This document shows, in pieces, positions 1-64,000 of a stretch of 64,000 nt of DNA. The stretch is from Stigmatella aurantiaca (lineage in GTDB: Bacteria > Myxococcota > Myxococcia > Myxococcales > Myxococcaceae). Under the pieces are notes generated by a model. The model was not told where the DNA came from and ran no database searches. It saw nothing but the letters and a program-made list of their open reading frames with translations. The translations under genes were made by a program, and so were the position numbers. The DNA lies in NCBI RefSeq assembly GCF_900109545.1, contig NZ_FOAP01000006.1:1-64000 (forward strand). Direction: 5' to 3'. Each line of letters begins with the position of its first letter. Within the stretch, counting starts at the first letter, position 1.

Positions 1-550
1 GTGGGTCCTTCCGATGCTCTGAAGTGCCTGAGAACTCTTCAGTTATCGGTGGGTCCCCACCCGGTGATCCCTCCCCCGGTGATCGATCCGGGCTAGCGTC
101 CCGGTTCAGCGGGAAGTGTGACACCTCCTCCATATCGCTCAGCCTGAGTGCAACCACATCAATGGATCTTGCCTGATGCCGTTCGGGGTGGGCACGAACC
201 CGACGCGGATGCTCTATCCACAGGGGGCGCAGGTCCTCATCAAAGAGGGGCTCCTCACGCTGAGTCCATACGCTGTGCCCGATGATGCTTAATGCAGAGT
301 GATGCCATATGTGCAGTGAATGCGGGGTCGCGCCCCGCTGATGCAGCACCTTCCCAGTATCGTTGTGGCGTCCGGTGACAACATGCCAGTTCGTGATCAG
401 AAAGGGCGTTCCCTCAGCTTCGACAATGAAGCCCGTTGCTGAAGAAATGGGCTCCCCTCCGTAGGCAAGGACAACGATCCTCAGGCTCGGAAGCGAGTAG
501 GGGTCGGGACGTAGGTCGCGATGTGCAGCACCGCGGGATGGGTCGGACAT
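1..550 (-). CDS. Trypsin-like serine protease, partial (C-terminus beyond left edge)
   Basis: The minus strand is open from an ATG at 550 to the window edge (about 183 residues visible). A GGAGG ribosome binding site lies 6 nt upstream of the ATG. The protein has the motif TNWHVVTG around residue 56, which is the catalytic-histidine region of trypsin-like (S1-type) peptidases, and SIDVVALRL about 75 residues later, which fits the catalytic aspartate strand. The serine motif would lie beyond the edge. There is no signal peptide, so it is probably cytoplasmic, as are many bacterial trypsin-like peptidases that accompany toxin or effector modules. After the Asp strand the sequence becomes rich in Gly, Pro, Asp and Ser and does not look like a typical beta-barrel continuation. 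A frameshift or decay near the edge is therefore possible. The protease assignment rests on the two motifs only. Confidence 0.65.
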   Translation of the reverse strand, partial: MSDPSRGAAHRDLRPDPYSLPSLRIVVLAYGGEPISSATGFIVEAEGTPFLITNWHVVTGRHNDTGKVLHQRGATPHSLHIWHHSALSIIGHSVWTQREEPLFDEDLRPLWIEHPRRVRAHPERHQARSIDVVALRLSDMEEVSHFPLNRDASPDRSPGEGSPGGDPPITEEFSGTSEHRKDP

Positions 551-1140
551 GAGCGTTCCTCCGGACGAGCAGGCTTGAAGGTTTGCTGGGTCCAACAGGG
601 TCGGCAAGTGACTTATGCTGGTGCAGGCTGCATCGGGCAGCACCTCGGAGCATAAGACCGGATAGGGGCTCTGTTGGCGGTGGTGGGCTGGTGCAGAGGG
701 GCTGAGAAGGGCTGCGGCAGGGTGCCACTGGGGATGTGCATCAGTCTGGTGAAGAGACCGTTCAGGCCCTCCGGGCACACGCCAGCTCAGGCCACGCCCC
801 ACCTCGCTCGCCTCCACCAGCAATGCGGCGAGGCTGTCCCTCACCGCCTCGTATAGCCCCGTCCCCTCTGGCTATATCCGCTGATACGCCCTCTCGCGCT
901 CCCCCACCAGCCCCTTCCCAGCCACATCTCGCCAGGGCACACACTACTGATGAGTTCCCACGAACCTTCCTGGAGCACCGAACACCCCTGGTTCTGTCTC
1001 CAGAATGTCTCCAAAACTGGAGTGGACTCCAGGCGACAGGCGGGACTGGAGAGGACGGTCCCATGGACTCGAAGTGCCCGGATTCACTCGCGACTCCTCG
1101 AAAGGCGTGTGCCGTCGCGGGTTTAGGGCACTCCTGGTCC
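551..1140. other. Intergenic stretch, no convincing gene
   Basis: About 600 bases between the protease start and the tRNA-like fragment. Both strands carry open frames of 60-160 codons. None shows a ribosome binding site, a recognisable motif or myxobacterial coding character (third-position GC bias), so none is annotated. The promoter of the protease gene should lie at about 560-700. Confidence 0.5.
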
Positions 1141-1168
1141 ACGGGTTCAAGTCCCGTACTCCTCGCCA
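1141..1168 (+). tRNA. tRNA 3'-end-like fragment (T-arm, acceptor 3' strand, CCA)
   Basis: Positions 1141-1157 form a perfect T-arm: a 5-bp stem ACGGG/CCCGT and the loop TTCAAGT, which fits the TTCRANY consensus. They are followed by a 7-nt acceptor strand ACTCCTC, a G discriminator and an encoded CCA (1166-1168). A strong terminator follows at once, as after myxobacterial tRNA genes. However, no upstream segment pairs with the acceptor strand over 7 bp, and no anticodon arm of 5+7+5 nt could be folded. The best reading is a 3' tRNA remnant, such as an attachment-site copy left by an integrative element, or a degenerate tRNA. A diverged intact tRNA with a long variable arm cannot be fully excluded. 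Confidence 0.4.
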
Positions 1169-1172
1169 AAAA

Positions 1173-1213
1173 GAAGGGCCCGGAATCGCAAGGTTCCGGG
1201 CCCTTCGCTTTTT
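1173..1213 (+). terminator. Rho-independent terminator after the tRNA-like fragment
   Basis: A perfect 13-bp stem (1173-1185 with 1194-1206, GAAGGGCCCGGAA/TTCCGGGCCCTTC), an 8-nt loop and a T5 run at 1209-1213. It can also serve, from the other side, the convergent gene that ends at 1266. Confidence 0.85.
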
Positions 1214-1265
1214 CGGCGTGAGGGCTTCTTTTTAACGCCCTCCCCCGCCGCGCAGGGCCTGCCGC

Positions 1266-4200
1266 TCAACGCACCCGCGTGCGGGAGCCTCGCCAGAACC
1301 AGACGGCACTCCCAAGCAGCAGGAGCCACAGGCTGCCCGCGCCTCCCACCGACGTGCCCGTTACGCTGGCGCACCCGCCCGCTTTCTCCGGAGCAGGCTC
1401 GGGGACGAGCTGCCGCACCGTCACGCGGAAGGTGCATTCGGACGTCATTCCGGCGTCATCCCTCGTGGACACCGTCACGGGCGTGGTGCCTGGGGGGAAG
1501 AGGCTGCCGGAGGCGTGGCTGTAGGTCATCCCCGGTAAGCCCGTGACGGTGTCGCGAGCCAGGGCGGTAAAGGTGACGGCGGCTCCTTCCGCGTCCTTCG
1601 TCTCGAAGGTCATGTCCTCGGGGCAGACAAGCGCGGGAGGCGTGGTGTCCTGCACGGTGATGGAGAAGGTACAGGAGGCCACGTTGTCCGCCTCGTCTCG
1701 TGCCGTCACGGTGACGGCCGTCGTCCCGAGCGGAAAGCGGCTGCCCGGGGCGTGGCTGGAAGCCACCTGCGGCGAGCGGGTGACGGTGTCCAGGGGATTG
1801 GCGAGCTCGAAGGGAACGGGCGTGCCCTCAGTCCCCTCCGCCTCCACCGTGAGGTTCGCCGTGCAGCCCACGGAGGGGGGCGTGGTATCGCGCACGGCCA
1901 CGGTGAAGTGACACGTGCTCTCGTTGCCCGCTGCGTCTCGCGCGATGACGGTGACGCCCGTGGCCCCCAACGGGAACACCGTCGCCGAGGCGTGGCTGTA
2001 GATGATCTCGGGTAAAGCGGTGACGGCATCGGACGCAACCGCCGGTGCGTATTCCAGTACGCCCCCCAAGGCACTGGTGGCCTCGACAGTGGCGTCCGTG
2101 GGGCAGGCCACGCTGGGCGCGGTGGTGTCCTGCACGGTGACGCTGAAGGAACACGTCGCGGTGTTACCGGCCTCATCCCTCGCGGTGACGATGACCTCTG
2201 TCCCTCCGAGAGAGAACACCGTTCCGGAGCCCTGGCTGTAGCTGAGCTCGGGTGTGGCGGTGGCGATGTCGGAAGCCATGGCTGGCGCGTAGCTCACCGT
2301 GGAACCCGAGGCCCTCGTGGCCTCAGTGGTGATGTCCGTGGGGCAGACCACGCTGGGCGCGGTGGTGTCCTGCACGGTGACGCTGAAGGTGCAGGAGGCC
2401 ACGTTGCCCGCAGCATCCGTTGCGATGACGGAGACAGCCGTCATGCCCAGGGGAAACAGCGTTCCCGGCGCGTGGCTGTAGCTCAGAGCCACGGGCATGC
2501 TGGCCGTATCGGAGGCCGTGGCGGCCGGATAGGTGACCACGGCCCCGCTGGCCCCGGTGGCCTCGGCGGCGGTATTCGCCGGGCATGTCACCTCCGGCAT
2601 CGTGGTGTCACCAACAGTGATGTCGAAGGAGCATGAGGCTGCGTTGCCTGCCGCGTCCGTCGCGGTGACGGTCACGGCCGTGGTGCCAAGGGGGAAAACC
2701 GTCCCGGCCGCCTGGCTGTAGGTCAACACAGGCATGGCGGTGACGGAATCAGAGACCGTCGCGGGCGCGTAGAGCACGGTGGCGCCCGAGGCACTGGTGG
2801 CCTCGGCGGTGACGTTCGTGGGACAGGCCAGGCTGGGGACAGTGGTGTCCTGGACGGTGATGTTGAACGAGCACGAAGCGGTGTTGCCCACCGTGTCCTT
2901 CGCGGTGACGGTCACCGCCGTCGCTCCCAGGGGGAACACCGTCCCGGAGTCCTGGCTGTAGCTGAGCACGGGCGAGGCCGTCACGGCGTCGGTGGCCGTG
3001 GCCGCCGGATAGCTCACCAGGGCTCCCGAGTCGCCGGTGGCCTCGGCGGTGATGCCCGTGGGGCAGACCATGCTGGGCGCGGTGGTGTCTTGGACTGTAA
3101 CGCTGAAGGTGCACGAGGCGCTGTTGCCGGCCCCGTCCCGCGCGGTGACGGTGACTGTCGTCGTCCCCAGGGGGAACACCGTGCCCGGCAAGCGGTTGTA
3201 GGAAATGGACGGCGAGGCCGTCACGGCATCGGTGGCGGTGGCCCGCGGGTAGTTGACCTCAGCACCGGCAGCATGGGTGGCCTCGGCCGTAATCCCCGCT
3301 GGGCAGGTCACCGTGGGAGGGGTTCTATCCCGGACGGTGATGGTGAAGGAGCACGAGGCGCTATTACCAGCCGCGTCCGTCGCGATGGCGATGACCGACG
3401 CCGTCCCCAGCGGAAACACGGTTCCCGATGCATGGCTGTAGGTCAGCACAGGCTCGGGGCTGACAGCGTCGAGAGCAGAGGCGGGTGGGTAGCTCACCAG
3501 CGTGCCCGAGGCGCTGGTGGCCTCGAAGGGGGCGGGCTTCGGGCAGGACACCAAGGGGGGCTGGGTGTCACGGACCGTCACCGAGAAGCTGCAGGTGCTC
3601 TTGTTCCCCAGCGCGTCCGTGCCCGTCACGGTGACCACCGTCACCCCGAGCGGGAACAGGGTTTTGGAGGCCTGGCTGTAGCTCACCGTCACGGGCGGGC
3701 TGACCGCTTCGGACGCCGAGGCAGGCGAATAGTTGACCAAGGCCCCCGAGGCACTGGTGGCCTCGGCGGCGACACCTGCGGGACACACCATGACCGGCCC
3801 CCGGGTATCCCGGACGGTGACGTTGAAGGTGCACGAAGCGGAGTAGCCCCCCGCGTCCGTCGCGGTGGCGGTGACCGCCGTCGTCCCCAGGGGGAACACC
3901 GTCCCCGGCGCCTTGCTGTAGGTGACCTGGGTCGCGCTGGCATCGGAGACCGTGACCCCCGGGAAGCGGACCGTGGCGCCCGAGGCGCTGGTGGCCTCGG
4001 CGGTGACATTCGCGGGGCACGTCACCTTCGGCGCGCTGGTGTCCACGACGGTGACGTTGAAGGAGCACGAGGCCGTGTTGCCGTAGGCATCCTTCGCCGT
4101 GGCGGTGACGCTCGTCGTCCCCAAGCGGAACACCGACCCCGGCGCCTGGCTGTAGGAGAGCGCAGGCTGGCCAAGCCTGTCATCCGTGGCGGCCGCGGGC

Positions 4201-7013
4201 GGAAAGCTCACCGGTGCGCCCGCGCTGCTCAGGGCCTCCGCGCTCAGGGCCGCCGGGCAGATGATGGTGGGCGGCGTGGTGTCCGGGGGGACGGACAGCC
4301 TCACGCGCCACAGCTCGAAGCCCGTGGTTCCATCGTTGGCCACGAAGAAGATGTCGTTCCCCTGCCGCGTGAACAGGCGGGGGTTGGAGGAAGCGGCTCC
4401 AGGCGCAAGGTCCCCCAGGGGATGCGTCCCGGCCTCGGTACCATCCGAAATCCAAGGCTCGACACCAGAGGTGCCGTCCGAGGCGGCGAACACCACCAGC
4501 CCTTCCGGCTCCAGCGCCAGCATCGGCTGCACGGCCACGCCGTTCACGGCCCCGGGGGCCGTGTCCTTCACGCGCACGGTGCCCTCGAGCGTGCCATCGC
4601 TGCGCCAAAGCTCTGCCCCCGTCTCCTGGGTGGAGGCCTGAAACAGGAGGGCGCCGTTGACCTCAACGAGGTAGCGCGGGTTGAAGCCCTTCCCTCCTGG
4701 CACCTGCTTCACCGGCCAGGTCCCCTCCCCCGTGCCGTCGCTGCGCCAGAGGTCGCGCTGAGTGCCATCATGGGAGGCACTGAAGTACAGCGTGGTGCCG
4801 AGCAGCGCGAAGTCATCGGGCAAGCCGCTCCCCAACGCGGCGATGTCCCTGACGAGCCGGGTTCCAGTGTTGGTGCCATCACTTCTCCACAGCTCCATGT
4901 CGTACGAGCCGTAATTGGCACCGACGAAGTAGAAGAAGCCGGGGGTGGCGGCGATCCCCCGGTTGAGGAAGGGCACGACGTACCCCAGGGAGACCGTCCC
5001 GGCGGACGTGCCGTCGCTCTTCCAGAGCATGTCGCTGGGCTGATAGGCGCCGAAGAAAGCCTGGTTCTTGAACCCGGCGAAGCCCTCGCGGAGGGAGGTG
5101 TCGTACTGGGTTCCGGCCGAGAGATCCTTGAGGAGCCGGGTCCCCGCCTCGGTGCCATCCGAAACCCACGGCTCGAAGCCGGTTCTGCCATCGTTCCCGA
5201 TGAAATAGAGCCGGTCGCCCACGGCCTGCAGGCCATACGGCGCCGTCCAGGTGGCGGGGCCGGGACTGAGCTCCTTGAGGAGCCGGGTCCCCGCCTCGGT
5301 GCCGTTGCTCGTCCACAGCTCACGGCCATAGACAGGGTCCTCGGCATCGAACACGAGTGCGCCCTTCAGCGGCACAAGCTGACGGGGACTGGAGCCCCAG
5401 CTTCCCGGGTAGATGTCCTTGATCAGCCGCGTGCCGGTGGAGTCGTTCACCCACGGCTCGCGTCCAAAGCCCTGCACGTCCGCGGTGAAGTACAGCCCGC
5501 CATTGAGCACGGTCAGGGCCTGCGGGTCCGAACTGGCCGTGGGAACGAGGATGTCCTTCAGCAGGGACGCGGAGACGCCCGAACTCTCGGTGGACCACAG
5601 CTCCCGGCCCACGGTGCCTCTCTCGGCGGAGAAGAAAAGGCGGGTTCCGGCCGCGGTCAGCCCCTCGGGGGTGGAGCTGTTCGTTCCCAGGCCAATATCA
5701 CTCACCTGCACGGTGCCAGCGGGCGTGCCATCGGTCCGCCACAGCTCGCGGCCCGTCATGCCGTCGTCCGCGGTGAAGTAGAGCAAGTTGCCCACGGCGG
5801 TCAGCTGCTGGGGGGTGGAATCCGCCGAACCGGACCGGATATTGGCGAGGCGCTGCAGGCTCCCGCTCAGGGTCTCCAGCTTCCACAACTCGTAGCCCGT
5901 TCCGGGCTCATTGGCGCGGAAGTAGAGCGTGGTGCCCACCGCGACGAGTTCCTCCGGCCAGCTGCTGGCCGAGCCCGGAGCGATGTCCGCGACCAGCGAG
6001 GCCGTGGTCCCATCCGTCTTCCACACCTCGTAGCCATAGAGCGAGCCGCCATACCTGCCCGCCGAGACGAAGTAGAGCATTCCGCCCACGGGCGTGAGCC
6101 ACTGGATGGCCATGCCGTCGTACGGGTCGCCGGGGGTTGGGTCATAGGCGAGCCGGGTTCCCCCTGGGGTGCCATCGCTGGTCCAGATGGACCCACGGGC
6201 CGAGGGCTCGAAGCCGACGAAGAAGACCCGGTCGCCCACGCTGACGAGCTGGCTGATGAAGCCGTCCCTGCTGCCCGGGGCGATGTCCTTGAGAAGCAAG
6301 GTCCCCTCGGGAGTGCCGTCGCTGCGCCACAGCTCGCGCCCGGTTCCCGCGCCGTAGGCGGTGAAGAAGAGCTGGTTTCCCGCGACGGTGAGGTTCTCAG
6401 GACTGCCTCGGAAGTTGTCCGAGAGGACGCCCTTGAAAAGCACGGTGCCCTCAGGGGTGCCGTCGCTGCGCCACAGCTCACCGTTCGCCGAGAAATACAG
6501 CAGGCCGTTGAAGACCTTCAGGTTGCCGGGACTGGAGGTAGGGGTGCCGGGGGCGATGTCCTTGACGGGCACGGTGCCGGCGGGGGTGCCGTCGGTCCGC
6601 CACAGCTCGCGCCCGAGGCTCCCCGCGTCGGCGACGAAGTAGACCTGTCCTCCCATGACGGTGAGGCCGCTGGGATCGGAACTCTCGGCGCCCGGCCGGA
6701 GGTCCGCCACGAGCCGGGTACCGGCGGGCGTGCCATCGCTCATCCAGAGCTCGCGTCCGCTGCTGGCCTCCTGCGCCACGAAGAACACCGTGCTGCCCAT
6801 GGCCACGAAGCCCGCTGGAGCGCTGCCGGCGTTGGCGGGCAGCTGCGTGTTCAGGTCGGCGACGAGCGCGGGCCCGGTGACTTCGAGCGCGGAAGAGGAA
6901 GTGCCTCGCGGGCCGTCGAACTTCGGGACCACGGACTCGGAGCAGCCGCTCACCACCGCCAGCGTGACCGCGAGCCACAGCAGCGGCCGCCAGAAGTTCT
7001 CTCGATGTTTCAT
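1266..7013 (-). CDS. Giant ELWxxDGT/HYR repeat surface lipoprotein with MYXO-CTERM-like tail (1,915 aa)
   Basis: A cell-surface repeat protein. The N-terminus is a lipoprotein signal ending in VVSGC (Cys about residue 24). From about residue 85 to 900 there are some 17 copies of a roughly 50-residue unit built around ELWRSDGTPEGT (ELWxxDGT repeat family, probably a beta-propeller-like array). From about 908 to 1850 there are 12 tandem HYR (hyalin repeat, immunoglobulin-like) domains of about 80 residues, each with a CP...EAT start and a FPLGTTAVTVTA...CSF end. The tail has GGCAS, a hydrophobic stretch (SLWLLLLGSAVWFW) and an Arg-rich end, which matches the MYXO-CTERM sorting layout of GC motif, membrane segment and basic tail. 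Carrying both a lipobox and this tail is unusual. A role in adhesion or matrix is inferred from the domains. The start ATG at 7013 immediately precedes the signal peptide. Confidence 0.85.
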   Translation of the reverse strand: MKHRENFWRPLLWLAVTLAVVSGCSESVVPKFDGPRGTSSSALEVTGPALVADLNTQLPANAGSAPAGFVAMGSTVFFVAQEASSGRELWMSDGTPAGTRLVADLRPGAESSDPSGLTVMGGQVYFVADAGSLGRELWRTDGTPAGTVPVKDIAPGTPTSSPGNLKVFNGLLYFSANGELWRSDGTPEGTVLFKGVLSDNFRGSPENLTVAGNQLFFTAYGAGTGRELWRSDGTPEGTLLLKDIAPGSRDGFISQLVSVGDRVFFVGFEPSARGSIWTSDGTPGGTRLAYDPTPGDPYDGMAIQWLTPVGGMLYFVSAGRYGGSLYGYEVWKTDGTTASLVADIAPGSASSWPEELVAVGTTLYFRANEPGTGYELWKLETLSGSLQRLANIRSGSADSTPQQLTAVGNLLYFTADDGMTGRELWRTDGTPAGTVQVSDIGLGTNSSTPEGLTAAGTRLFFSAERGTVGRELWSTESSGVSASLLKDILVPTASSDPQALTVLNGGLYFTADVQGFGREPWVNDSTGTRLIKDIYPGSWGSSPRQLVPLKGALVFDAEDPVYGRELWTSNGTEAGTRLLKELSPGPATWTAPYGLQAVGDRLYFIGNDGRTGFEPWVSDGTEAGTRLLKDLSAGTQYDTSLREGFAGFKNQAFFGAYQPSDMLWKSDGTSAGTVSLGYVVPFLNRGIAATPGFFYFVGANYGSYDMELWRSDGTNTGTRLVRDIAALGSGLPDDFALLGTTLYFSASHDGTQRDLWRSDGTGEGTWPVKQVPGGKGFNPRYLVEVNGALLFQASTQETGAELWRSDGTLEGTVRVKDTAPGAVNGVAVQPMLALEPEGLVVFAASDGTSGVEPWISDGTEAGTHPLGDLAPGAASSNPRLFTRQGNDIFFVANDGTTGFELWRVRLSVPPDTTPPTIICPAALSAEALSSAGAPVSFPPAAATDDRLGQPALSYSQAPGSVFRLGTTSVTATAKDAYGNTASCSFNVTVVDTSAPKVTCPANVTAEATSASGATVRFPGVTVSDASATQVTYSKAPGTVFPLGTTAVTATATDAGGYSASCTFNVTVRDTRGPVMVCPAGVAAEATSASGALVNYSPASASEAVSPPVTVSYSQASKTLFPLGVTVVTVTGTDALGNKSTCSFSVTVRDTQPPLVSCPKPAPFEATSASGTLVSYPPASALDAVSPEPVLTYSHASGTVFPLGTASVIAIATDAAGNSASCSFTITVRDRTPPTVTCPAGITAEATHAAGAEVNYPRATATDAVTASPSISYNRLPGTVFPLGTTTVTVTARDGAGNSASCTFSVTVQDTTAPSMVCPTGITAEATGDSGALVSYPAATATDAVTASPVLSYSQDSGTVFPLGATAVTVTAKDTVGNTASCSFNITVQDTTVPSLACPTNVTAEATSASGATVLYAPATVSDSVTAMPVLTYSQAAGTVFPLGTTAVTVTATDAAGNAASCSFDITVGDTTMPEVTCPANTAAEATGASGAVVTYPAATASDTASMPVALSYSHAPGTLFPLGMTAVSVIATDAAGNVASCTFSVTVQDTTAPSVVCPTDITTEATRASGSTVSYAPAMASDIATATPELSYSQGSGTVFSLGGTEVIVTARDEAGNTATCSFSVTVQDTTAPSVACPTDATVEATSALGGVLEYAPAVASDAVTALPEIIYSHASATVFPLGATGVTVIARDAAGNESTCHFTVAVRDTTPPSVGCTANLTVEAEGTEGTPVPFELANPLDTVTRSPQVASSHAPGSRFPLGTTAVTVTARDEADNVASCTFSITVQDTTPPALVCPEDMTFETKDAEGAAVTFTALARDTVTGLPGMTYSHASGSLFPPGTTPVTVSTRDDAGMTSECTFRVTVRQLVPEPAPEKAGGCASVTGTSVGGAGSLWLLLLGSAVWFWRGSRTRVR
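1420..4290 (-). repeat. Twelve tandem ~240-bp repeats encoding HYR domains
   Basis: Within the giant lipoprotein gene, a unit of about 240 bp recurs 12 times. Each copy contains recognisable DNA blocks such as the segments encoding the FPLGTTAVTVTA and VQDTTAPS cores. Several neighbouring copies (about 2000-3150) are much more alike than the outer ones, suggesting recent expansion or gene conversion within the array. Confidence 0.8.
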
Positions 7014-7114
7014 GTCCCCCTCGGACAGAGGCCGCGAGGGTGACGGGCCCGCGCGAATGGCGGGAGAACTCTATCCTGTGTTCAGTTCTGAATATCTATG
7101 TGACGGAATTCACA

Positions 7115-7138
7115 GGGCCCTGAAACCGGTCAGGGCCC
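7115..7138 (-). terminator. Hairpin terminator for the small secreted protein gene
   Basis: A perfect 9-bp stem, GGGCCCTGA (7115-7123) with TCAGGGCCC (7130-7138), and a 6-nt loop. It lies 15 nt past the stop codon of the minus-strand gene at 7153. There is no clear T-run, so termination may be weak. Confidence 0.55.
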
Positions 7139-7152
7139 GGTGGCGAGCAGGA

Positions 7153-7500
7153 CTACCAGCCACAGTTGGACGCGGGGACCGGCGCCCGCTGGTTCCCATT
7201 GAGGGAGACGGACTGTCCCCACTGGAAGCCGGGGCTGTTCCTGCGCGTCTCGAAAAAGCAGCCAAGCTGGTAATCCTGGGCTCCAACCGAACGGGCCCAC
7301 TCGGCGCACGTCTCGGCGCTCCAGCTCGCGGGGACGTTGATGGAGTCCCGGAACACGCTAGGAACCACCGCACTGCACACCTTCTGTCCACCGGCGGTCC
7401 CCGGGGGCGGCGGCTTGGGGCCCGCGGCCACCGCCGGGTTGGCCAAGAACATCACCGCCAACATCCACGCCGCTGAGAGGATTCTTTGATGGGCCGCCAA
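7153..7500 (-). CDS. Small secreted protein of unknown function (115 aa)
   Basis: A 115-residue protein with a Sec signal peptide (hydrophobic SAAWMLAVMFLA, cleavage after NPAVA). The mature part of about 90 residues contains four cysteines, which may form two disulphides, and several aromatic residues. No known domain was recognised. It is transcribed in the same direction as the giant lipoprotein gene but is separated from it by a hairpin and a promoter-sized gap, so it is probably its own unit. The strong GC bias at third codon positions supports it as a real gene. Confidence 0.6.
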   Translation of the reverse strand: MAAHQRILSAAWMLAVMFLANPAVAAGPKPPPPGTAGGQKVCSAVVPSVFRDSINVPASWSAETCAEWARSVGAQDYQLGCFFETRRNSPGFQWGQSVSLNGNQRAPVPASNCGW

Positions 7501-7739
7501 GGTGTTTCTCCTGTTGGGTCAGTCGCAGGCCGTTCTGGGCCGCGCCGGGTACAAGGCTCCTGACCGGCTGGCCGGAGGGTTTATTCAGCGCGCAGGGGCG
7601 CCCACAGCAAGCCACATGGCGCCGTCACGGGAACGGCCCGCCTGTGTTGTCCAGCAGGCACTGCCCGAAGGGGAAGGCCGACAACCCGCAAGCCCGTACC
7701 TAACTTGAATCCCGGGTCTTCCACCGGAGCCACGCCCTC

Positions 7740-8339
7740 ATGTCCAGTGCCGTTCAGATGCCATCCCGGAGTGGAGCAGCCTCCGTGGCGGCGGCACCCC
7801 CGTGGGTCGTGTTCGATCACACGGTCGAGGGACTGTTCCGCGTGGCCCTGCATGGGCGTCTGTCCGCGTCCACCGAGTCGAACCTGCGCCGGGCCGGGTT
7901 GGACTTGTCGAAGAAGCTGCTGCCGGCCTACTCCTTCGAGACGTGGAAGCGCTGCCTGGAGATCGTCGCCACGGATCTGTATCCGCACCTGCCCCCCGCC
8001 GAGGCCTGGCGGGCGATTGGCCGGACCATCGTGGAGGGCGTGGGCCGCACCGTGATCGGCCGGGCCACGCTGGCGGTGGCGCGGCTGCTCGGGCCGCTGC
8101 GGGCCCTCCGGCGGCTGCGGCACATGCTGCAGAGCGCGGACAACTACGTCGAAGCCTCCGTCACCGAGCGCTCCACCACCTGCGTCGAGGTGTCGATCAA
8201 CGAGGTGATGGGGCATCCCACCTACTACCAGGGCATCCTGGAAGCGTGCCTCGGCATCACGGGCGCCCAGGGCGTTCAGGTGGACGTGCTCTCCTGCGAG
8301 GGCAAGGGCGCCACGTTCCTGGTGGCGTGGACGCAATAA
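7740..8339 (+). CDS. DUF2378 (TIGR02265) family protein
   Basis: A 199-residue protein of the Myxococcales-restricted DUF2378/TIGR02265 family. It shows the family's features: an N-terminal beta-strand region (VVFDHTVEGLFRVAL), a central helical segment (YSFETWKRCLEIVATDLYP), and a C-terminal part with a conserved Cys in an EACLGITGA-like strand followed by a glycine turn. No catalytic role is established for the family. Members are numerous in each genome and are found near signalling and regulatory genes. No transmembrane segment or signal peptide is visible, so it is cytoplasmic. It is monocistronic, with about 700 bp of non-coding DNA following. Confidence 0.85.
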   Translation: MSSAVQMPSRSGAASVAAAPPWVVFDHTVEGLFRVALHGRLSASTESNLRRAGLDLSKKLLPAYSFETWKRCLEIVATDLYPHLPPAEAWRAIGRTIVEGVGRTVIGRATLAVARLLGPLRALRRLRHMLQSADNYVEASVTERSTTCVEVSINEVMGHPTYYQGILEACLGITGAQGVQVDVLSCEGKGATFLVAWTQ

Positions 8340-9043
8340 CCCCCCGGAGCCTGCAGCGGGCCTGAAATCTGACGCGCCCCCGGGCCGAGCGCATCCACGG
8401 CCTCGCCGGCGGCAGCCTGCCCCCCATCACCGATGCCGTACCCCGCAGCCAGAACAAGCTGCGGTGGATCCACGTCCGGCAAGCTGGACGCGCCGCTCCA
8501 CCCCTGAGCCCTGTCAAAACAGACATTCTGCAATGACTTGCAAGAATGCCTTACCGCGACAGGAAGCCATTCATTGCCACCCGGGACATGCAGGGAATTC
8601 TCCCGGACGTCCATAACTGTATCGTGCCCTGCCCCACCGCCGGAGAACGGCGGGCGCGGGATGCCCTACCGTCCGGGATTGAATCCCTGTTTGCAACCTC
8701 GGGTGCCGTCCCAAATCTGAGCAACGATTGGCCGGAAGTCCTTCTCTTGTCCCAAAGTGCAGCGCCTCGCGGGGCACCTCACAAGGCGCGCTGGGGCACG
8801 CTCGGACTTCCCGCTCAGCTTGACGTTCAGCAGGCTCACTTTCCCTGGCACCGCGGTGGGGCCCAACCAGTCATTCCAGGGTCAGTAGTGCAACCACGAA
8901 CCATGTCCAGATTGGTGGACGTGAGCGTCCATGGTTCACCGTCACGGCCCCGCATTCTCCCCGCTGATCCAATCCCAGAAGAGCCCACCCGCGGAGCCGC
9001 CCTCACCCACCATGGGCTTCCAGAAGGAGCAGGTTCGAAGACC
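8340..9043. other. Long intergenic region upstream of the AHBA operon
   Basis: About 700 bases without a supported gene. The frame of the ligase stays open up to 8546, but the translated extension is unlike any ligase N-terminus, and a good start lies at 9044. The region should hold the operon promoter and leader. It contains the large inverted repeat at 8898-8937 described separately. Confidence 0.5.
8898..8937 (+). promoter_or_regulatory. Nested inverted repeat upstream of the AHBA operon
   Basis: GAACCATG at 8898-8905 pairs perfectly with CATGGTTC at 8930-8937. Inside lies a second perfect hairpin, GGACG-TGAG-CGTCC (8917-8930), which overlaps the right arm by one base. The element is about 107 nt upstream of the ligase start codon. 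It could be an operator for a dimeric regulator or a leader RNA structure. No regulator gene lies beside it. Confidence 0.35.
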
Positions 9044-10375
9044 ATGAGCACCCCATTCGAAGCGCGTCTGCGGGCCCTGAAGACCCCTCCCGTCATCTCC
9101 CGCTACTTCTCGGAGGGAGAGCCCGCGGATCGCATGCCTCCCGAGAAGCTGGCCCGGTATCAGCTCGAATCGCTCAAGGCCCTCGTCCAGCGGGCGTATG
9201 AGCACTCCCCGTTCTACCAGGAGAAGATGAAGCAGGCGGGCATCGGCCCCCAGGACATCGAGCGGTTGCAGGACCTGAGCCGGCTCCCCTTCCTGACGAA
9301 GGACGAGCTGCGCGGAAAGCCCTGGCTCCTGCTGACCTGCGACAAGAAAGACGTCGTGCTCGTGCAGGTCTCCACGGGAACCACGGGCGGCGAAGAAATC
9401 TACATGGCGTACACGTGGAACGATTACCTGCTCCACGATCTCTCCCCTCAGTACAAACACCTGTTTCCCGTGGGGCCGGGCGACATCTGCCTGAATGCCC
9501 TGCCGTACGAGATGAGCACCGCGGGGCTCGCCTTCCACAAGACTTTCATGGAGGGCTATCAGGCCACCGTCATCCCCGCGGGCAAGGGGGGCGCGTACTC
9601 CACCGCCACCAAGACGCTCAAGATGGTCCGGGACCTGAGCCCCAACCTCATCGTCACCAGCCCCTCCTGGGCCATCACGCTGGCGGAAGAGGCCGCGCGC
9701 AGCGGCATCTCCCTGCCCAGCCTGGGGCTGAAGAAGATGTGGTTGACCGGAGAGGGGTGCTCCGCCGCCTTCCGGCAGCGCGTGGAGACACTCTTTGGCA
9801 CCACGGCCAATTACTTCTACGGCTCACTCGAGTGCGGGGCGCTCGGCATCGAATGCGATGCCCACAACGGCTACCACCTGACCCAGGCCCACGTCCTCAT
9901 GGAGATTGTAGACCCCAAGACGGGGGTGCCCCTGAAGCAGGGAGAGATTGGCGAGATCGCCGTGACGGCGCTCCTGCGCTACGACAGCCCCGTCATCCGC
10001 TTCCGCACTGGGGACCTGGGCTACCTGGAGACAGCCGCCTGTGCCTGCGGCTCCACCCTGAGCCGCTTCCACCTGCGGGGCCGGGCGTTCGACCAGCTCC
10101 AGTTCCGGGGCAAGGCGCTCTCGCCCCTCCTGCTGGAGGAGTTCCTGATGCGGATGCCCGAGGTGGGCAACTGGTTCCAGTTCGTCATGCCGTCCTCGGA
10201 CAGCGCGCGCATCAAGATCCGCTGTGAGCTGGCAGAGGGCATCCAGGCCTCCACCGCGCTGGCCGCCACGATCGCGGGCCGCATGGAAGAGGCCACCCGG
10301 CTGCCGTTCGACATCGAGTTCGTGGGCCACCTGCCCCGCACGGGCGGCAAGGCCGTCCGCGTCGTCCGCGAGTAG
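9044..10375 (+). CDS. PaaK/F390-synthetase-like AMP-forming ligase 1 of the AHBA operon
   Basis: A 443-residue adenylate-forming enzyme of the phenylacetate-CoA ligase / coenzyme F390 synthetase family. It activates an aromatic carboxylate with ATP. Visible motifs are the P-loop STGTTGGE (about residue 108), FYGSLECG (A5), FRTGDLG (A7), and a CACGSTLSRFHLRGRA segment with the C-x-C-G typical of this family. Length matches PaaK (about 430). The ATG at 9044 was chosen because the protein then starts like its relatives and AAGGAG lies upstream. It is the first gene of a same-strand run with a GriH/GriI pair. The likely substrate is therefore 3-amino-4-hydroxybenzoate (inference). In benzoxazole pathways (NatL2, BomJ) such a ligase joins two aminohydroxybenzoates before cyclisation. 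Confidence 0.85.
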   Translation: MSTPFEARLRALKTPPVISRYFSEGEPADRMPPEKLARYQLESLKALVQRAYEHSPFYQEKMKQAGIGPQDIERLQDLSRLPFLTKDELRGKPWLLLTCDKKDVVLVQVSTGTTGGEEIYMAYTWNDYLLHDLSPQYKHLFPVGPGDICLNALPYEMSTAGLAFHKTFMEGYQATVIPAGKGGAYSTATKTLKMVRDLSPNLIVTSPSWAITLAEEAARSGISLPSLGLKKMWLTGEGCSAAFRQRVETLFGTTANYFYGSLECGALGIECDAHNGYHLTQAHVLMEIVDPKTGVPLKQGEIGEIAVTALLRYDSPVIRFRTGDLGYLETAACACGSTLSRFHLRGRAFDQLQFRGKALSPLLLEEFLMRMPEVGNWFQFVMPSSDSARIKIRCELAEGIQASTALAATIAGRMEEATRLPFDIEFVGHLPRTGGKAVRVVRE

Positions 10376-10401
10376 CCCTTCCCCACAGGAGAAACACACT
10401 C

Positions 10402-11154
10402 ATGATCATCGATGCACATGCCCACCTGTCCCCCACCCCCTTCGGCTCCGCGGAGAACTACCTGGAGATGCTGAAGGAGAGCGGCATCCAGCAGGGCGTC
10501 GTCTGCCCCGGGGGGATGCTGGATGTCCGGAAGATGAACGACTTCGTCTCGGGCCAGAAGAAGCCCGACACGACGCCCAAGAACGACTACGTGAGCCAGT
10601 CCGTCCAGGCCCACCCGCAGCTGCACCCGGTGGCCTGTGTGGATCCATGTGATTCCCAGTCCGTCGCGAAGCTGGAGACGTACCTGGGCCAGGGGTTTCG
10701 CGGCCTGATGGTGTCTCCGCTCGTCCACAAGTTCTCGTTCTCGGACGGGACCATGGAGGAGTTGGCCGCCCTGTGCGGCGAGCACGGCGTCCCCATCATC
10801 TCGCACAACGGCTGGCGGCCGGGGGCCAATACCCAGGACTTCGTCCGGCTGGCCAAGGCATTCCCTCGCACGAACTTCATCCTGGAGCACATGGGGGCGC
10901 ACCCCGCGGACGCGGAAGCGACGGACGCCACGGCCTCCATGGACAACCTCTTCCTGGAGACGTCGCTCGGCGCCCACCTCCACATCGTGGAGACGGTGAA
11001 AAAGGCAGGACCCAACAAACTCATCTTCGGCTCCGAGTATCCCCTCTCCCATCCCGCCGTGGAGATGAAGAAAGTCTTCATGCTTCCCATCACGGATGGA
11101 GAGCGCGAGCGGATCCTCGGCGGGAACATCCGCGGACTGCTTCGCCTCGATTGA
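10402..11154 (+). CDS. Amidohydrolase-2 family protein, candidate benzoxazole cyclase
   Basis: A 250-residue TIM-barrel protein of the amidohydrolase superfamily (amidohydrolase_2 type). The metal-binding H-x-H is present at the start (IDAHAHL). There is a His in ISHNGWRPG and another in LEHMGAHPAD. The usual Asp of the last strand (F-G-T/S-D-Y-P) is replaced by Glu in FGSEYPLS. In nataxazole- and A33853-type pathways an amidohydrolase (NatAM, BomN) converts the ester or amide made by the ligase into the benzoxazole ring. The gene lies between two ligase genes, 26 nt after the first and 24 nt before the second, so the same role is proposed here. This is inferred from context. A plain hydrolase or decarboxylase of the ACMSD type is the alternative. 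Confidence 0.8.
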   Translation: MIIDAHAHLSPTPFGSAENYLEMLKESGIQQGVVCPGGMLDVRKMNDFVSGQKKPDTTPKNDYVSQSVQAHPQLHPVACVDPCDSQSVAKLETYLGQGFRGLMVSPLVHKFSFSDGTMEELAALCGEHGVPIISHNGWRPGANTQDFVRLAKAFPRTNFILEHMGAHPADAEATDATASMDNLFLETSLGAHLHIVETVKKAGPNKLIFGSEYPLSHPAVEMKKVFMLPITDGERERILGGNIRGLLRLD

Positions 11155-11178
11155 TCAGCACCCAGGGGGGATCAAACC

Positions 11179-12417
11179 ATGGCAACACCCAATCGCCTTG
11201 CAGCCATCAACCGCGTTCTGCAGCAGGCTCGTAATTCTCCGTTCTACAAGGAGCGCCTGCCGGCCACACCGCTCCGGAACTGGGAGGAGTTCCAGCGGCT
11301 CCCGTTCACGTCCAAGGAGGATCTGCGCCAGCACTCGCCCCATGGCCTGGTCTGCGTCCCGGCCCAGGAGCTCCTGCAGTACCACGAGTCCTCCGCCACC
11401 ACCGGGGCTCCGGTCTCGGTCTGGTACAGCCGTGACGACCTGACGGAGATCCGCGAGCGGTTCTCCGAGTGGGGCGTCGGGTTCAAGCCGGGGGACCGGG
11501 TGCTCATCCGCTTTCCCTATGCGCTCTCCACCATCGGGCACTTCGTCCACGCCGCGGCCCAGCACCGGCACGCCTGCGTGATTCCCGCCGACAGCCGCAC
11601 GAGTATCACGCCCCTGCCCCGTGTCATCGAACTCATGCGCAAGTTGCAGGTCAGCGTCCTCGCCACCATCTCTCTGTCGGCGGTGATGATCGCCGAGGCC
11701 GCGGAGATGTCTGGGTTTGACCCTCGGCGGGACTTTCCTCATCTGCGAGCCATCTGCTGTGCCGGAGAGCCGTTGACGCTCTACCGGCGCAAGTTCCTCG
11801 AAGAACTCTGGGGCGTGCCTGTGTTTGACAACTACGGGATGACGGAGACGGGTCCCCAAGCCATGGATTGCCATGAGCAGCGCCTCCACCCCTGGCAGGA
11901 ACAGTTCTGGATGGAAATCCTGGATGAGCGGCTCGAGAAGGAAGTGGCGCCAGGGGAGATGGGCTCCCTGGTGGTCACCTCGCTCTCCCCGAGGGCCTCG
12001 CCGATGATCCGCTACCTCACGGGGGACCGGGTCCAGCGCATGGACCAGGCCTGTGGCTGCGGCCACACCGCCACCCTGCGCGTCCGCGGCCGGGCCGACG
12101 AGGCGCTGTGGGTCCAGGGCAAGCCGTTCGATCTCTGGGAGCTGGAGGAGATCATCTACCAGCTGCCCAGCCGCCGCTTCTGGAAGGTGGCCGCCGGCAC
12201 GGACCGGCTGCACTTCACCGTCGAGAAGGAGCAGGAGGGGCACATCGTCTCCCCGGAGCTGCTGGCGCAGCTGGAACAACGTCACGGCGTGCGCTTGACG
12301 GTGGACCTGGTTCCCAAGGGCACCCTCTACGACCGCACGGAGCTCATCTCCTTCGGGATGCAGGGCAAGCCCGTCTACGTCAGCCCGTCCCAGTCTTCGC
12401 AGGAACGCCGCCCGTAA
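11179..12417 (+). CDS. PaaK/F390-synthetase-like AMP-forming ligase 2 of the AHBA operon
   Basis: A 412-residue second adenylate-forming ligase. It has ESSATTGAP (P-loop), YGMTETG (A5), RYLTGDRV (A7) and a CGCGHTATLRVRGRADE segment with Cys-x-Cys-Gly, as in ligase 1. It diverges strongly from ligase 1 elsewhere, so it is not a recent duplicate. The start ATG at 11179 has AGGGGG upstream. Two ligases flanking an amidohydrolase imply two activation steps, for example one for the AHBA unit that forms the heterocycle and one for a partner acid. Which ligase takes which acid cannot be told from sequence. Confidence 0.85.
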   Translation: MATPNRLAAINRVLQQARNSPFYKERLPATPLRNWEEFQRLPFTSKEDLRQHSPHGLVCVPAQELLQYHESSATTGAPVSVWYSRDDLTEIRERFSEWGVGFKPGDRVLIRFPYALSTIGHFVHAAAQHRHACVIPADSRTSITPLPRVIELMRKLQVSVLATISLSAVMIAEAAEMSGFDPRRDFPHLRAICCAGEPLTLYRRKFLEELWGVPVFDNYGMTETGPQAMDCHEQRLHPWQEQFWMEILDERLEKEVAPGEMGSLVVTSLSPRASPMIRYLTGDRVQRMDQACGCGHTATLRVRGRADEALWVQGKPFDLWELEEIIYQLPSRRFWKVAAGTDRLHFTVEKEQEGHIVSPELLAQLEQRHGVRLTVDLVPKGTLYDRTELISFGMQGKPVYVSPSQSSQERRP

Positions 12418-12522
12418 CCGGACGGCGGAACTCACTCCAACCTCTGTCCGCGGCATTTCTTCCTGGCCCCTCTCACGCCGCGGGCGGCCCACATCATTGG
12501 ATTGCCAGGGGAGAAAACACAC

Positions 12523-13761
12523 ATGAACGGCCTGAACATGAATGAAGTCAGCACCATGGAGAAGCGCGAGCGCATTCGCCTGGAACGCATCGAGGGCGAC
12601 CGCAACCGCATCGAGGAAACCAATTCGCTCATCGTCTGGTTCGACACCGCGGGCCTGTCCACGCCGAACGACGGCGAGGGCATGCTGGAGCGCATCGTCA
12701 ACCTGGAATACACCGGCGCCGTCCTCTACCCGGACAACGTGGCCACGCTCGCGCCCGTGCTCCCGGCGCGCATGCTCAAGGTCTACAGCATCCAGCAGCT
12801 CGAGGACCTGGAGCGGCTGCGCTCCATGCCCCAGGCCGGCCAGGAGTTCATCGTGGCCAGCATGAACGCCTCCGTGCTGGAGAAGGCCGCGACCCAGGGG
12901 TTCAAGACCTGCTACCGGGCATACGTGGATGACGGGGCGAGCCTGCACCAGTCCATTCAGGAGGGCGTCCACCACGCCTACCTGATGGTCCGCTTCCGCG
13001 ACCCCACGAACATCCCCCTGGAGCTGGTGATCGCCTCGCTCCAGGCCACGCGCACCGTGCTCATCAAGGAGATCAACTCTCCGCAGGACGTGGATGACGC
13101 CATCGTCACCCTGGGCGTCATGGAGGTCGGCGCCGAGGGCGTCATGTTCTCCCCCCGCTCCCACGAGGTGCTCAGCCAGTTCGTCTCCCGGCTGGCCAAC
13201 CTGAACCGCGCGCAGGTGAAGATCGAGTCCTCCACCATCGTGCGCAGCGTCCCCATCGGCATGGGCTACCGCAGCTGCATCGACACCTCGACGCTCTTCT
13301 CCCCGACGGAGGGCATGCTGGTGGGCTCCACGTCCCAGGGCGGCCTCTTGTGCTGCCCGGAGGTCTTCTTCCTGCCGTACATGGAGCTGCGTCCCTTCCG
13401 GGTGAACGCCGGCGCGGTGCACAGCTACGTGTACAACTTCGGCAACCGCACCGACTACATGAGCGAGCTGCGGGCCGGCTCGCCGGTGATGCTGGTGGAC
13501 CGCTCCGGCAACGCGCGCCGGGCGGCGGTGGGCCGGATGAAGACGGAGGTGCGCCCCTTGCGCCTCATCGAGGCCGAGTTCCAGAGCGGCGAGCGCATCA
13601 ACACCATCATGCAGGATGACTGGCACGTCCGGATCTTCTCGGATGACGCCAAGCCGCTGAACATCACCGAGCTGCGCCCCGGGGACAAGGTGCTTGGCCA
13701 CGTGGCCAAGCCCGGCCGCCACGTGGGCATCAAGGTCGACGAGCACATCATCGAGAGCTGA
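12523..13761 (+). CDS. 3-dehydroquinate synthase II family protein (GriH-type AHBA synthase)
   Basis: A 412-residue protein of the archaeal-type dehydroquinate synthase II family. Near-complete family landmarks are visible: RPFRVNAGAVHSYV, a Y-x-S-E-L-x-x-G segment, the VGRMKTEVRPLRLIEAE block and a PGDKVLGHVAKPGRHVG end. In bacteria this family includes GriH of grixazone biosynthesis, which cyclises and aromatises the C7 amino-ketose phosphate made by GriI to 3-amino-4-hydroxybenzoate. The aldolase gene follows after 33 nt, as in the gri and nat/bom-type pairs. Bacteria make ordinary dehydroquinate with an unrelated AroB, so a specialised-metabolism role is likely. The ATG at 12523 has AGGGGAG upstream; an in-frame ATG at 12541 is possible. 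Confidence 0.9.
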   Translation: MNGLNMNEVSTMEKRERIRLERIEGDRNRIEETNSLIVWFDTAGLSTPNDGEGMLERIVNLEYTGAVLYPDNVATLAPVLPARMLKVYSIQQLEDLERLRSMPQAGQEFIVASMNASVLEKAATQGFKTCYRAYVDDGASLHQSIQEGVHHAYLMVRFRDPTNIPLELVIASLQATRTVLIKEINSPQDVDDAIVTLGVMEVGAEGVMFSPRSHEVLSQFVSRLANLNRAQVKIESSTIVRSVPIGMGYRSCIDTSTLFSPTEGMLVGSTSQGGLLCCPEVFFLPYMELRPFRVNAGAVHSYVYNFGNRTDYMSELRAGSPVMLVDRSGNARRAAVGRMKTEVRPLRLIEAEFQSGERINTIMQDDWHVRIFSDDAKPLNITELRPGDKVLGHVAKPGRHVGIKVDEHIIES

Positions 13762-13794
13762 GCGCGGACCGCTTTACACCTACAGGGAATCGTC

Positions 13795-14658
13795 ATGAGT
13801 GCAATCGCCAAGAGGATCCGCTGGTCACGCTTCGTGGACCGGCGGTGTGGACGGGGAATCATTGTCCCAATCGATCACGGTCTTTCGATTGGGCCCGTGG
13901 AGGGGCTGGACAGTCCAGCACAGGTGGCGCGGTGGATCGGTCATCCAGGCATCACAGGCATCGTGGCCCACAAGGGCATGGTGGAACGGCTCGGAGACCA
14001 GAACCTGCTGCGCGGCGTCGGCATCATGGTTCACCTCAACGGCATGATGTCGCTGGCGTCATCGCCCGATCGAAAGGAACGGCTCACGTCCGTGGAGGCC
14101 GCGCTCCGGCTGGGGGCGGATGCGGTCTCCGTGCAGCTCAACTTCGACGGAACGAACGACGCGCACAACCTGACCCAGCTGGGGGCGGTGGTGGACGAGG
14201 CGCAGCGCTACGGCCTGCCCGTGCTCACCATGCTCTACGACAAGGTCCCCTGCGACAAGCAGGAGGACTGCGTGAAGCGGCTGCGGCACCTGATGCGGGC
14301 CTGCGTGGAGCTGGGAACGGATGCGCTCAAGCTGGCCGCGCCCAGCGAGCTCGCGATGATGCCCGTGTTGCTGGAGGGCATCCGGGAGCACACCTCCGTG
14401 TTCTTCGCGGGGGGGGCCATGCGCTCCGAGGATGAAATCCTCCTGCTGGCGCGGGAGGTGGTGGCCACGGGGGCCACCGGGCTGTGCGTGGGGCGCAACA
14501 TCTTCCAGCGGCCCTCCGCTCACGCCACCCTCACGCGGCTGCAGGAGCTCGTCCTGGGCAACGTCCACACGCCCCAGGCCTCCACGCCCTCCTGGCCGGT
14601 CTCGTCACAGAACGTCCACGTTCAGTGGTCCCAACCGGTGGAAGAGGTCGTGAAATGA
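13795..14658 (+). CDS. GriI-type class I aldolase (2-amino-3,7-dideoxy-heptulosonate synthase family)
   Basis: A 287-residue TIM-barrel aldolase of the DeoC/FbaB (archaeal ADH synthase, GriI) family. It shows [13 protein letters not shown] at the N-terminus, the [12 protein letters not shown] strand with the presumed Schiff-base Lys, [12 protein letters not shown], and a C-terminal VGRNIFQRP phosphate-binding motif. GriI condenses L-aspartate 4-semialdehyde with dihydroxyacetone phosphate to give the seven-carbon precursor of 3-amino-4-hydroxybenzoate. The gene directly follows the GriH-type gene and overlaps the aspartate kinase by ATGA. This trio gives a complete route from aspartyl phosphate to AHBA, apart from the housekeeping aspartate-semialdehyde dehydrogenase. 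Confidence 0.9.
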
Positions 14659-15971
14659 AGCCCACCGAGACCGAAACGCCGATTGGCGGATTGCCGTTCA
14701 AGAGCCGCCGCAGGCCCTTGATCGTCAAGAAGTTCGGCGGCACCTCCGTGGCGAACATCGATCGCATCCGGCGCATCGCGCGCCTGGCGCTCGAGAGCCA
14801 GCGGGAGGGCAACGACGTGGTGGTGGTGGTCAGCGCCATGAGCGGGGAAACGGACCGCCTCCTGAAGCTGGCCCACCAGGTGCTTCCGCTGCCGGAAGGC
14901 CGGGAAATGGACGTGATTGCCGCCACGGGCGAGCAAGTGACGGTCGCCCTCACCGCCCTGGCCATCCAGGCGGAAGGCGGAAAGTCCTCTTCCTTCCTGG
15001 GGCACCAGCTCCCGGTCATCACCGACAGCGCCTTCACCCGGGCCCGCATCCAGTGTGTGGAGCAAGGGCCCATCCGCGAGGCGCTCGCGCGGGGGCAGAT
15101 CGCCGTGGTCGCAGGGTTCCAGGGGGTGGATCCCCGGAACAACATCACGACCCTGGGCCGCGGCGGCTCGGACACCACGGCCGTCGCGGTGGCGGCGGCG
15201 CTCGGGGCGGACGTCTGTGAAATCTACACGGACGTGGAAGGCGTGTTCACGGCGGATCCCCGCGTCTGCCCCGCGGGTTCGAAGCTGAAGTCCATTCCCT
15301 ACGAAGAGATGCTCGAGTTGGCGTCCCTGGGGGCCAAGGTCCTCCAGGTTCGCAGTGTGGAGATCGCCATGAAATACAACGTCCCCGTCCATGTGCGCAG
15401 TTCCTTCTCCGATGAGGAGGGCACCCTCATCGTCCCCCGGGACAAGATGCTCGAGTCCCGGCGGCTGATGGGGCTGGCCTGTGAGAAGGGCCAGGTGCGG
15501 GTGGAGCTCATCGGCGCGGAGTGCCGCCCCGGCCTGGTGGCGGAGCTGACGTATCTCCTGGCGGACCTGAACGTGAGCGTGGACATGCTCTGCCACTCCC
15601 GGGGAGCGGTGGAGAACCCCCGGGCGGACATCTCCTTCACCCTGCCCGAGGGCGAGCTGCGCCGTGCCCAGCCCTCCCTGGAGCAGTTCCTGGGGAAGCT
15701 GGGGGCCACCGGCCTGCAGATCTCCACGGACCTGGCCAAGGTGACGCTGGTGGGCATCGGCCTCCGCTCGGATCCCGGCATCGCCGCGCGCCTGTGCCGC
15801 AGCTTGACCCAGCAGGGCATCCACGTGTCGGGCCTGTCGGTGAATGAGCTGCGAATCAGCTGTCTGGTGGAGTCGGGCGCCGCAGACCGGGCGATCTGCA
15901 TTCTCCACGAGACCTTCGAGCTCGCCGGGGAGGCACCCGCCGAGCCGCTGGCTTCGGCCACGCCGGCCTGA
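14655..15971 (+). CDS. Aspartate kinase (pathway-dedicated)
   Basis: A 438-residue aspartokinase. It phosphorylates L-aspartate, the first step to aspartate semialdehyde. The kinase domain begins with [10 protein letters not shown] (about residue 27) and has the [13 protein letters not shown] and [15 protein letters not shown] motifs. Two C-terminal ACT domains follow (from about residue 275). The start overlaps the aldolase stop (ATGA), indicating translational coupling. An extra aspartokinase in an AHBA operon is expected to feed aspartate semialdehyde into the GriI reaction. Because the ACT domains are retained, feedback control by lysine or threonine may persist unless key residues have changed. 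Confidence 0.92.
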
Positions 15972-15991
15972 GCGCTCCCCGCCCAGGGCCT

Positions 15992-16022
15992 CGCGCTGTC
16001 CCAGAGCATCCGGGGCAGCGCG
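15992..16022. terminator. Shared hairpin between convergent aspartate kinase and multicopper oxidase genes
   Basis: An 11-bp stem, CGCGCTGTCCC (15992-16002) with GGGGCAGCGCG (16012-16022, one G-T pair), and a 9-nt loop. It sits between the two stop codons. There is no T-run on either side, so termination may be Rho-assisted. Confidence 0.5.
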
Positions 16023-16034
16023 GGGGGGCCTGGC

Positions 16035-17591
16035 TCAGTCGTGGTTCTCGTGCAGCGCTGCGCCCGGATGGACGATCTCCAGCACCTCCATCATCCCTTG
16101 ATCCTCATGGTCCAGGATGTGGCAGTGCGTGACGAACTTCCCGACGTAGCGCTGGTAACGGGTGCGCAGCTTCACGGATTGGTTGGCCTTCACGAAGAGG
16201 GTGTCCCGCCAGATCCCCTTTCCATCGGCCGTGACAATCTGGAAGGGATTGACGTGGATGTGGAAGATGTGGCTCGTGAGCGGCGAGGACGAGACCCGCC
16301 ACTCCTCCACGGCCCCCAGCGTGAGCTTGCGCGGGGGGTTGTCCGGACTGAACGCTTTCCCGTTGATCATGTATTTGACCGGCGTGGACTGAACGTCCAT
16401 GTCGAACCGCGCCTCCTGGGTGCCCGTGAGCTCCTCATTGGTGATGGACTTGAAGGGCGCGTACGGGGCAAGGGAGGCCGTGTCTGGCAAGGGCATGAAG
16501 GAGAAGGAGCCCTCGACTTCGATCCGGGCCAGCACCTTTCGCGTCTCCGCCAGCCCGGTGAAGGACTCCTCGGCGGCCGTCGCCTCGTCGATCAGCAGGT
16601 AGGTCTCTGGCCTGTTGCCCGCCCTCACGAGCACGTCCGTCCGGTAGCCCGGGTGCATCTCGGTCTCGTCTACCGAGTCCAACCGGCCCGTGGCCAGTCC
16701 GTCGTGCGCGATCTGGTAATACGACACCACTGACTGCGGATCCCTCTCCCGGACGAGCTTGAGCCGGAGCGACTCACGGAAGCCCGCGTGGATGAAACGC
16801 CACCGCTGGACTTCGCCCCCCCGCATCTTGATGACGGGCTCGACCATGCCGTTGATGGTGGTCCGCCGCCCCGAGGCATCCCAGCGCCCCTCGGAGAACG
16901 AGGCCTCGAAGTCCTCCACCATGTTGGCCCGCGTGCCGGGCACGTAGGGATCGTTGATCAACGCGTAGGGAATTTGCTGGAAGACAAAAATCCGCTCACG
17001 GGCCGCCCGGATGGCGGGCACCTCGTCGAGCCCCCCGCGGATGATCAACGCACCGGCCATGCCGCTGGAGACCTGAATGGACACCGCCCCGTGCTTGTGG
17101 GCGTGGTACCAGAAGGTGCCCGCCGGATGATCCGAGGGAATCTTGATTTCGTATTCGAACTTCTGCCCAGGCAGGATGGAGAGCATCACGTTGTCCGCGT
17201 TGCCGGCCGGAGAGACGTGAAGCCCGTGGGTGTGAAGGTTGGTGATGTTGAAACCATGCGGGATGTTGGGATCAATCGTTCCCCGGACGGGCTCGGGGGG
17301 AAGCTGGTTGTCCAGCACGATGCGCAAGGTGTCACCCGGCCGCGCCTCGATGGTGGGCCCCACGAGCTGGCCATTGTAGGAGCGCAGCTTCACATCATCC
17401 CATTCCTTGCACCGTCCCTGCTCCAGGGTCCGGCAGATGCGGTTGGTGGCGTACTTGACCACCAAGTCCTGAGAGACATCCTCGTTCTGCTGGGTGGCAT
17501 CCGCCACTCCCGTGGCCAGGACCCCTGCACCCAGTAACAAGGTCCGCCAGTGATTCTTGGCATTTCGTGTACGCGTTGGCTTCAAGCCCAT
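16035..17591 (-). CDS. Secreted multicopper oxidase (CotA/phenoxazinone-synthase-like)
   Basis: A 518-residue laccase-type multicopper oxidase with an N-terminal signal sequence (LLLGAGVLATGVADA). All four copper-binding segments are present: HTHGLH, WYHAHKHG, HIFHIHVNPF and HCHILDHEDQGMM. The last supplies the type-1 Cys-His-Met set. Three cupredoxin domains fit the length. It oxidises phenols, aminophenols or metal ions with reduction of oxygen to water, outside the cytoplasm. The gene is convergent with the AHBA operon, so it is not co-transcribed with it. Multicopper oxidases such as phenoxazinone synthase couple o-aminophenols, which makes AHBA or its derivatives plausible substrates (inference). 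Copper or manganese oxidation is the conservative alternative. Confidence 0.9.
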   Translation of the reverse strand: MGLKPTRTRNAKNHWRTLLLGAGVLATGVADATQQNEDVSQDLVVKYATNRICRTLEQGRCKEWDDVKLRSYNGQLVGPTIEARPGDTLRIVLDNQLPPEPVRGTIDPNIPHGFNITNLHTHGLHVSPAGNADNVMLSILPGQKFEYEIKIPSDHPAGTFWYHAHKHGAVSIQVSSGMAGALIIRGGLDEVPAIRAARERIFVFQQIPYALINDPYVPGTRANMVEDFEASFSEGRWDASGRRTTINGMVEPVIKMRGGEVQRWRFIHAGFRESLRLKLVRERDPQSVVSYYQIAHDGLATGRLDSVDETEMHPGYRTDVLVRAGNRPETYLLIDEATAAEESFTGLAETRKVLARIEVEGSFSFMPLPDTASLAPYAPFKSITNEELTGTQEARFDMDVQSTPVKYMINGKAFSPDNPPRKLTLGAVEEWRVSSSPLTSHIFHIHVNPFQIVTADGKGIWRDTLFVKANQSVKLRTRYQRYVGKFVTHCHILDHEDQGMMEVLEIVHPGAALHENHD

Positions 17592-17846
17592 CCCTGTCTT
17601 GCCTCCACCTGGCTCCAGCCAAGAGGCTGGGGACTGGAACGCTAGGAGTGCTTGAGAAATATTCCAGACGGAGCGCCGTTGAGCATTGCGTACTCAACCG
17701 AGGGAACGTGCGGGAGCGTAAGCTCGGCGCGTGTTCGCTCGAATGCTGATAATGGATTGCCCTGGGGTACGAGGCACCGCCCCTCCCCGCTGGTGCTGCT
17801 TTTTCCCATGGGGAACCCTTGGAGGACCCCCGGAGGGTCACGCACA

Positions 17847-18689
17847 ATGGCCGCCGTGAAGACCTTGGGCCGCGAAACCGTGGAGACGTATCAGCGCGAT
17901 GGGGCGGTGTGCATCCGGGGGCTGTTCGATCCGGGCTGGGTGCGCCGGGCCCGCGAAGCCATCGACGCGGTGCTGGCCAGCCCGAGCGAGCTGGCCATCG
18001 TGGCGAGCCGCTCCGATGATCCAGGCCTCTTCGTCGAGGACTTCTGCAACTGGCGGCGAATCCCCTTGCTGGAGGAGCTGGCCCGGAGCTCTCCCGCGGC
18101 GGCCGCCGCCGGGGAGCTGATGGGCGCCTCCCAGGTGCGGTTCTTCCATGACCACGTGCTGGTCAAGGAGCCCCGGACCCGCCAACACACGCCCTGGCAC
18201 CAGGACCAGCCCTACTACAACGTCGACGGCTTCCAGGGCTGCAGCATGTGGCTCCCCGTGGATCCCGTGCCGCGCGCCTCGACGCTGGAGCTCGTGGCGG
18301 GCTCTCACCGCGGGCCGTGGTTCCTGCCCAGGACGTTCCTCGACAACCAGGCCAAGTGGTTCCCGGAAGGCAAGCTGGCCGAGATGCCCGACATCCAGGG
18401 CGCTCGCGAAGCCTTCCCCATTGTCGGTTGGGCGCTCGAACCGGGCGACGCGGTCTTCTTTCATTTCCTCACGCTGCATGGCTCCGCGGGCGTGGAGGGC
18501 CCGGGCCGCCGCCGCGTGCTCTCGCTGCGCTTTCTGGGGGATGACATCGTCCACGCCCCCCGGCCCTGGCGCACCTCTCCCCCCTTCCCAGGACTTGAGA
18601 AGGAGCTGCCTGCCGGTGCCCGCATGGACCACCCGCTGTTCCCGATGGTCTGGAGCCACCCCACCCGCACGGGGGGGAGGGCCGGGTGA
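17847..18689 (+). CDS. Phytanoyl-CoA dioxygenase (PhyH) family oxygenase
   Basis: A 280-residue Fe(II)/2-oxoglutarate-dependent oxygenase of the PhyH family. The facial triad is visible: the H-x-D motif in TPWHQDQPYYN (about residue 115) and the distal His in FFHFLTLHGSAG. An Arg follows in RRRVLSLRFLG and probably binds 2-oxoglutarate. The frame is open further upstream, but the ATG at 17847 is preceded by GGAGGG and begins the conserved fold (ETYQRDGAVCIRGLF). It is divergent from the multicopper oxidase across a 255-bp gap. Members hydroxylate lipids or tailor natural products. The substrate cannot be deduced. Confidence 0.85.
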   Translation: MAAVKTLGRETVETYQRDGAVCIRGLFDPGWVRRAREAIDAVLASPSELAIVASRSDDPGLFVEDFCNWRRIPLLEELARSSPAAAAAGELMGASQVRFFHDHVLVKEPRTRQHTPWHQDQPYYNVDGFQGCSMWLPVDPVPRASTLELVAGSHRGPWFLPRTFLDNQAKWFPEGKLAEMPDIQGAREAFPIVGWALEPGDAVFFHFLTLHGSAGVEGPGRRRVLSLRFLGDDIVHAPRPWRTSPPFPGLEKELPAGARMDHPLFPMVWSHPTRTGGRAG

Positions 18690-18781
18690 CGTCGACAGCG
18701 AGGGGCGTGCGTTTTATAAGCTTGCGTTAGCAGGCTGCGAGCCCCTGGGCGCCGCACTGCTTTCCGAGGAACCCATCCCCT

Positions 18782-21280
18782 ATGAACATCCGCTCCACGG
18801 CGCTGGCGCTGCTGCTGACGGTCACGGGTGCATCCCCCGTGTTCGCCGCCACCGCCTCTCTGCCCGTCTTCGTCACCGCCCACTACGAACGTGAAGACCA
18901 AGTGCGCACCGTCGCGCAACGCTTCCAGCACCTGATGGTCGACCGGGCGAAGAAGCTCATCCGCACCGAGGCGACGCCCGAGGACCTCGAGGTTCTCCGC
19001 CGCGCGGGGCTCCAGGTGGAGATCGATCCGGACGCCACCGCGCTCATGCAGCGCATCCTCGCGGCCCTGCCCAAGCCGGGCGGCCTCAAGAGCATTCCGG
19101 GCTACGCCTGCTACCGCACGGTGGAAGAGACCTACAGCACCATGGACTCGCTGGTCCTCAAGGCCCCGGCGCTCGCCTCCCTGGTGGACATTGGACCGAG
19201 CTGGGAGCGCACCCAGAACCCGCAGGCGGGCTTCACCATGCGGGCGCTGCGGCTGACCAACTCCGCCACCAATGCGTCGGTCCCCGACAAGGCGGACATG
19301 GTGGTGATCAGCGCCATTCACGCGCGCGAGTACACGACCGCCGAGCTGATGACGCGCTTCGCCGAGTGGCTGGTCAACCAGCACGGCCGTGACGCCGAGG
19401 CCACCTGGCTGCTCGACAACTTCCGCTTCCACTTCGTGCTCCATGCCAATCCCGATGGCCGCAAGCGTGCGGAGACGGGCGTGCTGTGGCGCAAGAACAC
19501 CAACAACAGCCGGGGCACCTGCGGCAGCAACAGCTTTGGCATCGATCTCAACCGCAACTTCCCCTTCCACTGGAACACCACCCCGGACGGCTCCAGCGGC
19601 TACCCCTGCGACGAGACCTACCGCGGTCCCACGCCAGGCTCCGAGCCGGAGACGCAGAACATCGTCCGGTACACCGCGGGCACCCCGGGCATGGGCGGCG
19701 TCTACAGTGGCGGGGTGTTCCCGGATCGCCGCGCGGACGCGGCCGACGCCCTGGCCCCGGATGACTACCGCGGGATGTTCTTCGACATTCACAGCTACTC
19801 GCAGCTGGTGCTCTGGTCCTGGGGAGACCTGACCACCCCGGCGCCCAACGGCCCCGCGCTGCAGACCCTGGGCCGGCGGATCGCCGCCTTCAACGACTAC
19901 ACGCCGCAGCAGTCCGTGGAGCTGTACCCCACGGATGGCACCACCGACGACACCTTCTATGGCGCGCTGGGCGTGCCGTCCTACACCATCGAGCTCGGCA
20001 TCGACTTCTTCGAGGACTGCGACAGCTTCGAGAGCTCCACCTTCCCGCTCAACTTCGCCGCGATGCGCTACGCCGCGCGCAACCTGCACGCGCCCTACCG
20101 GCTGCCGTCCGGCCCCGACACCACCGCGGTGAGCACGGGGCTGGCCTCCGTCGCGCCGGGTACGCCCCTGCCCGTCACCGCCACCGTGGATGACCGGGGC
20201 TTCAACCAGAGCAACGGCACCGAGCCGGTGCACGCGATTGCCTCGGCCCGCGCCTACGTGGATCTGCCGCCCTGGGCGGCGGGCGCGGTGCCCATCCCCC
20301 TCACGGCGGCCGATGGCGCGTTCAATGCGTCCGTGGAGACCGTCACCGGAAATGTCCCCACGGCGGGCCTGAGCCTGGGCGTACATACCCTCTACGTGCA
20401 GGGCACCGACGCGGATGGAAAGCCGGGCACGCCCCAGGCCACGCTCTTCCAGGTCGGCACCAGCAACAACTCCGCGCCCTCCGCCCAGTTCAACTTCACC
20501 ACCGATGGCTTGACGGCCAGCTTCACCGACACGTCCACCGACTCGGACGGCACGATTGCCTCGCGCGCCTGGACGTTTGGCGACGGCGGCACCGCGTCCA
20601 GCGCGGCCCCCACGCATACCTACACCGCCTCGGGCAACTACCCGGTCACGTTGACGGTCACCGACGATGATGGGGCCAGCCGCAGCATCACCCGGCAGGT
20701 CACCGTCACCCAGTCCGGCGGCGTGCTCAAGAATGGGGTGCCCGTGCCCAACCTGTCGGCCCCCAAGGGGCAGCCGCTGTACTACCGGCTCGAGGTGCCG
20801 GCCGGCGCCACCAACCTCACCGTGCGCATCGCCAACGGCACGGGGGATGCGGACCTCTACGTGCGCCACGGCACGCTGCCCACCACCTCGGCCTATGACT
20901 GCCGCCCGTACAAGGGCGGCAACAACGAGCTGTGCGGCGACCTGCAGACGAAGGCGGGGACCTGGTTTGTGATGCTCAACCCCTACTCCTCGTTCTCCGG
21001 CGTGACGCTCACCGCCAACTACACCGCGCCCAAGCCCTCGGGACTGGCCCCGCTGGTGGAGTACGAGAGCCGGCTGATGCACGTCACGCTGCGCTGGTCG
21101 GGCGGCGACGACCAGATCAACATCCTCCGCAACGGCGCCTCCATCAAACAGGTCACCAACACGGGCACCTGGAAAGAGACGAGGCCCAAGCGCAGCACGC
21201 CCCCCACCTTGAGCACCTACAAGGTCTGCAACGTGGGGACGCAGGACTGCTCGGAAGAGATCCACGTGCTCACGTGGTGA
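18782..21280 (+). CDS. Secreted M14 zinc carboxypeptidase with PKD and PPC domains
   Basis: An 832-residue exported metallopeptidase. The signal peptide ends at SPVFAA. A propeptide-like region extends to about residue 100. The M14 domain (about 105-440) has HAREYTTAE (zinc His and Glu), a DIHSYSQ strand with the third zinc His, and SYTIELGI with the catalytic Glu. A PKD domain follows (about 565-640, WTFGDGG core). Next is a bacterial pre-peptidase C-terminal (PPC) domain (about 650-750, DADLYVRHG) and a short fibronectin-like end. PKD and PPC domains are common on myxobacterial secreted proteases and help bind substrate or matrix. It is likely used in predation or protein feeding. Confidence 0.92.
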   Translation: MNIRSTALALLLTVTGASPVFAATASLPVFVTAHYEREDQVRTVAQRFQHLMVDRAKKLIRTEATPEDLEVLRRAGLQVEIDPDATALMQRILAALPKPGGLKSIPGYACYRTVEETYSTMDSLVLKAPALASLVDIGPSWERTQNPQAGFTMRALRLTNSATNASVPDKADMVVISAIHAREYTTAELMTRFAEWLVNQHGRDAEATWLLDNFRFHFVLHANPDGRKRAETGVLWRKNTNNSRGTCGSNSFGIDLNRNFPFHWNTTPDGSSGYPCDETYRGPTPGSEPETQNIVRYTAGTPGMGGVYSGGVFPDRRADAADALAPDDYRGMFFDIHSYSQLVLWSWGDLTTPAPNGPALQTLGRRIAAFNDYTPQQSVELYPTDGTTDDTFYGALGVPSYTIELGIDFFEDCDSFESSTFPLNFAAMRYAARNLHAPYRLPSGPDTTAVSTGLASVAPGTPLPVTATVDDRGFNQSNGTEPVHAIASARAYVDLPPWAAGAVPIPLTAADGAFNASVETVTGNVPTAGLSLGVHTLYVQGTDADGKPGTPQATLFQVGTSNNSAPSAQFNFTTDGLTASFTDTSTDSDGTIASRAWTFGDGGTASSAAPTHTYTASGNYPVTLTVTDDDGASRSITRQVTVTQSGGVLKNGVPVPNLSAPKGQPLYYRLEVPAGATNLTVRIANGTGDADLYVRHGTLPTTSAYDCRPYKGGNNELCGDLQTKAGTWFVMLNPYSSFSGVTLTANYTAPKPSGLAPLVEYESRLMHVTLRWSGGDDQINILRNGASIKQVTNTGTWKETRPKRSTPPTLSTYKVCNVGTQDCSEEIHVLTW

Positions 21281-21349
21281 CGTAGGCCCCGTCCCGCGTG
21301 GCGCACCCGGCCCATGCTTCTGGCGCCGGGTGTCAGAGCAGGCCTGTCT

Positions 21350-21374
21350 CTCCCAGGTGGGCGACACCTGGGAG
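21350..21374. terminator. Perfect 10-bp hairpin between convergent genes
   Basis: CTCCCAGGTG (21350-21359), loop GGCGA, CACCTGGGAG (21365-21374). It lies between the stops of the M14 peptidase and the small hydrophilic protein. A second, weaker hairpin (CACCCGG 21304-21310 with CCGGGTG 21326-21332) precedes it. Neither has a T-run. Confidence 0.5.
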
Positions 21375-21459
21375 GTGGGCCAGGCCCGGCTGCCGGGCAA
21401 GCCCCCGTCACGTGCGTGCTGGGCCTCCCAGCGCCCCGGGCGCCCAGCCTGGAGCAGCG

Positions 21460-21627
21460 CTAGTTGTGCGGAGGGAAGGCCGCGGGCTGGCCCGTCCCGC
21501 CATTGCCCTCGGGCTTCGGCCCCGAGTGCTCCTCTTCCGGCGTGGACCGGCCGCCGCCCTTGTGGCGGATGGGCTCGTTCTCGGAGGGGGCCTGCTGGCC
21601 TCCTTGCTTCTCGTCCTGCTTCTTCAT
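21460..21627 (-). CDS. Small hydrophilic protein (55 aa), unknown function
   Basis: A 55-residue, highly charged protein (MKKQDEKQGGQQ start, RHKGGGRSTPEEE middle) that is probably disordered. The ATG at 21627 has an ideal GGAGG 8 nt upstream. The frame is open further 5', but that extension lacks a ribosome binding site and looks non-coding. No homologue family was recognised. Small glycine/lysine/glutamate-rich proteins of this sort are often stress-related, but this is not demonstrated here. Confidence 0.6.
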   Translation of the reverse strand: MKKQDEKQGGQQAPSENEPIRHKGGGRSTPEEEHSGPKPEGNGGTGQPAAFPPHN

Positions 21628-21745
21628 GGTGTCTGCCTCCTGGAATGAGGGACTTTCCTTCAAGGTACGCATGCCCTCCGGGGCTGGCACCTCCCCTCTC
21701 TCCGAAGCTGCCGCACTGCGGCACAAGCCCCCTGCCCCCCCGCGC

Positions 21746-22768
21746 TCAGCGCCGGCGCGCCGCGGGCGCGAGCGCGGGGTTTTCCCACCCCGCATCGCCC
21801 GTGTGCACGTTGGTCCCTGGCGGAACGAGCGCGTCGATGCGGTCCAGCAGGGCGCTGTCCAGCGTGACGGTGGCGGCCCCCAGCTGCGACTCCAGCTGCT
21901 CCAGGGTGCGCGGGCCGATGATGGCCGAGGTCACTGCCGGGTGCCGGATGACAAAAGCGATGGCCAGGTGCACCAGGGACATCCCAGCCTGGTCGGCCAG
22001 GGCGCCCAGGGCATCGGCCACCTCGAGCTTTCGCTGATTGGCCGGTTGCGACAAATCGTAGCGGCCCGGCATGCGGGCGGCACGTGGGGACGCCGGCGCG
22101 GCAGCGCCCTTGCGCCACTTGCCGGACAGCCACCCGCCGGCCAGCGGACTCCAGGGAATGACGCCCATGCCGTGACGCTGGCAGGTGGGCAACACGTCCG
22201 CCTCCACCCCGCGCACAAGCAGGGAGTACGGGGGTTGCTCGCAGATGAAGCGCGTCAGGCCCCGCTCGCGGGCGGTCCACTGCGCCTCGACGATCTGCGA
22301 GGCGGGAAACGTCGAGGAGCCCACGTAGCGCACCTTGCCCTGGGTGACGAGATCGCTCAGCGCGCCGAGCGTCTCCTCGATGTCGGTGTCCGCCGAAGGC
22401 CGGTGCACCTGGTAGAGATCGATCCAGTCGGTCCGCAGGCGCCGCAGGGACGCTTCCACTTCCTGGAAGATCCACCGGCGCGAGTTGCCCTGCTGGTTCG
22501 GATCCTCCCCCATCGACGCATGGAACTTGGTGGCGAGCACCACCTTGTGCCGCCGGCCATCGCCCAGGGCCTTGCCGACAATCTCCTCCGACTCCCCGCG
22601 CGAATAGACATCCGCGGTGTCGATGAAGTTGATGCCCGCCTCGAGCGCCCGGTGGATGATGTGGATGCTGTCGTGGTGGTCCGCGTTCCCCCACTGCCCA
22701 AACATCATCGCGCCCAGGCACAGCGGGCTCACGCGGACGCCGGTGCGTCCCAGGATGCGGTAGTTCAT
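21746..22768 (-). CDS. Aldo/keto reductase
   Basis: A 340-residue NADPH-dependent aldo/keto reductase of the YhdN/general stress protein 69 type. The catalytic tetrad is visible as D and Y in FIDTADVYSRGESE, K in ATKFHA, and H in YQVHRP. The cofactor end SAIIGPRTLEQLE is also present. The start at 22768 (MNYRILGRTG) is preceded by GAGGGAG and matches family N-termini. The frame stays open about 64 codons further upstream without support. It reduces aldehydes or ketones in the cytoplasm. The natural substrate is unknown. Confidence 0.92.
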   Translation of the reverse strand: MNYRILGRTGVRVSPLCLGAMMFGQWGNADHHDSIHIIHRALEAGINFIDTADVYSRGESEEIVGKALGDGRRHKVVLATKFHASMGEDPNQQGNSRRWIFQEVEASLRRLRTDWIDLYQVHRPSADTDIEETLGALSDLVTQGKVRYVGSSTFPASQIVEAQWTARERGLTRFICEQPPYSLLVRGVEADVLPTCQRHGMGVIPWSPLAGGWLSGKWRKGAAAPASPRAARMPGRYDLSQPANQRKLEVADALGALADQAGMSLVHLAIAFVIRHPAVTSAIIGPRTLEQLESQLGAATVTLDSALLDRIDALVPPGTNVHTGDAGWENPALAPAARRR

Positions 22769-22886
22769 GTCGAGCTCCCTCGGGGCGTTGGCGCCCTGGC
22801 GCACGCTAGCCGTCCTCCGGGACACGCCAGGGCCCCCCGGGACGGGCAGTGTCCATTGACGCACGCTGCCGTCCCGGGCGGGAGCT

Positions 22887-24443
22887 TCAGAGGTTGATGC
22901 GCAGTCCCCCACCGAGCTGGAACGTCGGGGCAGGCACCAGGGGCCTTCCGTCGATGACAAAGGGCCCGGAGTCCAGGGCGAAGCGGAACTCGCCCCCCTT
23001 GCGCCCGTAGCTGACCGCAGCGTAGCCCTCCACGCTCAGGTACGACAGGGCGCGGTACCCCAGGTCCAGGCGCGAGGTGAAGGAGCGGTCCGACAGGTTG
23101 CCGAGGTTGGACAGAACGAAGGACGTCTTGTCCCAGGAGCCGGGCCCGATGAGCGTGGCGTAGAGGGCCGCGTAGTGCTGGCCCAGGTAGAAGGGCTGAT
23201 ACACGCCCCGGGCAATGAGGTACGGGTAGAGCGTCGAGGCGTCATACCCCGGAGCGTTGTAGAAGTACTCCACGCCCACGGTGGCCGTGTCGCTCTCGCT
23301 GTAGGCGAAGGTGTAGTTGGCGCCTCCAGAGACCTGGGGGGTGAAGTGCCCCGGAGACTCGCTGGGCACGGGCAGCTTCGCGATGTCCTCCAGGCCGTCA
23401 AGCTCCAGGCCCCCACCGCCCGCGAGGATGTCCTCCCAGGACAAGCCATCTGGCACCAGGAACCGGGGCGTCTCGAAGCCCTTGACGAGGGCCAGCTCGC
23501 CGTAGACGTCGAAGGGCCCCGCGGCGGAGGAGACGTCGAGCCCCATGCGGGGCTTGCGGCCACGCTGGAGCACGGCGCTGGCCCCGAACTCCGCGGTCCC
23601 CAGCACCACCTCGGCCCGGGCCGCCCCACCAATGCGGCCGAGCGTGGAGGCCGGCCCCGCGTTGTCCAGCAGCGCGATGCCATAGAAGTTCCACCCCTTG
23701 GCCTCCCAGGGGACGTGGAGCTTGACCATGGAGGCGCCCGTGCGGGCATCGAAGACGGCGAGCGGATCCCTGCGCTGGGGCGAGAGGAAGTCCGTAGGGT
23801 TCCAGAAGCGCGAGGTGCCCCACTTCACGTGCTGCTTGCCCACGGTGAAGAACACCGTGTGCGCGATGTCGAAGCGCAGCCACGCCTGGTCCAAGAGGAC
23901 GCGCGGGTTGGCGAACGTAGTGCCGGGGATGGCCGGGGTTCCATCACTGGGGTTGGTGCCCAGGAAGCCCGTGCTCTGGCCCGCCCGGGACGGATCGAAG
24001 CTCAACCGGCCCACCACCATGCCGCGCAGCCGGTCCGTGGGCCGGGCATCGAAGTAGCCATCCACCAGCGTGGGCGCGGAGAAGGCCGTGTCCCCGAAGG
24101 AGACCCCCTCGCTGCCCTGGGTGAAGGCGCGCAGGTAGAATTGGCCGCCAATCTTCAGCGGATCCTCGGTGTGCCCCTCGGTGCCGAAGGCCTCCTGCAC
24201 GGGAGCGCCGGTGAAGGCCTGCTCGTCGCGGGACTGCTCCGGGCCGGGCGCCTGTCCGCGGGAAGGCTCCAGGGGGGAGCCCTCGGCGGGGGGCGGTGGC
24301 TCCTGTGCCGAGGCGGCGGGCGTCTCCGGCTGTTCATCGCCCCCGAAGAGGGCTTCCTCGTCCGGCCGGGACTGGGCCGCCGCGGGAAGGCCCGTGAGCG
24401 CCGTGGCCAGCACCGCCGCCGAGAGCAACGCGCGGGCACTCAT
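22887..24443 (-). CDS. Outer-membrane beta-barrel protein, last gene of the ABC/LolA-like operon
   Basis: A 518-residue exported protein. A signal peptide ends at LPAAAQ. A Pro/Glu/Ala-rich low-complexity stretch follows (about residues 24-85). The rest shows alternating beta-strand patterns (for example YFDARPTDRLRGMVVGRLSF) and ends in FQLGGGLRINL, a hydrophobic-ending C-terminus typical of outer-membrane barrels. It resembles DUF1302/alginate-export-type barrels in layout, though this is not certain. The start overlaps the stop of the LolA-like gene (ATGA). It is proposed to be the outer-membrane element of the envelope system encoded by the operon. Confidence 0.75.
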   Translation of the reverse strand: MSARALLSAAVLATALTGLPAAAQSRPDEEALFGGDEQPETPAASAQEPPPPAEGSPLEPSRGQAPGPEQSRDEQAFTGAPVQEAFGTEGHTEDPLKIGGQFYLRAFTQGSEGVSFGDTAFSAPTLVDGYFDARPTDRLRGMVVGRLSFDPSRAGQSTGFLGTNPSDGTPAIPGTTFANPRVLLDQAWLRFDIAHTVFFTVGKQHVKWGTSRFWNPTDFLSPQRRDPLAVFDARTGASMVKLHVPWEAKGWNFYGIALLDNAGPASTLGRIGGAARAEVVLGTAEFGASAVLQRGRKPRMGLDVSSAAGPFDVYGELALVKGFETPRFLVPDGLSWEDILAGGGGLELDGLEDIAKLPVPSESPGHFTPQVSGGANYTFAYSESDTATVGVEYFYNAPGYDASTLYPYLIARGVYQPFYLGQHYAALYATLIGPGSWDKTSFVLSNLGNLSDRSFTSRLDLGYRALSYLSVEGYAAVSYGRKGGEFRFALDSGPFVIDGRPLVPAPTFQLGGGLRINL

Positions 24444-25228
24444 CGGCTTTTGCTCTCAAGCCAGGCCTTGGTGAAGATGTTGGCCTCGAGCGGCCGCAGG
24501 TCCACGCTCTTGATGAGGATGACGGTGGAGTTGGCCTTCTCCACCTCGTCATAGATGCGGATCTCCTGGGGGTACCAGACCTCGGCGCCCTTGGACTCGC
24601 TGAAGAGCTTCTGCCACTTCGGGTAGTAGAGCGTGCGCATCAGGCGGCCGGACAGGGCGAACTCCTGGCGCTTGAGGACGTTGCTCGTGGCGGTGTCCAC
24701 CCACAGCTTGATGACGGGATAGGCCACGTCGATGCCGGGCTTGGCCTGGAGCGACAGCTTGTGCACCTTGAACTTCCCCAGCGCCTCTTCTCCCTCGTAG
24801 GAGGGCGTGTACTCCTCGGCCAGGCGCGACTCGTCGAAGTCGGCGCGGCGGCTGTCCGTCCCGGCGATGCGCTCGCGCTCCGTGCGCCGCTCCCACTTGC
24901 CCACGTTGGGGTCATACCCCCACAGGTTCTTGTCCAACCGCAGGTAGCCCTTGCCCGCCTCGCCCTTGGGCTTGGTGAAGAGGAGCATCAGCTTGTCGTC
25001 CGCGTCGCGCCGGTAGACGAGCGCCTCGCGCACGGTGTCCGCCTTGTCCTTCTCCTTCTGCTCCAGGTAGGCCAGGGACTTGTAATCGCCGCCATTGCGC
25101 TGCCGGTCGTCAATGACTTCCAGCAGCTTCTTCATCCCTTCGGCATCCAGGGCCAGGGCGGTGGGGGCGGCCAGGAACACCACGGCCAGCGCGGCGGACA
25201 GCAGGGGCTGAAAATTCATGGTCATCAT
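24440..25228 (-). CDS. LolA-like outer-membrane lipoprotein-sorting protein
   Basis: A 262-residue periplasmic protein of the COG2834 (outer-membrane lipoprotein-sorting, LolA/LppX fold) family. It has a signal peptide (LLSAALAVVFLAAPTALA) and a beta-rich body with the family landmarks LRLDKNLWGYDPNVGKWER and KLWVDTATSNVLKRQEF. It is longer than LolA (about 180 residues in the mature form), as usual for the group paired with ABC or RND exporters. The start ATG at 25228 overlaps the permease stop, and the stop overlaps the barrel gene start. It probably shuttles a lipid or lipoprotein between inner and outer membrane. Confidence 0.85.
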   Translation of the reverse strand: MMTMNFQPLLSAALAVVFLAAPTALALDAEGMKKLLEVIDDRQRNGGDYKSLAYLEQKEKDKADTVREALVYRRDADDKLMLLFTKPKGEAGKGYLRLDKNLWGYDPNVGKWERRTERERIAGTDSRRADFDESRLAEEYTPSYEGEEALGKFKVHKLSLQAKPGIDVAYPVIKLWVDTATSNVLKRQEFALSGRLMRTLYYPKWQKLFSESKGAEVWYPQEIRIYDEVEKANSTVILIKSVDLRPLEANIFTKAWLESKSR

Positions 25229-26535
25229 CCAATGTGGTGCATGGCCGTCACGGGCTTCATCCGCGCGGCGAGGAACGAGGGAATGAGGCTCACCGCCATG
25301 GCGCACACGGTGATGAGCGTCACGGCGAAGGCCACGGAGCTGGGCTCGATTTTCAGGAACCAGGTCTCCGTCAGCAACATCACCTGAACCACTTCGGGGG
25401 CGCGCACGTGCTGGGAGTTGACGCCCAGGCAGAAGACCGTGGCGAGCGCCGCGCCGGTCAGCGTCGCCGAGAGGCTCAGCATCAACGCCTCGGTCAGGAA
25501 CATCACCAGCACCCGGCGCCGCTGCATGCCGATGGCGCGCAGCGTGCCCACCTCCCGGGTGCGCTCGCGGATGGCGATCCACAGCGTGTTCATGATGCCC
25601 ACGGCGATGATGACCAGCAGAACGAACGCCAGGAAGCCGGTGAGGAAGCTCAGCCCCTTCACCACCCACTGCACGAAGGAGATCTCGTCCTCCCAGTTGG
25701 TGATGTCCAGCTTCTGTCCCGTCCAGCCCTCCCGGTTGACGGAATCGAACTTCATCCAGAAGGCGCGGGGATCATTGTCCATGAGCGTGTAGTGGGCCGC
25801 GGAGAGCTTCTCGCGCAGGCGCTGCTGCACGGCGGGGATGGCCTGCATGTCCTTCAGGTACAGGAAGATGGCGCCCGTCGTGTCGGCCTTGAGCTGGTAG
25901 AGGTCCTGCAGGCTCTTGCTGGGCACGAAGGTGTTGAACGAGCTCATCATCCCCACGTTGGCGGCAATGGCCACCACGCGCACATCCAGGGTGTTGTTGG
26001 TGCCGCGCAGCGTGGGGGCCGACAGCGTCAGCGCGTCGCCCACGCGCACCTCCAGCTTCTTGGCCTGCTCCTCGAAGATGAGGATGGTGCCGGGCTCCCG
26101 CAGGTCATCCAGCTTGCCCTGCCGGATTTGAAGCACCTTGCGGAAGCCCTGCTCGTTCTCCACGTCGATTCCGCCCACGCCCACCTGCAGGGAGCCCGTG
26201 TCGGAGACGATTTTGGCCCACCCCCGCCCACGCTGGGACACGTAGTCCAGCTCGGGCACCTCCTGGCGGATGAGCGCCACGAGCTTCGGGTAGTTGACGA
26301 CGACCGCCGCGGACTGGCCGGACGTCACCTTGTAGAAGCCGCCCACGTTCACATGTCCGCTCATCAGCGTGGTGGCGGACTCGAGCATGGTGGCCCGCAT
26401 GCCGTTGGTCACCCCCATCAGGATGATGAGCAATGCGGTGACGCCCGCGATGGCGCCCCCCAGCAGCAGGGTTCGCCGGCGGTGGGCCAGCAGGTTGCGG
26501 AAGGCAATGAGGAGAATCTGGAGCATGGGGTTCAC
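25225..26535 (-). CDS. ABC transporter permease, FtsX/MacB type (second permease)
   Basis: A 436-residue membrane protein. TM1 lies at about residues 20-42 (AFRNLLAHRRR followed by the segment). A periplasmic MacB-PCD-like domain spans about 45-290. Three C-terminal helices follow, with an FtsX-type loop after TM2 (REVGTLRAIGMQRRRVL). The start is GTG, overlapping the TGA of the upstream permease (GTGA). An in-frame ATG three codons later is possible. With the other permease it should form the heterodimeric membrane part of a LolCE/MacB-like transporter powered by the ATPase at 28634-29380. Confidence 0.9.
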   Translation of the reverse strand: MNPMLQILLIAFRNLLAHRRRTLLLGGAIAGVTALLIILMGVTNGMRATMLESATTLMSGHVNVGGFYKVTSGQSAAVVVNYPKLVALIRQEVPELDYVSQRGRGWAKIVSDTGSLQVGVGGIDVENEQGFRKVLQIRQGKLDDLREPGTILIFEEQAKKLEVRVGDALTLSAPTLRGTNNTLDVRVVAIAANVGMMSSFNTFVPSKSLQDLYQLKADTTGAIFLYLKDMQAIPAVQQRLREKLSAAHYTLMDNDPRAFWMKFDSVNREGWTGQKLDITNWEDEISFVQWVVKGLSFLTGFLAFVLLVIIAVGIMNTLWIAIRERTREVGTLRAIGMQRRRVLVMFLTEALMLSLSATLTGAALATVFCLGVNSQHVRAPEVVQVMLLTETWFLKIEPSSVAFAVTLITVCAMAVSLIPSFLAARMKPVTAMHHIG

Positions 26536-28637
26536 TCGTCCGTCTGCATCGCCGTGACGGGCGACACGCGGGTGGCCAGGAACGCCGGGTAGAGGGTGGA
26601 AAACAGGGACACGCCCACCACCAGCAGGAAGGCCGTGATGAAGTTGCCGGGACTGAGGAAGGGCAGCAGCCGGGGCCCGCTGAAGAAGAAGTAGAGCTCC
26701 TCACTGACGGCCGGGATGCCCACCTGGCCCAGGTAGGAAATCAGCCCGCTGCCGAGCGCCGCCCCCGCGCCCCCGAACACCAGGCCCAGCACCACCGTCT
26801 CCAGGAGAATCATCGACAGGATGAAGGTGCGCTGGGCGCCAATGGCGCGCATGGTGCCCACCTCGCGCACGCGCTGGAGCGTGGCCATCATCACCGCGTT
26901 GTTGATGATGGCCAGCACCACCACGAAGAGGATGACGATGATGCCCCAGAGCACCATCTTCATCAGCAGCACGAACTGGCCAATGAGCCCCACCGCCTTC
27001 TGCCAGCTCACCACGCGCAGCTTCGCGTCCTTGAGCGCCTGGGACTGCTGGAGCTCCGCCAGGGTGCCGTCCAGCTTCGAGGGGTCCTTGAGGATGATGG
27101 CCGCGCTGAGCACCATCCCGTCCTCCACCTCCTTCTTGGAGTAGACGCGCTTGAGCAGGTCTTCCTTGCGCAAGGCGGCGCCGGTGGACTGGATCTGCTC
27201 GTTCTCGTTGATGAGGCCCGGGGTGGCCTCCGCCACCAGGGTGGAGGGGGCCGCCTCGCCGAAGAGGGCCTCCTCGGCCTCCTCCCGCTTCACCGCGGCC
27301 ACCCCGCTCTTCGCCTGGAGCTGGGCGATCTCCGCCCGCTTCTCCTCGGTGAGGTAGCCGTACAGCTCCCGGAAGGACACCAGGTCCATCAGGTTCACCG
27401 AGCCGGCCAGCGGGGACTTCTCCAGCCCGTTGAACTGGTACGTCCCGTAGATGGGGACGTTCACGTTCTGCACGTACCCCGTGCGGGTGAAGGCGGTAAT
27501 CGTCAGGGTGTCGCCCAACCGGATGCGGTACAGCTCCAGCAGGGGCACCAGTTGCGCGTAGAACTGCTCGTACCGCGCATCGAAGTTCCCGTCATTGACG
27601 TCCAGGAAGGTGCTCAGCAGCTTGGAGAGGTCCGTCTCCTGGCTGCCCAGCAGACGCTGGAGCCGCTCCGTGGCCTGCTGGGCCTTGATGGGATCCAGCT
27701 GGAAGAGCAGCTCGCGCATCTGCGTCCGGTTCTCGGAGACCCAGCGCTGCATCTGGGGATCCTCGGCAATCAGGCGCTGGCCCTCGCGGGCCTCCTTGAG
27801 GAGGTCCAACCGGCGCGCCGTCTTCAGCTTGAGGCTCTCCTCGTAGAAGAACTTGGACAGCAGCATGCCGCGCTTGCCGGGCGGCACCGCCTGGCCATCC
27901 ACGATCTGCATGCGGTCGAAGCTCTTCTGGAAGGACTCCAGGTCCGTGCCCACGTACCGGATGTAGAGCAGGTCGCCATCGGCGGCCTGGGGCGCGAGCC
28001 GGTTCTCCAGGAACTCGAGCGAGGCGAAGGGGTCCCGGTCGAAGTCCGCCCAGAAGGCATCCGTCTGGACACGCTCCAGCGCCTCCACCTCGGCGGGATC
28101 CCGGGCCTCCTCCCGGAGCAGCGCCTGGCTCTTCTGGATGTCCGCCTGGAGCAGCGTGCCCAGGCGGCGCACGTGCGCCTTGAGGCTGTCAATCCGGGCG
28201 CGCCGCTCCGGCGTCTCGCCCGCGTCCACGTTCTCCCGGTACAGGTCCCGGAGCCGGGCCAGCGTCAGGTCCACCGTGTTGCCGGAGCTGATGAGCGCCC
28301 CGTTGCTCCCCATGGGCACCACCGTCTGCACGTTGGGGTGCTTCTCCAGCGCCGCCTTGATGGGCGTGAAGCTGTCGAGCGCCGAGACGTCCGCCTCGCC
28401 GCCCATGCCGCCAAACAGCGCCAGCTCCTCCTTGGACTTGTCCGAGTAGACCTGGAGGTGCCCCGCGAGCGAGCCGATGATCGACCGGCTCATGGACGAG
28501 TCGATGCTGTCCAGCAGGGCGCCCCCCGTCACCACCAGGAAGGTGGCGAAGAAGATGATGCCTCCGATGATGAGGTTGACCCAGCTCTTGAACAGGTTGC
28601 GGAAGGCCACCTCCAGCAGCAACTTGAGCGTGGTCAT
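26532..28637 (-). CDS. ABC transporter permease, FtsX/MacB type, with large periplasmic domain
   Basis: A 701-residue permease. TM1 is near the N-terminus (IIGGIIFFATFLVVTGG, about residues 22-40). A periplasmic region of about 500 residues follows, much larger than in LolC/LolE (about 200). It is rich in charged helices and probably forms a long coiled or lobed extension. Three C-terminal helices have the REVGTMRAIGAQRTF loop. The start ATG overlaps the ATPase stop by 4 nt. The long frame continues upstream, but that region is the ATPase gene read out of frame. The oversized domain suggests a specialised substrate or direct contact with the LolA-like partner. Confidence 0.9.
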   Translation of the reverse strand: MTTLKLLLEVAFRNLFKSWVNLIIGGIIFFATFLVVTGGALLDSIDSSMSRSIIGSLAGHLQVYSDKSKEELALFGGMGGEADVSALDSFTPIKAALEKHPNVQTVVPMGSNGALISSGNTVDLTLARLRDLYRENVDAGETPERRARIDSLKAHVRRLGTLLQADIQKSQALLREEARDPAEVEALERVQTDAFWADFDRDPFASLEFLENRLAPQAADGDLLYIRYVGTDLESFQKSFDRMQIVDGQAVPPGKRGMLLSKFFYEESLKLKTARRLDLLKEAREGQRLIAEDPQMQRWVSENRTQMRELLFQLDPIKAQQATERLQRLLGSQETDLSKLLSTFLDVNDGNFDARYEQFYAQLVPLLELYRIRLGDTLTITAFTRTGYVQNVNVPIYGTYQFNGLEKSPLAGSVNLMDLVSFRELYGYLTEEKRAEIAQLQAKSGVAAVKREEAEEALFGEAAPSTLVAEATPGLINENEQIQSTGAALRKEDLLKRVYSKKEVEDGMVLSAAIILKDPSKLDGTLAELQQSQALKDAKLRVVSWQKAVGLIGQFVLLMKMVLWGIIVILFVVVLAIINNAVMMATLQRVREVGTMRAIGAQRTFILSMILLETVVLGLVFGGAGAALGSGLISYLGQVGIPAVSEELYFFFSGPRLLPFLSPGNFITAFLLVVGVSLFSTLYPAFLATRVSPVTAMQTDE

Positions 28638-29380
28638 CCGTGCGCCTCCGCCCCGGAGGCCATCGCCAGCCCCGCCTCGGCCGGGGTGACGCGGTCGAGC
28701 ACCTTGCCGTCCTTGAGCCGCACCACCGCGTTGGCGTGCGTCATCACCTTCGCGTCGTGGGTGGAGAAGATGAAAGTTGTCCCGCGCTCGGCGTTCATCG
28801 CCTTCATCAGGTCGATGATCTGCTGGCCCGTCACCGAGTCCAGGTTCGCGGTGGGCTCGTCGGCCAGGACAATCTGCGGCTGCGTCACCAGGGCGCGCGC
28901 CACGGCCACGCGCTGGCGCTGGCCACCGGACAGCTCGTTGGGCCGGTGCTTGGCGTGCTTGGCGAGCCCCACCTGCTCCAGCAGCGCCATCACGCGCTCC
29001 CGGCGCTGGGTGGCGTTCAGCTTCTTCTGGAGGAGCAGCGGAAACTCCACGTTCTGGAAGACGCTGAGCACCGAGACGAGGTTGAAGCTCTGGAAGATGA
29101 ACCCGATGGTGTGCAGCCGCAGGTCCGTGAGCTTGCGCTCGGAGAGTTGCTTCGTGTCCTGGCCCGCCACGCGCACGGTGCCCGAGGTGGCGGTGTCCAC
29201 GCACCCGATGAGGTTGAGCAGCGTGGTCTTCCCGCTGCCGGACGGGCCCGCGATGGAGATGAACTCCCCGGGGTGTACCTGGAGCGACACGCCGCGCAGC
29301 GCGGGAACCTCCACCTTGCCCAGGTGGTAGCTCTTGGTGACGTCCTGGATGGAGACGATGGGCTCTGGAGAGGAAGACAT
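28634..29380 (-). CDS. ABC transporter ATP-binding protein (LolD/MacB family)
   Basis: A 248-residue ATPase. Walker A is GPSGSGKTT, the Q-loop is FIFQSFN, the signature is LSGGQRQRV, Walker B is IVLADEPTANLDS and the H-loop is FSTHD. This is the canonical LolD/MacB subfamily that energises FtsX-type permeases. It is the first gene of the five-gene operon. The start ATG at 29380 gives the usual N-terminus. A TTG at 29410 is possible but lacks a ribosome binding site. Expression is probably under the divergent MarR-type regulator (29576). Confidence 0.95.
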   Translation of the reverse strand: MSSSPEPIVSIQDVTKSYHLGKVEVPALRGVSLQVHPGEFISIAGPSGSGKTTLLNLIGCVDTATSGTVRVAGQDTKQLSERKLTDLRLHTIGFIFQSFNLVSVLSVFQNVEFPLLLQKKLNATQRRERVMALLEQVGLAKHAKHRPNELSGGQRQRVAVARALVTQPQIVLADEPTANLDSVTGQQIIDLMKAMNAERGTTFIFSTHDAKVMTHANAVVRLKDGKVLDRVTPAEAGLAMASGAEAHG

Positions 29381-29529
29381 GGTGGGAAAGACGCCTTTCG
29401 GAAATCCCAAGGGAGCAGCGCGTACAGACGGCCAGAACCGGCCTCACTCATCGCCGTGCCCTTCAGTTTCCTCGGGAAGGAGTTCTGTGTAACGTACGCC
29501 GAGAGTATCCCTGAATTCTCAGGGAGGAA

Positions 29530-29550
29530 ATATCTTAGTTGCCAAGATAT
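29530..29550. promoter_or_regulatory. MarR-type palindromic operator in the divergent promoter
   Basis: ATATCTT (29530-29536), 7-nt spacer AGTTGCC, AAGATAT (29544-29550) is a perfect inverted repeat of the kind bound by MarR dimers. It lies 26 nt upstream of the MarR start and in the gap to the ABC operon. A second inverted repeat (CCCTGA 29509-29514, TCAGGG 29519-29524) lies just beside it. Auto-repression and control of the ABC operon are inferred. Confidence 0.6.
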
Positions 29551-29575
29551 CTGGCGCGACGAGGGTGATGAGGGC

Positions 29576-30679
29576 ATGCCAAGCCAACTGAAGGAGCGCG
29601 AGGACCTGCTGGAAGCCTTGAGGCGGGGGATCGGCGACTTCAGTGACCAGGACGTCCTGTTCAGCCAGGCCAATGCCGACCAGATGGGCCTCAACCTGAC
29701 GGACCTGAAGTGCCTGAGCATCCTGGAGCGCTCCGGGGCCATGCCGGCCGGGCGGCTGGCGGAGATGACGGGGCTGACCTCGGGCGCCATCACCGGGCTC
29801 ATCGACCGGCTGGAGAAGGCGGGCTGGGCACGCCGGGTGAGGGACCCCAAGGACCGCCGGCACGTCATCATCGAGGTGGTGCCCGAGCGCATCCCCGGCA
29901 TCGACCAGTCGCGCAGCGAGCTGCGCAGCGTCCTGGCGGAGATGGTCGCGGACTACACGGACGAGCAGCTCCGGCTCATCCTGGACTTCCTCGGCCGCGG
30001 GGCGGCGATGTTCCGGGACGAGACGGTGAAGCTGCGCGCCGCCACCTCCACGAAGGGGGTGGCCTCGCCCGGGGACTTCTCGAGCCCGCTCGGTACCCTG
30101 ACGCACGCGCGCCTCAAGTTCGCCTCGGGCGCCTCGCAAGTCACCCTCCGGGCCCATCCGGGCATGCCGGAGCTCTACACGGCCCACTTCGAGGGCAGGG
30201 CGCCCACCGTGAAGGAGGAGGCAGGCAGCGTCTCCATCCAGTATCCCCGCTTCACGTTGCTCGACTGGCGCAAGCTCGCCGGGGACATCGTCCTCAACGG
30301 CTCGATTCCCTGGAAGCTGGAGCTGAAGGGCGGCGTCTCACGGATGAACGCGGACCTGAGCGAGCTGCGGCTCGAGTCCATCGAGCTGACCTCCGGCGCC
30401 AGCGACGTCACGGTGAAGCTGCCCAAACCCTCCGGGGTCGTCCCCATCCGCGTCTCGGGGGGGCTCAGCCATGTCACCTTCCTGCTGCCCGAAGGGGCCG
30501 CGGCCCGGCTCCAGGTGAAGGGGGGCGTGAGCGCGCTGGTGTTCCACGAGCAGTCCCTGGGCGCCGCCGGCGGGCAGGTCAACCTGGAGACCCCCGGCTA
30601 CAAGCAGGCCCTGGACCGGTACGACATCGATGTGACGGGAGGCGCCAGCGACCTGACCCTCGAGGGCGCGAGCCGCTGA
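29576..30679 (+). CDS. MarR-family regulator fused to a DUF4097-like beta-repeat domain
   Basis: A 367-residue two-part protein. Residues 1-150 form a MarR winged helix with LTDLKCLSILERSG, a recognition region AEMTGLTSGAITGLIDRLEKAGW and the wing RDPKDRRHV. Residues 175-367 are repeating short beta-strands (SGASQVTLRA, SGASDVTVKL, GGLSHVTFLL, GGVSALVF, GGASDLTLEG), which resemble the DUF4097 putative-adhesin right-handed repeat. The ATG at 29576 has GAGGG upstream. The open frame extends further 5' but is non-coding there. The fused domain may be a ligand-sensing or scaffold module. The regulator is divergent from the ABC/LolA-like operon and is its likely controller. Confidence 0.85.
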   Translation: MPSQLKEREDLLEALRRGIGDFSDQDVLFSQANADQMGLNLTDLKCLSILERSGAMPAGRLAEMTGLTSGAITGLIDRLEKAGWARRVRDPKDRRHVIIEVVPERIPGIDQSRSELRSVLAEMVADYTDEQLRLILDFLGRGAAMFRDETVKLRAATSTKGVASPGDFSSPLGTLTHARLKFASGASQVTLRAHPGMPELYTAHFEGRAPTVKEEAGSVSIQYPRFTLLDWRKLAGDIVLNGSIPWKLELKGGVSRMNADLSELRLESIELTSGASDVTVKLPKPSGVVPIRVSGGLSHVTFLLPEGAAARLQVKGGVSALVFHEQSLGAAGGQVNLETPGYKQALDRYDIDVTGGASDLTLEGASR

Positions 30680-30691
30680 GCGGCTCCTGCC

Positions 30692-32071
30692 CTACCGCAC
30701 CCAGTCGATGCGGTGCTTGCGCCCCTTGATGCGGCCCTCGCGCAGCCGCTGCAGCGCCATCCGGGCCAGGTCCTTGGCGACGGCGACATAGGCCAGCCGG
30801 TCCTGGATCTCGATCTTGCCCACGCCCGAGGCGCTCAGCCCTCCGGCCTCGCCCGTCAAGGCGCCCAGGATGTCTCCCGGCCGCATCTTGTCCTTGCGTC
30901 CCGCGGAGATGCAGAGCGTCTGCCAGGAGGACTCCAGCGAGGGCCCCTGCCCTTCGGGAGGCAGCGTCCCCACCCCTGGCCGTTCCTGCTTCACGCCCGT
31001 GGCCTTCTCGATGTCCTCGAGCTTCTGCGCGTCCCGCAGCGTGGCCAGGGAGATGGCCAGGCCCTGCCTCCCCGCGCGCCCGGTCCGTCCAATGCGGTGC
31101 ACGTACGCCTCGGGCTGTGAGGGCAAGTCGAAGTTGATGACGGCATCCAGCGCCTCCACGTCGATGCCGCGGCCGGCCACGTCCGTGGCGATGAGGACGC
31201 GGGTGCTGTGGTTGCGGAACTTCGCCATGACGCGATCCCGCTCGGCCTGCTCCAGGTCCCCCTGAAGCCCATCCACGCTCACCCCTGCCTCCGCCAGCTC
31301 CTGCGTCAGCTCGGCCACCGTCGCCTTGAGGTTGCAGAAGACGATGGCGGCGGCCGGCTGGTACTTCCGGAGGATGCGCAGCAGGAGCCGCGGCTTCTCG
31401 GGGGCGTCGCACGTGTAGCAGAGCTGTTGGATCTCGGGCGCCGCGCGGTCCTCCCCGGCCGTCACCCGCACGGGCGCTTTCTGAAACGCGCGGCTCATCG
31501 CCTCGATGGTGGAGGGGAACGTCGCCGAGAAGAGGACGGTCTGCCGCTGGGGGGGAACCGCGCCCAGGATGCGTTCCATGTCCTCGCGGAAGCCCATGTC
31601 GAGCATCCGGTCGGCCTCGTCGAGCACCACGGTGGCCAGGTGCCGTGTGTCGAGGGCCTCCCGCTGGAGCAGGTCCAGCACCCGGCCGGGCGTGCCGGTG
31701 GCGATGTGGACGCCCTTGTCGAGCGCGTCCAGCTGAGGCCGGATGGGCTGGCCCCCGGCGAGGACGAGCACCTGGAGTCCAGGCAGCCGCCGGCCCAGGC
31801 GGCGGATCTCCCCCGCCACCTGCGCGCAGAGCTCCCGCGTGGGGCACAGCACGAGCGCCTGGAGCTGCCGCCGGGGCAGCTCCACCTTCTGCAAGAGCGG
31901 GAGCGCGAACGCCGCGGTCTTCCCGCTCCCCGTCTGGGCCTGGCCGATGAGATCCTTCCCCTGCAGCAGCACCGGGATGCTCTGGGCCTGGATGGGCGTG
32001 GCGGACGTGAACCCCAGCTCCGCGAGGATCTGCAGCAGCGGTGGGGAGAGGGCGAGTCCAGCGAAGTCCAT
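30692..32071 (-). CDS. dbpA: ATP-dependent RNA helicase DbpA
   Basis: A 459-residue DEAD-box helicase. The Q motif, AQTGSGKT (motif I), PTREL, VLDEADRML (DEAD), SAT and HRIGRTGR (motif VI) are all present. The C-terminal about 75 residues form the DbpA RNA-binding domain (KMRPGDILGALTG ... KIEIQDRLAYVAV). This domain directs DbpA to hairpin 92 of 23S rRNA during large-subunit assembly. It is convergent with the MarR gene, with only 12 bp between stops, and divergent from the PKS gene across a 284-bp gap. Confidence 0.93.
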   Translation of the reverse strand: MDFAGLALSPPLLQILAELGFTSATPIQAQSIPVLLQGKDLIGQAQTGSGKTAAFALPLLQKVELPRRQLQALVLCPTRELCAQVAGEIRRLGRRLPGLQVLVLAGGQPIRPQLDALDKGVHIATGTPGRVLDLLQREALDTRHLATVVLDEADRMLDMGFREDMERILGAVPPQRQTVLFSATFPSTIEAMSRAFQKAPVRVTAGEDRAAPEIQQLCYTCDAPEKPRLLLRILRKYQPAAAIVFCNLKATVAELTQELAEAGVSVDGLQGDLEQAERDRVMAKFRNHSTRVLIATDVAGRGIDVEALDAVINFDLPSQPEAYVHRIGRTGRAGRQGLAISLATLRDAQKLEDIEKATGVKQERPGVGTLPPEGQGPSLESSWQTLCISAGRKDKMRPGDILGALTGEAGGLSASGVGKIEIQDRLAYVAVAKDLARMALQRLREGRIKGRKHRIDWVR

Positions 32072-32355
32072 CCGGCCCTTGTATCAGCAGTTCCCGTGAG
32101 TGCGCGAAAGCCGAAAGACAAGCCGTCCCAAGGGGCAAACCCACCGGCACTGTTCAGTTCGCGGAACAGGCTCACCTTGCGGGGTATTCACGGCTGAAGG
32201 GCTTGAAAGGCCCATGCTCGCATGGCTACTCATCCGCGCTCACCGCGCTCCTCCTTCCGCGACACATGTCAGTTTCTGCCCGGCCGTTCACGGCCGCGCG
32301 GGGACAGGAGCCGGGCAGGGACCACAGGTTCCGATGTTTGTACCGGGGGGATTCC

Positions 32356-35300
32356 ATGTCGTCTGGCACTGAGCACTCCGCAGTTCCCGCCACGTCCGTT
32401 TCTCAAGAGCCCTCCGCCGGAAGACGGCAAGAGCCCATCGCCGTGGTGGGTGCGTCCTGCCGGTTACCGGGGGGACTGGACTCGGCCCAGGCCCTGTGGC
32501 GCTGCCTGCTGGAGGGGCGGGACGTGGTGCAAGGGGGAGACCCGGGCACCCGGTGGGCCCCTCACCCGCCCCCGCTGCCCAGCGACACCGAGGACGCCCA
32601 GTTGATCCGCACCGGGGGCTACCTCCGGGACATCGCCGGTTTTGATCCGGCGTTCTTTGGCATCGCGCCCCGGGAAGCGGCCTCCATTGATCCCCAGCAC
32701 CGGCTGCTCCTGGAGGTGGCCTGGGAGGCGCTGGAGAACGCGGGCATTCCGCCCCGGCAACTCGAGGGCAGCCAGACGGGGGTCTTCACCGGCCTGTCGC
32801 AGACGAGCTACCGCGACCTGGTGGATCCCCAGGAGAACGAGGTCTACCACGCGACGGGCATGGTGCTCAGTGGCGCCTCGGGCCGCATCTCGTATGTGCT
32901 CGGGACCCACGGCCCCAGCGTGACGGTGGAGGCGGCGTGTGCCTCCTCGCTGGTCTCCATCCACCTGGCCTGCCAGAGCCTGCTGGCGGGCGAGTCGGTG
33001 CTGGCCCTGGCCGGTGGGGTCAACATCAACCTGGACTGGCGGACCACCATCGGCTTCACGCGCGCGCGGATGCTCTCGCCGCGCGGCCGGTGCCACGCCT
33101 TCGACAGCCGCGCCGATGGCTTCGTGCGCAGCGAGGGCGGCGGCATGGTGGTGCTCAAGCGGCTGTCCGATGCCGAGCGGGACGGGGACCGCATCCTCGC
33201 CTTGGTGCGCGGCAGCGCGGTGAACCATGTGGGCCACTCGCAGGGGCTGATGATGCCCTCGGCGAGCGCGCAGAAAGAGGTGCTGAGCGCGGCGCTGGCC
33301 CGGGCGGGGGTGGCCCCCGGACAGGTGGGGCTGGTGGAAGCCCATGGCACCGGCACGCCGGTGGGGGATCCGATCGAGTTCGAGGCCGTGGCCTCCGTCT
33401 ACGGCCAGGGGGCGGGCCGCTGCGCGCTCGGCGCGGTGAAGACCAACGTGGGCCACACCGAGAGCGCCGCGGGCGTCATCGGCTTCATCAAGGCGGTGAT
33501 GGCGCTCCAGGAAGGCGTCGTCCCGCCCAACCTGAACTTCGAGAGCTGGAACCCCCGGATCCCCGCGCAAGGCACCCGGCTGTTCGTCCCCACCCGGGTG
33601 GAGCCGTGGCCCGTCCGGGGGGAGCGCCGCTTCGCGTCGGTCTCCGCCTTCGGCGTCACCGGCAGCAATGCCCACCTGGTCCTGGAGCAGGCCCCCCGGA
33701 GGGCCCCTTCCGTCCCGGCTTTCGCCCCGCGGCGGCAGGAGCCGGAGCGGCTCTTCACGCTCTCCGCGGGCTCACCGGCGGCGCTGCGGGGGGCCGCGGA
33801 GCGGCTGGGCGCGTGGCTGCCGGGTGACGGCGGGGACGTCCCGCTGGAGGACATCGCCCATACCCTGGCCGTCCGCCGCTCCCATGCGCTGCACCGCGCG
33901 GTGGTGGTGGCCAGCTCCCGGGACGTGCTGGCCACCGGGCTGCACGCCCTGGCGCAGGGGGCCTCCAGCCGGAGTGTGCTCCTGGGCCGGGCCGAGGCGG
34001 CCTCCCGGCCGGTCTGGGTGTTCTCCGGCTACGGCTCGCAGTGGGAGGGCATGGGGCGCACGCTCCTGGATCAGGAGCCCGCCTTCACCCAGGTCATCGA
34101 CGCGCTGGAGCCCATCGCGGCCCGGGAAGCGGGAATCTCGTTGCGGCAGCTCATCACCTCGGCCCTGCCCCTGGAGCGCATGGACGTGGTGCAGCCGCTG
34201 CTCTACGCGCTCCAGGTGGGCCTGGCCGCCACCTGGCGCAGCCATGGGGTCCACCCGGCCGCGGTGGTGGGCCACTCCGTGGGCGAGGTCGCCGCGGCGG
34301 CCGCCGCGGGCATGCTCACCCTGGAGCAGGGAATGGGGGTCGCCTGCGCCCGCTCGCGCCTGCTCCAGCGGATGGCGGGGGGCAGCATGGCCGTGGTGGG
34401 CCTGTCCGAGGAGCAGGTCTCCGAGGAGCTGGCCCGCGAGGGCCATCCGGGCGTGAGCGTGGCCGTGGTGGCGTCGCCCACCTCCACGGTGATTTCGGGC
34501 AATGCCTCCAGCGTGCAGGCGCTGATGGAGCGCTGGTCCGCCCGGGGGCTCTTCGTGAGCGCCGTGGCCGTCCAGGTGGCCGCGCACTCGCCCCAGGTGG
34601 AGCCCGTGCTGGGAGAGCTGGCGCTGGCGCTGGCGGGGATCCGTCCCGCCCCGCCGCAGGTGCCCTTCTACAGCACCGTCCTGGACACGCCCCGGGCGAA
34701 AGCCGTCTGCGATGCGGCCTACTGGGTGGCCAACCTGCGCCGTCCCGTGCGCTTCGCGCCCGCCATCGAGGCGCTGCTCACCGACGGGCATGATCTCTTC
34801 GTGGAGATCTCCCCCCATGCCCTGTTGACCGCGTCGATCGAAGAGACGGCGACGGCCATGGGCCGGGGGGCGCACGTGCTCCCCACGCTGCTCCGGGAAC
34901 GGCCCGAGCACACCACCTTCCTCACCCACCTGGCGGCGCTGCACTGCTCGGGCGGCCGGGTGGACTGGGCCTCGGTGTATCCCGAGGGCAAGCGGGCCGA
35001 CCTTCCCACCACCGTCTGGGAGCGCCAGGCGTACTGGCCAGCCAAGCCCGCCACCTCGCCCCTGCCCCATCCCTCCGCGCACCCGCTGCTAGGCATCCGC
35101 GCCCAGGTCCCGGATGCAGACACGGACGACGGCGTCCGTTACGTCTGGAATGGCGATGTGGGCACCGCGGTGCACCCCTGGCTCGGCGACCACCGGGTGC
35201 GGGAGCTGCCCGTGCTCCCTGGCGCGGCGTATGTCGAGATGGCCCTCGCCGCCGCGTGTGAGGTGTTCCAGGGCACGCCGGACCGGATGCGGGTGACGAA

Positions 35301-38300
35301 CGTCGAGTTCCAGCAACTGCTGCTCCTGACGGAGCACGTCGAGGTCTGCTCGGTGGCGACGCTCCACCGGGGGAAGATGCGCTTCGAGGTGATGACCCGC
35401 GGAACGGCGGGGGCCTGGGTGTGCCATGCCCGCGCCGAGCTGGCGCAAGATGCCCCCATCCTCCTCCCGGTGGCCGAGGCGCTGGCGGAGGGGCGGGACG
35501 CCAACGGGCACGATGCGGGGGGGCTGTACCGCAGGCTGCGCAAGCTCGGCCTCCACTACGGGCCCGCCTTCAGCGGCCTCGTCCGCTTCTTCGCCGGGGG
35601 AGCGCCCTCCCTGGGCCGGTTGGGCGAGGTGTCCCTGCCCGAGGCGGCCCGGCTCCGGCAGGGCCGGTTCTGGCTGCATCCGGCCTTGCTGGATGCCTGC
35701 CTGCAGGCGCTGGCCACGTCCGTGCTGGAAGAGGCCGGTGGCACGGCGGAGGAGAACACCCCGTGGCTGCCCACCTCCGTGGCGCGGATCCAGCTCGCGG
35801 GGGACCTCTCGGGAATCCGCTGGTGCCGGGCCTGGGTGGACACCGCCCCGGAGGGCGGCCTGACCGGGCGGATTCATCTGCTCGGCCAGACGGGCACCCT
35901 GCTGGGCGTGCTGGAGGGAATCCAGCTCATCCGCATGAAGCCCCCGCAGGCCATCGAGACGCTGCGGGAGCGTCTGTTCCAGACCGCCTGGGAGGAGGTT
36001 CCCCTGACGCGGCCCGAACTCCTCTCGCTGCCGGGCCGCTGGCTCCTGCTCGCCGAGGACGGGGCACGCCCCTTCGCCCAGGGACTGCTCGACGCGCTGG
36101 AGGGCCAGGGCGCGCGAGGAGACCTCCTGGTGGGAACCGGCCCCGGGCTGGCCCAGCGCGCCGCCCAGCACCTCTCCGCAGTGGGCGCTTCCTACCAGGG
36201 CCTCGCCTTCTGCACCGCCCCTGCGGACACCGAGCCCTCGCCCCAGCCCGGCACCCCGGAGGCCCGGGAGCGGCTCTGCCAGGTGGTGGAGCTGGTGCGT
36301 GCACACGCCGAGGGGACGCCCCTGCCCCGCCTGTGGCTCGTCACCCAGGGCGCACGGCCTGTCCTCCCGGAGGATCCCGTGCGGCCGGATCACGCCGCCC
36401 TCCAGGGGCTGGCCCGGATCCTGAACTACGAGCACCCCGAGCTGGGCACCACGCTGGTGGATGCCGATCCCAGCGCCCCGCCTTCACAGCTCGCCGGGGA
36501 ACTGCTGGCGGGCCGCGGCGAGGACGAGGTGGCGTGGCGCGGCGGGGTGCGCCGCGTGGCGCGGCTGGTGAGCAGCCCACTGCGGCCCGAGGAACGCCTG
36601 AAGCCCCGGCCCGTGATGGCGCGCTACGGCCGCGACGGCTTCTTCCTGCACGCCGACGGCTCGGGCACGTTCGAGGGGCTGGGCTTCGTGGCCCGGGAGC
36701 GGCGTGCGCCCAAGCGGGACGAAATCGAGGTGCAGGTCCGGGTAGCGTCGCTGAACTTCCGGGACGTCATGATCGCGCTGGGCATGTTGCCCTCCGATGA
36801 TGGCCTGGACCTGAACCTGGGGGCGGACTGCGCGGGGATAGTCACCGCGGTGGGCAGCGGCGTGCGGCACCTGCGCCCTGGCGACCGGGTGATGGCCATG
36901 GCGGGCGGAACGCAGGGCACCTTCTCCTCGTTCTACCTCGTGCCCGCCCACTGCGCGGTCCGGCTTCCCGACGAGCTGACGCTGGAGGACGCGGCCACGC
37001 TTCCGGCCACCTATGCGACCGCCTGGTACGGCCTGCGCCGGCTCGCCCGGCTGGCGCCCGGCGAGAGCGTGCTGATCCACTCCGCGGCCGGCGGGGTGGG
37101 GCTCGCGGCGCTCGCCATCGCCCGGGCCCGAGGAGCGCACATTTTCGCGACCGCAGGGGACGAGACCAAGCGCGCCTACCTGCGGGAGCTGGGAATCCCT
37201 CACGTGATGGACTCCCGGAGCCTGGACTTCGCCGCGCAGGTGCGCGAGCTCACGGACGGCCGGGGCGTGGACGTCGTCCTCAACTCACTCGCGGGTGATG
37301 CCCTGCGGGCGAGCCTCGAGACACTCGCCCCCAACGGGCGCTTCATCGAGATTGGCAGGAGGGACCTCTACGGCAACAGCAGGATCGGGCTGCGCGTCCT
37401 GCGGCACGGCATCACCTTCAGCAGCGTCGACATGAAGCACCTGGAGCCGGAGGCCATGCGGGAGGTCCTCACGGACGTGCTGGACGAGGTCTCCTCGGGC
37501 CGGCTCCCGCCCCTGCCCTACCGGCTGTTTCCCTTCGCCCAGGCCGCGGAAGCCTTCCGGCTCATGGCGGGCGGCAAGCACATCGGCCGGCTGATGCTCA
37601 CCCTGCCCGCGAGTGGGGAGCAGCCCGTGCAGCCGGCTCCCGGCACCTCCCAGGCGGTCCGGCCCGGGGATGCGTACGTGATTACGGGAGGGCTGCGAGG
37701 CCTGGGCCTGGAAACGGCCCGGTGGCTCGCCTCGCACGGGGCGGGGCGCGTGGTGCTCAACGGCCGGTCGGCGCCGTCCGAGGACGCGCTCGCCGTCATC
37801 GCGCAGCTGCGCGCCACGGGCACGGAGGTCGACGTGGTGCGGGGAGACATCGCCCTGCCCAGCACCGCCCACCAGCTCGTGGCCGCGGCCACCGCCGGCG
37901 GCAAGGCCCTGCGGGGGGTGATTCACGCGGCCGTCGTCCTGGATGACGCGCCCGTGGCCCACCTCACGCCGGAGCGGATCGGCCGGGTCTGGCAGCCCAA
38001 GGCCGCCGGCGCCTGGAACCTGCATCAGGCCACGCTCGGCCATGACCTGGACTGGTGGGTGGCCTTCTCCTCCCAGACGTCGCTGGTGGGCAACGCCGGG
38101 CAGGCCAACTACGCGGCCGCCAACGCCTGGCTGGATGCGTTCGCCACCTGGCGCCGCCGGCAGGGGCTCCCGGCCTTGGCCATCAACTGGGGCGCCTGGG
38201 GAGAAGCCGGGCGCGCCCAGGACTTCAAGGCCCGCGGCTTCACCACGATTGGCACCCGGGAAGGCATGGCCGCCCTGGAGGCCCTGCTGCTGCACGGCCG

Positions 38301-38745
38301 GACCTCCACGGGCATGTTCGCCTTCGAGCCCCACCTGTGGTTCCGGACCTTCCCGCAGGCGGCCTCCTCCTCCTTCTTCGCCCGGATTCTCGACCAGGCG
38401 CAGCAGGGCTCCCCCGCGGCGCAGGCATCCGAGACGGCCCCCCTGGAGACCATCCGGGCCACGCCCCCCGGCATGCGGCGCCAGAACCTCCTCCAGGCCC
38501 ACCTGGTGACCCAGCTGGGCGTCGTCACGGGCCTGCAAGCCGCGGCGATTTCTCCCGATACGGCCTTCACCCATCAGGGCCTGGATTCGCTCATGGCCGT
38601 GCAGCTGCGCAACCTCGTCCGCGCATCGCTGGGCGTGGAGCTGCCCGTCAACGCCGTCTGGACCTACCCGACGCCGGCGAAGCTCGCCTCGTACCTCGAC
38701 GGGGTGCTCGGCAAGGACACCTCGAAGGCGGGAGGCCGCTCATGA
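32356..38745 (+). CDS. Type I polyketide synthase, single fully reducing module (KS-AT-DH-ER-KR-ACP)
   Basis: A 2,129-residue PKS. KS (about 26-450) has the active-site Cys195 in VEAACASSL (not the usual DTACSSSL), His330 in HGTGT and His367 in NVGHTE. AT (about 552-860) has Ser641 in GHSVGE; the substrate motif reads VAAHS, close to the YASH/VASH class (methylmalonyl-like) but ambiguous. DH (about 910-1190) has His946 in HRVRELPVLP, where the usual Gly is Glu, and Asp1113 in DACLQ. ER (about 1430-1750) has HSAAGGVG at 1575. KR (about 1772-1960) has TGGLRGLG, Tyr1919 and an LDD motif (B-type). ACP has Ser2078 in GLDSL. There is no integrated TE; a type II thioesterase is coupled downstream. 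With one module it probably acts iteratively or elongates a supplied starter. The product is unknown. Confidence 0.93.
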   Translation: MSSGTEHSAVPATSVSQEPSAGRRQEPIAVVGASCRLPGGLDSAQALWRCLLEGRDVVQGGDPGTRWAPHPPPLPSDTEDAQLIRTGGYLRDIAGFDPAFFGIAPREAASIDPQHRLLLEVAWEALENAGIPPRQLEGSQTGVFTGLSQTSYRDLVDPQENEVYHATGMVLSGASGRISYVLGTHGPSVTVEAACASSLVSIHLACQSLLAGESVLALAGGVNINLDWRTTIGFTRARMLSPRGRCHAFDSRADGFVRSEGGGMVVLKRLSDAERDGDRILALVRGSAVNHVGHSQGLMMPSASAQKEVLSAALARAGVAPGQVGLVEAHGTGTPVGDPIEFEAVASVYGQGAGRCALGAVKTNVGHTESAAGVIGFIKAVMALQEGVVPPNLNFESWNPRIPAQGTRLFVPTRVEPWPVRGERRFASVSAFGVTGSNAHLVLEQAPRRAPSVPAFAPRRQEPERLFTLSAGSPAALRGAAERLGAWLPGDGGDVPLEDIAHTLAVRRSHALHRAVVVASSRDVLATGLHALAQGASSRSVLLGRAEAASRPVWVFSGYGSQWEGMGRTLLDQEPAFTQVIDALEPIAAREAGISLRQLITSALPLERMDVVQPLLYALQVGLAATWRSHGVHPAAVVGHSVGEVAAAAAAGMLTLEQGMGVACARSRLLQRMAGGSMAVVGLSEEQVSEELAREGHPGVSVAVVASPTSTVISGNASSVQALMERWSARGLFVSAVAVQVAAHSPQVEPVLGELALALAGIRPAPPQVPFYSTVLDTPRAKAVCDAAYWVANLRRPVRFAPAIEALLTDGHDLFVEISPHALLTASIEETATAMGRGAHVLPTLLRERPEHTTFLTHLAALHCSGGRVDWASVYPEGKRADLPTTVWERQAYWPAKPATSPLPHPSAHPLLGIRAQVPDADTDDGVRYVWNGDVGTAVHPWLGDHRVRELPVLPGAAYVEMALAAACEVFQGTPDRMRVTNVEFQQLLLLTEHVEVCSVATLHRGKMRFEVMTRGTAGAWVCHARAELAQDAPILLPVAEALAEGRDANGHDAGGLYRRLRKLGLHYGPAFSGLVRFFAGGAPSLGRLGEVSLPEAARLRQGRFWLHPALLDACLQALATSVLEEAGGTAEENTPWLPTSVARIQLAGDLSGIRWCRAWVDTAPEGGLTGRIHLLGQTGTLLGVLEGIQLIRMKPPQAIETLRERLFQTAWEEVPLTRPELLSLPGRWLLLAEDGARPFAQGLLDALEGQGARGDLLVGTGPGLAQRAAQHLSAVGASYQGLAFCTAPADTEPSPQPGTPEARERLCQVVELVRAHAEGTPLPRLWLVTQGARPVLPEDPVRPDHAALQGLARILNYEHPELGTTLVDADPSAPPSQLAGELLAGRGEDEVAWRGGVRRVARLVSSPLRPEERLKPRPVMARYGRDGFFLHADGSGTFEGLGFVARERRAPKRDEIEVQVRVASLNFRDVMIALGMLPSDDGLDLNLGADCAGIVTAVGSGVRHLRPGDRVMAMAGGTQGTFSSFYLVPAHCAVRLPDELTLEDAATLPATYATAWYGLRRLARLAPGESVLIHSAAGGVGLAALAIARARGAHIFATAGDETKRAYLRELGIPHVMDSRSLDFAAQVRELTDGRGVDVVLNSLAGDALRASLETLAPNGRFIEIGRRDLYGNSRIGLRVLRHGITFSSVDMKHLEPEAMREVLTDVLDEVSSGRLPPLPYRLFPFAQAAEAFRLMAGGKHIGRLMLTLPASGEQPVQPAPGTSQAVRPGDAYVITGGLRGLGLETARWLASHGAGRVVLNGRSAPSEDALAVIAQLRATGTEVDVVRGDIALPSTAHQLVAAATAGGKALRGVIHAAVVLDDAPVAHLTPERIGRVWQPKAAGAWNLHQATLGHDLDWWVAFSSQTSLVGNAGQANYAAANAWLDAFATWRRRQGLPALAINWGAWGEAGRAQDFKARGFTTIGTREGMAALEALLLHGRTSTGMFAFEPHLWFRTFPQAASSSFFARILDQAQQGSPAAQASETAPLETIRATPPGMRRQNLLQAHLVTQLGVVTGLQAAAISPDTAFTHQGLDSLMAVQLRNLVRASLGVELPVNAVWTYPTPAKLASYLDGVLGKDTSKAGGRS

Positions 38746-39545
38746 GCGCGCCTTCCCTGCCGCAGGGCGGCGCGGGCGCCTGGCTCGTCAACCTCCACCC
38801 CCGCCCGTACGCCGGCATGCGGCTGTATTGCTTCCCCTACTCCGGCGCGGGTGCCTCGGCCTACATGGGGTGGGCCCGGCGGATGGCCTCCTTCGTGGAC
38901 CTGCACGCCATCAACCTGCCCGGACGGGAACACCGCGCCAGCGAGCCGCCCCTCATTGACCAGGCGCTCCTGGTGGATCAGCTCGCCGAGGCCATCATCG
39001 CCCAGAACGATGCCCGTCCCTTTGCCTTCTTCGGGCACAGCATGGGCGCGCTGCTCGCGTTCGAAACGGCGCGGCGGTTGCGCAAGCTCCAGCGGCCCGG
39101 CCCCTGCTTGCTGGCCGTCTCGTCGGTGGCGGCGCCGCAACTGGAGTTCATGGCCCAGCAGACCTCGCAACTGCTGGCCAAGGATCCCGCGCGCCTGCTG
39201 CGCAACTTCTGCGCGGTTCAGCCCGAGGTGCTCGCGGATCCCGACGTGGCGTCCGCCGCCCTCCCGCCCCTGCTCGCCGACATCCTGCTGCTGCTCCGGC
39301 ACCGGTACGTGCCGGAGGCGCCGCTGGACGTGGCCCTGTCGATCTGCGGCTCCGACCGCGACCCGCTGGTGCCCCTGGATCGCCTGTCCGCCTGGAGCGC
39401 GCAGACGACGCGCGAGCCCACCCTGCACCTCTACCCCGGCGGGCACTTCTACTGGAACGAGTGCCTGCCGGAGCTCATCGCGGAGCTGAACGCGGACCTG
39501 GCGGAGGCGTACCAGGCCTTCCCCGCCTCCGCCGTGGGCACGTGA
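38742..39545 (+). CDS. Type II thioesterase coupled to the PKS
   Basis: A 267-residue alpha/beta-hydrolase of the GrsT/RifR type II thioesterase family. It has the N-terminal LYCFPYSGAGAS, nucleophile Ser in FFGHSMGALLAFE and the catalytic His in PGGHFYW. The acid is likely the Asp in CGSDRDPLVP. The ATG overlaps the PKS stop (ATGA), so it is translated with the PKS. Such enzymes clear stalled acyl chains from ACPs and occasionally release the product. Here, with no integrated TE, it may do both. The gene ends 1 bp from the convergent GH16 gene. Confidence 0.93.
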   Translation: MSAPSLPQGGAGAWLVNLHPRPYAGMRLYCFPYSGAGASAYMGWARRMASFVDLHAINLPGREHRASEPPLIDQALLVDQLAEAIIAQNDARPFAFFGHSMGALLAFETARRLRKLQRPGPCLLAVSSVAAPQLEFMAQQTSQLLAKDPARLLRNFCAVQPEVLADPDVASAALPPLLADILLLLRHRYVPEAPLDVALSICGSDRDPLVPLDRLSAWSAQTTREPTLHLYPGGHFYWNECLPELIAELNADLAEAYQAFPASAVGT

Positions 39546-39546
39546 C

Positions 39547-42018
39547 CTACTTCAGGTCGAGGTAGTCCACCGAGAAGATCCATCCCTCCGGATGGGTCTC
39601 CCCCGTGAGACAGAGCGTCCCGGTGCCCGTGGCGGAGAGGGCCGTGGTGAGGTCCGTCAGGTTCGGCGCGCTCCAACCACAGGTCGCCGTGCCCAGGGTC
39701 ACCGTGCCGATGACGCCGCCGTTGAACGTCAGCAGGGCCTTGCCTCCGGCATGGGGCGCGCCCACGTGGACCGTCGCGGACGTGCGGCCCGTCAGGTTCA
39801 CGTTGCTCCAGCAGATCGAATCTCCGCCCTCGAAGGCAACCACCTTGTCGCCGCTGTCACCGCCCGCCTCGGCCCAGCAGCCCTCCAGCGCGGCGGCCTC
39901 CGCCTCCAGGCGAACGGTGCCCCCCTCGCCCGTGCCGGCATCCGGAGTCCCGGCATCCGGAGCGCCCGCATCCGGCGTTCCCGCGTCCGGCGTTCCACCA
40001 TCCGTCCCGCCGCCAGGGCTGGGCGCCGCGCACTGTCCCCAGCCCGCGCAGACCGTTCCCGGCAAACAAGCGCCGCAGGTTCCGCCGCACCCATCGTCCC
40101 CACACAGCTTGCCCGTGCATTCCGGCTGGCACGCATGGGTGACGGTGCCCAGGTACATGTTGTCGATGAAGACCTCCTTGCCGGAGTAGTTGGCCAGGCC
40201 CCCGTTGCCCAGGTCGATCTCGAACTTGTACTTGCCGGTGCCGGTGGCGCCGAGGACAAAGTCCGGCGGGCTGCATGCCGTCCAGGCCATGCCCACGTTG
40301 CAGGTGAAGGTGGCTGCCACGCCCCAGGGCTCCTGCGCCTGGACGATCTTGATGAGCACGGGAAGCTCCGCGCTCGCCTTCAGGTCCACCTTCCACCGGT
40401 AGCTCTCTCCCGCCTGCAGGGTGAAGCCCTCCTGGCGCACCTGGACGCTGTAGCTCTGCCAGCCGCCGTTATCGACGCGCACCCACTGCACGGAGCCATG
40501 CTCCCCGCCCTCGTTGCGGATGTCGGTGAGCCCCTGGCCGCCCTCGAAGAAGAGATCGCTGCGGTGGTAGGTGAAGTCCTCGTTGAAGCCACAGTTGCGG
40601 ATGATGTTGTCCGAGGTGCCCTGCCCATCGCCGTTCTGGCATGAGGCCCGGGGCAGCCGCGCGTAGCCCGAATCCCGGTGGTACCACCGCACGTAGTCCA
40701 CCTCGAGCTTCGCCTTGTCGCCGTGAGCGGCCCAGTCGATGTTGAGGCAAGAGCCCGGCGTCTCCTGGCACTTGCCATTCACGCACGCGGCGTTGTTCGC
40801 GCACTGCGCGCTGGTCGCGCACGTCCGGCCATTCCACCCCAGACACCCCAGCTCGCCGCCCACCGCGTTGTTGAGGATGAGGTACATGGGCTGACGGAAC
40901 TCGGTCGCGTCGTCGCCGATGCTGAAGACGCCCACGGGGGCCCCGCCATGCTGGGGCAGATCATCGATGTAGATCCGGAACCTGTTCTCCTCCCAGAGGA
41001 ACCCCCAGGTGTGCCACTGGTGGTAGTCGAGGGTCTTCCCCTTCCAGGTGGCCCGGGGGCCGTCCACGGTGCCATCGCACTTGGCATCCCCGTTGTTGGG
41101 CCACTCGCTGCACGCGTTGGGCTGCCACCCGCCCGGGCTGGCCGCCAGCTCGCCCGGCTCCGGGTACTCGCGCCACAGGGTGTTGAACCCCATGGCCTCG
41201 TTCCCGGGGAACAGGACCGGGTTCTCCTTGATCTGGGAGTACTCCATGATGTCGATCTCGCCCGTCATGGGCCAGCCCGCGGAATCGTCGATGCCGCCGT
41301 TCTTGATGGCGCTGTTGGCCCCGAGCAGCCAGATGGCGGGCCACATGCCCTGGGGAGGCACCGTCCCGGCGGGCAGCTCGGCGAAGGGCATCCGCGCCCG
41401 GAACTCGATGTAGCCGTACCGGAACTCCACCTTCTCGTCGCTGCTGATGCGGCCGGAGGTGTACTTCGTGCCGTTCACCGGCGGGTTCGACACGCCGTTG
41501 GCGGGCGCGCACTCGTCGTGATCCCAGACCCCGTTCTGGTTCTGATCATTCAGGCAGTAGCCGTTGACGCAGGTGCCGTTCGTGCCGCAAGCGCTGGTGG
41601 CCGAGCACTGCTGCCAGACGACACAGTCCAGGGGCTCCTGCCGTGCGAGCAACGTGAGCTTGCCGTCCTCGACGCAGTAGTTCCAGGCCGTGGGGTTGTC
41701 CGTACACTCCCGGTTCGTATAGGCCTGCAGCTCGTAGTTGACCCCCAGGTTCTCCTTTCCCCAGAAGGCCGCGTTGAGCTTGGACCTCGGCTGCCCGCCG
41801 TTGAGCGCGCCCCCGAAGTCATCCCCCCAGGTCATCGAGTACGGCACCCCCGCGATGGTGACCTTCGAGGGGTCCGTGGATTCGAGCGCTTCGGCCTGGC
41901 AGACGGGGGGTTCCGGAGGGGGCTCGTCCTTCTTGCTGCACCCCACCATCCCCAGCCCGAGCATCCAGATGCCGCAGTGCCTCAGCGTATGCGCCCATGC
42001 CGTCCCACTTCGTCTCAT
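39547..42018 (-). CDS. GH16 beta-glucanase lipoprotein with carbohydrate-binding modules
   Basis: An 823-residue secreted glycosidase. The lipobox is GLGMVGC. The GH16 domain (about 60-400) has the catalytic E-x-D-x-x-E in GEIDIMEYS and the WPAIWLLG strand, and is interrupted by Cys-rich inserts (ACGTNGTCVNGYC and similar). A CBM4/9-like beta-sandwich follows (about 460-610). Next is a Cys-rich knot (CTGKLCGDDGCGGTCGAC). A (PDAGT)n linker precedes a C-terminal CBM6/35-like domain. The start at 42018 places the lipobox correctly. It is predicted to degrade laminarin- or lichenan-type beta-glucans (fungal or algal walls) from the cell surface, consistent with a predatory lifestyle. Confidence 0.92.
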   Translation of the reverse strand: MRRSGTAWAHTLRHCGIWMLGLGMVGCSKKDEPPPEPPVCQAEALESTDPSKVTIAGVPYSMTWGDDFGGALNGGQPRSKLNAAFWGKENLGVNYELQAYTNRECTDNPTAWNYCVEDGKLTLLARQEPLDCVVWQQCSATSACGTNGTCVNGYCLNDQNQNGVWDHDECAPANGVSNPPVNGTKYTSGRISSDEKVEFRYGYIEFRARMPFAELPAGTVPPQGMWPAIWLLGANSAIKNGGIDDSAGWPMTGEIDIMEYSQIKENPVLFPGNEAMGFNTLWREYPEPGELAASPGGWQPNACSEWPNNGDAKCDGTVDGPRATWKGKTLDYHQWHTWGFLWEENRFRIYIDDLPQHGGAPVGVFSIGDDATEFRQPMYLILNNAVGGELGCLGWNGRTCATSAQCANNAACVNGKCQETPGSCLNIDWAAHGDKAKLEVDYVRWYHRDSGYARLPRASCQNGDGQGTSDNIIRNCGFNEDFTYHRSDLFFEGGQGLTDIRNEGGEHGSVQWVRVDNGGWQSYSVQVRQEGFTLQAGESYRWKVDLKASAELPVLIKIVQAQEPWGVAATFTCNVGMAWTACSPPDFVLGATGTGKYKFEIDLGNGGLANYSGKEVFIDNMYLGTVTHACQPECTGKLCGDDGCGGTCGACLPGTVCAGWGQCAAPSPGGGTDGGTPDAGTPDAGAPDAGTPDAGTGEGGTVRLEAEAAALEGCWAEAGGDSGDKVVAFEGGDSICWSNVNLTGRTSATVHVGAPHAGGKALLTFNGGVIGTVTLGTATCGWSAPNLTDLTTALSATGTGTLCLTGETHPEGWIFSVDYLDLK

Positions 42019-42097
42019 GTCACGACGCCTTTCGTCTTCCGGATGAATACAGACAAAAACCTGTATCACCCTTTCTGACGAAAGGCGCCGGGTGCGG

Positions 42098-43468
42098 CTA
42101 ACGGACCTCCACGCCCCGCCGCCACACGGTGTGGATGCGCTGGGTGTGGCGGATGTCCTCGGTGGGGTCCGCATCGAGCACCACCAGATCCGCCAGCATG
42201 TCCGGCGCAATCCGCCCCCGGTCCTTCAAGCCCAGCAGCTCCGCCGAGTTCCGCGTGGCCACGCGCAGGGCCTCGGCGGGCGTGAGCCCCGCCTGGACCA
42301 TCAGCTCCAGCTCGCGGTGCTCGGCGAAGCCGGGAATGCGCTGGGGCAGCGCGCCCGAGTCGGTTCCAAACCCCAGCTTCACCCCGGCCTCGTGCAGCAG
42401 GCGCAGGTTCTCCAGGTTGACCGCGACTGCCTGGCGCGCCTTCGCCGCCTCGGGCCCCGCGAGCGTCTCGCGCTGCCAGGTGGGGTCCTCGAAATGGCGC
42501 TGCAGCTCTGGCTCCACCGCGGCCCGGAAGAACGGCGCGTTCATCCAGGCGGGGTGCTCGGCGTAGATGTAGTTCGCCTCGTCCAGCTGCACCGTGGGGA
42601 TGTACCAGATGCCCCGCTCCTTCAGCGTCTGGATGAACGCGTCATCCACGCGCTGGTCCCTCACGCCGTGGGCGATGACATCGATGCCCGCCTCGGCCAG
42701 GGCCTTGGCGTCCTCCAGGTCATGAATGTGGGCGGCGGCCTTCACGCCGTTGCGGTGGGCCTCGTCGATCGCCGCGCGGTAGACCGCCGGGGCCAGCTTG
42801 GGCTGCTTGCCGCCGAGGCTGTCGACCCACAGTTTGATCATGTCCACGCCCCGCTCGGCCATGTCGCGGACCAGGGCGCGGGCCTCCTCGGCCGTCCGCG
42901 GCCGGGCCACCTGGTCGTCCGCGATCTTCATCTGCGGGGGTGGCGCCCCCTGGGGAGCCCCCAGCCCGGGCCCTGCCCCATAGAGGTCCGCGCCCGAGGT
43001 GTGGCCATTCAGCTCCCGGCGCAGCGTGTAGAACAGGGGCGGGTTCATCCCCAGCGAGTTGACCGCCACCACGCCATACGCCTGGTACCGGTCGAGCTGC
43101 TGGGCCACGAGCTCGCGGGTGTAGAACTCAGGCCCCATCTCCAGCCCCCGGGTGTGGCCCACATGGGCATGGGCCACGATGAGCCCCGGGAGGATCGTCT
43201 TGCCGGTGTAGTCCACCACGCGCGCCCCACTGGGCACCGGCACCGAGCCCCGGGGGCCCACCGCGCGGATGTACGCGCCTTCGAGCACCACCGTCGCGGG
43301 CCCGCTCAGGGCCTCCCCATCGAAGACGCGCGCCCCGTCCAGGACGACCCGGGAGGCAGGATCGGCCGCCCTCGGCCCATGGGCGCACCCGGCGGCCAGC
43401 AGACACGCCAGCAGGGCGGCCAAGGGGGGTGGAGGGCGAACTGACTCGATGCATCCGTTGACCGTCAT
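42098..43468 (-). CDS. Amidohydrolase-family lipoprotein (imidazolonepropionase/prolidase-like)
   Basis: A 456-residue metal-dependent hydrolase with a lipobox (LLAAGC) near residue 27, so it is membrane-anchored outside the cytoplasm. It shows the dihydroorotase-like N-terminal strand (VVLDGARVFDGEAL) and the HAHVG metal site. Further His residues lie in KAAAHIHD and VIAHGVRD. The last-strand Asp is in FGTDSGALP, and the C-terminal fold closure is ADLVVLDADP. Relatives hydrolyse cyclic amides or Xaa-Pro dipeptides. The gene is 63 nt downstream of a histidine-phosphatase gene and may share its Fur-type promoter. Confidence 0.88.
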   Translation of the reverse strand: MTVNGCIESVRPPPPLAALLACLLAAGCAHGPRAADPASRVVLDGARVFDGEALSGPATVVLEGAYIRAVGPRGSVPVPSGARVVDYTGKTILPGLIVAHAHVGHTRGLEMGPEFYTRELVAQQLDRYQAYGVVAVNSLGMNPPLFYTLRRELNGHTSGADLYGAGPGLGAPQGAPPPQMKIADDQVARPRTAEEARALVRDMAERGVDMIKLWVDSLGGKQPKLAPAVYRAAIDEAHRNGVKAAAHIHDLEDAKALAEAGIDVIAHGVRDQRVDDAFIQTLKERGIWYIPTVQLDEANYIYAEHPAWMNAPFFRAAVEPELQRHFEDPTWQRETLAGPEAAKARQAVAVNLENLRLLHEAGVKLGFGTDSGALPQRIPGFAEHRELELMVQAGLTPAEALRVATRNSAELLGLKDRGRIAPDMLADLVVLDADPTEDIRHTQRIHTVWRRGVEVR

Positions 43469-43531
43469 CGCTTGCGAGCCTCCCGTCAGGGTCCTGAGCG
43501 CTCGTACCTCAACTGGGCCTGCCGGGCACCC

Positions 43532-44119
43532 CTACTGGCGGTGGGCCGCGCCGTACTGAACGGTCTTCACCGTCGCGGCGCCCGCTTCCGGGAGCGACAC
43601 CCGGAAGAGGTAGTCGTAGTCCTCGTCCGCCAGGGCCGGCAGCGGGCGCGGGGCGCCGAGCGCCTCCAGAATCTCCAGCACCGTGTTGGAGTGGCCCACC
43701 ACCAGGACCGTCTTGCCCCGGAACTCCTTCAGGATGCGCTCGCGCAGGCCCGCGTAGTCCTTGGCCGCGTAGCTCAGGAGCTCCTTTCCGGAGGCCCGCG
43801 CCAGCGGCTCCGCGGTTGCCTGCGTGCGCAGCGTGGGGCTGACGAGGAAGACCTCCACCCCTTCGCCCTTCAGCCGCCGGGCCAGGTCCTCCGCCCGCAC
43901 CTGTCCCTGCTCGCTCAGCGGTGGGTCCTTGGCCTCCGCGGAAGTCTTCTCCGCGTGGCGCACCACCCACACCGTCGTCTCGCGGAGGGGCCGGGGCTCC
44001 CCCCGGGGCGTGGCACAGCCCAGCAGGAGCCACGGCAAGAGCCCCCCCAGGAGCGCACTCAGGAACAGCCCGGAACGGGTTTTCGGGGCGTCGAGATTGA
44101 AAATGAGAATCGTTTTCAT
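43532..44119 (-). CDS. Histidine phosphatase (phosphoglycerate-mutase-like) lipoprotein
   Basis: A 195-residue member of the histidine phosphatase superfamily. The catalytic RHAE motif is in WVVRHAEKT, the second His is in VVGHSNTV, and the SPTLRTQATAEPLA segment carries the conserved Arg. A long n-region, hydrophobic segment and LLLGC lipobox (Cys about residue 40) predict export and lipidation. The substrate is unknown; extracytoplasmic phosphate esters are likely. The ATG at 44119 sits inside a Fur-box-like sequence, which implies iron-dependent control. Confidence 0.85.
   Translation of the reverse strand: MKTILIFNLDAPKTRSGLFLSALLGGLLPWLLLGCATPRGEPRPLRETTVWVVRHAEKTSAEAKDPPLSEQGQVRAEDLARRLKGEGVEVFLVSPTLRTQATAEPLARASGKELLSYAAKDYAGLRERILKEFRGKTVLVVGHSNTVLEILEALGAPRPLPALADEDYDYLFRVSLPEAGAATVKTVQYGAAHRQ
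44099..44117. promoter_or_regulatory. Fur-box-like operator
   Basis: The 19 bases at 44099-44117 match 15 of 19 positions of the classical Fur box, and TGAAAA/TTTTCA form its perfect palindromic ends (44098-44118). It overlaps the first codons of the histidine-phosphatase gene and lies 31 nt upstream of the divergent small gene. Repression of both genes under iron-replete conditions is inferred. Confidence 0.6.
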
Positions 44120-44148
44120 ATAGGTTCGTGGACCGGAGGCTGGAGACG

Positions 44149-44391
44149 ATGACATCAAACCCGAATCGGACGTGCCGGCATCACTCTCTTGCACAGGGCC
44201 CGGTGGCCCAGGTGCAGCTCTGCCAGGACTGCGGCTGTGTCTCGATGCACCTGGGGGCCACCACCGTGCGCATGGACCCCGAGGCGCTCCACTCCGTGTG
44301 GCACACGCTCGGGGAGGCCGTGGCGCACCTGGGGCGTGAGCGCATGGCCCTGGGCCAGCCCCCGGTCAACGTCCCGCGCGGGGACGCCTGA
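44149..44391 (+). CDS. Small Cys-containing protein, probably iron-regulated, unknown function
   Basis: An 80-residue protein without signal peptide. It has one CxDCGC-type cluster (LCQDCGCVSMHLG) and a C-terminal helix (LHSVWHTLGEAVAHL). The three clustered Cys and nearby His residues suggest metal or haem handling, but no family was recognised. The ATG at 44149 with GGAG close upstream is preferred over a GTG at 44128. It shares the Fur-box-like promoter region with the divergent phosphatase gene. Confidence 0.65.
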   Translation: MTSNPNRTCRHHSLAQGPVAQVQLCQDCGCVSMHLGATTVRMDPEALHSVWHTLGEAVAHLGRERMALGQPPVNVPRGDA

Positions 44392-44409
44392 GCCGGGGGC
44401 CCGGGCGGC

Positions 44410-46776
44410 TCAGGCGAGCGCTTCCTCGGGGGCGGACGGCTTCCAGTAGATGTCGAAGAGCCCGCCCAGGAAGAAGCGCCCGAAGCGGCCCACCGCCGAG
44501 AGCTGCTCCTGCGTGTTGGAGGCGTTCGTCACCCGGAAGGTGGAGCACTGCCGGGCGAAGTCGTCGAGGGAGATGCGCAGCACGCCCTTGTGGCACAGGG
44601 GCCCCTCGGCCCCGCCGCGCCGCACGGTGACGAAGAGCGTGGTGGTGTCCTCCCACATGTCCAGGCCCGGGTCGTCCACCAGCTGCTTGAAGCCCTCGAA
44701 GTAGAAGCGCGCGCCGGACTCACAGAGCAGCTGCATCCGGTAGCGGAGCTGCTTCACCGTGGGCTGCTGAGGATCCGGGACGAGCACCTGGAGCTGTCCG
44801 TGGGTGACCGTCAGCGGCCGGGGGGAGAGCCCCGGCGCCAGCACACACCCCGTCACCCGCGTGGCGTGCTCCGGGTCCTCCAGCAGGGCGTTCACGTCCG
44901 GCACCAGCACGGTGATGATGAAGCGGAAGGTGGTCGCCCCAGCCCGGTCCGGCGCCGCGGCCGGGCGGTAGTCCTCGTCCACCGCGCCGGAGAGGGTGCC
45001 CTGCAAGCTCTCGGTGAAGCGCAGGCCCACGGGCAGTGCGCGCGGGGGCGGCAGCGGCTCCGGGCGCGAGGAATAGTCGATGTGCCAGCCCTGCCGCTGC
45101 GCCAGCAGGGCGCAGAAGCGCTCGGCCACCGCGGAGATGGTGAGGAAGGGGTTGGTGCCCAGGGGGCGGGGAATGACGGCCCCGTCACAGACGTAGAGCC
45201 CCTCGTGAACCTCCGTGCCGGACTCTCCCGCGAAGACGCGGCCCTCGTGGTCCACCACGCCGCTCTGCGCGTCCTCCCCCATGGCGCACCCGCCCAGGGG
45301 GTGCGTGATGAGGATGGAGTTGTCCAGCCACCGGGCGCCCACGGGGTTGCGCACGTAGGTGCCGCCGAACACCTCGGTGGCCTTGCGCATCTTCTGGTCC
45401 GCCCGGAGGAAGTTCTCCTGCCGTCCCACCCCTGGCCAGACGGCGCGCAGGCTGTCGCCATCCAGCCGCAGCTCGCCGCTGCCCGAGTCATGGGACATGA
45501 CGAAGAGCGTCTGGGTGTGGTGGAGCGCCCCGTGGTAGGGCCCGCGCACCAGCCCCTCCACCACCCGGACGTTCTCCTTCACCCCGTCCACGAAGCCCTC
45601 GTCGGTGTCCTCGCCCATGAGGGGCGCCACCGCCGCGAAGAGCGCGGGCAGATAGCCGCCCAGCGCCGCGGGGACCGCGCCCTCCTCCAGCACCATGCCG
45701 CGCTCCACCGAGTCCGGATCCTTCACCTCGATGACGCCGGTGATGGAGGGCCCCACCGGGCCCCGGCCCTCCACGGGCTCCTCGCCGTAGCCCACGCCGT
45801 TGACGGGCACGTCCAGGTTGTACCCGAACCCCATCAGGTCGCCGTTGCCGGAGAAGTGCCGGCCCAGCTCCCGCGACAGGGGCAGCCCCGCGGCGCGCGA
45901 GCGCAGGAGGATCTCCGTGCTGCCCAGGGTGCCCGCCGAGAGGATGACCCGGTCCGTGGTGAGGAACTGGAGCGGCGCGTCGAACACCTCGCGCCCCATG
46001 CCCACCAGCCGGTAGTACACGCGCCAGTGGCCCTCGTGGCGCGCCAGGTGGTGCACCGCCACGTGGGTGAACAGCTCCGCGCCATGGCGCTGGGCGTCCG
46101 GCAGGTAGTTCATCTGCGTGGTGTTCTTGGCGCCCACGTTGCAGCCGGTGGCGCAGTCGCCGCAGAGCGTGCAGCCCCCCTGGCGAATCCCGGCCGCGTT
46201 GAGCCCCGCCTCGAAGTGGATGCTCAGCGGCGGGCGGAAGAAGCGTCCCCCCACGGCCTGGGCGGACTGCTCCAGGATCTCCAGCTTGCGAGGCGTGGGG
46301 CGGGAGGCGGGGTACGGCTGAACGCCGAGCATCCGCTCCACGTGGGAGTACCCATCCGCGAGCCGGCCCTCGACGTCCGCGCGGAACGCCTCCGGCCAGC
46401 TCTCCTCCTTGAGGACGCGCGGGTCAGGCCGCAGGGCCACGCTGGCGTTGATGAGCGAGGTGCCGCCCAGGCCGCACCCGGTGAGCACGGCCACGTCCCC
46501 CAGCAGGTGCAGCGAGAGCAGCCCCGTGGGTGAGCCGAGCCGGAGCTTGCCCAGCAAGTCCCCTCCCGGCCCGGACATCTGCACGTCCTTCAACAACTGG
46601 CCACTGGTCCGGGGGAACTCTCCCGGCATGCGCTCCTTGCCCCGCTCCAGGACGCAGACCTTCTGCCCCGCACGGGCCAACCGTGAAGCGGCAATGGCGC
46701 CGCCGTAGCCCGAGCCCACAATCACCACGGGCCAGTGTTCGCCCAGTCTCTCAACCGAAGAGGACAGCTGACGCAT
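44410..46776 (-). CDS. GMC-family FAD oxidoreductase (cholesterol-oxidase-like)
   Basis: A 788-residue flavoenzyme. The FAD-binding Rossmann motif is GSGYGGAIAASRLARAGQ (about residue 20). It has the GGTSLINASV signature, a CTLCGDCATGCNVGAK cysteine cluster that recurs in cholesterol-oxidase-like GMC proteins, and the C-terminal GMC motif HPLGGCAMGED with the substrate-site His. An added C-terminal domain of about 200 residues (from about 590) replaces the usual end and may bind a lipid. The ATG at 46776 is preceded by GGAGG at 8 nt. No signal peptide. It probably oxidises a sterol or other alcohol. Myxobacteria make sterols, so this is plausible, but the substrate is not shown. Confidence 0.85.
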   Translation of the reverse strand: MRQLSSSVERLGEHWPVVIVGSGYGGAIAASRLARAGQKVCVLERGKERMPGEFPRTSGQLLKDVQMSGPGGDLLGKLRLGSPTGLLSLHLLGDVAVLTGCGLGGTSLINASVALRPDPRVLKEESWPEAFRADVEGRLADGYSHVERMLGVQPYPASRPTPRKLEILEQSAQAVGGRFFRPPLSIHFEAGLNAAGIRQGGCTLCGDCATGCNVGAKNTTQMNYLPDAQRHGAELFTHVAVHHLARHEGHWRVYYRLVGMGREVFDAPLQFLTTDRVILSAGTLGSTEILLRSRAAGLPLSRELGRHFSGNGDLMGFGYNLDVPVNGVGYGEEPVEGRGPVGPSITGVIEVKDPDSVERGMVLEEGAVPAALGGYLPALFAAVAPLMGEDTDEGFVDGVKENVRVVEGLVRGPYHGALHHTQTLFVMSHDSGSGELRLDGDSLRAVWPGVGRQENFLRADQKMRKATEVFGGTYVRNPVGARWLDNSILITHPLGGCAMGEDAQSGVVDHEGRVFAGESGTEVHEGLYVCDGAVIPRPLGTNPFLTISAVAERFCALLAQRQGWHIDYSSRPEPLPPPRALPVGLRFTESLQGTLSGAVDEDYRPAAAPDRAGATTFRFIITVLVPDVNALLEDPEHATRVTGCVLAPGLSPRPLTVTHGQLQVLVPDPQQPTVKQLRYRMQLLCESGARFYFEGFKQLVDDPGLDMWEDTTTLFVTVRRGGAEGPLCHKGVLRISLDDFARQCSTFRVTNASNTQEQLSAVGRFGRFFLGGLFDIYWKPSAPEEALA

Positions 46777-46913
46777 CTTCCATGCCTCCACTCATCGGCC
46801 CCATCCTGCTCCGAGTCCGGTCTGGGTGGAATTCGTTCACCCAAGAACTATTAGCAGTTCCTCTGGAAGGCGTGGAGGGGAGCAAGCGGCTGCCTGGCTG
46901 CTGACCGGACCGC

Positions 46914-48164
46914 TCAGGAGAAGCGGGCCCAGGCGAGCGTCTCCTCCCGGCAGCGCGTCCGGCCACCGGCCACCTGCTCCTGGGGGAGCGCCAGGAAGTC
47001 CGGCGCCAGGTCCACGTTGCGCGAGAGGAGCTGGAAGCACTCCACCGCCGCGCCATCCAGCGCCTCCTGGGAGGACTGGGGCGAGAGGTCCGGATGGGCC
47101 ACCAGCGTCAGCCGCAACAGCGCCAGCCGCACGGTCAGGCGGTGCACGTACGCGAGCAAGCCGAACGCCTCGGTGTGCGGGTAGCGCAGCAGGTAGTTCA
47201 CCAGGTAGTGGTGGAAGTACTGCTCGAGCCGGGCGCCATGGCGCGCCTCCAGCCCCTCCCGCCGCGCGGCATAGAGGCGCCACACGCCGGCGCGCTCCTG
47301 TTCTCCGTCCCCCGTCACGCCCAGCGCGGTCCGGGCGCCATGAACGAACCGGGCGAAGCGCTCGCTGCGCGTCACCCCGCTCAGGTCCTTCAATTGGGAG
47401 AGCAGCCGCAGGGCGCGAGGTCCCCCCTCCTCCCACGCGGCCAGCGGCCCCTGGGGGCCCTGTGCTGGGACTTCGGACCGGAGCGCGGCCCTCAGCAAGG
47501 CGCCGGCTTCCGCCTCTCCGTCCGGAAGCGGTGCCGGTCCCCGGAACCGCTCATCCAGCTGGAAGGCCCAGTGGGCCAGGCCCGAGAGCCGCGAGGACAA
47601 CGGGGCGCCCGGCGCGAGCAGGCGCTCCCGGAGCGCGTCCCGGACCGCCTCGGCATGGAGCACGTAGAGGTCTCCCGGCAGGCCTGGGGTGGGCCGCGCC
47701 GCCTCGGGACGGGCCACCAGGCCGGGGGGCACGGGCACCGGCTCCACCGCATCCTCGGCCAGGAGCAACAGGCGGACCACCTCCGGGCATGCCAGGGAGC
47801 CGGAGACCTCCAGCCGGTCCCCGTGCTTCCAGAGGGTGCGCGGAAAGGTGGAGCAGATGTCCGGCAGCACCGCCTCCCCATGGGCGCGGTGGAGCGAGCA
47901 GCGCCGCTCGGCATCGAAGAAGACGCAATGCCCATCCGGCCGCATGCGCAGGAGGGTCCGCTCCGCGGGCCCACCTTCCGGAAAGGCGATGCTGAAGCCC
48001 CCGGCGGGCTCCGCCGTGCCTGCCTCCCGCAGCGTCGCGTGGATCCGCTCCACGCTCGCCTCGCTCACCCCCACCCGGAGCCCCCCACAGCACGTGTCCT
48101 CGCAGCGCTCCGCGATGCAACGGAAGCGCGTCATGAAGCGCAGCGTGGTGGCGGGGGGCGTCAA
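46914..48164 (-). CDS. FliB-like (flagellin lysine-N-methylase family) protein
   Basis: A 416-residue protein of the FliB family. The N-terminal cysteine-rich signature is clear: FRCIAERCEDTCCGG, then C in HCVFF, C in RRCSLHR, DICSTFPR and ACPEVVRLLL. The cysteines probably bind an Fe-S cluster. FliB methylates lysines of flagellin in Salmonella, but myxobacteria glide and lack flagella, so the substrate must be another protein. The start is taken as TTG at 48164; an ATG ten codons later is an alternative, and neither has a clear ribosome binding site. The gene lies 13 nt downstream of the EF-hand protein gene, so the two may be co-transcribed. Confidence 0.8.
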   Translation of the reverse strand: MTPPATTLRFMTRFRCIAERCEDTCCGGLRVGVSEASVERIHATLREAGTAEPAGGFSIAFPEGGPAERTLLRMRPDGHCVFFDAERRCSLHRAHGEAVLPDICSTFPRTLWKHGDRLEVSGSLACPEVVRLLLLAEDAVEPVPVPPGLVARPEAARPTPGLPGDLYVLHAEAVRDALRERLLAPGAPLSSRLSGLAHWAFQLDERFRGPAPLPDGEAEAGALLRAALRSEVPAQGPQGPLAAWEEGGPRALRLLSQLKDLSGVTRSERFARFVHGARTALGVTGDGEQERAGVWRLYAARREGLEARHGARLEQYFHHYLVNYLLRYPHTEAFGLLAYVHRLTVRLALLRLTLVAHPDLSPQSSQEALDGAAVECFQLLSRNVDLAPDFLALPQEQVAGGRTRCREETLAWARFS

Positions 48165-48177
48165 GACGGGGCCACGC

Positions 48178-48870
48178 TCAGCGGCTGGTCCACCAGTTCT
48201 TGAACTGCTTCCAGGAGATCTTCCCGCTGCGATCGATGTCGATGATGTCGAAGGCGATCTGCAGGTCCTCCTCGGTGATGTTCTGGCCGAGCGCCTCCAG
48301 CAGCCGCGCGAACTCGGGGGCCTCGATGAAACCGGTCCGGTTGCGGTCGTACTTCTGGAAGATGTCGAGCAGCTCGTTGCCGGTGCTGGTCAGGTCATCC
48401 ACGGCCGCGTGCTCGGGGGCCAGGGGCTGGAGGCCGGCCGACGTGGTCTCGACGACCTGCTCCGCCTCCTCTTCTGTTTCCTCCTCACCCTCCTGAGCCT
48501 CGGGCTCGTAGCTCTCGGGAATCGCCGCCGCCTTCTTGCGGGGCGCGGGCTTGCGGGCCTTCGGAGCCGCCGGCTTGGGCGCGGCCCGGGCCGGGGACTT
48601 CGCCGCGGCCTTCCGGGCGGGCTTCTTCGCCGCCGCCTTGCTCGCGGGCTTCGGTGCGGTCTTCTTCGGCGCGGCCTTCTTCGGCGCGGCCTTCTTCGGC
48701 GCGGCCTTCTTCGCCGCGGTCTTCTTCGCCGCCGCCTTGGGGGCAGACTTCTTTGCCGCCGCCTTGCGCGTGGGCTTCGCCGCCGCCTTACGGGCCGGCT
48801 TCTTCGCGGTGGACTGACGCTTCGCCGGTTGCTTCGCGGTGGCCTTCTTGCCTGGCTTCTTCTTCGCCAT
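48178..48870 (-). CDS. Histone-H1-like lysine/alanine-rich protein fused to a pair of EF-hands
   Basis: A 230-residue protein in two halves. Residues 1-115 are built of Lys, Ala and Pro in KKAAPKKAAPKK- and KPARKAAAK-type repeats, like eukaryotic histone H1 tails and bacterial H1-like DNA-binding proteins. An acidic linker follows (EAQEGEEETEEEAEQ). Residues 160-230 form an EF-hand pair. Loop 1 is DRNRTGFIEAPE, with all ligand positions good. Loop 2 is DIDRSGKISWKQ, with Gln instead of Glu at position 12, so it may bind calcium weakly. The ATG at 48870 precedes the Lys-rich part. A calcium-responsive nucleoid or polyanion-binding role is inferred. The low-complexity DNA (48640-48860) may be prone to length variation. 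Confidence 0.85.
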   Translation of the reverse strand: MAKKKPGKKATAKQPAKRQSTAKKPARKAAAKPTRKAAAKKSAPKAAAKKTAAKKAAPKKAAPKKAAPKKTAPKPASKAAAKKPARKAAAKSPARAAPKPAAPKARKPAPRKKAAAIPESYEPEAQEGEEETEEEAEQVVETTSAGLQPLAPEHAAVDDLTSTGNELLDIFQKYDRNRTGFIEAPEFARLLEALGQNITEEDLQIAFDIIDIDRSGKISWKQFKNWWTSR

Positions 48871-48963
48871 GGTGCGTCCTCCCTGAGGTGGGGCGCATCG
48901 TAGCTTCACGGCACTTCCGGGGGCAGAGGCTCGCGCGATCTTTTCCTTGGAGTGCCAAGTGTC

Positions 48964-49335
48964 TCAGGCGGGCTCGATGAAGTTCAGCCGGTACCCATCG
49001 GGATCCGTGATGACGATCTCCCGCGTGTGCCACGGCTGGAGGGTGGGCCCGTCGAAGCTCACGCCTTCCTGGGCCGCCCGGGCCGCCACCGCGTCCACCC
49101 CGCCCTCGCCGGTGCGGAACCCCAGCAACACCCCCACCCCGCGCCGGGCCTCCATCCCCACGCCGGAGGGCATGGAGACCAGGTACACATCCGCCGTGCC
49201 CCGCCACTTCAGGTGCAGGAAGGGCGGCTCCGACTGGACGCGCTCGAAGCCGAGCCCCTCGTAGAACCGCGCCGAGCGCTCGCCGTCCGACACGAGCACC
49301 TTCATGAAAGATGACACCGCGCCCTCGTTCTCCAT
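48964..49335 (-). CDS. VOC-superfamily (glyoxalase/dioxygenase-like) protein
   Basis: A 123-residue single-unit vicinal-oxygen-chelate protein. The two beta-alpha-beta-beta-beta modules are visible: MKVLVSDGERSARFYEGLGF and ITDPDGYRLNFIEPA, the latter with the terminal metal Glu. The usual first metal ligand position appears to lack a His, so enzymatic activity is uncertain. No ribosome binding site was seen; the start ATG is at 49335. Confidence 0.85.
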   Translation of the reverse strand: MENEGAVSSFMKVLVSDGERSARFYEGLGFERVQSEPPFLHLKWRGTADVYLVSMPSGVGMEARRGVGVLLGFRTGEGGVDAVAARAAQEGVSFDGPTLQPWHTREIVITDPDGYRLNFIEPA

Positions 49336-49362
49336 GGGGCGTCTGTAGCATGGCGCCCCGGG

Positions 49363-50604
49363 CTACTTGCGGCCGTATTTCTTCATCGCCTCCATGAGCC
49401 GGTCCTGCGGCAAGGCGAAGACCCGGACGCCATCCACCCCGGTCAGGGTGTCCGCGGCGAGCAGCGCGTTGAGGATGGCCTCCTGGGTGGCCTGCACCGT
49501 GGCCTCGAACAGGGGGGTGATCCGCTCGTTCTCCAGCATGCCCACGGTGGAGACCGCGCCCTGCGCGGACGGGCGCGTGCCCTGGGTCGAGAAGGCCAGG
49601 AAGATGTCGCCCGAGGGGTCCGCGCCAAAGCCGCCCATCTTCCCGATGCCCAGCGGCACGCGCCGGGCCACCCGCCCGAGCTGATGGGGAAGCAGAGGCG
49701 CGTCCGTGGCGACGATGACGATGATGGACCCCAGGTCCTCGTGGAAAGCCTCCTGCCGGGAGGCCCCCTTCTCCGGGCACGCGGCCATGCCGGAGTTGAA
49801 GGCGTTGGAGGGGGCCTGGCCGCCCGTGTGGCACGCCTGAAGGTCCGGAATCTCCTCTCCCACCGGCACCCCCGCCACCGAGAACGGCTTGCGCAGGCCG
49901 TAGTTGCACTGGACCAGCACGCCCACCGTGTAGCCCCCTTGCGCCTCGGGCAGCTTGCGCGAGGCGGTGCCAATCCCGCCCTTGAAGCCGTGGCAGATCA
50001 TCCCCGTGCCGCCCCCCACCGAGCCCTCGGCGACCGGGCCTCCGCGGGCGCCGTCGAGCGCGCGGAAGACATGCTCCGGCTTGACGTGAAAGCCCTCGAT
50101 GTCATTGAGGACGCCGTCGTAGGTCTCCGCCACCACCGGCAGGCTGAAGTCGAAGGCCTTGCCCTGCTTCGAGGCCCACGCAATCACCGCCTGGTGCACC
50201 GTGCCCACGCTGAAGGTGTTGGTGAGGGTCACCGGCCCGGAGAGCAGCCCCGACTCGTTCACCCAGTGGCTGCCCGTCATCTCGCCGTTGCCATTGAGCG
50301 CGTAGATGGCGGCGAAGGTGGGCTCGTCCGAGGCCTTGCCGCGCGGCCACACGGCGGTGACGCCGGTGCGCACCGGCCCCTTGCCCTTCACGAGCCGGCC
50401 TTGCCCCGAGATGAGCGTGGTGTGGCCCACCTCCACGCCCGCCACGTCCGTGATGGCATCCAGGGGCCCCGGCTGCCCTCCGAAGGGAATCCCCAGCTCC
50501 CGGGCCCGGGGCCGGGTGGGGGCGGGCTGAGCCGCTCCTGTCCCCGGCAGAGCCCAGGACACGAGCAGGACGGCGAAGAGCAAGGCGCGGAGCGAACATG
50601 GCAT
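49363..50604 (-). CDS. P1-family (DmpA-type) aminopeptidase, secreted
   Basis: A 413-residue peptidase of family P1/S58 (L-aminopeptidase D-Ala-esterase/amidase, DmpA). It has a signal peptide (LLFAVLLVSWALPGTGAA). Family landmarks are the start of the mature protein (RARELGIPFGG), DVAGVEVGHTTLI, NTFSVGTVHQA, and the GGTGMICHGFKGGIGTASR loop. These enzymes mature by autocleavage before a Ser nucleophile. The candidate cleavage region lies in the VIVATDAPLLP part, but the residue pair was not resolved with certainty. It cleaves N-terminal residues from peptides in the periplasm or outside. Confidence 0.9.
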   Translation of the reverse strand: MPCSLRALLFAVLLVSWALPGTGAAQPAPTRPRARELGIPFGGQPGPLDAITDVAGVEVGHTTLISGQGRLVKGKGPVRTGVTAVWPRGKASDEPTFAAIYALNGNGEMTGSHWVNESGLLSGPVTLTNTFSVGTVHQAVIAWASKQGKAFDFSLPVVAETYDGVLNDIEGFHVKPEHVFRALDGARGGPVAEGSVGGGTGMICHGFKGGIGTASRKLPEAQGGYTVGVLVQCNYGLRKPFSVAGVPVGEEIPDLQACHTGGQAPSNAFNSGMAACPEKGASRQEAFHEDLGSIIVIVATDAPLLPHQLGRVARRVPLGIGKMGGFGADPSGDIFLAFSTQGTRPSAQGAVSTVGMLENERITPLFEATVQATQEAILNALLAADTLTGVDGVRVFALPQDRLMEAMKKYGRK

Positions 50605-50616
50605 GGTCTGTCTGTC

Positions 50617-51087
<471 letters not shown>

Positions 51088-51192
51088 GTCAGGTGGAGAG
51101 ACTGCGCATGTTCCCCCCGCTCCAGCTTCTCCGTGATGACACCGGCCAGCTCCCGAACCTTAGAGCTGGCCGGTGTTCCCTGCATGTCGCCG

Positions 51193-51529
51193 TCACACCA
51201 CGGGCTGGCGCCAGGCACGAGACAGGTGCTCCTGCCCTTCCTGGGCGAAGCGCCGCACCAACTCGTCCCGGCCGCGCTTCCCATGATCCAACAGGTACGC
51301 CAATTCCACCTCACGCACCCGCTCGTGTTCCGCCACCTCCTCCGCCACCCGTTCTAGGAGCAGCAAGGGCCAGCTCCAACCCGAAGCCCACGGACGGCTC
51401 CGCGCGGTCCACGAAGAAGTCCGAGAGCCCGTCCGTCACCAGGAGAGTCCGGCCCTCGGGGCGGTGGATGACACGCCAGACCTGGCGCCGGGCGGGCCAG
51501 TTGCCACCGACAACGATGGGGATGAGCAC
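51193..51529 (-). pseudogene. Frameshifted fragment of a protein gene (SUFU-like or other immunity type)
   Basis: Two minus-strand frames join into one protein-like sequence. From 51529 to about 51350 the frame reads VWRVIHRPEGRTLL, VTDGLSDFF and SVGFGLELALA. The reading then continues in another frame to a TGA at 51193, giving AEEVAEHERVREVELAYLLDHGKRGRDELVRRFA. Both parts have coding character and good amphipathic helices. The first part resembles bacterial suppressor-of-fused-type proteins, often immunity proteins, but this assignment is tentative. A single-base change near 51350 explains the break. Confidence 0.4.
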
Positions 51530-51541
51530 GATAATCCCCCT

Positions 51542-51837
51542 TCAGGTCCGGAAGACCTTGGCGTCACCCACCCTCGCCGGGTCGATTCGCATGCCGGACA
51601 CCGCCCGGTACTTGCCGGCCTTCTCCGGGCGCCCGTCCTCCGGCTTCCAGTAGCGCACCTCTGGGGCTTCCCGCCCACGCTCACGGGCATCCTCAGGACG
51701 GCGTCGATCTGTACGGAGTTTCCTTTGGTGAACTGCCAGGGGTTCACCGTCTGGCCACGCGGGTCGACTGGGGCACCCAGTTGCCATCGGTCCGGGATGT
51801 CGAGATCTTCCATCAACCTGTAGTACCGGCTTGCCAT
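51542..51837 (-). pseudogene. Imm11 (DUF1629) family immunity gene, internally deleted and frameshifted
   Basis: The first frame (from 51837) encodes RYYRLMEDLDIPDRWQLGAP and NPWQFTKGNSVQIDAVLRMP, the typical N-terminus of myxobacterial imm11/DUF1629 proteins. At about 51670 the match jumps to another frame with EVRYWKPEDGRPEKAGKYR and MRIDPARVGDAKVFR, the conserved C-terminal part. About 60 residues of the middle are missing, and the frame stops at 51542 before the usual PWGW end. The gene is therefore dead. It marks the region as a former toxin-immunity locus. Confidence 0.7.
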
Positions 51838-51855
51838 GCAGCGATCCTGACGCGC

Positions 51856-52068
51856 CTAAGCCCCCGGACATAGATGTTGTCCAGGGGTGCGGAGCCGTAG
51901 GTGGTGGCGGCGCAGTGCACGTCGCACAGCCGCCACCAACTCGTCGAGAGTGGTGTAGCTGCGCTCAGGGAGTTCGTAGTGCTTCACCACCTGAAATACA
52001 GCCTCCACATCGTTGAGTTGCGGCGAGTACGCCGACAAGTAGAAGAGGCGCAGGTCCTTGCCGGTCAA
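51856..52068 (-). mobile_element. IS630-family transposase C-terminal remnant
   Basis: The minus strand encodes LFYLSAYSPQLNDVEAVFQ and VKHYELPERSYTTLDELVAAV, the C-terminal end of the DDE domain of IS630-type transposases. The last catalytic Glu is in NDVEAVF. Sequence upstream of 52070 does not continue the domain, and no terminal inverted repeats were recognised. It is only a fragment of an old insertion. Confidence 0.75.
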
Positions 52069-52188
52069 TGCCTGCCGATCATGATGGGAAGCAGGCGCAC
52101 AACCTCAGAATCAAGGTTGTTCGCTAGACGACAGGCTCCTGTTGGCATGGCCAGCCCTGCGATCCTCTGCCGCTCTATCTTGAAATCC

Positions 52189-52683
52189 ATGAAGTCACCC
52201 AATCGCGCCCTTGCTCTCTGGTTGCCAATCATGCTCGCGGCCCTGATGGGAGGCTGTTCCACGAGGTCCCACACCACTGCTGTCCGTGCTCTCGCGCCGC
52301 TTTCCGTGGCGGACTCGAACTTGCGCTCCACGACTGCCCCGAACCCGCCTACCACTGTGGCCCAGACCGCTGGGAACTGCTGGAACTCCGTGAGTTGCTG
52401 TGTCCAGAACCACCCCCTGACCCCGGTGCAGAGTTGCGGCGCTGATCCTCTCGAAGCGTCGGAGATCCTCGAAGCCCTCGGGCAATTTGCAGCCGCCGCA
52501 CAGGTCTTGGAAGCGGCGGGGCGTCTTCCGAAGTGGAAGAGGAAATGTATGGACAAGTACAACGACTGCATAAACAAGGGGTGGGTTGGCACATGGAACT
52601 GTGTGGACTGCCTCCGGTACTGTGAAGGCCAGCAGGGGAGCTGGCCGGAGGATCGGTGCTTCCCAGAGGATGGCCAGTGGTAG
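52189..52683 (+). CDS. Cys-rich lipoprotein, candidate SitA-type polymorphic toxin
   Basis: A 164-residue lipoprotein. A signal peptide and lipobox (ALMGGC, Cys about residue 23) are followed by a disordered Ser/Thr/Pro linker and a compact C-terminal domain. That domain has many cysteines and aromatics: WNSVSCCVQNH, then KRKCMDKYNDCINKG, WNCVDCLRYCEGQQG and EDRC. This architecture (lipobox, linker, variable C-terminal module, followed at once by a small downstream gene) is that of SitA toxins of Myxococcus xanthus, lipoproteins passed to siblings by TraAB-mediated outer-membrane exchange. The gene downstream starts 8 nt later. Assignment as a toxin is inferred from architecture and the surrounding immunity debris. 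A structural lipoprotein is the alternative. Confidence 0.6.
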   Translation: MKSPNRALALWLPIMLAALMGGCSTRSHTTAVRALAPLSVADSNLRSTTAPNPPTTVAQTAGNCWNSVSCCVQNHPLTPVQSCGADPLEASEILEALGQFAAAAQVLEAAGRLPKWKRKCMDKYNDCINKGWVGTWNCVDCLRYCEGQQGSWPEDRCFPEDGQW

Positions 52684-52691
52684 GTGAGACC

Positions 52692-53480
52692 ATGACCGCT
52701 GAGATTGATTGGGGACCCATTCGGGCACTGGGGCAGCACGTGATCGAGCGCGGCGAACCGCTTGAACTCACGGATGAGGTGCGCTCCCTCTTGCGAAGGT
52801 CCGCCTCGGAAGTGGCGATCTCTCCAGAGGATGCGGAGAACGCTCTACGCAGTGTGCCCACAGCCACCACGCTGCTCGGGGAGATCACGCGCCGCATCCG
52901 GGAAGGCTCAGACCGGCTAGGCGAGGCCCGACACCGGGCATATGACCTCAGGGACGCTGGGAACCTGGACGGCGCGGGCAGGCAGATGGAAGAGGTGCTC
53001 GCCGTTGAGGTCGTTCCGCTGTATCGCAAGCGCGCCGATGCCATGATTCGCGAGACAACCCGGCTCAAGTCGGTTGCTGCGAGCGGACAGGTCGATCCGA
53101 AACTCTCCGACCGGGCTCAGGTCCCGATCCTTCTCCATCGCGTTCAGCAAGGGCACCCGCTGGAACTCAACGAGGGGATGCGCGCGTTCCTGCGACGGTC
53201 CGCCGCTGACGTGGGCATGAGCGAGGCCGAGACGGAGCAGGCTCTAGCAACCCCTGAGAGTGCAGGGGCGCTTCTCCGGCAAATCATGGGGCGCCTTCGT
53301 GATGCCTCAGACCGGCTTGAGAGCGCCATGGAGCGGATGATGGAACTCCGGGATGCTGGAGATCTCGAAGGGGCACGCCAGCAAATCCGCGACTGGATGG
53401 CCGTGGAGGTCGTCCCGAGATACCGCCGCGCCGCCGAGGAGAACCTCGCGTATCTGGATTCGCTGTCACCGGCACCGTAA
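52692..53480 (+). CDS. DUF2379-family protein with two repeats, candidate immunity protein
   Basis: A 262-residue all-helical protein made of two tandem DUF2379/TIGR02267-type repeats (about 15-130 and 145-258). Each shows LELTDEVRSLLRRSASEV, then LLGEITRRIREGSDRL, LRDAGNLDGA and LAVEVVPLYR. The family is known from Myxococcales. It has no signal peptide, so it is cytoplasmic. It begins 8 nt after the lipoprotein gene and is probably translationally coupled to it. The proposed role is immunity to, or partnership with, that lipoprotein. This rests on gene order only. Confidence 0.75.
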   Translation: MTAEIDWGPIRALGQHVIERGEPLELTDEVRSLLRRSASEVAISPEDAENALRSVPTATTLLGEITRRIREGSDRLGEARHRAYDLRDAGNLDGAGRQMEEVLAVEVVPLYRKRADAMIRETTRLKSVAASGQVDPKLSDRAQVPILLHRVQQGHPLELNEGMRAFLRRSAADVGMSEAETEQALATPESAGALLRQIMGRLRDASDRLESAMERMMELRDAGDLEGARQQIRDWMAVEVVPRYRRAAEENLAYLDSLSPAP

Positions 53481-54095
53481 TCCCCGACCGTGCATCAATG
53501 CAGGACAGCCCCTTCCCGGCCGCGTGGAGGGCATGCGCGAGCCACCGCACCGAGGACGGCGAGAGGCGCGGGGGAATTGTCGCTTAATCGTTTTGGGGCC
53601 GGATGCTCGCTTGGGTCCCCCGACGCCGGAGGGGCGATGCAGGGCCAGAGCATGCTTCTGCTGCCCCAACAGCATCGCCCGGGTGATGGGCTCCGCGCAG
53701 CCGTCCACCTCTACTTCCTCGCCGCACTCTTCACGCGTAGGCGAGCGGTTGCCGAAATGCGCGGAGTTCACCTGCCGCTCGGCCAACCGGGCGCACTCCA
53801 CCAAGCGCTTCTCAAGTTCCCCCACCGCGTTATCACTTTGGACCAACGCCAGTAGGAGCGGCATGGACTGGCCCAGGGTGGAAGCCATCACCGCGCCTGT
53901 AGCCGGCGCCACGGTGCTGGCACCCTGGCCCAAGACAGCGGCGTGGCGGATCCGGCTGACGGTCTCCGTGTCGAGGCGTAAGTCCCCGCGCGAGGCGCGT
54001 TGAGGGTTGCTGGCACACTCCCTTTGGCGCTTCCTCCAATGGTGCCGGACAATTACGTGCGTATCGAATTGACTCCTCCGCATGCATTCGCGCAA
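53466..54095 (-). pseudogene. Truncated myxobacterial toxin-like gene fragment
   Basis: The conserved part lies at about 53640-53985 on the minus strand: TETVSRIRHAAVLGQGAS, then SMPLLLALVQSDNAVGELE, ECARLAERQVNSAHFGNR and REECGEEVEVDGCAEPITRA, then LLGQQKHALAL. This resembles the middle of a family of myxobacterial nuclease-type toxins in which QQKHALAL is followed by the catalytic domain. Here that domain is replaced by low-quality Arg/Pro-rich sequence, and the 5' part is also missing. It is annotated as a both-ends-truncated fragment. The toxin link is from memory of the family and is tentative. Confidence 0.4.
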
Positions 54096-54157
54096 GGCAT
54101 TGTGGCATCATGCCCAAACAGCAATTGCCTATAGCACCACATTCTTTTGGAGGAAAA

Positions 54158-54454
54158 ATGCGCCGACTATTGGTTCTGGGTCTTACCGCCATCGGAGTTC
54201 AGCTCGGCTGCGGAGGGGTTGCGGCCGAGACCGATATGGAGGTGCAGTCCGATTCAACATCACAAGAACTCATGTTGCTTATCTGCCAGACCGACCATCG
54301 CGCTTTATTCTACAGTGACAGCACACGCACTACTGTGGTCGGCGATGAGCGGTGTTATTGCGGCCGTACGCCAACGCTAACTGGCAGGCGGACTCCTTAC
54401 TCGGAGACACTCTTCCTTGAAGAGTGCCCGGGGCTCGCACCGGCCCGCCAATAA
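54158..54454 (+). CDS. Small lipoprotein, unknown function (98 aa)
   Basis: A 98-residue protein with a lipoprotein signal (MRRLLVLGLTAIGVQLGC). The mature part has four cysteines (LLICQTDH, DERCYCGR, EECPG), which could form two disulphides. The ATG at 54158 has an ideal GGAGG at 5 nt. Base composition is clearly lower in GC than in neighbouring genes, suggesting recent acquisition. No family was recognised. Its position between toxin debris and the Tox-REase-5 locus makes it a possible member of that accessory island. Confidence 0.7.
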   Translation: MRRLLVLGLTAIGVQLGCGGVAAETDMEVQSDSTSQELMLLICQTDHRALFYSDSTRTTVVGDERCYCGRTPTLTGRRTPYSETLFLEECPGLAPARQ

Positions 54455-54633
54455 TCCAGGCACAACCACAGGCAGTGCGAGAGCCACGACAGCATGGATG
54501 ACGTGCGTTTCGCGGGCTCGGATTCGCCGCTCGGCTTCCGGCCTGAAGGCGTGCACCTCGGGCACTTGCGAGAGCCTTTGCGCCAGCCCGCCCGAGCCCG
54601 TGTCGTACGAGGGAGCAACCTACGACCATGCAG

Positions 54634-55356
54634 TCACCCTGCCGGCCAGGGCTGCAACGGCCGCAGCAGCCTGGCCCGGTCCAGCAGTTCGTGGACGCGA
54701 GCAGCCAGCGCGACGTGCTCCGGGTTGGAAACGGTGAACCGCTCGGGAGTGAGGATGACGAGGGTGCCCTTGTCCTCCACAGGCTCGATGCACACGGGAG
54801 CAGGCAGCGGGGGTACCGTGCCGCGCATTCGCGAGAAGTACATGATCCAGCCCACAAAGGTGCCTGGGTGTGGAAACCCCTTCACCGCCATCTGCCGGTG
54901 CGCGGCGGACGTAGCAATCCCCCATTCCGGCTCCCAGGCCAGGGCCATGGCGCGCAGCACCGCGGTCATGACAGGAGCGGTCAGCACCCGCCCCGCATGA
55001 GGTCCTCGGGTGTAGGGCTCTAGTACGCAGGAAGATGGAAGCCGGAGGGAGGATGAACCACACGCCCCGTCAACGCCGGACGTTTCCTGTAGGTTTTCGC
55101 CCGTCCACAAATGGAACGAGAAGCCATCACCGATCTGATGCTCGTCCTGTGCGAACAGCTTCTGGAAGTGCGAGGCATCTGCCGTGAACTGGAGTTTGCG
55201 TGCTTCCTCGAGGGAGTCTGCTGTCTCATACCAGCGGGTCCACGCCGGGTCGCAGCGCCCCAGAAGGTGGAAGAAACGCTCCGCGCGCCGCGCGCAAGCC
55301 TCGGCGGATTCGGACCGGGCGAGCCAGAAGGAGGCGGCGTAATGGTTCTCTATCAT
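54634..55356 (-). CDS. Imm52-family immunity protein
   Basis: A 240-residue protein of the Imm52 family, the partner immunity of Tox-REase-5 toxins. It shows the typical start (NHYAASFWLARSESAEACARRAERFF), a WYETADSLEEA segment and the conserved GFPHPGTFVGWIMYFSRMRG and EPVEDKGTLVILT blocks. No signal peptide. The upstream toxin gene ends inside the start region. A GTG at 55374 would overlap its stop by GTGA, while the ATG at 55356 has AGGAG and a family-like N-terminus and was chosen. It should neutralise the toxin encoded next to it. Confidence 0.85.
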   Translation of the reverse strand: MIENHYAASFWLARSESAEACARRAERFFHLLGRCDPAWTRWYETADSLEEARKLQFTADASHFQKLFAQDEHQIGDGFSFHLWTGENLQETSGVDGACGSSSLRLPSSCVLEPYTRGPHAGRVLTAPVMTAVLRAMALAWEPEWGIATSAAHRQMAVKGFPHPGTFVGWIMYFSRMRGTVPPLPAPVCIEPVEDKGTLVILTPERFTVSNPEHVALAARVHELLDRARLLRPLQPWPAG

Positions 55357-55370
55357 CTCCTGTCTACTCC

Positions 55371-56804
55371 TCACGGAACCGGGGGAACATGGATGACCTC
55401 AATGGGGAGGCCCACTCTCTCGAAGAGCAGTCTGAGTGCACCCGCGAGTTTCTCTTCAGCGACGATCCACCGGATGGGAATTCCATTGGCGGCTTCGAAC
55501 TGGCGCCTCGCCTGATCAAGCATCTGGTCGCGCCCCCTGAAGATCCTGAGAAAGTTCAGATCCTTATCGACCCACTGCGCGTAGCCGGTGCTCTTGGTTT
55601 CGAGCAGAACCCCATCATCGAAGCCGTCGAATTTCACGGACTTGTCACCCAGCTTGACGCGGTAGACGTAGCCTTCGGGGGCTCCCGTCACCTGAGCCTG
55701 ATAGCAGCACGAGTGTTCGGGCATATCCTCGTTTGCCTTGACCCATTCACCCGGGCCACCGGGGCTGGGCGGCGCAACCTGCGCGCCCGCTTTCCTCCCC
55801 GCGCCGTCGCGCGTCACCATGGAGACAGCGTTGGGGGCCAGTACGAGGGAGACGCCCTCAGCAGTGAGGGCGACTGACTCCACCTGGGCCAGAGCAGAGG
55901 CCGTGAAGCGGATGTTCAGCTGCGTCTCGGCCACCAGCGCGGCCTGCCCGGCCCCAGGCAACTTCGGCAGGGCCGTCGCCAAGCCCGAAGCCGTGTTGCC
56001 TAGGGCCACCATGCCCAGCATGACGAAGGCTCGAGCTGCCTTCTCCCCCATCGTGTCCCCAAACTTTTCTCCGGCGGCGTAGATGCCGTCGAAGGTGGTG
56101 GCCTGATCCACGTCCTTCATGAGCACCAGCCACCCATCCATGAGGCGCCACACCGTGTCCCAGCCCAGGTAGGCCATGGCCCCCAGCGTCATCAGCGCGG
56201 CAATGCCCTTGCTCACGGGCTCGGGCAGTGCGAGCAGAATGGCATACAGAGTCAGGCCGCCCACTACTGTGGCCACCACCGCCTGAGGGCTCACCATCCG
56301 GGCGAGTTCCTCCTTCATGGCCCCCAGTACCTTGCTGTGAGCAATCGCCATGGCCAGTGCGTACTTGGCATCCCCCTCCAGGAAGGGCTTGTCCACCAGC
56401 AGGCGCAGGCAATCTCCACCTCCCCAGCCTTGCTCACACCACAGCAGGTAGCGGTGCTTCAGCTCGCCGTCCTCTGGCAACAGGCGCACGTTCCGGGTGT
56501 TCCCCGGCGCCGAAGCCATGAGGCGCTGGCTTTTGCCCTCATACAGGAACCAGCCGCTTCGCTCGGGCACTCCGAATACCTGCCGGGCGTGCTCCAAGGG
56601 CCGCTTCACTCGCGGCACAGCGGGGGCATGTTGCGAGACGGCTTTCTTGAACTCCTTTTCGCTCACCGCTACCGGATCCATGTCGCGGCGCGGCGCGTGG
56701 ACGATGGGCTCGCCCTGGTTTGTGTCCAAGCGGACGACAGCCCTCGTTGAGGCGCTGCACCCTGAGAGGACCATGAACAGCAGCAGGGCTGCCGAGCGCG
56801 GCAT
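55371..56804 (-). CDS. Lipoprotein toxin with C-terminal Tox-REase-5 nuclease domain
   Basis: A 477-residue toxin. The lipobox is MVLSGC at the N-terminus. Central hydrophobic segments follow (AVVATVVGGLTLYAILLAL and KGIAALMTLGAMAYLG, about 180-235), which may be membrane-active translocation helices. The C-terminal about 110 residues (from CCYQAQVTGAP) match the restriction-endonuclease-fold toxin 5 family, with KFDGFDDGVLLETKSTGY carrying the D...E-x-K catalytic pattern. The ATG at 56804 is preceded by AGGAGG at 7 nt and places the lipobox correctly. With the adjacent Imm52 gene it forms a complete toxin-immunity unit. Delivery by outer-membrane exchange (SitA-like) is inferred from the lipobox. 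Confidence 0.85.
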   Translation of the reverse strand: MPRSAALLLFMVLSGCSASTRAVVRLDTNQGEPIVHAPRRDMDPVAVSEKEFKKAVSQHAPAVPRVKRPLEHARQVFGVPERSGWFLYEGKSQRLMASAPGNTRNVRLLPEDGELKHRYLLWCEQGWGGGDCLRLLVDKPFLEGDAKYALAMAIAHSKVLGAMKEELARMVSPQAVVATVVGGLTLYAILLALPEPVSKGIAALMTLGAMAYLGWDTVWRLMDGWLVLMKDVDQATTFDGIYAAGEKFGDTMGEKAARAFVMLGMVALGNTASGLATALPKLPGAGQAALVAETQLNIRFTASALAQVESVALTAEGVSLVLAPNAVSMVTRDGAGRKAGAQVAPPSPGGPGEWVKANEDMPEHSCCYQAQVTGAPEGYVYRVKLGDKSVKFDGFDDGVLLETKSTGYAQWVDKDLNFLRIFRGRDQMLDQARRQFEAANGIPIRWIVAEEKLAGALRLLFERVGLPIEVIHVPPVP

Positions 56805-56976
56805 CTGGAGCCTCCTGGCCATGGGTCCCGCGCGCCGGGAGCACCACCCGAGATTACAGGGGAGCCATGGCATGCCCGTCAATCATCGGAGCTCGCGGAC
56901 GCTGGGAACAGAGGGAATGTTACCCCATCATGGCTCCGGTAGCCCCGCGGTTCCCGCCCGGCTTCCCGGAAAGTTC

Positions 56977-58299
56977 ATGATCCGAAGCGAAACCTCCCGC
57001 CAGATCTGGTCAATCGCCCTGCCCGCGATGCTGACGAACGTCGCGACGGCGCTATTCGGTTTGGCCGACATGTGGGCGATCGGACGCCTCGGAGACGCAC
57101 CCGCACAAGGTGCGGTCGAGCTCGGCGCCAAGTTCATGCTCGGCCTGCTCAACGCGTTCAACTTCCTTCGCACCAGCACCGTGGCGCTGACCGCGCAAGG
57201 CAGCGGACGGGGGGACGCTGGCACCCAAGGACAGACGCTTGCCCGTGCCATGTCTGTGGCGATAGCGATCGGCGTGCTGCTGCTCCTGGCGATGCCCTGG
57301 ACCCTCTCGGCCGGCCTCGATCTGCTGGAGGCGAGCGGCTCGGTACGCGAGGGTGCTCAGACCTACGTCGCGATCCGGTATTGGGCAGGGCCCGTCTGGC
57401 TCGCCAACTGCGTGCTGGTGGGCTGGCTGATCGGCCAACGCAAGGTGCGCCATGTCCTTTACGTCGAGATCACCGCCAATCTCGTCCACATCGCCCTCGA
57501 CCTGCTGCTGGTGCTGGCAGCTGGCTGGGGCGTAGCCGGCGTGGCGATTGCCACCGTCAGCTCGGAAGTCCTGAAGTTCGCGCTGCTCGCCGCGATCGTC
57601 CTGCGCGGGGGGGCGGCGCGTGAGGCCATGGCGGCCCTGGGCCGCCGCGAAACCTGGGCGCGGCCGGAGCTGATGCGCCTGTTCGCGCTCAACCGGGACC
57701 TTTTCATACGCACCCTGCTGTTGACCGGCGCCATCTTGCTTTTCGCGCGGAGCGGCGCCCAGTCCGGGCCGGTAGCGCTGGCGGCCAACGGCATCCTGTT
57801 CCAACTCTTCATGCTCGCGACACTTCTGCTCGACGGCTTCGAGAGCGCGGCACAGGTGCTGTGCGGCGAAGCGGTGGGTGCGGCTGCGCGCCGGCGCTTC
57901 GACGCGGCGGTCCGCGGAACGCTCGTTTGGGGCGGAGCGACGGGTCTTGCGGTATCGGGCGTCTATGCGCTGGCCGGTCCGCAACTTGCCGGCGCGTTCA
58001 GCACGGACCCGCAAGTCATTGCCGCAACTGGCGAGTATGCTCCGTGGCTCGCGCTGCTGCCGATGCTGGGAGTGGCCTCATTCGTTCTCGACGGAGTGTT
58101 CGTAGGCGCAGCTTGGACGCGGGCCATGCTGGGCACGATGGCTGCGGCAATGGCCGTGTACCTTGCGTTGCTGGCGCTGCTGCAGCCGCTGGGCAACCAC
58201 GGGCTTTGGGCGGCCTTCGCCGCGATGTTCGCGGTCCGGGCACTCGGCCAGGCCATGGTCCTTCCGCGCCTCGCCCGGCGCAGCTTCAGCGCTTCCTGA
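56977..58299 (+). CDS. MATE-family efflux protein (DinF-like)
   Basis: A 440-residue, 12-helix MATE exporter. It begins IWSIALPAMLTNVATALFGLADMWAIGRLG, typical of the DinF branch, and ends with a VRALGQAMVLPRLARR tail. It exports cationic drugs or metabolites in exchange for Na+ or H+. The ATG at 56977 has GGAAAG upstream; the open frame beyond is the opposite strand of the toxin gene. Codon choice includes more GCG, ATC and GAT runs than neighbouring genes, hinting at acquisition from another proteobacterial lineage. It is divergent from the Tox-REase-5 gene. Confidence 0.93.
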   Translation: MIRSETSRQIWSIALPAMLTNVATALFGLADMWAIGRLGDAPAQGAVELGAKFMLGLLNAFNFLRTSTVALTAQGSGRGDAGTQGQTLARAMSVAIAIGVLLLLAMPWTLSAGLDLLEASGSVREGAQTYVAIRYWAGPVWLANCVLVGWLIGQRKVRHVLYVEITANLVHIALDLLLVLAAGWGVAGVAIATVSSEVLKFALLAAIVLRGGAAREAMAALGRRETWARPELMRLFALNRDLFIRTLLLTGAILLFARSGAQSGPVALAANGILFQLFMLATLLLDGFESAAQVLCGEAVGAAARRRFDAAVRGTLVWGGATGLAVSGVYALAGPQLAGAFSTDPQVIAATGEYAPWLALLPMLGVASFVLDGVFVGAAWTRAMLGTMAAAMAVYLALLALLQPLGNHGLWAAFAAMFAVRALGQAMVLPRLARRSFSAS

Positions 58300-58328
58300 A
58301 CACGGGTCCGCCGGCCGCTGGCGTGGCG

Positions 58329-60452
58329 TCAGCTGCCCCCGGCTTCCACGGGAAGGCGCAGCGTGAACCGCGCCCCGCCGCCGAGCTCACTCTCCACGTC
58401 GAGCGTCCCGCCGTGGCGCTCGGCAATCTGACGGCTGATGTGCAAGCCGAGGCCGAGCCCGGTGATGCTCCGGCTGGCCACGGCCCGCTCGAAGCGCTGG
58501 AAGATGCGCTGCAGATCCCGTGGTGCAATCCCAGGGCCCTGGTCGCTGACCGAAAGCTCCGCCCGGTCTCCGCGCCGGCCCACGTCGATGCGCACGGGCT
58601 TCCCCTCGCCGTACTTCAGGGCGTTGGCGAGGAGGTTGTCGAGCACCTGCGCCAACCGGGCCCGGTCCCCGTGGACCCGTGCATCTTCAGAGACCTCCAC
58701 CGTGAGGGCGACGCCTGCTGACTGGAAGACCTCGCTCACCTGATGCACCGTCTCGGTCACCAGCTCCTGGACCGACAAGGGCGCCATGTCCATGGTCAGC
58801 ATCCCGGTGGCAATCCGGGACACGTCGAGCATGTCGTCGATGAGCCGCTCCACGCGCCGCAGCTGGCGAGTGGCCACCCCAAGGCGGGTGTTCAACGCCT
58901 CGGCGGGGAGCCCGGCCGGGACCGGCTTCCTCAACGAGCGGCCTACCAGCTCGAGCTGAAGCTTCAGCGAGGTGAGAGGCGTCTTGAGCTCGTGGGAGCA
59001 GATGCTGAGGAACTCGTCGCGAGCGGAGATCGCCTCGGTGGCCCGCTCATAAAGCCGCGAGTTCTCCACTGCCTGCGCGGCCTTCCCGGCGAGCTGCTTC
59101 GCGTAGGAGAGGTCCCGCTCCGTGTAGCTGCGCCGGGATGAGGCGAGGAGCAAGGACAGGACCCCGAGCACCCTGCCGCGCGCCACGAGCGGCACGCAGA
59201 TCATCGAGTGCACCTCCGCCTCGAGGATGACCTGGGCGTGCTCGTCGCTGAGGGCGATCTGCCCGATCTTCTCGCGCTCGATGACCGGGATGAGCAGGGG
59301 CCTCGCCTCGAAAAGCGCCCGGGCAGGAGGGTTCTCCAGACGGTCCTTTCTGATGGCGAAGCGGGCGACCTTCGCCTTGACGAGCTCGTGCCGCGGGTCC
59401 GCGATGACGACCTCTGCACGGCGGACCGAGCCGTCGTCCTCGAGCAGGTCGATGAGGCACCAGTCTCCGAGCGTGGGCACCGCGAGCCGTGCCAGCGCGG
59501 AGAGCGTCTCGCGAGGATCCAGTGACGAGGCCAGGACGTCTCCTGCGTTGGAGATGAACCGGCGCATCTCCTCCTCTCGCCGCTGCTCACGGATGTCGCG
59601 CACGATGGCGACGTACCCGAAGACCTCTCCGCCGGCCGAGCGCACCACCGAGGACAGGGTGCTCGTGAGGATGAGCTCACCGCTGCGGTGGCGGTAGCTC
59701 ACCTCGCGAGCCTCCGCTCCGGGCGTGTGCTCCGGCTCCGTCCCCTCGGCATCGAGGAGGGACGCGGGCCGTCCGATGAGTTCATCCGGCGCATAGCCGA
59801 AGAGCGCGTTCGCCGCCGGGTTCACGAGCACGATGATGCGCTCGGGCGAGGTCATGATCACCGGCTCCGGGAGGTGCTGGTAGACGGCCTCGAACTCCGC
59901 GCTCTTGCGGAGGATGAGCTCCTGCGCCTCTCGCCGCTCGGTGACGTCCTCGTGGATGAGGACCAGTTGCCGGACCTCGCCGGCCGCGTCCTTCACGGGA
60001 TAGAGGTTCCCCTCGACCCACCGCGCACGGCCTGCGAGCTGGGGCTCGGCCGCGTCGTAGCGGATGGCCGGGATGCGGCTGTTCTCGCCTCGCAGGGCCC
60101 GTAGGAAGTACGGGAGGATGCCGTGCTTCTCGATCTGGGGGTCCGTCAGGACGTTGTAGTCGCGGAGGATGAAGTTCTCGATCACGTCCGGCGGGATGAG
60201 CCAGAGCGCGCGCCATGCCGCGTTGACCTGCAGCGTCCGGCCCGAGACGTCGATCAGCTGGATGCTCAGCGGCGCATTCTCGAAGAGTGTGCGCAGGCGC
60301 TCCTGCGTCTCGGCGAGCAACTGCCCCTGGCTTTTGACCTTCGCTTCGAGCAACGCGTTGAGCTGCTCGAGCTGAAGGGCCGTCCGGCCGTGGCCGACGT
60401 CGTCATGCATGAAGGCATTCTCGTCTGTTGTGACTCCCAACACATAGCTCAC
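58329..60452 (-). CDS. Hybrid-input sensor histidine kinase (PAS-PAS-GAF-HisKA-HATPase)
   Basis: A 707-residue soluble histidine kinase. A short coiled N-terminus is followed by two PAS domains (about 50-175 and 185-300), a GAF domain (about 315-470) and HisKA with the phospho-acceptor His487 in SHELKTPLTSLKL. The HATPase domain has DNLLANALKY (N box), DQGPGIA (G1) and GLGLGLHI (G2). There is no membrane segment and no receiver domain, and no response regulator lies in the window, so it is an orphan as seen here. The signal is unknown. The start is uncertain: a GTG at 60452 or an ATG at 60410; neither has a strong ribosome binding site. Confidence 0.92.
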   Translation of the reverse strand: MSYVLGVTTDENAFMHDDVGHGRTALQLEQLNALLEAKVKSQGQLLAETQERLRTLFENAPLSIQLIDVSGRTLQVNAAWRALWLIPPDVIENFILRDYNVLTDPQIEKHGILPYFLRALRGENSRIPAIRYDAAEPQLAGRARWVEGNLYPVKDAAGEVRQLVLIHEDVTERREAQELILRKSAEFEAVYQHLPEPVIMTSPERIIVLVNPAANALFGYAPDELIGRPASLLDAEGTEPEHTPGAEAREVSYRHRSGELILTSTLSSVVRSAGGEVFGYVAIVRDIREQRREEEMRRFISNAGDVLASSLDPRETLSALARLAVPTLGDWCLIDLLEDDGSVRRAEVVIADPRHELVKAKVARFAIRKDRLENPPARALFEARPLLIPVIEREKIGQIALSDEHAQVILEAEVHSMICVPLVARGRVLGVLSLLLASSRRSYTERDLSYAKQLAGKAAQAVENSRLYERATEAISARDEFLSICSHELKTPLTSLKLQLELVGRSLRKPVPAGLPAEALNTRLGVATRQLRRVERLIDDMLDVSRIATGMLTMDMAPLSVQELVTETVHQVSEVFQSAGVALTVEVSEDARVHGDRARLAQVLDNLLANALKYGEGKPVRIDVGRRGDRAELSVSDQGPGIAPRDLQRIFQRFERAVASRSITGLGLGLHISRQIAERHGGTLDVESELGGGARFTLRLPVEAGGS

Positions 60453-60827
60453 AAGCGGGCTTCAGGCTGGGGCGGCGTGTCGCCGAGGTTGAGCAGCGCC
60501 GAGACGCGCCCCGGCTGGGTCTTTGTGTTGGAGCACGTACAGTCGCGACCTTTCTTTCAACAAGACCGGCGGACCGCGGAGTCCCCGGAGTACGATGGCC
60601 GACGTAGGCGCAGAGGCGAGCGGAGAGTTCGCCCAGCCCCTTGCGGACGCCGCCGTCGAGCAGGCCGAGTGGGGAGGTCCAACCCTTTGACAGGGGCAAC
60701 GATCTGCTCGAAGGTGACCGGCCGTGCGCCCTTCTGCCAACTTGTCGAGCGGCGGCGCAAGCGTCAGTGGACGGCGGCCATGACCGCGTCCAGGGCCACA
60801 TCGGATCGACAACAGAGGGGTCGTCGT
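60453..60827. other. Intergenic region between kinase and GH31 genes
   Basis: About 375 bases with no supported gene. Several overlapping open frames on the minus strand are Arg/Ser-rich and lack motifs or ribosome binding sites. The region must hold the divergent promoters of the kinase and the GH31 gene. Confidence 0.5.
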
Positions 60828-63800
60828 ATGACGGTGTTCAGGAGAGGAGCGGGCCGCGCGCGTACGTTCGCGCTGCTCGCAGCGATCGCATCAGCCTCGG
60901 CGGCTTGCACCGAGTCCACGAAACCAGCGGACGGTGAACAGCCCCCGGCCCCCCGGAGGGATGTCATCTCGGGCAATGCCCGCTTCGAGGTGCTCAGCCC
61001 CACGCTCATCCGCACGGAATACGCGGGGGATGCCCGCTTCTTCGACGCCCCGACCTTCAACGCCATCGGGCGGGACGGCTTTGGTCAGACGAGCTTCACG
61101 ACGCGTACCGAGGATGGCTGGCTCGTCATCGACACCGGCGCGCTGACGCTGCGCTACGAGGTGGACTCCGGCCCATTCACCGGCGAGAACCTCGTCGTCA
61201 GGCTGAAGGCCGGCGCGCAGGACGTCGAGGCGCGCCCCTGGGCGAGCCGGGTCATCCCGGCTTGCGCGCTCGGCGTGCTCTGCGAGGCAGAGGGCCTCGT
61301 GCTCGAAGGCCTCAGCGAGGCGCGCGACCACACCGGCTTCACCGGCACCGGCTTCGCCGCGGGCTTCGAAGGGACCGGGACCCGCGTCACCTTCCAGGTC
61401 ACGCCCGAGGCGGGCGGCTCCTACGTCCTGGACCTGCGCTACGCGAACGGACTCGGCGACCCGCGCACGCTCACGCTCACGGTCGACGGCGGGGCGGCGC
61501 GCCAGTTCTCGCTGCCGCGCACCGGCAACTGGGACTCCTGGGGCCACCTGTCCCTGCCCCTCGACCTGACGGCCGGGCCGCACGTGGTTGCCCTGACGCG
61601 CACCAAGTCCGACACGGGCCAGCTCAACATCGACAGCCTCGCGCTGCTCAAGCCCGGCGACGCGTACCCGCAGTCGCCGAGGACCTGCGGTTTCGGCGAG
61701 CTCTGCGAGGCCGAGGACCTCGCGCTCAGCGGCCGGATGCACCTGGCGGCCAACCACCCCGGCTACACCGGCAACGGGTTCGCCGCGGGCTTCGAGGGCG
61801 TGGGTGACTCGATGGGCTTCGACATCGACGTGCCCGCCGCCGGCGACTACGAGCTGACCGCCCGCTACGCCAACGGCTTCGCGTCGCAGGCCGGCGTGAC
61901 GCTGACGGTCGAGGGAGGTTCGAGCACCCCCGTCCTCCTGCCGTCCACGGGCAGCTGGGACGCCTGGAAGCCCGTCACCGTGCCGGTACACCTCGATGCC
62001 GGCACCCACCACGTCACGCTCGTGCGGCAGGCGGCCGACGCCGGCAACGTCAACATCGACAGCCTGGCCATCGGCCCGGCCGGCACGGGCCTTCCCGCGC
62101 CTGCCGCCAGAGCGGGTGAGGACTGCGGCTTCGGCGGCATCTGTGAGGCGGAGTCCGTGGGCCTGTCCGGCGGTGCGACGGCCGCCAAGGACCACAATGG
62201 CTACAGCGGCAAGGGGTTCGCGGCGGGGCTCGACGTCGCTGGCTCGCAGCTGACCGTGCGCGCGGCCGGCGTTCCGGCGGCGGGTACGTACTCGCTGCAG
62301 CTGCGCTACGCCCTCGGGCTGAAGACGCCGGGCGCGGTGACCATGCAGGCAGGAACGGGCGCGGCCTCCACCCTCACGCTGCCGCCCACGAGCGACTGGG
62401 ATAGCTGGCGGACGGTGCGTGCGGACATCACCCTCCCCGGCGGTACCAGCGACGTGCGCCTGAGCTGCCCGCAGGCCGGTGGGTGCGCGGTCAACGTCGA
62501 CACCGTGGCGCTGACGAAGACCGACGCGCCGCTGCTCGCGCCGCACGCCGCGCTCGGCGGCTACCGGCGTGGCCTCGACGCCTTCGACGGCGACAAGGGC
62601 AGCGCGATCCTCAACCCGGGGATCCTCTACCAGGACGGATGGTCGCTGCTGGACGACACCGCCTCGGCGGCGTACGAGCCGGCGTCGGGGAAGCTCACGC
62701 CCCGCGCCGCACACCCGGGTGGCTACCAGGACGGCTACGTCTTCGGCTACGGCCAGGACTACCCACGGGCCCTCGGCGACCTCGCGGCTCTCACGGGGCC
62801 GTCGAAGCTGCTGCCGCGCTGGGCGTACGGCGTCTGGTTCTCCGAGTACCTCGACCGCACCGCGGCCGACTTCCAGGAGCACCTGCTCCCGAAGTTCCGC
62901 CAGGAGGGCGTGCCCCTCGACGTCCTCGTCATTGACACTGACTTCAAGGCCGGCAACGCCTGGAGCGGCTGGGAGATCGACACCCGCAAGTTCCCCGACC
63001 CCGAGGGGTTCTTCGACTGGGCGCGCGCGCAGGGCCTGCACACGACCCTGAACATCCATCCCAGCATCCTGCCCACCGACCCGCAGTTCGCGGCCGCTCA
63101 GGCGACGGCGAAGGGCAAGCTCACCCACCACACCGGCGGCTGCTCGGGCGGTGCCTCCGAGTGCTACACCTTCGATTTTGGCGATCCTGATCAGCTGAAG
63201 GCGTTCTTCGGCCTGCACGACACGATGAAGCAGCAGGGCACCGACTTCTGGTGGCTCGACTGGTGCTGCGACGCCAGCGAGGCCAACATCGAAGGCGCCA
63301 CCGGCGACGCGTGGATCAACCAGCAGTACACCGATTACACGAACTCCCGCATCGGCCGCGGCTTCGCGTTCTCCCGCGCGTTCGGCTCGCTGCAGGCGGG
63401 CGGCTACAGCAACCCGACCGCGGTGCCGACCGGGCCGTGGGCGGACAAGCGCACGACGCTGCCCTTCACCGGTGACACCACCTCGACGTGGGGGACCCTC
63501 GCGGCCTCGGTCGGCTTCACCTCCGGCGAGGGGGCTGCCACCGGCCTGTCGGCAATCAGCCACGACATCGGCGGGCACAACGGCGGCCTGTGGGGCCTCC
63601 CCGGCTCGGACGTCGTCAACGGCCAGCGCACGGACAAGCTGCCCGACGACCTGTACGCCCGCTGGGTCCAGTTCGGCACCTTCCAGCCGATCGACCGCCT
63701 GCACAGCAACCACGGCGACCGGCTGCCCTGGCAGTACCCCGGCGCCGCGGGCGAGTCGGCGAAGAAGTTCCTCAACCTGCGCGAGGCGCTCGTGCCGTAC

Positions 63801-64000
63801 ACCTACACGCTCGCGCGTGAGGCGGAGGCGACCGGCGTCCCGGTGGTGCGGCCGGTGTACCTCGCGTATCCGGCGGAGCAGGACGCGTACGCGACGGCCG
63901 GCAGCGAGTACCTGTACGGCTCGGACGTGCTCGTCGCGCCGGTGACCACGCCCGGGGACACCGCCACGGCCACGGTGTGGTTCCCGCCGGGCAGCTCGTG
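60828..64000 (+). CDS. GH31 alpha-glycosidase lipoprotein with three CBM35-like inserts, partial (right edge)
   Basis: An open frame of 1,057 visible residues that runs off the window. The signal peptide ends in the lipobox SASAAC. An N-terminal GH31 beta-sandwich (about 45-145) is interrupted by three tandem CBM35-like modules of about 130 residues. Each begins with C-x-L/F-G-x-L/I-CEAE and contains the GFAAGFEG and DSLA signatures. The catalytic barrel starts at about 660 (LLPRWAYGVWFSEYLDR). The nucleophile Asp is in WWLDWC and the acid/base Asp is in ISHDIGGHNGG. GH31 enzymes cleave alpha-glucosides or alpha-xylosides. The exact substrate is not resolved. The ATG at 60828 has GAGGGG upstream. 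Confidence 0.9.
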   Translation, partial: MTVFRRGAGRARTFALLAAIASASAACTESTKPADGEQPPAPRRDVISGNARFEVLSPTLIRTEYAGDARFFDAPTFNAIGRDGFGQTSFTTRTEDGWLVIDTGALTLRYEVDSGPFTGENLVVRLKAGAQDVEARPWASRVIPACALGVLCEAEGLVLEGLSEARDHTGFTGTGFAAGFEGTGTRVTFQVTPEAGGSYVLDLRYANGLGDPRTLTLTVDGGAARQFSLPRTGNWDSWGHLSLPLDLTAGPHVVALTRTKSDTGQLNIDSLALLKPGDAYPQSPRTCGFGELCEAEDLALSGRMHLAANHPGYTGNGFAAGFEGVGDSMGFDIDVPAAGDYELTARYANGFASQAGVTLTVEGGSSTPVLLPSTGSWDAWKPVTVPVHLDAGTHHVTLVRQAADAGNVNIDSLAIGPAGTGLPAPAARAGEDCGFGGICEAESVGLSGGATAAKDHNGYSGKGFAAGLDVAGSQLTVRAAGVPAAGTYSLQLRYALGLKTPGAVTMQAGTGAASTLTLPPTSDWDSWRTVRADITLPGGTSDVRLSCPQAGGCAVNVDTVALTKTDAPLLAPHAALGGYRRGLDAFDGDKGSAILNPGILYQDGWSLLDDTASAAYEPASGKLTPRAAHPGGYQDGYVFGYGQDYPRALGDLAALTGPSKLLPRWAYGVWFSEYLDRTAADFQEHLLPKFRQEGVPLDVLVIDTDFKAGNAWSGWEIDTRKFPDPEGFFDWARAQGLHTTLNIHPSILPTDPQFAAAQATAKGKLTHHTGGCSGGASECYTFDFGDPDQLKAFFGLHDTMKQQGTDFWWLDWCCDASEANIEGATGDAWINQQYTDYTNSRIGRGFAFSRAFGSLQAGGYSNPTAVPTGPWADKRTTLPFTGDTTSTWGTLAASVGFTSGEGAATGLSAISHDIGGHNGGLWGLPGSDVVNGQRTDKLPDDLYARWVQFGTFQPIDRLHSNHGDRLPWQYPGAAGESAKKFLNLREALVPYTYTLAREAEATGVPVVRPVYLAYPAEQDAYATAGSEYLYGSDVLVAPVTTPGDTATATVWFPPGSS

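Follow-up and report, generated by a model that had tools for sequence, protein, structure and literature searches.

Little is known about how strongly hydrophobic molecules get across the periplasm when there is no tunnel to carry them. Five adjoining genes in a 64,000-nucleotide stretch of the Stigmatella aurantiaca genome (the window, meaning the whole stretch analysed) bring up this problem in a concrete form: what might an ABC transporter carry when it is encoded together with a LolA-like protein and an outer-membrane barrel, and in which direction? The best reading, in which we place about even confidence, is an inducible ABC-driven trans-envelope exporter, which would shuttle an apolar or amphipathic small molecule to an outer-membrane channel. 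We infer both the cargo and the direction of transport, and the five proteins would presumably act as a complex.

The five genes and their products

22887-29380, minus strand: five-gene operon, with every gene on this strand (ABC ATPase, FtsX1, FtsX2, LolA_like carrier, barrel)
28634..29380, minus strand: ABC ATPase of LolD/MacB type, 248 aa (ABC_tran 8.1e-34; TIGR02211 LolD 237.5 bits)
26532..28637, minus strand: FtsX1, 701-aa permease, about 500 periplasmic residues on a modelled LolC/LolE core (hydropathy, Pfam, structure model)
27999..28277, minus strand: FtsX1 helical addition 1, residues 121-213 (model secondary structure, boundaries read by eye)
27540..27854, minus strand: FtsX1 helical addition 2, residues 262-366 (likewise)
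27123..27383, minus strand: FtsX1 helical addition 3, residues 419-505 (likewise)
25225..26535, minus strand: FtsX2, 436-aa permease with a GTG start (FtsX 8.7e-18)
24440..25228, minus strand: LolA_like periplasmic carrier, 262 aa (PF17131 1.6e-37; PDB 3buu 4.8e-11)
22887..24443, minus strand: 518-aa protein modelled as an outer-membrane beta-barrel, in which we count 18 long strands; relative of a DUF1302-like barrel
23760..23840, minus strand: highly conserved stretch of the barrel, GKQHVKWGTSRFWNPTDFLSPQRRDPL (residues 202-228), chiefly within the model's third long loop

This composition, proposed in the initial annotation, is borne out by Pfam (ABC_tran, FtsX, FtsX and LolA_like) together with an AlphaFold2 model of the barrel. 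The overlaps between genes, put there at about 4 nt, measure exactly 4 nt at each of the four junctions by gene coordinates, with ATGA at three of them and GTGA at one. Even among relatives a locus rarely has all four overlaps: under a permissive count based on possible start codons, all four were possible in one of 60 complete related loci, the window not being among these 60.

The set has the make-up of FtsX/type VII ABC exporters, with a separate MacB/LolD-type ATPase and permeases that both carry the C-terminal domain PF02687 (4.5e-15 in FtsX1, 8.7e-18 in FtsX2). LolD and DevA are the best-scoring models for the ATPase, which misses the LolD equivalog cut-off of TIGR02211 (237.5 against 307.75 bits). 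Both permeases fall below the LolC/E equivalog cut-off (49.8 and 78.8 against 362.45 bits). The host's own LolC/E-like gene (C34) also falls below it, so the cut-off is strict here.

Hydropathy places the hydrophobic segments of FtsX1 at residues 15-46, 548-590, 599-634 (where three windows merge) and 656-689. The first two segments are separated by about 500 residues, compared with about 240 in FtsX2, which confirms the unusually large periplasmic domain claimed for one permease. The FtsX1 model retrieved LolE and LolC chains of LolCDE at the top in Foldseek (best 2.5e-11), and the same proteins lead in VIA, with Z about 25 and an rmsd of 3.8-6.0 over 369-390 aligned residues. Modelling gives FtsX1 a LolC/LolE core with helical additions. 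No fold could be assigned to these additions, for which VIA rows at Z 7.5-8.3 may be chance, and the third has pLDDT below 50 at residues 460-486. The nearest solved relatives of the permeases transport lipoproteins, haem or macrolides, as judged partly from structure titles, and this modelled likeness alone shows no function.

The carrier has no PF03548 (LolA) match in Pfam, where PF17131 and one chance-level model were the only matches. The single PF03548 LolA gene of the genome lies at C1:406760, apart from the operon, and the LolC/E-like gene is also located elsewhere.

The fifth protein matched no Pfam family, so its assignment as a barrel rests on the AlphaFold2 model; the DUF1302 and DUF1329 models matched neither barrel nor carrier. 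The model predicts an 18-strand fold of the Occ/AlgE/porin kind, with Occ/OprD porins at Z about 21-24 and AlgE at Z about 20-22 in VIA, and trimeric porins and AlgE in the first Foldseek rows. As regards Omp85, the protein without Pfam match had porins, Occ and AlgE among the Foldseek and VIA rows listed, beyond which another fold may also match.

Inheritance of the unit

Genome contigs were scanned for stretches with a carrier of the window type, yielding 226 stretches and 182 relatives, of which the best 80 were retained. Two peptide patterns of the scan derive from that carrier, and the scan therefore covers that carrier type. The five-gene order is intact in 60 of these best 80 of 182. 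Contig ends interrupt 15 of the 20 incomplete loci. In L118 and L158 the permeases are missing and the ATPase, carrier and barrel remain, no barrel was found within 8 kb in L151, and none in the remaining 1.1-1.4 kb of L101 and L133.

Permease and barrel also occur together. Among 193 Myxococcota genomes, 111 have both, 74 neither, 2 the permease only and 2 the barrel only, with 4 genomes of intermediate values set aside and 46 genomes without match omitted from one of the two E-value lists. As these genomes are kin, a Fisher value computed on the counts is no true probability. Both results show the barrel and LolA-like genes conserved alongside the transporter; a lack of such conservation had been named at the outset as what would refute the proposal.

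Conservation across phyla, which had been named beforehand as a check, finds no clear support in these records. In the best 80 of 182 relatives, the exact five-gene form occurs in records titled Myxococcota or named myxobacteria, Deltaproteobacteria, or simply "proteobacterium" or "bacterium". Five carry odd titles as deposited: Coatesbacteria (L139), Oligoflexia (L153), Silvanigrellales (L166) and Klebsiella (L128 and L147), the last two being taken as misnamed. Beyond the Myxococcota and Deltaproteobacteria titles, four-gene relatives are found on Vibrio and Plesiomonas plasmids. When plasmids were searched, the window carrier gave one record and the window barrel no match.

Hosts of the system range from genomes of 4-5 Mb up to 13 Mb and span many Myxococcota families. 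A strong FtsX1 relative is missing from 13 of the 16 genomes of one genus group (g4), which suggests that the system can be lost. In a comparison of 17 loci, solely the five genes recur in all, and the flanking genes are not conserved. Frames were grouped there by single linkage, so that a few frames lying upstream in L070-L072 fell into the permease groups; four loci chosen as paralogues among 20 (L061, L062, L066 and L076) lack the full order.

Cargo, control and competing explanations

29576..30679, plus strand: divergent MarR-family regulator, 367 aa, with a long C-terminal extension (PF01047 1.6e-15, computed from an upstream start at 29537)
29530..29550, no strand: 21-bp palindrome ATATCTT-N7-AAGATAT, candidate MarR operator

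The MarR protein may bind the palindrome, which is present at one site in the whole 9.4-Mb genome with up to one mismatch allowed. It was spotted through the locus of G084; with arms of 7 nt, it had escaped a scan for inverted repeats between the genes of the window, which came out empty. The exact palindrome occurs in two of five other system-bearing genomes of the genus tested (G080 and G084; not G090, G152 or G185) and is lacking in G142, G145 and G154, which belong to the same family; in G166 it lies on another contig than the system. MarR_2 is the commonest family among the immediate upstream neighbours, as predicted with our own gene caller: it is matched by 21 of 58, with no other family above three, other helix-turn-helix models aside, and 37 of 58 have no such match. 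A TetR regulator considered for operons of the window type was dropped, as what L070 and L071 encode upstream turned out to be CPXCG proteins.

The carrier and barrel also have counterparts beside other engines. A DUF1302-like barrel elsewhere in this genome adjoins an MMPL pump and a LolA_like carrier. Among the matches listed for PF17131 in the phylum, such a barrel stands alongside in 21 of 22 loci of MMPL type and 17 of 21 of FtsX type; of 62 classed loci, 13 yielded no barrel and 19 no engine. Of the 64 loci loaded in this survey, 60 were hand-picked, mostly high-scoring ones, among the matches listed, and all are of types other than the window's; L219 and L220 were dropped for want of a carrier in our gene calls, the MMPL assignment of L204 is weak, and L082 and L083 also supplied seeds. 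A profile of window-type barrels matched two other barrels of the genome, the FtsX-linked one at 97.8% (E 6.9e-13) and the MMPL-linked one, which itself matches DUF1302 at 6.6e-8, at 94.4% (E 8.5e-8); control sequences made by reversing each or shuffling it 15 times reached at most 1.2%. In a quick-search carrier tree, a branch with support 78 sets the ABC-linked carriers apart, and the MMPL group by itself needs 4 changes. The carrier-barrel pair thus appears to serve two unrelated engines, ABC/FtsX and MMPL. Ahead of the C36 system lies a gene that was judged TetR-like by reading alone.

The MarR gene with its single palindrome and the use of the carrier-barrel pair beside MMPL pumps point to small apolar molecules sooner than to a lipid or lipoprotein. 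In the proposed mechanism, a small molecule of apolar or amphipathic character would be extracted from the inner membrane by the ATPase and an FtsX1-FtsX2 heterodimer, much as lipoproteins are by LolCDE. The LolC/E-like periplasmic part would hand it over to the soluble LolA-like carrier, which would deliver it to the 18-strand porin-like barrel for exit. The divergent MarR repressor, acting at one palindrome, would allow expression of the set in the presence of the ligand or of something similar.

The wide presence over Myxococcota families could signal a core envelope role, which counts against an inducible exporter. A constitutive route for the cell's own structural envelope lipid or a surface hydrocarbon would suit this range of families and genome sizes, and two further PF17131 systems of the genome do sit among biosynthetic-looking genes (names mostly by reading). 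We consider it rather unlikely, however, given the unconserved neighbourhood of the 17 loci, the 13 g4 genomes without a strong FtsX1 relative and the regulator gene adjoining many copies.

The initial annotation suggested a possible lipid or lipoprotein route distinct from the housekeeping Lol system. Its distinctness holds, with a co-inherited unit and separate LolA and LolC/E-like genes; the lipid or lipoprotein cargo is not supported. A second lipoprotein route, in which a lipoprotein subset passes to the LolA-like carrier and is placed or exposed at the surface by the barrel, would agree with LolC/LolE as the best structural likeness of the FtsX1 core and with a carrier family named after lipoprotein sorting. 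It is nevertheless improbable. Those separate genes, the scores under the LolD and LolC/E cut-offs, the unmatched PF03548, the porin/Occ/AlgE-like barrel model and the pairing with MMPL pumps all argue against it, and one would hardly expect such a role to come with a MarR gene and a palindrome at one site. Lipoprotein sorting is possible, and less likely than small-molecule export.

Export of, or self-protection against, the polyketide of a synthase at 32041-38745 is very unlikely: its frame begins 1.4 kb past the MarR gene, and at another place in the genome NRPS-like and CmlA-like genes adjoin a paralogous FtsX pair, yet a helicase-like gene intervenes and no synthase gene is among those recurring in at least three of the 17 loci. 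Inward transport of a hydrophobic molecule is the least credible, since ABC transporters of this permease fold are known as exporters or extractors (LolCDE, MacB and HrtBA are among the structural matches), even though the top VIA rows of the barrel are Occ porins, which are uptake channels.

Returning to the small-molecule exporter, a wider proposal is put forward tentatively, as something we would sooner doubt than assume. Shuttle exporters would form a third layout of trans-envelope efflux, with a soluble LolA-like carrier and no adaptor tunnel; their outer half would be common to ABC and RND engines after one ancient exchange, and the Myxococcota ABC version would have gained a helical addition of about 280 residues on one permease for the hand-over. 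As a compact unit kept in many families, missing in some members of one genus and apparently under one-site control, the system makes cargo and mechanism directly testable. Recognizing the pair beside LolCDE-like and MMPL engines helps to annotate genes that at present go under "outer membrane lipoprotein-sorting protein" or under DUF1302.

Comparison with known systems

The window system resembles LolABCDE in its ATPase, two FtsX-type permeases, LolA-fold carrier and the modelled LolC/LolE fold of the FtsX1 core. It differs in scoring below the LolD and LolC/E cut-offs, in a PF17131 carrier instead of PF03548, and in having a barrel in the operon and three helical additions on FtsX1. Unlike MacAB-TolC, it has the ATPase on a separate chain, a porin/Occ/AlgE-like barrel, and no adaptor or outer-membrane efflux family among the five proteins.

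In Borrelia, the BBJ23-29 cluster, itself a prediction, likewise combines an ABC ATPase, an FtsX/MacB-type permease, a LolA-like protein and a barrel, as outlined in the excerpted report (PMC13078400). There the permease is homodimeric, the barrel is Omp85 and two TPR proteins are described, whereas the window has two unlike permeases, a modelled porin/Occ/AlgE-like barrel and an operon without a TPR gene.

Plasmid cassettes of Vibrio sp. HDW18 and Plesiomonas shigelloides show the same order, ABC-FtsX-LolA_like-barrel, in four genes. They differ in having just one permease, which is of ordinary size, and in the histidine kinase and LytTR genes that come after the cassette. The two plasmid barrels are 49% identical to each other. 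Likeness to the window barrel is weak (27.7%, E 6.4e-4 for the Vibrio barrel; controls at most 0.5%), although the Vibrio barrel shares the GKxxxxWG...PxDxxxPxRRxPL segment.

Related outer halves have been linked to apolar compounds. A C28 alkane raises an MMPL and LolA-like domain protein and a neighbouring predicted porin, according to an excerpt of PMC6304351. In Castellaniella defragrans, deletion of ameABCD, comprising an RND pump, a DUF1329 LolA-superfamily protein and a DUF1302 protein, reduces monoterpene tolerance, as stated in the excerpt of PMC6394551. The AmeABCD engine is RND HAE3 where that of the window is ABC/FtsX, and AmeABCD has AmeC as an additional periplasmic protein; barrel and carrier of the window system, without Pfam matches to DUF1302 or DUF1329, are tied to these types solely by profile comparison. 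Within what that excerpt describes, both systems unite in one cassette a dedicated inner-membrane engine, a LolA-superfamily periplasmic protein and an outer-membrane protein, which is DUF1302 in AmeABCD and a putative relative of that kind in the window system; the compounds linked to AmeABCD are apolar, as is proposed for the window system.

Conservation of the five-gene operon

The operon lies at 22887-29380 on the reverse strand of a 9.37 Mb assembly from the Myxococcota. The five genes reported in the initial annotation do exist at these positions, and the 4-nt overlaps described there are found at all four junctions. The products comprise an ABC ATPase (248 aa), two permeases, FtsX1 (701 aa) and FtsX2 (436 aa), a LolA_like carrier (262 aa), and a barrel (518 aa). 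About 500 residues separate the first and second membrane segments of FtsX1, in agreement with the large periplasmic domain claimed for it.

Strong relatives of FtsX1 (E < 1e-100) occur in 113 of 193 Myxococcota genomes and those of the barrel (E < 1e-34) in 116, with any barrel match in 127. When four intermediate genomes are left out, permease and barrel are both present in 111 genomes and both absent from 74; two have only the permease and two only the barrel. The initial annotation would have been contradicted by barrel and LolA-like genes that are not conserved with the transporter; they are conserved with it, and permease and barrel disagree in four genomes. In one genus group of 16 genomes, strong FtsX1 relatives are confined to three (G091, G093, G147), and, among the matches listed, the carrier family PF17131 is absent from eight of the nine searched genomes without one. 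Because these genomes mostly lack both, it appears that all five genes can be absent together.

Of 20 loci fetched, 16 show the order ABC-FtsX1-FtsX2-LolA-barrel; the other four are paralogous clusters picked deliberately. In a contig scan of 80 loci with a carrier of this type (the best 80 of 182 relatives), 60 have the complete order and 15 are truncated at contig ends. Among the remaining five, L118 and L158 have ATPase, carrier, and barrel with the permeases absent, L151 has no barrel within 8 kb, and L101 and L133 have none in the 1.1-1.4 kb remaining. Outside the operon, no frame group (single linkage at 1e-12) recurs in more than 3 of the 17 neighbourhoods compared, so the adjoining polyketide synthase is probably incidental. 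This large frame, identified by reading, occupies 32041-38745, past MarR and helicase-like genes. At five loci (L064, L065, L068, L118, L158), an operon of this type adjoins genes resembling a type III secretion set, which at some of them seems, by motif, to include an SctJ-like lipoprotein.

Upstream of the operon are two features:

29576-30679, directed away from the operon: MarR-family gene (PF01047, 1.6e-15)
29530-29550, between the MarR gene and the operon: palindrome ATATCTT-N7-AAGATAT

About 200 residues extend the MarR protein at its C-terminus and look DUF4097-like by eye; the Pfam match covers the HTH part only. MarR_2 is matched by 21 of 58 immediate upstream neighbours, and, leaving aside other helix-turn-helix models, no other family by more than three. 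The palindrome with up to two mismatches is absent from 100 shuffles of the window, and with up to one mismatch it is a single site in the whole genome. In G080 and G084, a single exact copy precedes the ATPase by about 150 bases, and G166 has one on a different contig from its system. No exact copy was found in the system-carrying G090, G152, and G185; it is also absent from G146, which has no strong FtsX1 relative, and, within the family, from G142, G145, and G154. The palindrome may be bound by the MarR protein.

Predicted folds and proposed route

The FtsX1 model (mean pLDDT 82, pTM 0.74) has LolE and LolC of LolCDE as top matches (Foldseek 2.5e-11; VIA Z ~25, rmsd 3.8-6.0 over 369-390 residues), with HrtB, MacB, and others ranking below. 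Judged from how its helices and strands are laid out, about 280 residues in three helical segments (121-213, 262-366, 419-505) appear to extend the LolC/LolE core. The barrel model (pLDDT 83, pTM 0.78, approximately the first 90 residues of low confidence) shows 18 long strands, counted by eye. VIA places it near Occ/OprD porins (Z ~21-24) and AlgE (~20-22), and the leading Foldseek rows are trimeric porins and AlgE. Its strongly conserved segment WG..NPTDFL would be the third outer loop if the chain starts in the periplasm; this loop narrows many porins.

The system would extract cargo from the inner membrane in a LolCDE-like manner and pass it to the LolA-like carrier, which, once loaded, would diffuse and deliver it into the barrel for release. 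Lipoproteins or an envelope lipid of the cell itself are possible cargoes. A small apolar or amphipathic molecule is favoured, since MarR regulators typically respond to small lipophilic ligands and the five-gene set is absent from some genomes. The same reading draws on published carrier-barrel kin: one system acts on monoterpenes, as judged by its deletion phenotype and Nile red (PMC6394551), and a member of another is induced by a long alkane (PMC6304351).

A carrier-barrel half common to two engine types

Two further PF17131 carriers are encoded in the genome. At L082 (contig C27), the carrier, which also matches DUF1329 (1.1e-6), is flanked on one side by an MMPL pump and on the other by a barrel matching DUF1302 (6.6e-8). 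At L083 (C36), the carrier's companions are a barrel, an ATPase, and two FtsX permeases of ordinary size. The operon-type barrel profile matches the L082 barrel at 94.4% (E 8.5e-8) and the L083 barrel at 97.8% (E 6.9e-13), whereas each barrel reversed, or shuffled 15 times, gives 1.2% or less. All 69 matches of the profile in the control sequence, 1.10 Mb made up of the window plus 80 loci, are operon barrels, one truncated at a contig end.

Across the phylum, 62 PF17131 loci were classed (60 fetched, mostly high-scoring and picked among matches listed, plus four earlier, minus two dropped). An MMPL neighbour is found at 22 (21 with a barrel) and FtsX permeases at 21 (17 with a barrel); at 19, no engine was found (11 with a barrel). 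On the carrier tree, from a quick search in which the branch parting the ABC-linked carriers has support 78, a single change accounts for the ABC and MMPL partners, against a mean of 23.7 with ABC-group labels shuffled. Carriers therefore seem to remain with their own engine type, a constancy that fits a docking partner as indirect evidence.

Partial and paralogous sets have also been observed. L061 (G000:C33:71000-88000), at 7464-13265, encodes paralogous FtsX1 and FtsX2 (49% and 56% identity) parted by a CmlA-like diiron/metallo-lactamase protein and an SDR-like frame, with NRPS-like genes adjoining; the stretch has no match to ATPase, carrier, or barrel. L066 and L076 represent a third type, with large FtsX1, FtsX2, and LolA_like genes but neither an ATPase nor a barrel detected in the vicinity; on the tree, the carrier of this third type clusters with that of the operon type. 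L083 (G000:C36:18000-34000), ordered FtsX-FtsX-LolA-barrel-ABC, lies within a cluster of two ketosynthases, a UbiA-like enzyme, a Rieske oxygenase, and an acyl-CoA ligase, all named by reading. L201, L210, L221, and L226 are LolA-barrel pairs with no engine found; a protein of ~590-600 aa with a TLRT..GDEHLDL start lies directly upstream of the first three, and a similar one on the opposite strand at L226. In the four-gene cassettes of Vibrio and Plesiomonas (L081, L085), a histidine kinase and a LytTR regulator follow the cassette.

Comparison with known systems

The proposed distinction from the housekeeping Lol system is upheld: ATPase and permeases fall well short of the curated cut-offs for LolD and LolC/E, and the carrier belongs to PF17131, not PF03548. 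Elsewhere in the genome, a single PF03548 LolA is encoded at C1:406760, and a LolC/E-like gene at C34:58568-59863, matched in two pieces of 88 and 218 bits, likewise stays under the 362-bit cut-off. Judged by these family assignments, the operon is not the housekeeping Lol system.

Its exact form, a putative heterodimer with an enlarged permease and a DUF1302-related barrel, was not found among the papers listed for it in an open-access library. The closest published ABC version found is the Borrelia BBJ23-29 cluster, likewise a prediction, which combines an Omp85 barrel with a single permease (PMC13078400). The present operon instead encodes a putative LolC/E-like heterodimer, with one permease enlarged by helices, and a porin/Occ/AlgE-like, DUF1302-related barrel.
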